Shown here: positions 1 through 32,758 of the stretch, piece by piece
Position numbering within the stretch: position 1 is the stretch's first letter
How the letters are laid out: every line of letters begins with the position of its first letter
Notes under the pieces: generated by a model
What the model was told of the DNA's origin: nothing
Database searches by the model: none
What the model saw: only the letters and a program-made list of their open reading frames with translations
IMG/VR virus record: IMGVR_UViG_3300042445_002627
Span: 1-32,758 of that record
Direction: 5' to 3' (one strand)
DNA from: a virus
DNA: 32,758 nucleotides
Program-made: the position numbers and the translations under genes

Positions 1-1074
1 GCTGGTCTAGTAGAACTTCCCAAAGAATTGAGCAGTCTGGCTTCTGGCAGCTTATCTAGTTTAACCAGTGGGTTATCGGGCGCACTTGGCAGTGCCACTG
101 GGGCATTGGGCGGATTGGCAGGAGGCCCGGGCGGCGCCACTGGGGCATTGTCCGGAGCACTTGGAGGTGCCACTGGGGCATTGTCCGGAGCACTTGGAGG
201 TGCCACTGGGGCATTGTCCGGAGCACTTGGTGGTGCCACTGGGGCATTGTCCGGAGCACTTGGTGGTATCACCAGCAATCTTGGCAGTGTTTCATCATTG
301 GCCAATAATGGTACAGCGCAACTGGGCGGGCTATTAGCAAATGCCAGTAAATATGGAGTTGGCACAGCAGTTGAATGGGCTAAAACTACATCTGGAGCCA
401 CTGGTGCAATAGCAGGAATATCTGGCAGTTTAGCCGGTGGGGTTGCCAGTAGTCTACAAGGAGCAGGAGTTGATCTTGCAACTGGAAGAGTGGCAGCAAT
501 AGACTCAGCATTTGCGTCAGGAGGAGTTTCCGGTGCCGCTGGAGCATTTGGAGGCGTTGTCAGTAAATTAACATCTGGGTTGACGACTCAAATGGACTCA
601 CTGGCCAAACAAGGAGAGTTTGCAGTTAATTTCAGCGACACTAAATTACCGGCTGCTGTGGCCGGCATTGTTCCGGCTGCTGGATTTAAAGGAACCATTG
701 ATAGGTCTACATTAAATGCGGCCACTGCCAAACTAGTTGGCAGTGATAAAATAGGATTGCCTGACTTTAGCCCGCAAGCACTTGATACATCTGCACTGAC
801 TGATGCCGCAAGCAAGGCCAAAGGATTATTGGCAGGTGGATTAGATGCAGGTGGATTGCTGGCCAGAGCGTCCGGTGCCGGCGGGTTAGGCAGTATAACA
901 GCGTCAATAAACGGTGCTGTAAGCAGTGCTACATCTGCATTGAGCAGTGTAACAGGCAGTGCAGTGAGCGGTGCGTTGGGTAAATTACCCTATGCAGGAA
1001 CAGATTCAAACACATTACTAAGACTAGGACAATCGCCTGATCCATTGGCAGCAATCAAAGCTAGATTAGGGTAA
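1..1074 (+). CDS. Gly/Ala-rich repetitive probable virion protein, 5' partial
   Basis: The frame is open to the first base of the window, so the gene begins upstream; 357 residues are visible. A TTG at 28 could be read as a start, but the frame continues before it with no stop. Visible residues about 27-88 are almost only Gly, Ala, Leu, Ser and Thr, and contain four copies of an 11-residue unit reading GATGALSGALG. The rest stays rich in Ala, Gly and Ser and ends in a more ordinary tail (LPYAGTDSNTLLRLGQ). No Cys, no signal peptide and no catalytic motif are seen. It lies 8 bp before the gp25-like gene, in the baseplate cluster of T4-like phages, so a virion or baseplate-associated role is likely by context only. 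I do not recognise the family. An elastic, low-complexity structural linker would fit the composition. Confidence 0.8.
   Translation, partial: AGLVELPKELSSLASGSLSSLTSGLSGALGSATGALGGLAGGPGGATGALSGALGGATGALSGALGGATGALSGALGGATGALSGALGGITSNLGSVSSLANNGTAQLGGLLANASKYGVGTAVEWAKTTSGATGAIAGISGSLAGGVASSLQGAGVDLATGRVAAIDSAFASGGVSGAAGAFGGVVSKLTSGLTTQMDSLAKQGEFAVNFSDTKLPAAVAGIVPAAGFKGTIDRSTLNAATAKLVGSDKIGLPDFSPQALDTSALTDAASKAKGLLAGGLDAGGLLARASGAGGLGSITASINGAVSSATSALSSVTGSAVSGALGKLPYAGTDSNTLLRLGQSPDPLAAIKARLG
82..264 (+). repeat. 33-bp in-frame tandem repeat
   Basis: Four back-to-back 33-bp units lie at 133-165, 166-198, 199-231 and 232-264, each encoding GATGALSGALG. They differ from one another only at the third base of the first codon (GGC/GGT) and of the last codon (GGA/GGT), so all differences are silent. 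A diverged partial copy precedes them (about 82-120, reading ALGSATGALGGLA). The pattern points to recent expansion by slippage or unequal recombination. Confidence 0.93.
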
Positions 1075-1082
1075 ATATTACT

Positions 1083-1457
1083 ATGACCACATTTGTAGGA
1101 TTTAACACAATCAACCAGCCAAAGAAGTTTACACTAGTAGACTTTGAATTGATCAAACGTGACCTGTTGAATGCATTTAACATACAGCAAGGGCAACTGG
1201 TTGGACGGCCTGGCTACGGCACAGTGATCTGGAGTTATCTGTTTGAAAATCAAACACAAGATACTGAACGAGCAATCCTGGCAGAAATACAACGTGTGGC
1301 CGGGCTAGATCCAAGAATCTATATTGAATCTGCCGAACTATTCCCACAAGACAACGGCATACTGATACAGATTGCACTGACCACAGTGCCAGGACAAACA
1401 ACACAGTTCTTATCATTGTTTTTTGATCAGCAAAATCAAACTGCGGGCTACGTGTAA
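1083..1457 (+). CDS. 25: Baseplate wedge protein, gp25-like
   Basis: This 124-residue protein matches the length and layout of the GPW/gp25 family of contractile-tail baseplate proteins. In that family it forms part of the wedge core around the sheath initiator, next to gp6 and gp53. Visible support is the helix after LVDFELIKRDLLNAF, then the family-typical turn G-R-P-x-Y-G (residues 41-46) followed by W50 and a hydrophobic strand. A C-terminal alpha/beta half carries a helix of the TERAILAEIQRVAG type. The gp6-like gene follows after 53 bp, the same order as in T4 (25 then 6). The ATG start sits 8 bp after the upstream stop; only a weak AGG at 1068-1070 lies ahead of it, so translation may depend on coupling. 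The family assignment is confident. Confidence 0.9.
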   Translation: MTTFVGFNTINQPKKFTLVDFELIKRDLLNAFNIQQGQLVGRPGYGTVIWSYLFENQTQDTERAILAEIQRVAGLDPRIYIESAELFPQDNGILIQIALTTVPGQTTQFLSLFFDQQNQTAGYV

Positions 1458-1483
1458 ACATAAACTGGGTGGTTTATATTCGC

Positions 1484-1491
1484 GATAAATA
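1484..1491 (+). promoter_or_regulatory. Candidate T4-type late promoter (GATAAATA)
   Basis: GATAAATA lies in the 53-bp gap before the gp6-like gene, 19 bp ahead of its ATG at 1511. T4 late promoters carry TATAAATA at -10, and marine T4-like phages use a relaxed NATAAATA. The position and spacing suit a transcript start a few bases downstream with a short leader. Confidence 0.6.
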
Positions 1492-1510
1492 ATCTACAAG
1501 ATGGATTATT

Positions 1511-4500
1511 ATGGCAAAAACTACTAGACAAACTGCGGTATTTGGTGTTGAGGATTGGAAAAGAATCTATCAAACCTACCAAGAAGCCAACTTCCAAAGT
1601 TATGACTTTGAAACTCTTCGCAAGAGTTTTGTTGACTACATACGACTGTACTATCCAGAAACATTCAACGATTACATTGAGTCAAGTGAATTTATTGCCT
1701 TATTAGATGTGATGGCGTTTATGGGTCAAGCACTGGCCTTCCGTACTGATCTCAACACACGTGAAAATTATTTAGACACTGCCGAACGTCGTGACAGTGT
1801 GGTTAAACTTGCCAACTTGGTCAGCTACACACCCAAGCGTAACACAGAAGCATCGGGATACCTTAAAGTATTTTCAATTCAAACCACAGAAAACATTGTG
1901 GACTACAACGGCATTAACCTGAGCAACATCACTGTTAACTGGGCCGACCCAACTAACTTTGACTGGCAAGAACAATTCACTGCTATCTTAAATGCCGCAT
2001 TAGTCAACACACAGCGCACTGGCCGTCCTGGCAACAGAACTACCATTAACGGAATTCGTACAGACGAATACACAATCAACTTGTTGCCAGGCTTCTTGCC
2101 GGTGATCCCTTACAGTTCTGTTGTGGATGGTGTCAACATGCCATTTGAAGCAGTCAGTGCCACAGCCAGCGGCCGCGGCTATGTATACGAACCTAGTCCA
2201 CGTCCTAACGGGCAATTTAATGTGTTGTTCCGTAATGACCAACTGGGATTTGCTTCTGCCAACACCGGATTTTTCTTCTTGTTCAAACAAGGTGTGCTAC
2301 AAAACCAAGATTTTAATCTGCCAGAACGAATTTCTAACCGTGCAGTCAATATCAATATCGAAGGCGTCAACAACACTGACCGTTGGTTATATCAATTAGA
2401 CAACGTTGGCAACATAAGTCGTGAGTGGGAGTTTGTTGAAAGTGTGTACACTGCCGCAGCCGAACAACTCACAACGCTACGATCAATATACTCAGTTACC
2501 AGCAGAGCCAATGATCAAATTACCATGAACTTTGGTGATGGTGTATTCTCAGAAATTCCTGTTGGCACTTTCCGTGCTTATGTTCGTGCATCAAACGGAT
2601 TGCAGTACATTATCAATCCTGAAGAGATGCAAAATGTTTTATTAAGCATCAGTTATGTCAGCCGTACTGGACAACTGGAAACGCTCACAATGACATGTGG
2701 TATCACTGAGCCAGTGAGCAATGCTCTTGCTCGTGAAACCATTGATGATATCAAGCAACGTGCACCAGCTCGGTACTACACACAGAACCGTATGGTCAAC
2801 GGCGAGGACTACAACAACTTTCCGTTCACTCAGTACAATTCAATTATTAAATCTAAAGCACTGAACCGTGCGTCAATTGGCACAAGTCGATACCTTGACC
2901 TAGTTGACAACACTGGAAAATATTCAAGTACCAACACATTCTCCAGTGATGGTGCCTTGTATGAATACAATACATTGCCTACGTTCCTATTCACGTGGCT
3001 GACAACCAATGAAATTGGTGATGTTCTCACCAATCAAGTTGAAGTCAACTTGGCCAACAGTCCTGCTAAACAATTTTACTACGCTAATTTCCCTCGCCTG
3101 TCGTTGTTGCCACTGGCAGTGACCTGGAACGAAAGCACAACTCTGGCCAATGAAACAACAGGTTATTTTAAAAATTCTGCAGGAAATCCTGTACCAGTTG
3201 GACAATACGCCAGCAATAACATGCAATATGTTCAAACTGGCAGTTTGATTAAGTTTGTTCCTCCTTCGGGCTATTACTTTGATGCCAATAATACATTAGT
3301 GTTGGGCACACCGACTCGAGCAGATGAAAAGTTAATAATCTGGGCGTCAGCACAGGCCATCTACAACGACGGAACAAATCAAGGTCTTGGCAATTTTAGC
3401 AACGGAGTTGGACCTGTGGTGCTTAATAATTTTGTGCCCACTGGCGCAGTATGCAGTCAAGTTATTCCATTGTTTGTCACAGACCTAGGAACAGATGTGC
3501 GTAACAGTGCTGCCGCACAGATTGAATTGTATCGTAACTTTGGACTGGGTTATAATAATCTAACTAAAACCTGGTATTTAATAACTGCAAATAATCTTGC
3601 TATCGATGCTACCTGGAGCCAAACATACGAAGGTGACACCACTGGCGCAAACTTAGATGCCAGCTGGTTCTTGCAGTTTATAACCGACGGCGAATCGTAC
3701 ACAGTTACAAGCCGTGCGCTGAACTATTATTTTGGCAGTGTGCTACAGACACGCTTCTTTTTCTACGGTGACGAACAAATTTATGATAGTCGTACCGGAA
3801 CCACCATCCGTGACTTTGTCAAAGTGTTAAAAACCAACAGCAGACCAGACTCAAATTTACCGCTTGAAAGCGACGTTTCCATGCGGATCATTGACCAACC
3901 AGTGCAGCCAGACGGCTATGTTGATGACTATCAAGTGCTGGTTTCCTGGCAAGACAACGATGCCGACGGCGTCCCAGATGATCCAGACTTCTTTGACACA
4001 ATTGTTGCACCCACTGTGAACCCCACAACTAAAAATGTGTTCTTTCAACAAATTGTTGACTTTGACAATCTACAACGGTACGTATTGGTAGAACCCGGAG
4101 TTATAAATTCTCAGTATGCCACCCAGAGTGACATCGAAGTGGTAAAATCACAGTACATAGTTGGACAAGTGTTCTATGCATACGGTGTTTACGATACCAC
4201 AACACTGTCATACACAACATCGCCAGCATTTTATATCCTGTCGTTGACCGCCACCGGCACCACTGAACTGGTAACAACACGTGATTACATAACTCGCGTT
4301 GGCAGACAAGACCTGTTTTTCCAATACAGACACAACAGTTCGTTGACCAATCGTATTGATCCAGGATCAACCAACATTATCGATGTCTATGTGGTCACGC
4401 AGGCATACTACACAGCATATAGAAACTACATTGTAGACTCAACAGGAACAGTTCCAGAGCCAGACCCCCCATCTTTAGATACACTAACTACTGAGTATGC

Positions 4501-4945
4501 AGGACTACAAGACTATAAAATGATTTCAGACAACATGATCATTAACTCAGTTGACTTTAAACCATTGTTTGGCCTCAAGGCCGCACCAGAACTACGTGCA
4601 ACTATCAAAGTGATTCGTGCCAGTGGATCCACAGCATCAGTCAGCGAAATAAAGAGTTTGGTGGTGTCCTTCATTAACAGTTATTTTGCAATTGAAAATT
4701 GGAATTTCGGCGATACATTCTACTTCTCTGAACTATCTGGATACCTGCATCAAAACATTGGCGATGTGGTAAGTTCAGTTGTGTTGGTTCCAATAAGCCC
4801 ACAAAAGAGTTTTGGTGACTTGTACGAAATACGGTCAGCACCTAATCAAATTTTTGTTAACGCAGCCACAGTGGCAGACATTCAGGTAATAGAAGCATTG
4901 ACCAGCACAAATCTTAGAACTGCCCCTGGCAGCGGAGTAATTTAA
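1511..4945 (+). CDS. 6: Baseplate wedge protein, gp6-like, enlarged
   Basis: This 1144-residue protein has an N-terminus typical of gp6 from marine T4-like phages: FETLRKSFVDYIRLYYPE near residues 35-52, the acidic SSEFIALLDVMAFMGQALAF helix, then the NTRENYLDTAERRDSV segment and a Y-T-P-K-R strand (about 107-111). In T4, gp6 dimerises to join the wedges into the ring around the baseplate hub. The C-terminus (about 1010-1110) has the gp6/gpJ-type ATIKVIRASGS and SYFAIENWNFGDTFYFSELS layout. T4 gp6 is about 660 residues, so the middle (about 440-950) holds several hundred extra residues, rich in Thr, Asn and Tyr. The stop and the next start overlap as TAATG, suggesting translational coupling to the giant gene. 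A late-type promoter lies just upstream. Confidence 0.88.
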   Translation: MAKTTRQTAVFGVEDWKRIYQTYQEANFQSYDFETLRKSFVDYIRLYYPETFNDYIESSEFIALLDVMAFMGQALAFRTDLNTRENYLDTAERRDSVVKLANLVSYTPKRNTEASGYLKVFSIQTTENIVDYNGINLSNITVNWADPTNFDWQEQFTAILNAALVNTQRTGRPGNRTTINGIRTDEYTINLLPGFLPVIPYSSVVDGVNMPFEAVSATASGRGYVYEPSPRPNGQFNVLFRNDQLGFASANTGFFFLFKQGVLQNQDFNLPERISNRAVNINIEGVNNTDRWLYQLDNVGNISREWEFVESVYTAAAEQLTTLRSIYSVTSRANDQITMNFGDGVFSEIPVGTFRAYVRASNGLQYIINPEEMQNVLLSISYVSRTGQLETLTMTCGITEPVSNALARETIDDIKQRAPARYYTQNRMVNGEDYNNFPFTQYNSIIKSKALNRASIGTSRYLDLVDNTGKYSSTNTFSSDGALYEYNTLPTFLFTWLTTNEIGDVLTNQVEVNLANSPAKQFYYANFPRLSLLPLAVTWNESTTLANETTGYFKNSAGNPVPVGQYASNNMQYVQTGSLIKFVPPSGYYFDANNTLVLGTPTRADEKLIIWASAQAIYNDGTNQGLGNFSNGVGPVVLNNFVPTGAVCSQVIPLFVTDLGTDVRNSAAAQIELYRNFGLGYNNLTKTWYLITANNLAIDATWSQTYEGDTTGANLDASWFLQFITDGESYTVTSRALNYYFGSVLQTRFFFYGDEQIYDSRTGTTIRDFVKVLKTNSRPDSNLPLESDVSMRIIDQPVQPDGYVDDYQVLVSWQDNDADGVPDDPDFFDTIVAPTVNPTTKNVFFQQIVDFDNLQRYVLVEPGVINSQYATQSDIEVVKSQYIVGQVFYAYGVYDTTTLSYTTSPAFYILSLTATGTTELVTTRDYITRVGRQDLFFQYRHNSSLTNRIDPGSTNIIDVYVVTQAYYTAYRNYIVDSTGTVPEPDPPSLDTLTTEYAGLQDYKMISDNMIINSVDFKPLFGLKAAPELRATIKVIRASGSTASVSEIKSLVVSFINSYFAIENWNFGDTFYFSELSGYLHQNIGDVVSSVVLVPISPQKSFGDLYEIRSAPNQIFVNAATVADIQVIEALTSTNLRTAPGSGVI

Positions 4946-7900
4946 TGGCCACAGTGAGAACAGTAGATTTTCTACCAGAAATATTCCAAACCTCCACAAA
5001 CAAGCAATTTTTAGCTGCCACCCTGGACCAGTTGGTTCAAGAACCGCAGTTTAAAAAGACACAAGGCTATGTTGGACGACGTGTAGGCCCAGGTGTAAAT
5101 GCCGACGACAAATATGTCGTAGAACCCACTGAATCTCGCGCAGACTATCAATTAGAACCAGGCGTTGTATTCAGAAAAACTGATTCCACAGTGATCAAAG
5201 ACGCAGTCACCTATCCAGGCATTACCGATGCGCTGGGCACACAAGGTGCGTTTGTTGATCAAAGCCAAAGACTCTATACCAGTGAATACTATACCTGGGA
5301 TCCGCAGATTAACTGGGACAAGTTTGTAAACTACAGCCAATACTATTGGCTACCAGGTGGTCCGTTGTCAGTTGATGTGGGTGGTACAGCAGTTCCATTG
5401 ACTGCAGATTATACTGTCACAAGAGAAAATGGTGTATACACATTTTCAAACTATACCGGCAGCAATCCTACAATTACACTGTTGCGCAACGGCAACTACA
5501 CATTCACTGTGGCACAGAATGCAACAGAAACAGTAAACTATCGGGTAACAGCGGCCACAACATCAGCATACATTATTGATTACTTGCCAAATCCATCACT
5601 GACACTGGTGCGTGGCAACACCTATGTGTTCAATTTAAATCTTGGTGTAGTATCACCATTTTGGATTAAAACAACTCCGTCGCAAGGCCGCATTGATCAA
5701 TACAACACTGGTGTAAGTCGCAACGGTGCAAACACTGGCAACATTACATTTACCGTTCCACAAGACGCACCCGACACCTTGTACTACGCAAGTGAAACGC
5801 AGTTTAACATGCAAGGCGTGCTGACAATTATTGACGGAACTCCGGGCACAGGTCCTGGCTTCTGGATTCAGACTGATCCTGGTGTTGACGGTGTACTGCC
5901 CTATGCACCTAACATTTCTAGTAGAGATGTGTTGGGTGTAACCAACAACGGTGAAGATCTTGGAACAGTGACATTCAGCGTTCCTGCTGCCACTGCACAG
6001 AGTTTTTACTATGGATTAACTAGTATTGCTCCTGTTGACCTTGCTACTAATCTAACATTTAGTCAGATCAACAATGTTTTTCTTTCTGAATTTTTTGCAG
6101 AGTACCCGTCAGGGATTGATGGAATTACAAATTTAAATGGCCGAACTTTGGTATTCCTTAACACAACCGACGATGTTGATGCTGACAGCTGGGAAAATAT
6201 CACTCAATTTGATCCTTTGGTAAGAACTGCGCCTAATCAAGTTGGGGCCACCATAAGTTATGATGTAAACGGTGAGCCGTATGATGACTTACCGTATAAT
6301 ACAATCACCGATGTGATTGTAAGTGGAACCCCTGACCAACAGGATGGGTTACCTGGAAGTTTTGATAGTATTCCGTTTGCGCAGGCAACTCTGTTGACTC
6401 AAGCACAACGCTACAGTGTATGGCGAATTGAGTACGTCACCACTGCTGGTGGACAGATATACATGCAGTTAAACAGTGTGTTGCCGGTGGCCGAGTTGGA
6501 AAAGTTTACCATTGCCTTTGGTACACAGTATTCAAATACTAATTGGTATAAAGATGCTTCTGGATACTTTGAAGAAATTCCGTTGCTGACAGCAATCAAA
6601 GATGTACTGTATTATCAAGACGGCACCGACCCTGGAATTTTTGGACAAATTCGTTTGCTTGATCAAACCAATGCAACCACAACATACATCAACGATATCG
6701 TTGGAAAACCCAACTATACCAGTTCAAATGGTGTGGTGTTCACCAATGGACTCAAGGTTCAATTTCGTGGCAGCACAATACCAGCTGAGTACGAAAATCA
6801 AGAATACTATGTTGAAGGTGTAGGCACAGCTATTAGATTACTGCCGGTCAGTAATTTTGTCACACCCGAGCCATACACCCAAAATGAACCTATTCCTTTT
6901 GACAGTCTAGCATTTGATGTTGGAAACTACGATGCTTCGTTGAGTTCGCCACTGATTCCAGAGTATCTCACAATCGGACGTGCCAGCCCAGATTTAAATG
7001 CCTGGACACGTAGCAACCGCTGGTTCCATATTGACATCATCAATGCATCTGCGGCTTATAACAACACAACACCAATTTTAAGCAACTCTCAAGGTGCTAA
7101 ACGTCCTATTATAGAATTCAATGCAGGAACACGCTTATATGATTTTGGAACACAAGGAAAACTTCCAGTCAATATTGTTGATTTCAATATCACCGATGCA
7201 CTGAGTACCATCAACGGATCACTTGGTTACGGCATTGACGGATACGAATTTGTCAACGGTACCCGTGTTATTTTTGCAGCAGACACTGATCCAGACGTCA
7301 GAAATAAAGTTTACGTTGTAAATTTTATTATACCTGACACTGTGCCGCCCTTGATTGCACAACCTATCATTAATCTAGTTCCTGCAGATGACTCAACTGT
7401 GTTGATTGACCAAACCGTAGTCACACTCAGCGGACTAACAACACAAGGAACCAGTTATTATTATGATGGTGTCACTTGGATAAGAGCACAACAAAAGACA
7501 GCCACAAACCAGGCACCATTGTTTAACGTGTATGATTCTGCTGGAATTAGTTTCAGCGATCGTTCCAAGTACCCCAGTTCTACATTTGTCGGCAGTAAGT
7601 TATTCAGTTATGCCACTGGCCAGGGTGCCGCAGACACTGTGTTAGGATTGCCACTGCGTTATCTAAGTATAAACAACATTGGTGACATTGTATTTGATAA
7701 TAATTTTTACACAGACCAGTTTATCTATGCCGAACAAAACACTTCGAAGACTGTTAATATAAGCGAAGGTTACTCGTATCAATATGCCAGTCGAGTCGTC
7801 TACGAACGAGAACTTGGTTGGCAAGTGGCAGCAACTCCAAGTTTGATTCGTCAACAATTCCAGTTCACATACGATGGATCCCCATTACGATTCAATATTA

Positions 7901-10900
7901 ATATACCCGAGAACACAGTTGTTCCACCCATACAACTTTTTGTGGCCAACAAGTATATACTGCCTGCAGAATACACAGTAACCAGAACAGATACTACAAC
8001 CACAATCATACTGAACAACATCTACACGCCGGGATCAATTATTGAAGTTCAGGTATTAAGTACAGAGCCAAGCGACAATGGATTTTATCAAGTACCAATC
8101 AACTTGGCAAATAACCCGTTTAATGTTAACAGTCCGTACTTTACGTTGGGCACTATACGAACACATTATGAAAGCATTGCTAGAAATCTAATAGACTTTG
8201 CCGGTGATATCAACGGCGCAAACAACACACGAGACCTAGGCAACATTGGTCGGTACGGCACAACTATACTGGAACAAAGCGCACCATTGACTCTGGCTGG
8301 CTTCTTTATGAGAAGCAGTGAGTACAACATATTTAAGTCAATGGAGTTTAACGATAGAGAATACACCAAGTTTAAAAACAGACTGTTAGAAAATGCTATT
8401 CGTGGCGAATGGGGCAATTTAACAACAAGCGAAATTCTTGATTCTGTAGTTACTGATTTAAACATTGGTAAAACCAATGTAAACAGTTTCTATTACAGCG
8501 ATATGTTGCCCAGTGGCAATGTATACACAGACACTGTGTACACAGTGACACCAATCACTGTTGGCATATTTGACACACTACAAACACACTCGTTTACTTC
8601 TGCAAACTTCTTAGGGTTATTGGTGTTTTTGAACAACACCCTGCTGACACTAAACTATGACTACACAGTGGCAACAGATGGACCGACACTCACTGTCACT
8701 GTTCCGTTGGCAGTTGGCGATGTAGTTACTGTTCGTGAATATGCAGACACTGCTGGAAATTATGTTCCTAATACTCCTACCAAAATGGGTCTATATCAGG
8801 CATACAAACCTGAAATGTTCCTGGATGAAAACTATGTAAACCCAACTGTTGTTATCCGTGGGCATGATGGCAGTATTACCGCTGCCTTTGGTGACATGCG
8901 CGATGATATTTTATTGGAATTTGAACGCAGAATTTTTAACAATTTAAAGACCGAAGGTAACCCAGTACCAATCCCACCCGAAGAAGTCATTCCAGGATAT
9001 TTCCGCACAACTGATTACACACAGGCTGAGATCACAACCATTCTGGGCGAAAGTTTCTTGACCTGGGTAGGACAAAACAAACTGGATTACAAAACACAGC
9101 AGTACATTGCCAACAATCCATTTACCTACAACTATAGCCAAGCTGGCGATAAAGAAAAAGATTTGCCATTGCTGGGAGCCTGGCGCGGCATCAGTAGATA
9201 TTTCTATGATACACTGAGTCCTAATTATACCCCGTGGGAAATGTTGGGCTTTAGCCAACAGCCTGCATGGTGGGAAACACGCTATGGCCCTGCGCCATAC
9301 ACACAGGATAACTTGGTGTTATGGGACGATATACAGGCGGGTATTGTTGCTGATCCAGACGGATATTATATTAAACCCGACTTCGTAAGACCAAACTTGT
9401 CAACTTATTTTATACCCACAGGTACAGAAGGCCAGTTACTGGCTCCATTGGACAGTGTGGTTGGACAATACAATCCCAATGCATTCCGTAAGAGCTGGGT
9501 TGTTGGCGACGGCGGCCCTGTTGAGGCCGCATGGTGGACCAGCAGTAGTTATCCATTTGCTGTGATGCGCCTGTTGGCGCTGACACGCCCAGCAAAATTC
9601 TTTAGTTTGTTTGCAGACCGAGATCTTTACAAGTACAGTACAGAATTTGAACAGTATTTGTACAATGGTCGATATCGACTAGATGCCAGTGGTGTCCAGG
9701 TGTACGGCGGCAACGTTAACATATCAACCGGTGTTGTTACACCTGTCAGCAAGGCCAGTTATATCAACTGGATCGTTGACTACAATCAACAGCTGGGTAT
9801 CAATTCAACACAGGCACTGGAAGAAGCACTGGCAAATCTTGACGTGCGGTTGTGTTGGAGAACCGGAAGTTTCACAGATAAACAATATCTCAAAATATAC
9901 ACAGAGAGATCCAGTCCTAACAGTTTGAATTCAAGTTTACTGTTGCCAGACGAAAGTTATGACTTGATGTTGTATAAAAACTCACCGTTTGCCACTGTGG
10001 CATACAGTGCAGTGATTATTCAATCGACTGATACAGGATATGCAGTATTTGGCTACAGCACAACTGATCCTTACTTTGACATTTATGCAAGTCGCGCCAG
10101 TGGCGAGTTGCAAACTATCAGTGCTGGCGGCACCACTGTGCGTGTTCCGCGACAATACACAAATGATATTGTACAAGTTCCGTATGGATTTGTGTTTACT
10201 AACCAATCGAGTGTGGTTGACTTCTTGTTGAGCTATGGACAATACTTGACCACTCAGGGTCTAGTGTTTGACACACGAGAAAACGGTTACACGCTGGACT
10301 GGAAACAGATGGCCAGCGAGTTTCTTTATTGGGCAAACCAAGGCTGGGCTGTCAACAGTTTAATCAATTTAAATCCAGCCGCACTGCAATTGACTGCTGA
10401 CCGACCCGGTGCTGTGGTTGACAGCATCAGTGTTCAAAATCCAGAAAACATGTTACTGGATCAAAACCGTACACCGTTTGATGCTAGAAATTTGGTAATT
10501 GAACGATTAGAAAATAGATTCACAATCACAGGCACAAACAACCAAGCAATTTCCTATGTTAAATTACAATTTGTTAGCTACGAAGACATTGTAATACTCA
10601 ACAACGTCAGTGTTTTTGCCGACCTAATTTATAATCCTCCCACTGGCGCACGACAGAATCGTGTCTACGTCAGTGCTATCACAACCACCGAGTGGAACGG
10701 CACATTAAATGCACAAGGCTTTGTGCTTAACCGAGACAATGTGAAAGAATGGGCTCCGAATATTAAATATGCCAAAGGCGAAATTGTTCTGTACAAAAAC
10801 CTCTATTGGTCTGCACAAGATATTATTCAGCCCAAGCGAGAATTTGCCTATTCTGACTGGGTCAAGAGTGACTATACCAAGATACAAAAAGGCCTGTTGC

Positions 10901-13900
10901 CCAATATTGCAAACAAAGCAGACCAGTTGGAGAACAGTTACAACACACAAACTGCAAACCTTGAAGGCGATAACGATCTATTGAGTTTTGGATTAATCGG
11001 ATTCCAGCCAAGAGAGTATATGGTTGCGTTGAATCTTGACGATGTTAGTCAAGTTAACCTGTACCAACAATTCATTGGCGCCAAAGGAACAATATTAAGT
11101 GCTGAGTTGTTCACTGGTGCCCGCCTTGAAAAAGAGTCTGCAGACTATCAAATCTACGAAAACTGGGCAGTGCTCCGCGGCACATACGGAGCAAACGCCA
11201 ATCGTAGTTATGTTGAGTTGCGATTAAACGAACCATTGTTACAAAGTGATCCGGCCACTGTGCAGATTATCCAACCTGGTGAATCAAGTTTGGCAAACCA
11301 AACTGTGTTGTTGAATGACGTGTGGCGCGAAAGTTATAAATTAACTTCCCCAGACTTTTTACCAACTACTACCACTCAAATAACTGACACTGCGTTGCCA
11401 AGTGCAGGCTATGTCAACATCGATGACGTTGATATAACAGTATTTTCCTTGGATGATCCTGGTACTATTGCTGCCAACTTAGATACCATTGGTAATGGTA
11501 CAAAAATATGGGTAGCTAAAACCAACAGTTATGATTGGAACATATATCGTGCCACTCAGGTACCTGGTAGAATTACTCGTGTGACTGACAACCTTGATGG
11601 TGCCAGTCTAGTGTCATTTACTCAGGTACATAATTTATCTCTAGGCGATATATTAATTGTTCGATTCTTCAACGACGCCTTCAACGGCGTATATCGCGTA
11701 CTGACTACCCCTACTCCGACCACACTCACTGTGGCGTACACATTCCCGAACGGTAATCAAACTGTGATAACTGGGTCCGGCATAGGATTCTATCTTGACA
11801 CCATGCGTGTTGCACAGGCCAGTGATATTGGCACATTATCCTTTGCCAACGACTTGGTTCCGGGGGCTATGGCCTGGGTAGATAATAACGGTGCTGGATT
11901 GTGGACAGTGCTTGAAAAACAAGATGTTTTTGCAGCCGGCTATGCACTTGAGTCAACGGATCCAGTGCTGAACAGTGGGTATGGTACAAGTGTTGCTCAG
12001 GCATATGAAAACATTGCGGCATTGGTTGGTGCGCCATTGTACGACAGTGGTGTTGGTGCAATTTACCCGTACCTACGCGGGCAACTTAATTTGTATGAAG
12101 CAAGCCCATTGATACAACTAGGAGCTGCCGACACAGCAGGATACGGCAGTGCATTGGATATTGGTTACCAATCTTGGGCCATTGTTGGTGCTCCTCAAAG
12201 CAACAGTGGCGACGGATACACAGTGATACTGTATCGAGCACCTGCCAGCAATGAATTCCTACAAACACAACTGTTGATTGCACCCGACTATGGTAACAGT
12301 GCTGGCAGTTTTGGATCTGCTGTGGCAATCAGCCGAGATGAACGGTGGGCATACATTGGTGCACCAGATCAAGACGCAGTGTATGCATATGGTCGTGTTG
12401 ATTTAGAAATTCAGGAAGTCACGTACATTGGTAACAGCGCGACTACTACATTTAATTACAGTGATAATTTGGTGTTTGATCTAGCACACCCAGGTCAGAT
12501 CACTGTGCTGGTCAATAACGCTATCCAGCAGTACGGAGTTGATTACAATTTAAACTCAACATCAGTGATATTTACTACTCCGCCGCTTCAAGATCTACCA
12601 ATTGTGATAGCACGAAACATGCTGTCATCACCGGATTCCAACACGTACTATGATGTTGAACAAGACTCAACAGACGGTTCTGGTATACTTGCAATGTTCA
12701 CAGTTGAGAGAATTCGCGGAACATACACTCCTACCATAACTAGTCGTGGTGCATTCTACGCAGATGGGGACACACTTACAATTGACGCAGCCACCATTGG
12801 TGGCGGCACATCACCTGCAAATGATTTAATCATTACGGTAACAGCAGTTGACGGGCTTGGGGCAATTACTGAATTTACATATTCTGGTGCAGGTGTTTCA
12901 AACACATCTGTATTTGATCTAAGCACAACGCTGTACACTGCTACAAATCTTAATTCTTTCAGTGTTCGTGTCAGCGATGTACTACAACGTCCCTACATTG
13001 ATTACACATTTGCAGGAACCACATTGACTTTTGTCACATTACCGGCTGCCGGTGTCAAGATTGATGTCGAAACTGGCTCATATTTTATGTATGTTGAAAC
13101 TATAACAGGTCCAGCAGGTTCTGGATTTGGAACAAGTGTAGCAACAGCAACAGATGGACAGCAAATAGTAATCGGTGCACCAACGGATAACAACAATGGA
13201 TTGGCCTATGGCAGCACATACGTGTACGATCGCAGTGTTGCAAGATATCAAGTTGGCATTGGCGAAACAGACGTGACAACCTTTACACTGCCCGCTGGGT
13301 ACAACACCCCGGTATCTGTAACGCTGAATAATGCGTTCTTGACTGATGCTGATCAAATACTTGGCGGACAATTCACAGTGTCTGGCAGCACTGTGACATT
13401 GGAAGATACTGTAACATTGGCAGTTGGCGACATAATTGAAATTGCCAGCAATATTTTCCAACAAGTACAGCAGATTACGCAACATCCCGTAACTGTTAAT
13501 GCAGGACAATTTATTGTTGGCCAATCGTATACTATTGCAACTGTTGGAACTACTAATTTTATTAAGGTTGGCGCTGCAAATAATAATGTAGGAACCGTGT
13601 TTATTGCAACTGGGGCAGGTTCCGGTACTGGTACAGCTACTGATATTACCAATGCAGGGTTTGTCAACTTTGGACAGTCTGTTGACCTGTGCTCAAATAA
13701 TTGTAGTATCTACACAGGTGCACCAACTGATGGCACAGTGTTACCGGGCGCTGGCAGTGTACAACGCAGTGTAAATCAATCTCGTGTGTACGGAGTAATA
13801 TCATCTCAGATTCCAAACCCTGTGTTAACAAGTGGCGACACACTGCGTATTGACAACTATGAAATAGCAATACCAGCTAGTCCCAACAACACCGTGGCCG

Positions 13901-16900
13901 GGCTAGTCACTGCCATTAACACTGCCAACGAAGGTGTTGGTGTTCCTAATGTACGAGCCTCTGCCGCAGGAGATCTATTCTTTGTCAGCAACGGTGCTGT
14001 AAAAACATATGACATTGGTGTAACTTACTCAAAATATGCCACTTACAATCCATTGGTGTATGTTGATAACGTAGTGCAAATTTTTAACACTGATTACACG
14101 TACAACAACAGCACTGGTATTATTAGTTTTGTTACTGCTCCCACTGCACAATCTACCATACGTGTGGTACAGGGAATATTAACACTGAATGTTATAAATC
14201 CAGCGGCTGTGTTATCAAACACACGGTTAACTGTGCTGCCAGGCGTAGTTGGAACAGTATTTGCTGACTTTGGATTTGTGGATTATGTTTATACACAGAC
14301 CATAACAAGCCCAGCACCAACTGTTGATGCAAATTTTGGTGCCGAAGTGTTTATCGATACAACCGCAACAACCCTGGTGGTTGGAGCGCCAAGAGGCAAC
14401 TTGTACCAACCAGTCACCTTTGATGACAACACAACTTATTTTGATGACCGTAGCACAGTGTTCTCCACTGTGATTGTGCAAAGTGGTGTAACATACACAT
14501 TTGATTATCTTCCAAGCGCAACTGATTCTGTCACTAATCCAGGACAATTTGTATTTGGGCAACAAATGTACGACAACAACATTGTTGAACTGGACCAATA
14601 CGGCACTGCTGTCAGCTATGTAACAGGCAGATTATTGATTGGATCACCCGGAAGTGATTTTGGAGACAGCAGTAATGCCAACTATGGCCGTGTCAGCGTG
14701 TTTGAAAATGCCAACAGAACACCGGCCTGGACAGTGAAACACGTACAACAGCCAGTGGTTGATATTGCATTGTTAAATTCTGTTTACATGTATGACAAGT
14801 TAGAATCCACTATTACATCGTATTTGGATTTTATTGATCCATTGCAAGGTAAAATTCTTGGCGTTGCAAGAGAAAACATTGATTACATTGGCGCAGTGGA
14901 TCCTGCCAATTACAACATTGGTCCTATACGCAACGTTGGCAATCCCTGGGCTGCCGCAAGAATTGGAGAAATTTGGTGGGACACTAATTCAGTACGTTTC
15001 ATTGATCCCAATCAAGATGATATTGTGTATGCAAGTCGTCGATGGAGTCAGACGTTTCCGGGCAGTAGTGTAGACATTTATCAGTGGATTGAAAGTGATG
15101 TAACACCTGCCGCCTATGCAGGACCAGGCACTCCGCTGAGTGTGTTGAGCTACACAGCCCGTTCTGAGCTCAACACTGATAATATTTTTGCAACTCGTTA
15201 TTATTTCTGGGTACGTAATATATCCACAGTGGCCACCGCAGCAAACAAAAAATTAAGCACAAATGCCATTGCCAATTACATTTTTAATCCGCGTGCCAGT
15301 GGAATTTCTTACCTGGCGCCACTGAATGCCAGCACTGTGGCAATTTATAATGTGCTCAGTTTGATCAGTGCGCAAGATACAATCTTGCACATTGAGTATG
15401 ACCGTATTAAAAATGACGACAATGTACACCAAGAATACGAATTGATTGCAGATGGTGTTGCTGACAGTTTCTTAAGTGCTGGCTTGTATTTAAAATTACA
15501 AGATAGTCTAAGTGGCATCAACACTCTAGGGTCTCAGGTACCAGATCCCAGTCTAAGTCCTGCAGAACGTTACGGTGTTGAGTTTAGACCTCGACAAAGC
15601 ATGTTTGTTGATCGATTTGCAGCATTGAAAAACTATTTTGGATATGCCAACCGAATACTGGCAAATTATCCAATATCTGAAACAAAGAGTTTCTCACTGT
15701 TGAACAGTAAAGATACTGAACCAACCGCAATTCAGACATACTATGCTGGAACATTCAACACCGGTGACACCTACACAATTTCGTATGTTGGCACTACTGA
15801 TTTTACTGCAATCGGAGCGGCCAGTAACACAATTGGAGTTTCGTTTGTGGCCACCGGTCCAGGTGAAGGCACAGGCACTGCTACATTTGTCAATTGGAAC
15901 TCACGGGTTGCTGACTTGACAGAACTGGGTTACCAAAACTTATCGGTTGTGCCCTACGGTTATCGATATTTGGTAGCAACAGACTCCAGCAACTTTGGCT
16001 TCTGGACCATATATGACGTTGTTACCGGACCGCTAGTTGGATCCAAAGAACTCAGACTGATACGTGTGCAAAATTACGACACCAGCCGGTATTGGAGTTA
16101 TATCAACTGGTATGCGCCCGGTTACAACAGCACAGTGAATCCTGTTGCCACTGTTACAAATTATGCAGAACTATCTGGGATAACATTCACTGTTGCACCT
16201 GTTGGCTCAAGTGTCAAAGTAACTAATGCACCTGCAGGTAAATTTGAAATTTATCAACGCACACTGACAAGTTGGGACCGTGTGGGACTTGAAGACGGAA
16301 CCATTGAGTTCAGTGCAACGTTATGGAATTACTCACTTGGTAATTTTGGATTTGACGTTGAAGTGTTTGATGCACAGTACTTTGATCAGGAACCAGTGAT
16401 TGAAACACGCAAGATCGTTCAGGCAGTCAATCAGCAATTGTTCATTGACGAATTAGCAATCAATCGTAATCGTTCATTGATGTTGATGTTTGAGTTTGTC
16501 ATGAGTGAGTTTTCTGCGCCAGGATGGCTGCTAAAAACTAGTCTGATTGATGTTAACCATAAAATTCGTTCGTTGCTGCCGTACCAGTCATATCGTCAAG
16601 ACAATCAGGACTTTGTATTAAATTACATTCAAGAAGTCAAACCGTATCATGTACAAATTCGTGAGTTCAACTTGCAGTACACTGGCAACGACGAGTATCC
16701 GGGTGCATTGACTGATTTTGACAATCCTGCGTTCTTTGATGAAACCTTAACTGTACCTCAATTTATTTCTCCGGTGCTGTTGCCATACACACAGTCAACA
16801 GCAAACAGTCCAACCAACCCCAATGCAGATACTGCATCAAACGCTGAGATATGGACAGAAACTCCTTGGGCAGACTGGTATAATAACTACACGTTAACAG

Positions 16901-19794
16901 TCCAGTCAGTTGTCATCACCAACACTGGTTCAGGATACACTGTCGTGCCAACAATTACCATCACTGGTGACGCTGTCATTCCTGCAGAAATGACTGCTAT
17001 TGTCAACAGTGCAGGACAAATAGTAAGCATTGACATTGTGAATTACGGTAGTGGGTATATTACTACTCCAATCATAACTTTTGTAGGTGGCAATGGATCT
17101 GGCGCCACTGCGGCAGTGGTCATGGGTAACGACCTGGTACGTCAGATAAAAACCACAATGAAATATGACAGATACCAGTACGTGTCCACTATCCAAGAAT
17201 GGCAACCAAATGTAACCTACGAAGATGGAACACAAGTTAGATATGCAAACCGTGTGTGGCAAGCAAACAGTGATGATAGTTTTGGAGTTCAGAGTGCTAC
17301 ATTTGATCCAACTAACTGGACCTTAGTAAGTGCTAGCACACTGTCCGGGGTTGATCGTACCATGGGCTTTTACACCCCCACTGTTAATCAGCCTGGATTG
17401 AGTTTACCATTGTTGATTGATGGCGTTGAGTATCCAGGCGTGCAGGTGTTTGGTGTTGGGTACGACCAATATCCTGGGTTTGATGTAGCACCGTTTGATT
17501 CAACTCCGTTTGATAACTTAACATATGGACCAGAAGGTCGGCCAACGTTTGATCAGACCATACTGGATACTATTTTTGAAAGTCCATACACAGATCCTTA
17601 CCTGGGCACACGACCCACCAGCATCAACATCGAAGGCGGTGAATACATTGACGTGTTCAGCAGTTATGCACCCGAAGAGCTGGTACCCGGCAGTGAATTT
17701 GACACACTTGACATGCGTGTTTACACCACACCCGGGGCTGACTGGGCACGTGACGGTCACGGTTTCCGTATAGAAGTACGCAAATTTACAGTTACCTCCG
17801 CAGGTGAAACTTTGAGTTTTGCTGGCATTGCTACAGTTCCTGCAACAATGTTAGTTGCAAACCAAACTCTAGGGCTCAACTTGATCGTTGACGTGGATTA
17901 CACAGCAAACTGGGCAGAACAAACTATCACGTTGAATTCCAGTGTGTCAGTTGGCAGCGAAATAGCAATCACCTTGTACGAAATTGGTGGCGGCAATCAA
18001 CTGTTCAAACAGTCATTCAATGGCGCAGAAGTTGGCAGTTCAGTGGTTGTACCAGTGAAGTACTCGTTGATTACCCAATTTGTAATTTTTGCCAATGGTG
18101 AATTGACCACAGATTACACATTTGTGCCTTACGGTACTACCAGTACTGAAGTGGTGTTTGCTGTACCTTACACTATCAATGATTACTTGATGATAGGTGC
18201 CATTGGTCCAACCACAATAGATGGCACCGAAATTGATTACAGTTGGTCTGTGCCAGTTACACAGTATATTACCGGGGTAACAGGTGTACTAGAGTACGAG
18301 TTGACCAACAGCATGGAGTACACCAATCCAGACAACATAGTTGTTACTTTCAATGGTATCCGTGCTAGAACGTCTGCAGGAATTGAATACCTGGCAGATG
18401 GCACAACAGACTATCTGTTACCAACACGACTGGGTTTTTCACAATCATTTATTGCAGACAACGAAGTTCGGGTGTATGTAAATAATATTCCGCAAGTGTT
18501 GGGTGTAGACTTTGTAGTTGAGCCTTATGATCCTATCACTCCACGTGCTGTAATGTTCACTGAGACATTGACATTGGGTGAAAAGATTTTAATTTGTGTC
18601 ACAACAAACACACAAGTGTCAGTTGTTGGCACCCAATTATTATTCAATACATATACTGGAATGATACCATCCAATGGAGATATCATTGCAGTGACCAGTT
18701 GGAATGATACTCGTCAACAAGATATACTAACACAAGTTTACGTTGGTCCAGTAACAGGATCTGCATTAGCTGCGGAGCCCTACGATACTACTGACTATGA
18801 TATTGGGCTTGTAACTAATGAATCAGGGTCGTATGATTATTCCATAGTGCAAAGTGTTACACGAAATGATTTATATCTGAATAGAACAATTCTTAACCCT
18901 GAACGTTTGTGGGTAACACTGAATGGCCTCCAGATATTTGTTAACGATGGATTTACCATTGTTGACGACACAATAGTGTTGGCTAGTAACTATATTATGT
19001 CTGCCACAGACGTGGTGATGATCACTGAGTTTACCGACAGCGTTGCACCACAAGCAATGGCATTCCGTATATTCCAAGACATGCGTGGAGTGCAAGCAAC
19101 ATACCGTATTACTCCTGCCACTACCACATATCTGGTAGAACCACTCAGTACCACTGATGACATCATTTATGTACACAATGCGGCTGCACTGAATGAACCC
19201 AATTTGGCAGCAAACATATGGGGATTACTAACTGTGAATGGTGAACGTATCATGTATCGTAACCGTGACATTGTGGCCAACACAGTGAGTGGACTGCGCA
19301 GAGGCACAGCAGGCACAGGCGTTGCCAGTCATACAGCGGACACAGATGTGTATAATATTGGACGTGGCAATTTACAGCCACCACAGTTCCAGAATTACAT
19401 TGTTAGTGATTCCATAATTGCAAATGGAACAGACACAATATTCTATGCACCAAATATTACTTTGACGTATGATAGTGCTGAAGGATTTGATTTTCTACCT
19501 TATGATGTTGGCACTGTGACTGGACAACCAGGTTCTTATGATTATGGTGCCGGCGACCCAACTAATCAGGTTGAGGTATATGTTGGTGGCATACAATTAA
19601 TTTCAGGATTTAGTGTTATATCTACTACCCCAGTGGCTGTATTGTTCGAAGTTGCACCTCCAGAAGGAGTTGAGGTAACTATTCTAGTACGTAGAGGCGT
19701 GACCTGGTATGCTCCCGGCGCAGGCACAGCCAGCAACGGTGTAGCATTGCAAGATACCGAAACACAGGCCGCAAGGTTTTTACGGGGTGATTAA
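4945..19794 (+). CDS. Giant multidomain virion/baseplate protein (4949 aa), in gp7 position
   Basis: This is a single uninterrupted frame of 4949 codons. The N-terminal segment (about 1-145: FLPEIFQTSTNKQFLAATLD, QGYVGRRVGPG, NWDKFVNYSQYYWLPGGP) is of a kind seen in large structural proteins following gp6 in marine T4-like phages, the slot T4 uses for gp7. Equivalence to gp7 is positional inference. Beyond it lie beta-rich modules: cupredoxin-like about 217-297, two short chitin-binding-like segments about 1933-1980 and 4081-4130, FG-GAP-like propeller repeats about 2376-3256, two copies of a TTxFxxxGAAxNxxG segment (about 2859-2900 and 3606-3650), and ten or more copies of a short module ending in a P-x2-G-x-x-I-x-V-like strand. 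A conserved FDSTPFDNLTYGPEG block sits near 4182. There is no signal peptide or transmembrane segment. It could act as a long tail-side fibre or baseplate extension that also binds surface glycans. Start: ATG coupled to the gp6-like stop. Confidence 0.9.
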   Translation: MATVRTVDFLPEIFQTSTNKQFLAATLDQLVQEPQFKKTQGYVGRRVGPGVNADDKYVVEPTESRADYQLEPGVVFRKTDSTVIKDAVTYPGITDALGTQGAFVDQSQRLYTSEYYTWDPQINWDKFVNYSQYYWLPGGPLSVDVGGTAVPLTADYTVTRENGVYTFSNYTGSNPTITLLRNGNYTFTVAQNATETVNYRVTAATTSAYIIDYLPNPSLTLVRGNTYVFNLNLGVVSPFWIKTTPSQGRIDQYNTGVSRNGANTGNITFTVPQDAPDTLYYASETQFNMQGVLTIIDGTPGTGPGFWIQTDPGVDGVLPYAPNISSRDVLGVTNNGEDLGTVTFSVPAATAQSFYYGLTSIAPVDLATNLTFSQINNVFLSEFFAEYPSGIDGITNLNGRTLVFLNTTDDVDADSWENITQFDPLVRTAPNQVGATISYDVNGEPYDDLPYNTITDVIVSGTPDQQDGLPGSFDSIPFAQATLLTQAQRYSVWRIEYVTTAGGQIYMQLNSVLPVAELEKFTIAFGTQYSNTNWYKDASGYFEEIPLLTAIKDVLYYQDGTDPGIFGQIRLLDQTNATTTYINDIVGKPNYTSSNGVVFTNGLKVQFRGSTIPAEYENQEYYVEGVGTAIRLLPVSNFVTPEPYTQNEPIPFDSLAFDVGNYDASLSSPLIPEYLTIGRASPDLNAWTRSNRWFHIDIINASAAYNNTTPILSNSQGAKRPIIEFNAGTRLYDFGTQGKLPVNIVDFNITDALSTINGSLGYGIDGYEFVNGTRVIFAADTDPDVRNKVYVVNFIIPDTVPPLIAQPIINLVPADDSTVLIDQTVVTLSGLTTQGTSYYYDGVTWIRAQQKTATNQAPLFNVYDSAGISFSDRSKYPSSTFVGSKLFSYATGQGAADTVLGLPLRYLSINNIGDIVFDNNFYTDQFIYAEQNTSKTVNISEGYSYQYASRVVYERELGWQVAATPSLIRQQFQFTYDGSPLRFNINIPENTVVPPIQLFVANKYILPAEYTVTRTDTTTTIILNNIYTPGSIIEVQVLSTEPSDNGFYQVPINLANNPFNVNSPYFTLGTIRTHYESIARNLIDFAGDINGANNTRDLGNIGRYGTTILEQSAPLTLAGFFMRSSEYNIFKSMEFNDREYTKFKNRLLENAIRGEWGNLTTSEILDSVVTDLNIGKTNVNSFYYSDMLPSGNVYTDTVYTVTPITVGIFDTLQTHSFTSANFLGLLVFLNNTLLTLNYDYTVATDGPTLTVTVPLAVGDVVTVREYADTAGNYVPNTPTKMGLYQAYKPEMFLDENYVNPTVVIRGHDGSITAAFGDMRDDILLEFERRIFNNLKTEGNPVPIPPEEVIPGYFRTTDYTQAEITTILGESFLTWVGQNKLDYKTQQYIANNPFTYNYSQAGDKEKDLPLLGAWRGISRYFYDTLSPNYTPWEMLGFSQQPAWWETRYGPAPYTQDNLVLWDDIQAGIVADPDGYYIKPDFVRPNLSTYFIPTGTEGQLLAPLDSVVGQYNPNAFRKSWVVGDGGPVEAAWWTSSSYPFAVMRLLALTRPAKFFSLFADRDLYKYSTEFEQYLYNGRYRLDASGVQVYGGNVNISTGVVTPVSKASYINWIVDYNQQLGINSTQALEEALANLDVRLCWRTGSFTDKQYLKIYTERSSPNSLNSSLLLPDESYDLMLYKNSPFATVAYSAVIIQSTDTGYAVFGYSTTDPYFDIYASRASGELQTISAGGTTVRVPRQYTNDIVQVPYGFVFTNQSSVVDFLLSYGQYLTTQGLVFDTRENGYTLDWKQMASEFLYWANQGWAVNSLINLNPAALQLTADRPGAVVDSISVQNPENMLLDQNRTPFDARNLVIERLENRFTITGTNNQAISYVKLQFVSYEDIVILNNVSVFADLIYNPPTGARQNRVYVSAITTTEWNGTLNAQGFVLNRDNVKEWAPNIKYAKGEIVLYKNLYWSAQDIIQPKREFAYSDWVKSDYTKIQKGLLPNIANKADQLENSYNTQTANLEGDNDLLSFGLIGFQPREYMVALNLDDVSQVNLYQQFIGAKGTILSAELFTGARLEKESADYQIYENWAVLRGTYGANANRSYVELRLNEPLLQSDPATVQIIQPGESSLANQTVLLNDVWRESYKLTSPDFLPTTTTQITDTALPSAGYVNIDDVDITVFSLDDPGTIAANLDTIGNGTKIWVAKTNSYDWNIYRATQVPGRITRVTDNLDGASLVSFTQVHNLSLGDILIVRFFNDAFNGVYRVLTTPTPTTLTVAYTFPNGNQTVITGSGIGFYLDTMRVAQASDIGTLSFANDLVPGAMAWVDNNGAGLWTVLEKQDVFAAGYALESTDPVLNSGYGTSVAQAYENIAALVGAPLYDSGVGAIYPYLRGQLNLYEASPLIQLGAADTAGYGSALDIGYQSWAIVGAPQSNSGDGYTVILYRAPASNEFLQTQLLIAPDYGNSAGSFGSAVAISRDERWAYIGAPDQDAVYAYGRVDLEIQEVTYIGNSATTTFNYSDNLVFDLAHPGQITVLVNNAIQQYGVDYNLNSTSVIFTTPPLQDLPIVIARNMLSSPDSNTYYDVEQDSTDGSGILAMFTVERIRGTYTPTITSRGAFYADGDTLTIDAATIGGGTSPANDLIITVTAVDGLGAITEFTYSGAGVSNTSVFDLSTTLYTATNLNSFSVRVSDVLQRPYIDYTFAGTTLTFVTLPAAGVKIDVETGSYFMYVETITGPAGSGFGTSVATATDGQQIVIGAPTDNNNGLAYGSTYVYDRSVARYQVGIGETDVTTFTLPAGYNTPVSVTLNNAFLTDADQILGGQFTVSGSTVTLEDTVTLAVGDIIEIASNIFQQVQQITQHPVTVNAGQFIVGQSYTIATVGTTNFIKVGAANNNVGTVFIATGAGSGTGTATDITNAGFVNFGQSVDLCSNNCSIYTGAPTDGTVLPGAGSVQRSVNQSRVYGVISSQIPNPVLTSGDTLRIDNYEIAIPASPNNTVAGLVTAINTANEGVGVPNVRASAAGDLFFVSNGAVKTYDIGVTYSKYATYNPLVYVDNVVQIFNTDYTYNNSTGIISFVTAPTAQSTIRVVQGILTLNVINPAAVLSNTRLTVLPGVVGTVFADFGFVDYVYTQTITSPAPTVDANFGAEVFIDTTATTLVVGAPRGNLYQPVTFDDNTTYFDDRSTVFSTVIVQSGVTYTFDYLPSATDSVTNPGQFVFGQQMYDNNIVELDQYGTAVSYVTGRLLIGSPGSDFGDSSNANYGRVSVFENANRTPAWTVKHVQQPVVDIALLNSVYMYDKLESTITSYLDFIDPLQGKILGVARENIDYIGAVDPANYNIGPIRNVGNPWAAARIGEIWWDTNSVRFIDPNQDDIVYASRRWSQTFPGSSVDIYQWIESDVTPAAYAGPGTPLSVLSYTARSELNTDNIFATRYYFWVRNISTVATAANKKLSTNAIANYIFNPRASGISYLAPLNASTVAIYNVLSLISAQDTILHIEYDRIKNDDNVHQEYELIADGVADSFLSAGLYLKLQDSLSGINTLGSQVPDPSLSPAERYGVEFRPRQSMFVDRFAALKNYFGYANRILANYPISETKSFSLLNSKDTEPTAIQTYYAGTFNTGDTYTISYVGTTDFTAIGAASNTIGVSFVATGPGEGTGTATFVNWNSRVADLTELGYQNLSVVPYGYRYLVATDSSNFGFWTIYDVVTGPLVGSKELRLIRVQNYDTSRYWSYINWYAPGYNSTVNPVATVTNYAELSGITFTVAPVGSSVKVTNAPAGKFEIYQRTLTSWDRVGLEDGTIEFSATLWNYSLGNFGFDVEVFDAQYFDQEPVIETRKIVQAVNQQLFIDELAINRNRSLMLMFEFVMSEFSAPGWLLKTSLIDVNHKIRSLLPYQSYRQDNQDFVLNYIQEVKPYHVQIREFNLQYTGNDEYPGALTDFDNPAFFDETLTVPQFISPVLLPYTQSTANSPTNPNADTASNAEIWTETPWADWYNNYTLTVQSVVITNTGSGYTVVPTITITGDAVIPAEMTAIVNSAGQIVSIDIVNYGSGYITTPIITFVGGNGSGATAAVVMGNDLVRQIKTTMKYDRYQYVSTIQEWQPNVTYEDGTQVRYANRVWQANSDDSFGVQSATFDPTNWTLVSASTLSGVDRTMGFYTPTVNQPGLSLPLLIDGVEYPGVQVFGVGYDQYPGFDVAPFDSTPFDNLTYGPEGRPTFDQTILDTIFESPYTDPYLGTRPTSINIEGGEYIDVFSSYAPEELVPGSEFDTLDMRVYTTPGADWARDGHGFRIEVRKFTVTSAGETLSFAGIATVPATMLVANQTLGLNLIVDVDYTANWAEQTITLNSSVSVGSEIAITLYEIGGGNQLFKQSFNGAEVGSSVVVPVKYSLITQFVIFANGELTTDYTFVPYGTTSTEVVFAVPYTINDYLMIGAIGPTTIDGTEIDYSWSVPVTQYITGVTGVLEYELTNSMEYTNPDNIVVTFNGIRARTSAGIEYLADGTTDYLLPTRLGFSQSFIADNEVRVYVNNIPQVLGVDFVVEPYDPITPRAVMFTETLTLGEKILICVTTNTQVSVVGTQLLFNTYTGMIPSNGDIIAVTSWNDTRQQDILTQVYVGPVTGSALAAEPYDTTDYDIGLVTNESGSYDYSIVQSVTRNDLYLNRTILNPERLWVTLNGLQIFVNDGFTIVDDTIVLASNYIMSATDVVMITEFTDSVAPQAMAFRIFQDMRGVQATYRITPATTTYLVEPLSTTDDIIYVHNAAALNEPNLAANIWGLLTVNGERIMYRNRDIVANTVSGLRRGTAGTGVASHTADTDVYNIGRGNLQPPQFQNYIVSDSIIANGTDTIFYAPNITLTYDSAEGFDFLPYDVGTVTGQPGSYDYGAGDPTNQVEVYVGGIQLISGFSVISTTPVAVLFEVAPPEGVEVTILVRRGVTWYAPGAGTASNGVALQDTETQAARFLRGD
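5593..5835 (+). other. Cupredoxin-like domain without metal ligands, inside the giant protein
   Basis: Residues about 217-297 of the giant protein read PSLTLVRGNTYVFNLN, then PFWIKT, a long NTGVSRNGANTGNITFTVP strand and DAPDTLYYASETQFNMQGV. This is the layout of a cupredoxin-like domain common in phage virion proteins, where the end usually reads YYxCxxHxxM. Here the Cys and His are absent, so copper binding is not expected. A weaker second copy follows at about 302-371 (GFWIQTDPG, LGTVTFSVPA, FYYG). Confidence 0.55.
12060..14710 (+). other. FG-GAP-like beta-propeller repeats in the giant protein
   Basis: Residues about 2376-3256 contain at least six variants of the same blade: FGxAVxIxxDxxxxxIGAPxxxxxxGxxYVY. 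Clear ones are GSFGSAVAISRDERWAYIGA (near 12306), GSGFGTSVATATDGQQIVIG (near 13117), FGQSVDLCSNNCSIYTGAP (near 13670), FGAEVFIDTTATTLVVGAP (near 14335) and QYGTAVSYVTGRLLIGSPGS (near 14597). This matches integrin-alpha/FG-GAP blades. The blades are separated by inserted beta modules, so a regular seven-bladed ring is not obvious. Confidence 0.6.
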
Positions 19795-19798
19795 ACAA

Positions 19799-19806
19799 GA
19801 TAAATA
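19799..19806 (+). promoter_or_regulatory. Candidate late promoter (GATAAATA)
   Basis: GATAAATA sits just after the stop of the giant gene. It ends only 4 bp before the ATG of the 45-codon mini-gene (19811). A late transcript starting about 5-6 bases downstream would begin at or inside that ATG, so the site may mainly serve the 206-residue gene at 19945. Confidence 0.5.
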
Positions 19807-19810
19807 AAGT

Positions 19811-19948
19811 ATGAATCAAAGCGCACGACCTCAACAGCCACCGACACCGGCTAAGAAACCCAATGAAACAGGATCCATCTCTGTTGAAGGACATATTCGT
19901 ATTTTTGACCCAAAAACCAAGGAAGTTATAGTGGAGAAGCGAGCATGA
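19811..19948 (+). CDS. 45-aa mini-protein resembling the N-terminus of the next gene
   Basis: This short gene starts with ATG 16 bp after the giant gene and ends in TGA that overlaps the next ATG (ATGA). The first 20 residues are Pro/Gln/Lys-rich and probably unstructured (QPPTPAKKPNE). The second half, ISVEGHIRIFDPKTKEVIVE, aligns without gaps to residues 9-28 of the following protein (AKIEGFVKIHNPVTGEVLVD): same length, with xEGxxxIxxPxTxEVxVxK shared. This supports a real gene and a duplicated beta-hairpin module. A Shine-Dalgarno is not evident. The role is unknown; it may be a small virion component that pairs with or substitutes for the N-terminal strand of its neighbour, or a remnant of a duplicated gene. 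Confidence 0.65.
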   Translation: MNQSARPQQPPTPAKKPNETGSISVEGHIRIFDPKTKEVIVEKRA

Positions 19949-20565
19949 TAATTCAGCCCGGACTAGCCAAAATTGAAGGTTTTGTAAAAATCCACAATCC
20001 AGTTACTGGTGAAGTACTGGTAGATAAAAAGAACGCAATACATTACGAAAATATATCCTATGCCATGGCGCAAACGCTGAGCAATCGCACAAGTGCTCAG
20101 GGTGGCGGCTGGATATATGAAATGGCATTTGGCAACGGTGGATCCAGTGTGGACCCCACTGGTATTATTACCTATTTGCCGCCCAACACAACAGGGCAAA
20201 ATGCCGCATTGTATAATGAAACTTATGCCAAAGTGGTCAATGACAACTCTGCTGCCGACACTGATACTGCCAACAACAAAATGACAGTGCTACACACATC
20301 TGGTAAAGTTTACACAGATATTTTAGTAACATGCCTATTGGACTACGGCGAACCAGCCGGGCAACAGGCATTCGATAACAGTACAAACTTCAACGGTGAG
20401 TACGTTTTTGACGAACTAGGGCTTAAAACATGGAACGGATCAGCAGATAATTTGCGTCTTATTACCCATGTAATATTTCATCCTGTGCAAAAGAGTTTGA
20501 ATAGACAGATACAGATTGATTACACAATTCGTATCCAGACACTAACAAACCTTAGTGCGGCATAA
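19945..20565 (+). CDS. Probable virion structural protein (206 aa)
   Basis: The ATG overlaps the stop of the mini-gene by 4 bp. The protein begins with a beta-hairpin-like segment (IEGFVKIHNPVTGEVLVDKK), then a helix (NISYAMAQTLSNRTSAQ), a Gly-rich turn, and a strand with MAFGNGGSSVDPTG that looks like a trimeric fibre or collar element. The rest is Asn/Thr/Tyr-rich with alternating strands and ends in a beta segment (RQIQIDYTIRIQTLTNL). There are no catalytic motifs, transmembrane segments or signal peptide. Its place between the giant protein and a tail-fibre-like protein suggests a baseplate or fibre-attachment role. I do not recognise a T4 counterpart; gp8 would be the positional guess but the length (206 against about 330) does not fit. 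Confidence 0.85.
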   Translation: MIIQPGLAKIEGFVKIHNPVTGEVLVDKKNAIHYENISYAMAQTLSNRTSAQGGGWIYEMAFGNGGSSVDPTGIITYLPPNTTGQNAALYNETYAKVVNDNSAADTDTANNKMTVLHTSGKVYTDILVTCLLDYGEPAGQQAFDNSTNFNGEYVFDELGLKTWNGSADNLRLITHVIFHPVQKSLNRQIQIDYTIRIQTLTNLSAA

Positions 20566-20568
20566 ATA
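20561..20568 (+). promoter_or_regulatory. Candidate late promoter (CATAAATA)
   Basis: CATAAATA overlaps the TAA stop of the 206-residue gene. It lies 25 bp upstream of a perfect TATAAATA in the same intergenic gap, so it may be a secondary or decaying site. Confidence 0.35.
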
Positions 20569-20585
20569 TAGAGATATAATTGCAT

Positions 20586-20593
20586 TATAAATA
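20586..20593 (+). promoter_or_regulatory. Late promoter, perfect TATAAATA
   Basis: An exact match to the T4 late -10 element, 22 bp ahead of the ATG at 20616. A good ribosome site (CGGAGTAAG, 20601-20609) lies between them, so the order promoter, leader, Shine-Dalgarno, start is complete. This is the best late promoter in the window. Confidence 0.75.
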
Positions 20594-20615
20594 CAATTAA
20601 CGGAGTAAGATACAA

Positions 20616-21899
20616 ATGGCATATACAATCAATCTAACTGACGGTACCTTGTTTGCTACTATTGCAGATGGTACCATTAACACTTCTAGTAACATGGTAC
20701 TAGTTGGTAAAAATTACGCTGGCTACGGTGAATTTTTAGACGAAAACTTTATCCACCTGCTGGAGAATGCGTCTAATACAACTGCGCCAACTGCGCCGTT
20801 AACCGGTCAACTTTGGTGGGACAAAGCCAATGGATTGATGAAAGTTTACAGTGGCGCTGCGTTCAAAGTTATTTCAGGCGCAACTGCATCATCCACTGCT
20901 CCAACAGGCAATGTGACAGGTGATCTGTGGTATGACACTGTAAATGCACAGTTAAAAGTGTGGACAGGCACTACCTTCTTGTTGGTTGGTCCGCAGTTTA
21001 CAGCAGGCACAGGCACCACAGGTGCCATTGTTGCCACCATCACAGACAACACTTCTGTCAGTCACGTTGTGATTCAATTGTATGTTGAAAATTCAATTGT
21101 TGGCATTATCAGTAAAGATGCTGCGTTTACTCCACAAGTACCTCTCACAGGATTCACAACAGTACGCCCAGGCATTACATTAAGTACACTAGTAGGAGCA
21201 CAAGTTCCGTTGTTCCAGGGCACAGCAACAGATTCACAATTGCTTGACGGTATTGACTCAACTGGCTTCTTGTTAAGAAATACCAATCAAACTACCACAG
21301 GCACGTTTGGTGTGTTAAACAATACTGGACTTGCAGTTGGTGTAAATCAAGATTTCCGTATTGGTGTCACTGGAACAGCGGCAATACTTTATAATCAAAC
21401 CTCCAATGGTAACATTGCATTCAATGTCAACATTGCAGGCACACCAACACAGGTAATGTTGATCAATGGTGCAACTGGTATTGTGTCAGGTGCAAACGGC
21501 ATCTATGCCAACTATGCCGACGTTGCAGAACGCTTTGCCGCTGATGAAGTGTTGACAGCAGGAACAGTGGTTGAACTAGGCGGCGCCAACGAAATTACCA
21601 GAGTTGCTGACGAATTAAGCGAAAGTGTGTTTGGTGTCATAAGTACACGAGCAGCCTATTTAATGAATGCCGTTGCCGGAACTGACGAAACTCACCCCCC
21701 TGTTGCGATGACAGGTCGCGTTCCGGTTAACACCATCGGTGTTGTACGCAAAGGAGATAGGCTTGTATCTGCCGGCAACGGACTTGCTCGAGCCGCCCAA
21801 CCTGGCGAAGCCACAGCGTTTAATGTTATTGGCAGATCCTTGGACAACAAGGCATCTACTGAGCAAGGCACAGTAGAAGCAATTGTTAAAATTAATTGA
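20616..21899 (+). CDS. Tail-fibre-like protein with peptidase-G2-like C-terminal domain
   Basis: This 427-residue protein has a modular fibre layout. The N-terminus (about 1-85) carries YAGYGEFLDENFIHLLENAS and GQLWWDKANGLMKVYSGAAF, with a second copy of the latter at about 107-122 (GDLWYDTVNAQLKVWTG). Both are typical of marine myovirus fibre N-termini. A beta-rich, Thr/Asn-rich shaft follows (about 130-300). The C-terminus (about 305-427) reads YADVAERFAADEVLTAGTVV, VFGVIST, AAYLMN, PVAMTGRVPV and KGDRLVSAGNG, the pattern of peptidase-G2/intramolecular-chaperone-type ends of phage fibres, which help trimerise and may be cut off. Whether it self-cleaves is not visible. A perfect late promoter and ribosome site precede it. 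The next gene starts 11 bp after its stop. Confidence 0.87.
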   Translation: MAYTINLTDGTLFATIADGTINTSSNMVLVGKNYAGYGEFLDENFIHLLENASNTTAPTAPLTGQLWWDKANGLMKVYSGAAFKVISGATASSTAPTGNVTGDLWYDTVNAQLKVWTGTTFLLVGPQFTAGTGTTGAIVATITDNTSVSHVVIQLYVENSIVGIISKDAAFTPQVPLTGFTTVRPGITLSTLVGAQVPLFQGTATDSQLLDGIDSTGFLLRNTNQTTTGTFGVLNNTGLAVGVNQDFRIGVTGTAAILYNQTSNGNIAFNVNIAGTPTQVMLINGATGIVSGANGIYANYADVAERFAADEVLTAGTVVELGGANEITRVADELSESVFGVISTRAAYLMNAVAGTDETHPPVAMTGRVPVNTIGVVRKGDRLVSAGNGLARAAQPGEATAFNVIGRSLDNKASTEQGTVEAIVKIN

Positions 21900-21910
21900 T
21901 AGGATAAAAA

Positions 21911-22906
21911 ATGACATATACCGCAGGAAGCCTGATAGTCGCAACAGACTATAATGGATTTATTAGCACCAATGGAGCAAACGTAAACGGAATCTGGTCC
22001 ACCGGTGCCACCACATCTGGTTACGGCGAGACAGCATTGAGCACAGTGAGTGCAGCCGCAACAATCACTGCTTCGCAATGGGCCACATTGAATAGCAAAG
22101 TTTCAGCAATGGCCAGCCATCAAGGCACCACTATCACCAGCAGATCAAATCCTGTTGTTGGCGATACCATTGCAATTTTGGCCAACATGGCTACTGACAT
22201 CACAAACATTACTTCTGCACGTGGCAACGCCGCTGCCAGTGGCGCACAAACAACCAGTTTTACTGGCAGTACCAGTAAAACAACTGACACAGGTTCTGGA
22301 TCAACTCCGTGGACAATTACTTTTACACATACCATTACCTGGGCCAGCGCCAATGCTGCTCGTTACTTCTTCAACGCAGGTGGACGCATCAAGTGGGAAA
22401 CCAACAAAACATCAACAGGCAACTTGGCCGATGCAGAATGGAATGACTTGGCCAACACACTGGTCGGCGACATTTATATCACTGCCGGCGACGTATTAAG
22501 CCCACAGACAATTGCTGCCACCAGTTATACCGGTACTACCAAGGTAGGCGGAACTGGTACACCAGTTACATTGACTACCGCAACTGGCTGGTATAATTTA
22601 CTAACATCAGACACACTAATTTATAAACAATTTGCAGATACTGCTCCGTACACAGGACAGTTTATTGCAGTAAATGCCAAAACAGCAGGCACAGGCACGC
22701 AATTGGTATTGACCACAACCTGGGTTGATCCAGGCGGTTCTGGTACAGGTTCCAGTGACGTAATCACTGGTGGAACTGCCACAGCATCACCATTCACAAC
22801 TTTTGGAACAGCGCCTACCACATTGGTCACACTGTTTGTACCCAGCTCAACTTACCTAACCAGCGCAGCCTGGGGTACACCAACTATTGCAGCCGCAGTT
22901 GCATAA
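21911..22906 (+). CDS. Virion structural protein, fibre or baseplate-associated (331 aa)
   Basis: The start is well supported: AGGA at 21901-21904 lies 6 bp ahead of the ATG. The N-terminus TYTAGSLIVATDYNGFISTN, followed by GYGETALSTV, a helix with ASQWATLNSKV and the HQGTTITSR segment, is a layout I associate with marine T4-like virion proteins. The central part has WTITFTHTITWASANAARYF and FNAGGRIKWE, a beta-sandwich motif of minor tail or fibre proteins that often sits in a receptor-facing tip. The C-terminus is Gly/Thr-rich. There are no enzymatic motifs. It is the last gene before the terminator, so it closes the late structural unit. The exact particle location is inference. Confidence 0.82.
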   Translation: MTYTAGSLIVATDYNGFISTNGANVNGIWSTGATTSGYGETALSTVSAAATITASQWATLNSKVSAMASHQGTTITSRSNPVVGDTIAILANMATDITNITSARGNAAASGAQTTSFTGSTSKTTDTGSGSTPWTITFTHTITWASANAARYFFNAGGRIKWETNKTSTGNLADAEWNDLANTLVGDIYITAGDVLSPQTIAATSYTGTTKVGGTGTPVTLTTATGWYNLLTSDTLIYKQFADTAPYTGQFIAVNAKTAGTGTQLVLTTTWVDPGGSGTGSSDVITGGTATASPFTTFGTAPTTLVTLFVPSSTYLTSAAWGTPTIAAAVA

Positions 22907-22927
22907 TTGAACTGTAGCGGTTTACCA

Positions 22928-22955
22928 AAAGGGCCTCCGGGCCCTTTACTTTTAT
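22928..22955 (+). terminator. Rho-independent terminator
   Basis: An 8-bp GC-rich stem (AAAGGGCC at 22928-22935 with GGCCCTTT at 22940-22947) and a 4-base loop are followed by a T-rich run (ACTTTTAT). It lies 22 bp after the stop of the last structural gene and is the only clear terminator in the window. Confidence 0.88.
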
Positions 22956-22973
22956 CTACACTTCCTGTATAAT
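22945..22973 (+). promoter_or_regulatory. Sigma70-like promoter of the downstream operon
   Basis: TTTACT (22945-22950) and a perfect TATAAT (22968-22973) are separated by 17 bp, with the first ATG of the operon at 22981. The -35 box overlaps the end of the terminator stem. With a start near 22980, the leader would be almost absent. This suggests host-polymerase (early or middle) expression rather than late expression. Confidence 0.6.
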
Positions 22974-22980
22974 AAACAAT

Positions 22981-23286
22981 ATGAATACTGAACAACTAAT
23001 TGCACACAGTCGTTCCCGTTTTGATCACGTGGCCGCCCGACGATTGCTAAAAGAAAAATATCAAGCCAAGCTGGTATTTGCACACGCCAGTGGCATGTGG
23101 TGTGCCGGCCCTGAACTCTTAAACATCTTGGCCACTGTGCCTCCAGGTGATGCAGTGCTGTTAGACTTGTATGAAACTCCGGTACTGGTTCGGCCTGAAG
23201 AACTACGTGGACTGGCCATGCAACGCTGGCAAGAGCAAATGAACGCTTGGTTGATCGAATACGAAGAACTTAACAAACAACGATGA
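22981..23286 (+). CDS. Conserved-looking small protein of unknown function (101 aa)
   Basis: This is the first gene of the region 2 operon. It starts with ATG only a few bases after a TATAAT box and has no visible Shine-Dalgarno, so it could be translated nearly leaderless. The protein is alpha/beta with a basic N-terminal helix (HSRSRFDHVAARRLLKEKY), a hydrophobic strand ending in FAHASGMWCAG, a second strand (DAVLLDLYETPVLVRPEEL) and a C-terminal helix (LRGLAMQRWQEQMNAWLIEY). There is a single Cys. I do not recognise the family. Its stop overlaps the next start as ATGA. Lying at the head of a glycosyltransferase/radical SAM operon, it could be an accessory or substrate protein, but nothing in the sequence decides this. 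Confidence 0.8.
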   Translation: MNTEQLIAHSRSRFDHVAARRLLKEKYQAKLVFAHASGMWCAGPELLNILATVPPGDAVLLDLYETPVLVRPEELRGLAMQRWQEQMNAWLIEYEELNKQR

Positions 23287-24080
23287 CCACTGGTGCATTG
23301 ATATTTGCATTTAACAACGAGCAAACTGATTATCTTTCTATGGCAGCATGGTCTGCCAAAAACATACACAGGCATCTTGGAATTCCTGTGGCTGTTGTAA
23401 CTGATTATGAAAACCCGCTAGGTGACTTTGATTATGTCGTAAACACTCAAGCACAAAGTGGTGGTCAACGTTATTTTTCAGATTATGATACCAATGTAAC
23501 TTGGCATAACACCAATCGTATGGATGCGTACAAATTAAGCCCCTGGGATCAAACGCTAGTACTTGATGCCGATTATGTCATTGCCAGTGATCAACTGCGT
23601 ACTGTGTTAAACAGCCGTCAAGATTTCATGTGCTATCGCCGGGCCTGGGATGTAACAGGATTACAAACATTTGAAGATTTAAACTACTTTGGCAATCATC
23701 GTATGCCCATGTGGTGGGCCACCGTGATGATGTTCCGTCGGAGCACAGCCGCAGAATTACTGTTTGATTCAATGCAAATGATTCGGGACAACTGGACACA
23801 CTACAGGAACCTGTATAAGAATTCCAATCCTACATATAGAAATGACCATGCACTCAGTATTGCGTTAAATACTTTAAATGGACACACACTACAAGTTGAT
23901 GGAATTCCAGGCACACTGGCCAGCATTACGCCAGAACATCGATTGACTCAACTTGATATAGATTCATATAGAGTAGACTTTTCGACACCAGATAAAAAAG
24001 CACGATGGATCACCTTGACTCAAGATTTTCATGCCATGGGAAAACAACAATTAGGAGCAATAGTTGCCAATCCTCTCTGA
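23283..24080 (+). CDS. GT-A-type glycosyltransferase candidate
   Basis: This 265-residue protein opens with a Rossmann-type strand (GALIFAFNNEQTDYLSMAAW) and continues with a second strand (IPVAVVTDYENP). It carries a D-A-D motif (residues 95-97) in TLVLDADYVIASD, the typical metal- and nucleotide-sugar-binding DxD of GT-A enzymes such as GT8. A later acceptor-side segment (FGNHRMPMWWATVMMFRRS) resembles the part of GT8-like folds that places the acceptor. A downstream Asp (NDHALSIALN) and His residues are in suitable places for a second metal ligand. No membrane segment is present. It would transfer a sugar to a protein, lipid or glycan; donor and acceptor cannot be told. ATGA overlap with the preceding gene, and a 17-bp overlap with the next, show one transcript. 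Confidence 0.75.
   Translation: MTTGALIFAFNNEQTDYLSMAAWSAKNIHRHLGIPVAVVTDYENPLGDFDYVVNTQAQSGGQRYFSDYDTNVTWHNTNRMDAYKLSPWDQTLVLDADYVIASDQLRTVLNSRQDFMCYRRAWDVTGLQTFEDLNYFGNHRMPMWWATVMMFRRSTAAELLFDSMQMIRDNWTHYRNLYKNSNPTYRNDHALSIALNTLNGHTLQVDGIPGTLASITPEHRLTQLDIDSYRVDFSTPDKKARWITLTQDFHAMGKQQLGAIVANPL
24053..24057 (+). promoter_or_regulatory. Shine-Dalgarno AGGAG that decides a TTG start
   Basis: AGGAG lies 6 bp before TTG at 24064, inside the 3' end of the preceding gene. An in-frame TAG at 24061 directly precedes the TTG, so no earlier start is possible. Confidence 0.8.
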
Positions 24081-24837
24081 ACGCGGATATTTGATTCCAG
24101 CCGTAAACACAGACACAGTCAGCTATACTGACTGCGCAGAACAGCTGGCTATGAGCATACGTCAATGGCATCCTAACGCTAACATAGCCATATTAACCAA
24201 TGACAGGTGTGACTGGTCATTGTTTACTCATGTGATTGAGTTGCCATATGGCGACCAAGGTGGATATGCCAATGATTGGCAGGTGTTTCGTGCCAGCCCT
24301 TACAGACAAACAATCAAACTAGAAGCAGACATGATTGCTGCCAGCTCTATCGATCATTGGTGGACCATGTTTGAGCATCGTGATGTTGTGATCAGTCAAG
24401 GCTGTAGAGACTTTTATGATCAGCCGGCTGCCAGTAGATACTATCGTCGACTGTTTGACGACAACTGCCTGCCCGATGTATACAACGCAATAACCTACTG
24501 GCGTGTGAGCAAAACAGCACAGGATTTTTTTAATCTGGTAAAGAAAATCTTTTCAAACTGGAGTTCCTACAAGACTTTGTTAAAGTTTCCAGAAGAAGTT
24601 CCCAGTACAGATGTGGTGTATGCCATGGCCGCACAGATCATTGGTCCAGAACTGGTCACACTGCCCCCGGGCCTTGGACCAACCATTGTACACATGAAAC
24701 AGCACATGATTGCCACACACACTGACGATTGGACCGAAGAACTAGTATGGGAAAATACTGATCCAGGACTAAGAATCAACACAGTGGCACAATGGGGACT
24801 TGTGCATTATCATAATAAAGATTGGAGATTGCTTTGA
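24064..24837 (+). CDS. Second GT-A-like protein, with E-x-D in place of D-x-D
   Basis: This 257-residue protein has a start fixed at TTG by the in-frame stop just before it and by AGGAG 6 bp upstream. The N-terminus (RGYLIPAVNTDTVSYTDCAE) and the strand NANIAILTNDRCDW have the GT-A nucleotide-binding shape. The metal-motif position reads IKLEADMIA, with E87-A88-D89. The C-terminal part has LPPGLGPTIVHMKQHM, where the His-containing strand often supplies the last metal ligand, and ends in GLVHYHNKDWRLL. It resembles the preceding gene in layout, and the two are probably old paralogues. A first acidic residue Glu is a conservative change, so it may be active with altered metal use or be a partner subunit. 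It overlaps the next gene by 4 bp (TTGA). Confidence 0.72.
   Translation: MPILSERGYLIPAVNTDTVSYTDCAEQLAMSIRQWHPNANIAILTNDRCDWSLFTHVIELPYGDQGGYANDWQVFRASPYRQTIKLEADMIAASSIDHWWTMFEHRDVVISQGCRDFYDQPAASRYYRRLFDDNCLPDVYNAITYWRVSKTAQDFFNLVKKIFSNWSSYKTLLKFPEEVPSTDVVYAMAAQIIGPELVTLPPGLGPTIVHMKQHMIATHTDDWTEELVWENTDPGLRINTVAQWGLVHYHNKDWRLL
24824..24827 (+). promoter_or_regulatory. Shine-Dalgarno GGAG for the TTG-initiated gene at 24834
   Basis: GGAG is 6 bp ahead of TTG 24834. An upstream in-frame TTG at 24822 has no such site and would overlap it, so 24834 is preferred. Confidence 0.7.
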
Positions 24838-25136
24838 GTAAAGAAGAAGATAAATTTAAAAAAAGTAAACGTCTATTAAAAGATGAAAATGCAGTGGCCC
24901 GACAAGTTAAGATTGCTAAAGCACACGGCATGACCAACAAAGACAAAGCAGTAAAAGAACCACACCGATTGGCCAAACATCATGTGATGGACTGTGGTAA
25001 TCCACAGTGTCCATTGTGCGGTAATCCTCGCAGAACACACAAAGACACACTGACAGCACAGGAAAAACGACTTTTCCAAGATGTTGACAAAACAACAGAC
25101 CGACACTCAAACGGTATTCCGCCTGCAGATGAATGA
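24834..25136 (+). CDS. Small basic protein with probable zinc-binding cluster (100 aa)
   Basis: The start is TTG at 24834 with GGAG 6 bp upstream; it overlaps the previous stop (TTGA). The N-terminal half is a highly charged helix (SKEEDKFKKSKRLLKDENAV, then ARQVKIAKAH). The second half holds HRLAKHH followed by MDCGNPQCPLCGNPRR, with H44, H49, H50, C54, C59 and C62, a C-x4-C-x2-C cluster with nearby His that can bind one zinc ion. Similar short KHHxMxCGNPxCxxCGNPR proteins occur in marine T4-like phages and some bacteria without a known function. The C-terminal tail is polar (TAQEKRLFQDVDKTTDRHSN). Being inside an enzyme operon, it may be a regulator or metal-handling helper, but that is open. 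It overlaps the next gene by 8 bp. Confidence 0.75.
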   Translation: MSKEEDKFKKSKRLLKDENAVARQVKIAKAHGMTNKDKAVKEPHRLAKHHVMDCGNPQCPLCGNPRRTHKDTLTAQEKRLFQDVDKTTDRHSNGIPPADE

Positions 25137-25476
25137 AACAACTGAAAATTTCTGGCTGGCACTGGCAGAGCCTGTGCCAGAACCTGCGCCTATTTTTTTT
25201 AGGTTGTACTACAATGAGCGTGGCGAGCCAGTATCTTACAGCATGGACGATTTGCCAGGTAATTATATAGAGATTGATGCAGAAACATATCAACGCAGTA
25301 GGTTCAATGTTCGAGTTGTTGACGGCAAAATAGTGCCTGTTATACATAAAAGACCTACAAGTAAATTGAAACCCAGCAACACAGGAACTACTTGCGCACC
25401 CGACAATATTTCTGTTGTTGTTGCAGAAGATCAACCACATATCAAATGGAGTTTAAAATCAAATGAATCAAATTGA
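25129..25476 (+). CDS. Hypothetical protein with beta-hairpin core (115 aa)
   Basis: I take ATG 25129 over an upstream in-frame ATG at 25081. The former overlaps the preceding stop by 8 bp, as is usual in this operon; the latter would overlap by 56 bp. The body reads FWLALAEPVPEPAPIFFRLY, then YNERGEPVSYSMDDLPG and NYIEIDAETYQRSRFNVRVV, a compact beta-hairpin fold I have seen in unnamed phage proteins. The C-terminal third is Lys/Thr/Ser-rich with one Cys. A run of eight Ts (25193-25200) lies in the coding sequence. Function is not recognised. Its small size and polar tail leave open a peptide-substrate role for the nearby radical SAM enzymes, without direct evidence. Confidence 0.72.
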   Translation: MNETTENFWLALAEPVPEPAPIFFRLYYNERGEPVSYSMDDLPGNYIEIDAETYQRSRFNVRVVDGKIVPVIHKRPTSKLKPSNTGTTCAPDNISVVVAEDQPHIKWSLKSNESN

Positions 25477-26389
25477 TGTAGCAGACCTAGACTGCATCTA
25501 CTTAACATACGACGAACCACAGAAGGAAGAATTCTGGGTTCGAATTCGCAACATGGTGCCTTGGGCCAAACGTGTTGACGGAGTCAAAGGGTCAGATGCC
25601 GCACACAAAGCTGCCGCAGCCGCAAGTGAAACAGAACGCTTTATCCTGATCGATGGCGACAACATGCCGTATCCAGAATTTTTTAATCAGACATTGACAT
25701 TTCCCACTGTTGATTATGAACGGGCTGTGTTCCGTTGGAGAGCATGTAACAACATCAACGGCTTGATGTACGGTAATGGTGGCATGAGTTCGTGGACACG
25801 CACATTTGTCAACGAAATGAAAACACACGAGAACACAGATGGCACAGCCGCTACTGAAGTAGAGTTTTGTTTTGACCCTTTGTATTGGGCCATGCACGAC
25901 TGCTATAGTACAACATATCCCAATGGTTCGGCGTTCCATGCATGGCGTGCCGGCTTCCGTGAAGGTGTCAAGATGTGTCTAAACAAAGGTGTTCGGCCTA
26001 CTGTGGCAGAATTTAAAGAACGTGTACATCAACGCAACCTAGACAACTTGACTGTGTGGCACAACGTAGGTCGTGATGCTGAACACGGAGTATGGGCAAT
26101 TGCTGGCGCACGTATGGGCACGTACATGACCATGTTGACCAACTGGGATCACAAACAAGTGCAATGGTTTGATTCGTTAAATGAACTGTGGGACACAGTC
26201 AAAGACACTGAGCCAGAATTGCTATTAGGCCGTGTGGCCGAGGAACTAAGCACACAGCTAGACTTGCCAATGGTCTGGTACGAGGAAGAAGCCAGCAAGT
26301 TCTTCAAACATCATTATCGCAGTGGCTGGCACAATCAAGGCGTTATGACACGTGAGATCGATGTGATCAGACAGCAAGAAGGCTGGTAA
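25463..26389 (+). CDS. GT-A-like protein with D-G-D motif (308 aa)
   Basis: The ATG lies 14 bp inside the preceding gene. The protein begins with a short strand (LDCIYLTYDEP), a helix, then WAKRVDGVKGSDAAHKAAAA and the strand RFILIDGDNMPYPEF. That D64-G65-D66, after a strand and before a loop, is where GT-A glycosyltransferases bind the metal-sugar nucleotide. Further motifs are FRWRACNNINGLMYGNGGM and FHAWRAGFREGVKMCLNKG, with several His and Trp residues in GRDAEHGVWAIAGARMG. The C-terminal third (about 235-308) is mixed helix with KFFKHHYRSGWH. Some marine phage relatives are annotated only as hypothetical. Enzyme type is likely glycosyltransferase or nucleotide-sugar-binding, but its actual reaction is unknown. 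The stop overlaps the next start (TAATG), and AAGAAGG at 26376-26382 primes that start. Confidence 0.68.
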   Translation: MNQIDVADLDCIYLTYDEPQKEEFWVRIRNMVPWAKRVDGVKGSDAAHKAAAAASETERFILIDGDNMPYPEFFNQTLTFPTVDYERAVFRWRACNNINGLMYGNGGMSSWTRTFVNEMKTHENTDGTAATEVEFCFDPLYWAMHDCYSTTYPNGSAFHAWRAGFREGVKMCLNKGVRPTVAEFKERVHQRNLDNLTVWHNVGRDAEHGVWAIAGARMGTYMTMLTNWDHKQVQWFDSLNELWDTVKDTEPELLLGRVAEELSTQLDLPMVWYEEEASKFFKHHYRSGWHNQGVMTREIDVIRQQEGW

Positions 26390-27774
26390 TGAGTAAAGGT
26401 GATCAAAGCCGTTTTATGAGTTCTGCTGAGCAGATGCAACAGGAACTGGGTCCAGCATTATGTTTAGCAAAATGGAAACAGGTTAGCTTTCACTTGCCCA
26501 CAGGGCTTAATAACTCGTGCTACCACCCGCCGTTACATCAGATCACTGCAGATGATTTACAACGCACGGGTGGAATACACAACACTGAACACAAAAAACA
26601 ACAACGTATGATGATGATTCGCGGTGAAAAACCCACGGAGTGTCAGTATTGTTGGAATATGGAAAACTTGGACAAACTGAGTGATCGACACTATCGTTCT
26701 GGAGAAGCCTGGGCCGCTGTGGACTTTGAAAAAATTAAAAATAGCATAGGCAACGAAGATGATGTAGTGCCTAGCTATGTAGAAGTCAACTTCAATCACG
26801 CTTGTAACCTAAAGTGCAGTTATTGTTCGCCACAGTTCAGTAGCAGTTGGGGAGAAGAAATGGAACGGCACGGTGCATTTCCTACCAGCAAACCACACAA
26901 CGCACCTGAGCACTTTGTGGGCAATCGTAAACCTATTCCCGTGCGAGAATCTAATCCCTATGTGGATGCATTTTGGGCGTGGTGGCCAACACTATATCCA
27001 GAACTGGTGCACTTTAGAATGACCGGTGGCGAGCCACTTATGGATCGAAACACTTACCGAGTATTTGATTATGTGTTGGCCAATCCCAATCCTAAACTGC
27101 ACTTAAATGTAACATCAAACTTTTCAGTAGACGATCAACTTTTTAAAAAGTATATATCTTATGTAAAGCGGTTGTGTACACCAGACATTGAACACTTTAT
27201 GCAATATGTTAGTTTAGACTCTGGCATAGCACCACAAGCAGAATACATACGTCACGGATTAGACTACAATCGCATGGCCAACAATGTTGAAGAATTCTTA
27301 CGCGATATTCCCAATCGCAATAGTCTGACGTTTATCATTACTATGAACAATTTAACTGTCACTGGTTTGCCTGCACTGTTAAAATGGATTTTGGAATTAA
27401 GAAAAACATATTCAACAACTTATCAACGTGTGTGGTTTGACACTCCTGTACTACGTGAACCTGCTTGGCAAAGTTTACAAATACTTCCAGAAAGTTATGC
27501 ACAACAATTAGAACATGCAAGAGATTTTATGTTAGCTAACATGGTGTCTGATGGCAATCTGTTACACGGATTCAAAGACTATGAAGTACAACGATTAGAA
27601 CGTGACATTGCATGGATGCGTGAAGGACAACACAAAGATAACTTGGTAGCGAAAGCAGATTTTCATCGTTTTTTTGCGGAACATGATCGTAGACGTGGCA
27701 CTGATTTCTCAACAGCTTTTCCAGAAATGCGGTCTTGGTGGGCAGAATGCGAGTATCATGCTCGGCAATTGTAA
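26389..27774 (+). CDS. Radical SAM enzyme with N-terminal Cys-rich domain, divergent type
   Basis: The radical SAM core carries C139-x3-C143-x2-C146 (HACNLKCSYC), which binds the SAM-cleaving [4Fe-4S] cluster, and the SAM-binding MTGGEP (211-216). N-terminal to the core is a cysteine domain reading C25-LAKW, a Gly turn, S-C44-Y-H-P-P-L-H and C85-x2-C88-W. This corresponds in place to the twitch/SPASM-like auxiliary cluster domain of phage radical SAM proteins, but the usual PCC is replaced by SCYHPPLH. A Trp-rich segment (YVDAFWAWWPTLYPEL) follows. The C-terminal part ends with FFAEHDRRRGTDFSTAF, found nearly unchanged in the paralogue at 28878. The start is ATG, with AAGAAGG 6 bp upstream. 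Known relatives act on peptides or sugars; the substrate here is unknown. Length 461. Confidence 0.9.
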   Translation: MSKGDQSRFMSSAEQMQQELGPALCLAKWKQVSFHLPTGLNNSCYHPPLHQITADDLQRTGGIHNTEHKKQQRMMMIRGEKPTECQYCWNMENLDKLSDRHYRSGEAWAAVDFEKIKNSIGNEDDVVPSYVEVNFNHACNLKCSYCSPQFSSSWGEEMERHGAFPTSKPHNAPEHFVGNRKPIPVRESNPYVDAFWAWWPTLYPELVHFRMTGGEPLMDRNTYRVFDYVLANPNPKLHLNVTSNFSVDDQLFKKYISYVKRLCTPDIEHFMQYVSLDSGIAPQAEYIRHGLDYNRMANNVEEFLRDIPNRNSLTFIITMNNLTVTGLPALLKWILELRKTYSTTYQRVWFDTPVLREPAWQSLQILPESYAQQLEHARDFMLANMVSDGNLLHGFKDYEVQRLERDIAWMREGQHKDNLVAKADFHRFFAEHDRRRGTDFSTAFPEMRSWWAECEYHARQL

Positions 27775-28897
27775 ATTTATTATTGACACAATGAGCGAGG
27801 TTTACAGTATAATGAAACCTTACTCGGATGATGAATTCTGGGATTTGGGCCTACACAAAACTCAGCAGAATTCAATCTATCTATTAGGCCGTAAGCAAAT
27901 GGTAGAACACACAGACCGTGTCAGAACAATGACACAGGATCCAACCATAACTGTAATATTTGGCAACAGCGCCGAAGGTTCTAAGACTATACTGGATCAA
28001 TTGCATGTGCTAAAGATTGAGGACCTGGTACTGTCAGGTCAACTATTGTTGCTGACTGGAGGCGAGATGGAATCTCGATATCCATATCTATTGCACGAAC
28101 ATTTTATTACACACATCTTGGACTATGATGAAAACATTCAGGCACAACAACGTACTGATGAAATCTTTGCCAAACACAACAAACCCTACAAATTTTTATT
28201 TCTAAATGGACGAGCAAGATCACATAGAAAATATCTGCTTGAAAGATTTCGACAAATGAATCTGTTGGATCATGCACTTTGGACACTGTTAGATGGCCGT
28301 GGCGGTGGCAGCAGGCATTTTACACTAACAGAACACAGGCAAGATCTATTGGGAAAAACTGCATCTATTAAACACTTGCCTTCAGAATATGAATTTGAAT
28401 CATTCAAAGATAATAGTATTGTGCTCGACTACCCACACAAATTTGCCAAGAACGAACTGTTTGGCAGTAAATGGGGCGAAATTTATTTAGAACCTGCTCC
28501 GTATATTGACACCTACTTTAGTTTGGTAACTGAGACTGTGTTTGAATATCCTTATAGTTTTAGAACAGAAAAAATTGCCAAACCATTGGCCATGGGGCAT
28601 CCGTGGATCTGTGCCACCAGTGTGGGATTTTATCGAGATATACACAAGTTGGGATTTCAAACATTTGGACATGTGATTGATGAAAGTTTTGATTCTATTG
28701 ACAATCATCAAGATCGAATGGAAAGAATAGCAATGATAGTTAATGATTTATGTCAACAAGATCTTGCAAGTTTTCTAAATGAATGCTATAATGTATGTAA
28801 ATACAATCAACACCACCTTGCAGAATTGCGCACACAAACTCGTAAAGAGTTTCCTGACCGTTTCCAACAATTTATCAATGAACGATTTAGATTTTAA
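27758..28897 (+). CDS. Probable glycosyltransferase with GT10-like TEK motif (379 aa)
   Basis: The start is chosen at ATG 27758, which overlaps the previous gene by 17 bp as its neighbours do; an in-frame upstream start at 27674 would overlap by 101 bp, and ATGs at 27791 and 27812 are alternatives. The N-terminal half has strands such as PTITVIFGNSAEG and DLVLSGQLLLLTGGE, then PYKFLFLNGRARSHRKYLLE. The C-terminal half has FSLVTETVFEYPYSFRTEKI, AKPLAMGHPW and GFQTFGHVIDES. T270-E271-K272 followed by KPLAMGHP resembles the TEK...G donor-binding region of GT10 fucosyltransferases and related GT-B enzymes, where the sugar nucleotide is held. That match is by eye. It lies between two radical SAM genes, so its sugar step may precede or follow theirs. 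Confidence 0.72.
   Translation: MLGNCKFIIDTMSEVYSIMKPYSDDEFWDLGLHKTQQNSIYLLGRKQMVEHTDRVRTMTQDPTITVIFGNSAEGSKTILDQLHVLKIEDLVLSGQLLLLTGGEMESRYPYLLHEHFITHILDYDENIQAQQRTDEIFAKHNKPYKFLFLNGRARSHRKYLLERFRQMNLLDHALWTLLDGRGGGSRHFTLTEHRQDLLGKTASIKHLPSEYEFESFKDNSIVLDYPHKFAKNELFGSKWGEIYLEPAPYIDTYFSLVTETVFEYPYSFRTEKIAKPLAMGHPWICATSVGFYRDIHKLGFQTFGHVIDESFDSIDNHQDRMERIAMIVNDLCQQDLASFLNECYNVCKYNQHHLAELRTQTRKEFPDRFQQFINERFRF
27783..27813 (+). promoter_or_regulatory. Possible internal sigma70 promoter with perfect boxes
   Basis: TTGACA (27783-27788) and TATAAT (27808-27813) are both exact consensus but 19 bp apart, two more than ideal. They sit at the boundary between the radical SAM gene and the TEK-motif gene. 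A start downstream would lie inside the latter and miss its ATG choices, so it would feed the genes from 28878 on. Confidence 0.35.
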
Positions 28898-30236
28898 ACA
28901 TGAAATTTTAGACACCAAGAGTGCAAGTTTTTGTGCGGCCAAATGGTACAATGCCACCATATGGTTGGGTTCGGGCCAAACTACCAGTTGCCATCATCCG
29001 CCAGCACACGCAATTGATCTGGCCGCGTTGGCCGCTAATCCTTCTGCGCTACACAATACTGCAAAGAAAAAAGATGATCGTCGGTTAATGATAGAAGGAA
29101 AACGTCCCACAGGTTGTGAATACTGCTGGAAGATCGAAGACATGGGCAAAGACGCAGTGTCAGACCGTGTATACAAAAGTAAAATTTATCCTATAGAGGC
29201 ATTGAATGAAGCACACCAAACCCCACACACAGAAGATGTCAATCTTCGCACACTTGAAATTGCGTTCGATCGCACTTGCCAATTTGCTTGTAGCTATTGT
29301 AACCCTGCTTTCAGTAGCACATGGGTCAATGATATCAAGCGAAGCGGACCTTATGTCGGCCTGGTGTCTGATGGGCGTAACCACTTTACTCATGCTCACG
29401 CTAGCAGTCAACTATACCGGCTTGGTGAAACTAATCCCTATGTTGAAGCGTTTTTTAAATGGTGGGAAACTGACCTTCACCAAACACTCCAAGAACTGAG
29501 AATCACCGGCGGCGAACCGCTAATGAGTGCCGAGACATGGAAATTGATTGACTGGTTTAAAAACAATCCCGGTAGATCGACCACCCGGTTAGCAATTAAT
29601 TCTAATCTTGGTGCAGATGTTGACGTGGATAGATTAATTGAAAGCACTCAAGGATTGGATGTGGAAATTTACACATCCATGGAAGCTGTTGGCGCTGCCG
29701 CTGAATATATTCGAGATGGACTAGATTATCCTGCTTGGGAAAAAAATGTAGTTAAATTACTAGACAGTCATGTGGGTGCAGTACACATAATGGCCACCAT
29801 TAATGCATTGTGCTTGACAACGTTGCCAATGCTTCTGCATTACGTAGTACAACTTAAATCAAAGTATGGTCGTGAACGTGTTAACTTTACATTAAATATA
29901 TTGAGATTTCCCAGTTTTCAAAGTCCACTGGTATTGCCCCGGGCATTGCTTACACGTCACATGCTTGACTTATCTAATTTCCTACAGCGATGGAAAGCGG
30001 TTCCTGACATACTGCACGAACACGAGATTAATCACCTACAACGATTAATTGATTATTTAGATGTAGTAAAAACTCCGCATTCAGACGCATTTGATATGCC
30101 TAAGTTACACAATGATTTTAAGCAGTTTTACACACAGTACGATCAACGTCGCGGAAAAAGTTTTAAAGATACATTTAAAGACAGTTATTCGTTAGACGTA
30201 ACATTATCAACATGGTATGACTCAATACAAATATAA
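28878..30236 (+). CDS. Radical SAM enzyme with N-terminal Cys-rich domain, divergent type (second copy)
   Basis: The start is ATG 28878, overlapping the previous gene by 20 bp; an earlier in-frame ATG at 28779 would overlap by 119 bp and adds a poorly conserved segment. The 452-residue protein matches the one at 26389 in order: C19-AAKW, G-S-G-Q-T-T-S-C38-H-H-P-P-A-H, C80-E-Y-C83-W, the core C134-x3-C138-x2-C141 (CQFACSYC), then ITGGEPLM (209-216). Near the end, FYTQYDQRRGKSFKDTF parallels HDRRRGTDFSTAF of the first copy. The two are ancient paralogues with the same SC[YH]HPPxH signature. Function: radical SAM chemistry with probable second cluster; substrate unknown. It overlaps the next gene by 20 bp. 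Confidence 0.9.
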   Translation: MNDLDFKHEILDTKSASFCAAKWYNATIWLGSGQTTSCHHPPAHAIDLAALAANPSALHNTAKKKDDRRLMIEGKRPTGCEYCWKIEDMGKDAVSDRVYKSKIYPIEALNEAHQTPHTEDVNLRTLEIAFDRTCQFACSYCNPAFSSTWVNDIKRSGPYVGLVSDGRNHFTHAHASSQLYRLGETNPYVEAFFKWWETDLHQTLQELRITGGEPLMSAETWKLIDWFKNNPGRSTTRLAINSNLGADVDVDRLIESTQGLDVEIYTSMEAVGAAAEYIRDGLDYPAWEKNVVKLLDSHVGAVHIMATINALCLTTLPMLLHYVVQLKSKYGRERVNFTLNILRFPSFQSPLVLPRALLTRHMLDLSNFLQRWKAVPDILHEHEINHLQRLIDYLDVVKTPHSDAFDMPKLHNDFKQFYTQYDQRRGKSFKDTFKDSYSLDVTLSTWYDSIQI

Positions 30237-31500
30237 TTCAACAGATTTAGTACGTCCAACAGAACTTTCAGAACGTGAAGAATTTTTATTAAAAGATTCC
30301 AAAACATTTTGCATCTACCCTTGGATACACTTACACGCATATCCAACAGGCGAAGCATATCCTTGCTGTCATGCCGAAATGGGTGTGGGCCAAATAGGCA
30401 ACTGCAGATCAAACACACTGGCAGAAATTTGGAACAGCTCAGAACAAAAACAACTCAGAGTTGACATGCTGACCGAAACACCTAATCCTACCTGTGGCCG
30501 TTGTTACGAACAGGAAGAATCAGGATTTTTCAGTGGGCGTAAAAGTGCCAACAAGCACCACGGGCATCATGTTAATCGAGTAGATAATACTGATGAAACT
30601 GGGCAGGTTGATCAATTTGAAATGACCTATTGGGATCTGCGGTTTAGCAATCTGTGCAATTTAAGTTGCCGTAGTTGTGGGCATATCTTTAGTTCAAGTT
30701 GGTACAAAGATCAAACAGAATTAGCAGGACCTGCATGGGCAAGCCAGAATAAACCACTTAACTATGCTGGACGTTATGCCACTGACCTGTGGGAACAACT
30801 GATCGAGCATATTGATCACGTGGAGCAAATTTACTTTGCCGGCGGCGAGCCCTTGATGATGGAAGAGCACTACTTAATTCTAGAAGAACTAGAACGTCGT
30901 GGACGCTTTGATGTTAGACTGATATACAACACTAACTTTACACAGACACGCCTTAAAGACCGCACAGTGTTTGATTACTGGCGCAAGTTTGACAGTGTAG
31001 CGGTTGGTGCAAGCCTTGATGCGTCTGGTTCACGCGGTGAGTACATACGCAAGGGAACTGATTGGGCTGTGGTAGAATCTAATCGTCGACAAATGATGGA
31101 AATATGCCCTAGAGTAGACTTTTACATCAGTCCTACTCTCAGCATTATGAACGCATTACATCTGCCAGACTTCCATAGAGACTGGGTAGAGAAAGGCTTA
31201 TTAAAACCTCAGGATCTTAATGTGAACATACTACAAGACCCTGCATATTTGCGAATTGATATCGCACCTGTAGAATACAAACAAAGAATACAATCTAAGT
31301 ATGAGCAACACTTGGAATGGTTGCGTCCATTGGATCAGTTAAATCGCGCCACTGTGGGATTTGAAAGTGCTATTACATTTATGAACAGCACTGACAACAC
31401 ACATTTACTAGATACTTTCTGGCGCAAGACGCACGAGCTTGATAGCCTCAGACGAGAACATGTGCTCGATGTGCTACCAGAATTAAGAGCAATTAAATGA
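30217..31500 (+). CDS. Radical SAM enzyme, canonical N-terminal twitch-type domain
   Basis: This 427-residue protein shows the standard layout of phage twitch-domain radical SAM proteins. First come C32-x2-PWIHLHAYPTGEAYPCC (C50, C51), then EIWNSS, then C93-x2-C96 with YEQEESG, which together form the auxiliary-cluster domain. The core has CNLSCRSC with C147, C151 and C154, followed by FAGGEPLM with GGEP at 209-212. After it are NTNFTQ and a Ser/Asp strand (VAVGASLDASGSRGEYIRKG), which in the family helps bind SAM. Two extra His-rich residues (HHGHH, about 116-120) are visible. The start overlaps the preceding gene by 20 bp and the stop overlaps the next ATG (ATGA). Reaction and substrate are unknown; relatives with such clusters usually modify peptides or sugars. 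Confidence 0.92.
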   Translation: MTQYKYNSTDLVRPTELSEREEFLLKDSKTFCIYPWIHLHAYPTGEAYPCCHAEMGVGQIGNCRSNTLAEIWNSSEQKQLRVDMLTETPNPTCGRCYEQEESGFFSGRKSANKHHGHHVNRVDNTDETGQVDQFEMTYWDLRFSNLCNLSCRSCGHIFSSSWYKDQTELAGPAWASQNKPLNYAGRYATDLWEQLIEHIDHVEQIYFAGGEPLMMEEHYLILEELERRGRFDVRLIYNTNFTQTRLKDRTVFDYWRKFDSVAVGASLDASGSRGEYIRKGTDWAVVESNRRQMMEICPRVDFYISPTLSIMNALHLPDFHRDWVEKGLLKPQDLNVNILQDPAYLRIDIAPVEYKQRIQSKYEQHLEWLRPLDQLNRATVGFESAITFMNSTDNTHLLDTFWRKTHELDSLRREHVLDVLPELRAIK

Positions 31501-32078
31501 CCGGGTTAGCAATAGGATGCAGTCATACCGCGGGAGTAGGAGTTGCTCCACACGAATGCTATGTGTCAGTGTTGTCACGACAGATTGGATTACCGATAAT
31601 AAACTTATCTGAACCGGGTGGCAACTCGTTGCATATCCAAGAACGATTGGTAGATCACTTGCGATACAATCTTCCTGAGTTTGTGATACTGCAATGGCCA
31701 AACATATTCAGACGTACAACCTGGCTAAAAGGTTCTCCAGTCAAAGAAAATATACACAATGCAAGTCAAGTTTTTCATGTCATAATGAAAGCAGGTCCTG
31801 AAAATTTTACCAACCCTTGGCTAATGAATATAATAACATGCAACCGATTATGCAACCTTGCTGGAATACCAACAATAAACATTTTATTAGAAAGTTTAGA
31901 CAGTGATAGTTTAGAAATTCTTCAAAAGCAAGATATTGTTATGCATTGTGATGATAAAACACCAACTCGTACCTGGCTGTTCGACAGTGCAGGGTCTGAT
32001 AACTTGCACCACAGTGCTCGTTGTCATGCACAATGGGCGGAAAGATTAAAAGGATTATTAAATGAATATACCACATGA
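31497..32078 (+). CDS. SGNH/GDSL-like hydrolase (193 aa)
   Basis: The SGNH pattern is visible. Block I is LAIGCSHTAGVG with S9 as likely nucleophile. The Gly of block II is in NLSEPGGNSLHIQE, the Asn of block III is in ILQWPNIFRR, and D168-N-L-H-H172 near the C-terminus is the D-x2-H catalytic pair (H171). Such enzymes remove or transfer acyl groups, for example O-acetyl on glycans or amino-acid esters. The usual GDS is GCS here; the first Asp is not essential in all members. There is no signal peptide, so it works in the cytoplasm. It lies between two radical SAM genes, with ATGA overlap upstream and AAGAG 7 bp before the start. A glycan (de)acetylase-type step fits the operon but is inference. 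Confidence 0.75.
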   Translation: MTGLAIGCSHTAGVGVAPHECYVSVLSRQIGLPIINLSEPGGNSLHIQERLVDHLRYNLPEFVILQWPNIFRRTTWLKGSPVKENIHNASQVFHVIMKAGPENFTNPWLMNIITCNRLCNLAGIPTINILLESLDSDSLEILQKQDIVMHCDDKTPTRTWLFDSAGSDNLHHSARCHAQWAERLKGLLNEYTT

Positions 32079-32758
32079 CACTTTTTGCGTGTTACCCTGG
32101 ATCTCACTGGAAGCTAGTCCTGTTGGCACTGTACGACCATGCTGTTTGGCCATGGACGAAATCACTGACGATGCCGGTGACAAATACAAACTGGCCTCCA
32201 CTGGATTGATTGAAATACAAAACAGCAACTCAATGAAAACTCTGCGTGAAGACTTTCTTGCTGGCAAAAAGCCGCAAAACTGCCGGCGTTGCTGGAACGA
32301 AGAACGTGCAGGCCGTACAAGTAAACGTATGCACACACTAGACAGACTCAATCACATGATTGACACAGATGTTTCCTGGACCACGGATGCTATGCCATTG
32401 ATGTTCCTTGATCTTAAACTAGGCAATATTTGTAATTTAAAATGTCGCATTTGCGGTTCGTGGAGCAGTAGCCAGTTTGCCGCAGAAGAAATCAAATACA
32501 ATCGTGCAGAAGACACTCGTGGTAACTTTGCTTATCAAATGCTGAAGGACGGTGCCTGGCCCAGAGAAAGCGCAGAGTTCTGGACAGACCTAGACCAGCA
32601 CCTGGATAACATACGCTACATTGAGTTTACCGGCGGCGAACCATTTATGATTCGAGAGCATTTCCAACTGTTACAAAAACTAGTAGACACCGGTCGTGCC
32701 AGCCAAGTCGAAATACACTATAATACAAACGGTACACAGTATCCCGAAGAAGGCGAAG
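32062..32758 (+). CDS. Radical SAM enzyme, canonical twitch-type, cut by the window end
   Basis: ATG 32062 is inside the SGNH gene (17-bp overlap) with AGGA at 32051-32054, 7 bp upstream. The frame is open to the last base, so only the first 232 residues are seen. The N-terminal domain has C9-VLPWISLEASP, P-C27-C28, then C74-x2-C77-W-N-E-E. The core cluster is ICNLKCRIC with C124, C128 and C131, and the SAM motif is FTGGEPFM (GGE with E193). It is the same subtype as the enzyme at 30217, but carries an insertion after the second Cys pair (ITDDAGDKYKLASTG). Four such enzymes in tandem make this the most striking feature of the operon. Confidence 0.9.
   Translation, partial: MNIPHDTFCVLPWISLEASPVGTVRPCCLAMDEITDDAGDKYKLASTGLIEIQNSNSMKTLREDFLAGKKPQNCRRCWNEERAGRTSKRMHTLDRLNHMIDTDVSWTTDAMPLMFLDLKLGNICNLKCRICGSWSSSQFAAEEIKYNRAEDTRGNFAYQMLKDGAWPRESAEFWTDLDQHLDNIRYIEFTGGEPFMIREHFQLLQKLVDTGRASQVEIHYNTNGTQYPEEGE

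What the first reader, a model, noticed from the sequence alone, without database searches (positions are those of the whole stretch)
22981..32758. Twelve-gene phage operon joining four radical SAM enzymes, glycosyltransferase-like proteins and an SGNH hydrolase
All genes from 22981 overlap the next by 1 to 20 bases. They encode three GT-A-like proteins, a GT10-like protein, four radical SAM proteins with an extra N-terminal cysteine domain, an SGNH-like hydrolase and three small proteins. This looks like a self-contained pathway for making or modifying a sugar or peptide decoration, placed next to tail genes. Candidate roles are virion or receptor-binding-protein modification, host-surface change, or a secreted product. 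That is inference; gene content is direct.
Basis: partly seen in the sequence, partly recalled or inferred. Interest (0 to 1): 0.88.

Follow-up and report, generated by a model that had tools for sequence, protein, structure and literature searches.

The report
Phage sugar-tailoring operon beside tail genes
A large virus of bacteria carries, right behind its tail-fibre genes but under what looks like a separate switch, a set of sugar-transferring and radical-chemistry enzymes that probably build or alter an unusual sugar coat during infection; islands of this type are known, but this conserved enzyme set and its separate control appear to be new.

Summary
Twelve + strand ORFs run from 22981 into the contig end, overlapping by 1-20 nt once sensible starts are used. 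All four radical SAM proteins pass the curated NF033640 (N-terminal twitch) cut-off; g02/g03 are homologous and GT8-like (glycogenin) by joint profile; g06 is weakly GT-A-like; g08 is GT-B, closest to but not separable as GT10; g11 has SGNH-type residues.

Core order is conserved in 76 of 77 clusters (95% g06 identity) and in two distant contigs at 27-64% identity. But the window shows a truncated operon. Relatives continue with a carbamoyltransferase (19 of 19 contigs of 148 kb or more) facing an AGAT/StrB1-type amidinotransferase (17 of 19); in six contigs read further, aminotransferase and epimerase homologues follow. g04 and g11 are rare extras.

New result: a terminator and a sigma70-type near-leaderless promoter (71 of 87 distinct g01 upstreams) separate the operon from the tail genes, whereas the tail-fibre gene has a T4-type late promoter (92 of 94). 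The neighbours are probably not co-expressed.

Best reading: an early/middle, cytosolic carbohydrate-tailoring pathway, more likely changing the host envelope than decorating the virion. Acceptor, product and timing are unproven. New variant of the published 'host recognition cluster' island.

The parts
1083..1457 (+). gp25-like baseplate wedge
   Evidence: PF04965 27.5 bits, cut-off 27.2; phrog_43
1511..4945 (+). gp6-like baseplate wedge; places the phage near T4-like jumbo myoviruses
   Evidence: phrog_10646 E 1.2e-275; 71 phage records, listed ones about 34% identical and mostly of jumbo size
4945..19794 (+). giant 4949-aa ORF between baseplate and tail-fibre genes (probable tail protein, by position)
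19945..20565 (+). u4, conserved protein of unknown function
   Evidence: phrog_11259; 141 loci
20586..20593 (+). T4-type late promoter TATAAATA before u5
   Evidence: NATAAATA in 92 of 94 distinct u5 upstreams
20616..21899 (+). u5, tail-fibre-like structural protein with a C-terminal IMC/Peptidase_G2-like end
   Evidence: phrog_14394 virion structural; PF11962 18.3 bits, below the cut-off of 25
21911..22906 (+). u6, Ser/Thr-rich (31%) conserved neighbour of u5
   Evidence: no PHROG or Pfam match
22928..22947 (+). intrinsic terminator between tail genes and operon
   Evidence: terminator-like in 57 of 77 distinct u6-g01 spacers
22945..22973 (+). sigma70-type promoter TTTACT-17-TATAAT, -10 ending 7 nt before the g01 ATG
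22981..23286 (+). g01, conserved 101-aa protein, unknown
   Evidence: 140 loci, alignment A5
23283..24080 (+). g02, GT8-like glycosyltransferase (GT-A)
24064..24837 (+). g03, GT8-like glycosyltransferase (GT-A), paralogue of g02
   Evidence: phrog_1903 5.8e-7
24822..25136 (+). g04, small Cys-containing protein, dispensable (called in 11 of 98 clusters)
   Evidence: phrog_4499
25129..25476 (+). g05, small conserved protein (longest ORF starts 25081; conserved start about 25129)
25463..26389 (+). g06, highly conserved GT-A-like protein (IDGDN motif)
   Evidence: weak fold evidence
26389..27774 (+). g07, N-terminal-twitch radical SAM 1; a cassette insertion slot lies just before it
   Evidence: NF033640 303 bits
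27758..28897 (+). g08, GT-B glycosyltransferase, GT10-like
28878..30236 (+). g09, N-terminal-twitch radical SAM 2
   Evidence: NF033640 289 bits
30217..31500 (+). g10, N-terminal-twitch radical SAM 3
   Evidence: NF033640 403 bits, PF13186 SPASM 44.6 bits
31497..32078 (+). g11, SGNH-like protein, optional cassette (called in 6 of 98 clusters)
32062..32757 (+). g12, N-terminal-twitch radical SAM 4, cut by contig end
   Evidence: NF033640 225 bits

Best explanation
This is the 5' part of a carbohydrate-tailoring operon of T4-like jumbo phages. Cytosolic glycosyltransferases (two GT8-like, one probable GT-A, one GT10-like GT-B) assemble a short glycan. N-terminal-twitch radical SAM enzymes oxidise, epimerise or dehydrate sugar units. 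In relatives a NodU-type carbamoyltransferase near the 3' end adds a carbamoyl group; a convergent block adds amino and guanidino groups (aminotransferase, amidinotransferase) and helps make the activated sugar (epimerase). Interchangeable cassettes (SGNH, extra GT10-like, radical SAM, AMP ligase) change the final structure. The operon has its own sigma70-type promoter and is cut off from late tail transcription by a terminator, so its enzymes are most likely made before or apart from tail proteins. With no lipid-carrier or export genes found, it most likely alters precursors that the host's own machinery puts on the cell envelope, masking receptors against other phages. Shown: gene content, order, fold or family of most enzymes, promoter and terminator motifs, and the partner enzymes in relatives. 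Inferred: sugar substrate, chemistry of each radical SAM, timing, and the envelope as acceptor.
For: Families and folds. Partner enzymes in relatives: carbamoyltransferase PF16861 in 19 of 19 contigs of 148 kb or more, one each. Amidinotransferase homologue at least 64% identical, 0.03-4.7 kb from it on the opposite strand in 17 of 19, the query's own contig included (distances worked out by hand), similar to AGAT (3e-13) and StrB1 (8e-12). DegT 214.6 bits and Epimerase 149.4 bits (one contig), with homologues at the same place in 6 of 6 extended contigs. The twitch profile finds BtrN at 4e-4, weakly: no single stretch passed on its own. Separate control: 71 of 87 distinct g01 upstreams carry a sigma70 site with its -10 ending 5-7 nt before the first ATG (at most 3 in 60 shuffles) and 0 of 87 carry NATAAATA; u5 is the reverse, 92 of 94 with NATAAATA (at most 13 in shuffles) and 0 of 94 with a sigma70 site at that spacing. 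In the closest long relative the same promoter class precedes a DNA helicase and an endonuclease (2 of 8 proteins given; the other 6 unknown or unmatched), while the late class precedes tail, head and late-sigma genes (6 of 10 given). Highest 19-residue hydropathy among the twelve proteins is 1.67, so none looks membrane-bound.
Against: No expression, glycan or virion data. Tail adjacency is very old (L178 and L179), which is more simply explained if the acceptor is a tail protein. Early-made enzymes could still glycosylate tail fibres later. u6 is 31% Ser+Thr. PF02397, PF01943 and PF04932 are absent in 7 of 7 phage contigs over 317 kb (other families for these steps not tested, and contigs may be incomplete), so envelope delivery would have to borrow host machinery. 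16 of 87 g01 upstreams lack the promoter at that spacing, and 12 of 94 u5 upstreams have a sigma70-like site at some other spacing. g06 and g11 assignments are weak. Gene-distance correlations were low and uninformative.
Confidence: 0.47

Rival explanations
1. Virion decoration: the enzymes are made early, stay in the cytosol and glycosylate tail-fibre proteins u5/u6 (or the giant tail protein) before assembly, as a shield or to tune receptor binding.
For: u6 to g06 within six genes in 91 of 96 clusters; order kept in two distant contigs; operon proteins look soluble and the three lipid-linked export families tested are absent in 7 of 7 contigs; u6 31% Ser+Thr. Virion glycosylation is reported for mycobacteriophages (Freeman 2023, seen only as cited in PMC12619734).
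Against: Terminator plus a different promoter class between tail genes and operon. No acceptor site was sought.
Confidence: 0.3
2. Peptide (RiPP-like) modification: the radical SAM enzymes cross-link or epimerise small proteins g01, g04 or g05.
For: SPASM/twitch radical SAM enzymes often mature peptides (recalled); weak matches to peptide maturases; small proteins lie in the operon.
Against: No RiPP recognition (PqqD-like) domain, peptidase or transporter among the Pfam hits of the operon proteins; sugar enzymes dominate; g04 called in 11 of 98 clusters; the two distant contigs keep the g05 position but not a recognisable g05.
Confidence: 0.07
3. DNA or nucleotide hypermodification: the glycosyltransferases and tailoring enzymes decorate phage DNA.
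For: Promoter class shared with DNA-metabolism genes; the g08 fold ties with T4 beta-glucosyltransferase, Z 12.2 against 12.4.
Against: Location beside tail genes; GT8- and GT10-like families; no base-modifying partner was seen in the operon.
Confidence: 0.06

Closest known systems
Host recognition cluster (HRC) of pelagimyophages and cyanomyophages (PMC7029224; passages seen)
   Same: Variable island beside tail-fibre genes with several glycosyltransferases, GT8 the family most represented in those phages, and radical SAM cassettes that come and go; the authors suggest host O-chain modification.
   Different: Here the front part is strongly syntenic, the radical SAM enzymes are a conserved core rather than add-ons, and carbamoyl- and amidinotransferase partners recur.
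Radical SAM clusters of Campylobacter phages CP220/CPt10 (PMC2853527; passages seen)
   Same: 11 and 12 radical SAM proteins per genome, an exchangeable module, each cluster with a putative glycine amidinotransferase.
   Different: A word search of that paper for 'glycosyl' gave nothing; whether those proteins belong to NF033640 was not tested.
Marine T4-like genome TARA_ERS488813_N000010 with 12 radical SAM genes (PMC5332604; passages seen)
   Same: Many radical SAM genes in a T4-like environmental phage.
   Different: Discussed there in an Fe-S cluster context; no sugar pathway in the passages seen.
Aminoglycoside tailoring enzymes: BtrN, StrB1, NodU/TobZ-type carbamoyltransferase, StrS/DegT (pathway roles recalled; similarity)
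   Same: Twitch radical SAM, amidinotransferase, carbamoyltransferase and sugar aminotransferase families occur together.
   Different: The twitch is N-terminal here; similarity to BtrN and StrB1 is distant, and NodU scores far below its equivalog cut-off; no aminocyclitol synthase was looked for.

Membership tests
N_Twi_rSAM (NF033640) | score above the curated cut-off of 170 bits | tested here: met
   303, 289, 403, 225 bits, 4 of 4; 0 of 14 control genomes reach the cut-off
N_Twi_rSAM (NF033640) | radical SAM CxxxCxxC and N-terminal auxiliary-cluster cysteines | tested here: met
   4 of 4 proteins; weak profile match of positions 5-75 to BtrN
GT8 (glycogenin-like), g02/g03 | sequence-profile match to a GT8 enzyme | tested here: met
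   joint profile A11 to glycogenin 3.7e-5, profile positions 14-112 (residue alignment not viewed); single-family profiles A1 and A2 gave nothing
GT8 (glycogenin-like), g02/g03 | match to the curated Pfam glycosyltransferase families | tested here: not met
   0 Pfam families up to E 1 for both; so 'works like GT8', not filed as a member
GT10 fucosyltransferase, g08 | GT-B fold closest to GT10 | tested here: inconclusive
   Z 12.4 for 2nzx, tied with BGT and GtfC; no Foldseek hit at E 0.001 or better in PDB
GT10 fucosyltransferase, g08 | Pfam/NCBIfam family match | tested here: not met
   no match up to E 1
GT-A fold, g06 | confident fold match | tested here: inconclusive
   pLDDT 71; listed rows almost all GT-A or nucleotidyltransferase but Z 7.2 or less
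SGNH hydrolase, g11 | Ser, Gly, Asn, His blocks | tested here: inconclusive
   invariant GCSH, GG, QWPN, DNxHH in 6 of 6 (block names recalled); TesA E 0.1
Host recognition cluster island | variable region with glycosyltransferases beside tail fibres | tested here: met
Host recognition cluster island | lies between VrlC and neck gene gp14 | not tested
   the phage lineage differs
RiPP pathway | RiPP recognition element, precursor peptide, protease or exporter | tested here: inconclusive
   none in the Pfam and NCBIfam scans of the operon proteins
Viperin-type antiviral radical SAM | score above the NF038283 cut-off of 180 | tested here: not met
   12-24 bits; PADLOC pVip at most 27.1 bits, 10 of the 12 proteins given

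The most novel reading that the evidence does not exclude
Jumbo phages carry a modular pathway for an aminoglycoside-like sugar decoration (amino, guanidino and carbamoyl groups, shaped by several N-terminal-twitch radical SAM enzymes), switched on early from a leaderless promoter, with cassettes that diversify it between phage species: a phage-encoded receptor-masking or antigenic coat whose chemistry I found described for no phage.
Probability: 0.22. Interest if true: 0.82.

Novelty: new variant of a known kind. Interest (0 to 1): 0.58.

Why it matters
It turns a vague 'auxiliary genes near tail fibres' island into a defined, recurrent enzyme set with a testable expression class. If the product is confirmed, it would give the N-terminal-twitch radical SAM family a substrate class, for which my ten paper searches turned up none, and show how large phages chemically remodel host or virion surfaces.

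Tried and rejected
Direct homology to named families for g01, g02, g03, g06, g08 and g11: no Pfam or NCBIfam match at the stated limits, apart from sub-threshold hits. PDB sequence searches with single-family profiles A1-A4 and A8 gave only chance-like rows. Isolate phages: no tblastn relatives of g07, g03, g06 or u6 at the limits used; g10 finds 3 records at 22-24%. PF02274 did not detect the amidinotransferase (0 of 19 over cut-off); phmmer to PDB and a protein search did. Cellular genomes: the scan with g10 found none; with g06 only 4 loci, two of which look like phage contigs filed under MAGs. Defence system: PADLOC only weak viperin matches. Moraphages (PMC12619734; abstract and passages seen) were considered as the same lineage and set aside because that paper places them outside the T4 group. 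Gene-distance correlations (66 of 98 clusters) were low (0.61 or less) and confounded by length differences, so not used.

Against my reading: two of 19 long contigs (G010, G012) lack the close amidinotransferase copy. Three of 123 loci break core order because their g08-family ORF lies elsewhere, in L041 on the reverse strand. Only 8 of 9 leaderless-class and 10 of 23 late-class genes were given to PHROGs; 4 of 8 and 3 of 10 had no match. The late class also precedes a heptose-kinase-like gene. C-terminal DxxH is missing in some accessory SGNH-like families, e.g. 0 of 7 in one. One PF01943 hit in record G020 lies on a contig (C10) other than those with the radical SAM genes (C57, C77).

Absence from print rests on ten searches of an open-access library only. 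Papers were seen as listings, abstracts or passages, none in full.
Full report
What is there. The window is an entire 32758-base virus record. Upstream genes are gp25-like and gp6-like baseplate wedges, a 4949-aa ORF and u4-u5-u6. The gp6-like protein is about 34% identical to those of jumbo myoviruses. The closest long relative is a 346,856-base contig, so the window is probably a piece of a jumbo phage. Habitat and host were not given by any tool. The twelve ORFs from 22981 are real, tightly overlapped and truncated at the 3' end.

What the proteins are. The four radical SAM proteins all exceed the NF033640 cut-off, with intact CxxxCxxC and N-terminal Cys in the order Cx18C...CxxC; a profile of the wider family weakly matches BtrN. 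g02 and g03 are paralogues, GT8-like by joint profile. g08 models well (pLDDT 92) and is GT-B, with a GT10 fucosyltransferase first but tied with other GT-B enzymes. g06 models poorly (pLDDT 71) and resembles GT-A and nucleotidyltransferase folds. g11 carries SGNH-type invariant residues. g01, g04 and g05 have no assigned function.

Conservation. Two scans of IMG/VR gave 407 relatives of g07 and 104 of g03, best 80 kept each. The two scans hit many of the same contigs, so I collapsed loci at 95% g06 nucleotide identity: 98 clusters besides the window, whose own g06 is at most 89.6% identical to any. Of 77 clusters holding u6, g02, g03, g05, g06, g07, g08 and g09, 76 have them in that order; u6 and g06 lie within six genes in 91 of 96; g01 was called in 87 of 98, g04 in 11, g11 in 6. 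Between g06 and g07, 51 of 151 loci (not collapsed) have nothing and 100 have 1-7 extra ORFs: GT10-like-motif, SGNH-like, DegT, AMP ligase, sulfotransferase-like (recalled) and radical SAM types. Slot content differs in 0 of 102 pairs at 95% g06 identity or more (many being the same contig fetched twice), 18 of 33 at 90-95% and 226 of 287 at 80-90%. The window and L004 are 92-94% identical on both sides of a 3.2-kb insertion (four genes in L004), and the window alone of the two has g11. Two contigs filed under cellular MAGs keep the front part of the order at 27-64% identity: L178 (u5-u6-g01-g02-g03-x-g06-g07) and L179 (u4-u5...u6-g01-g02-g03-x-g06).

Beyond the window. Seven contigs over 317 kb have 12-21 NF033640 matches each, 6-17 of them over the cut-off (my count), in the operon and elsewhere, so four is not a special number. 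A carbamoyltransferase occurs once in each of the 19 contigs of 148 kb or more. A close amidinotransferase homologue lies 0.03-4.7 kb from it on the opposite strand in 17 of 19, and is related to AGAT, StrB1, HsvA and SxtG. In six contigs read further, GT10-like-motif, DegT and epimerase homologues follow (Pfam tested in one). A seawater single-cell virus contig (7955 bp) carries an amidinotransferase homologue, two GxSx-type (SGNH-like, by eye) ORFs, a carbamoyltransferase 49% identical, and an NF033640-type radical SAM protein cut by the contig end (145 bits, below the cut-off). Campylobacter phages also pair radical SAM clusters with a putative glycine amidinotransferase (PMC2853527).

Control of expression. 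A terminator lies between u6 and g01, terminator-like in 57 of 77 distinct spacers. A sigma70-type site with its -10 ending 5-7 nt before the first ATG is present in 71 of 87 distinct g01 upstreams (at most 3 in 60 shuffles; 56 of 87 with the longest-ORF start), while u5 carries NATAAATA in 92 of 94 (at most 13 in shuffles); NATAAATA is in 0 of 87 g01 upstreams and the closely spaced sigma70 site in 0 of 94 u5 upstreams. In contig G001, among 203 gene upstreams, such near-leaderless sites number 9 against 1.0 expected (at most 5 in 200 shuffles), and late-type sites 23 against 3.0 (at most 7). The late class contains tail, head and gp55-like late-sigma genes; the near-leaderless class contains a helicase and an endonuclease, and no structural hit among the 8 given. 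Hence the decoration operon is probably early or middle, not co-transcribed with the tail fibre. That timing is inference from motifs.

Mechanism. Soluble glycosyltransferases, radical SAM, amination, amidination and carbamoylation point to an unusual sugar. Absence of PF02397, PF01943 and PF04932 in 7 of 7 phage contigs (the same searches are positive in 9, 13 and 9 of 14 control genomes) suggests either host-assisted envelope delivery or direct modification of cytosolic proteins; other families for these steps were not tested. Promoter class tips me to the host envelope; adjacency keeps virion decoration close behind.

Known or new. Glycosyltransferase- and radical-SAM-bearing islands beside tail fibres are published for pelagimyophages (PMC7029224), and high radical SAM counts for other phages (PMC2853527, PMC5332604). 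New here, within the searches listed: the conserved N-terminal-twitch core, its carbamoyl- and amidinotransferase partners, and its separate promoter class.

Noticed in passing
window 4945-19794: A single 4949-aa open reading frame between baseplate and tail-fibre genes, with only 4 Cys; probable giant tail protein.
   Followed up: partly
L178 (PBPT01000016.1) and L179 (NZDU01000049.1): Contigs filed as Neomarinimicrobiota and Pacearchaeota MAG sequences carry this phage tail and operon region; they look like phage contigs binned by mistake.
   Followed up: partly
G001 contig, e.g. L193:10436, L196:9387, L183:11952: Genome-wide class of sigma70-like promoters whose -10 ends about 6 nt before the start codon, implying leaderless or nearly leaderless mRNAs in this phage lineage.
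   Followed up: partly
L176:1923-3167 and similar ORFs in L175: Tryptophan-halogenase-family flavoprotein (PF04820, 306 bits in L176) close to the carbamoyltransferase; two look-alike ORFs in L175 by eye.
   Followed up: partly
L172-L177, family c40: An ORF near the amidinotransferase block varies from 543 to 2047 aa among six relatives, suggesting repeat expansion.
   Followed up: no
L180:9995-11605, L181:2426-4066: Distant g06-like proteins of about 540 aa in Bacteriovoracales-labelled MAGs, each followed by a similar-looking unnamed protein.
   Followed up: no
L164 (Vibrio phage K566): A 255-kb isolate phage with radical SAM genes matching NF033640 (2 of 4 tested over the cut-off), annotated only as radical SAM domain proteins; a possible laboratory model.
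   Followed up: partly
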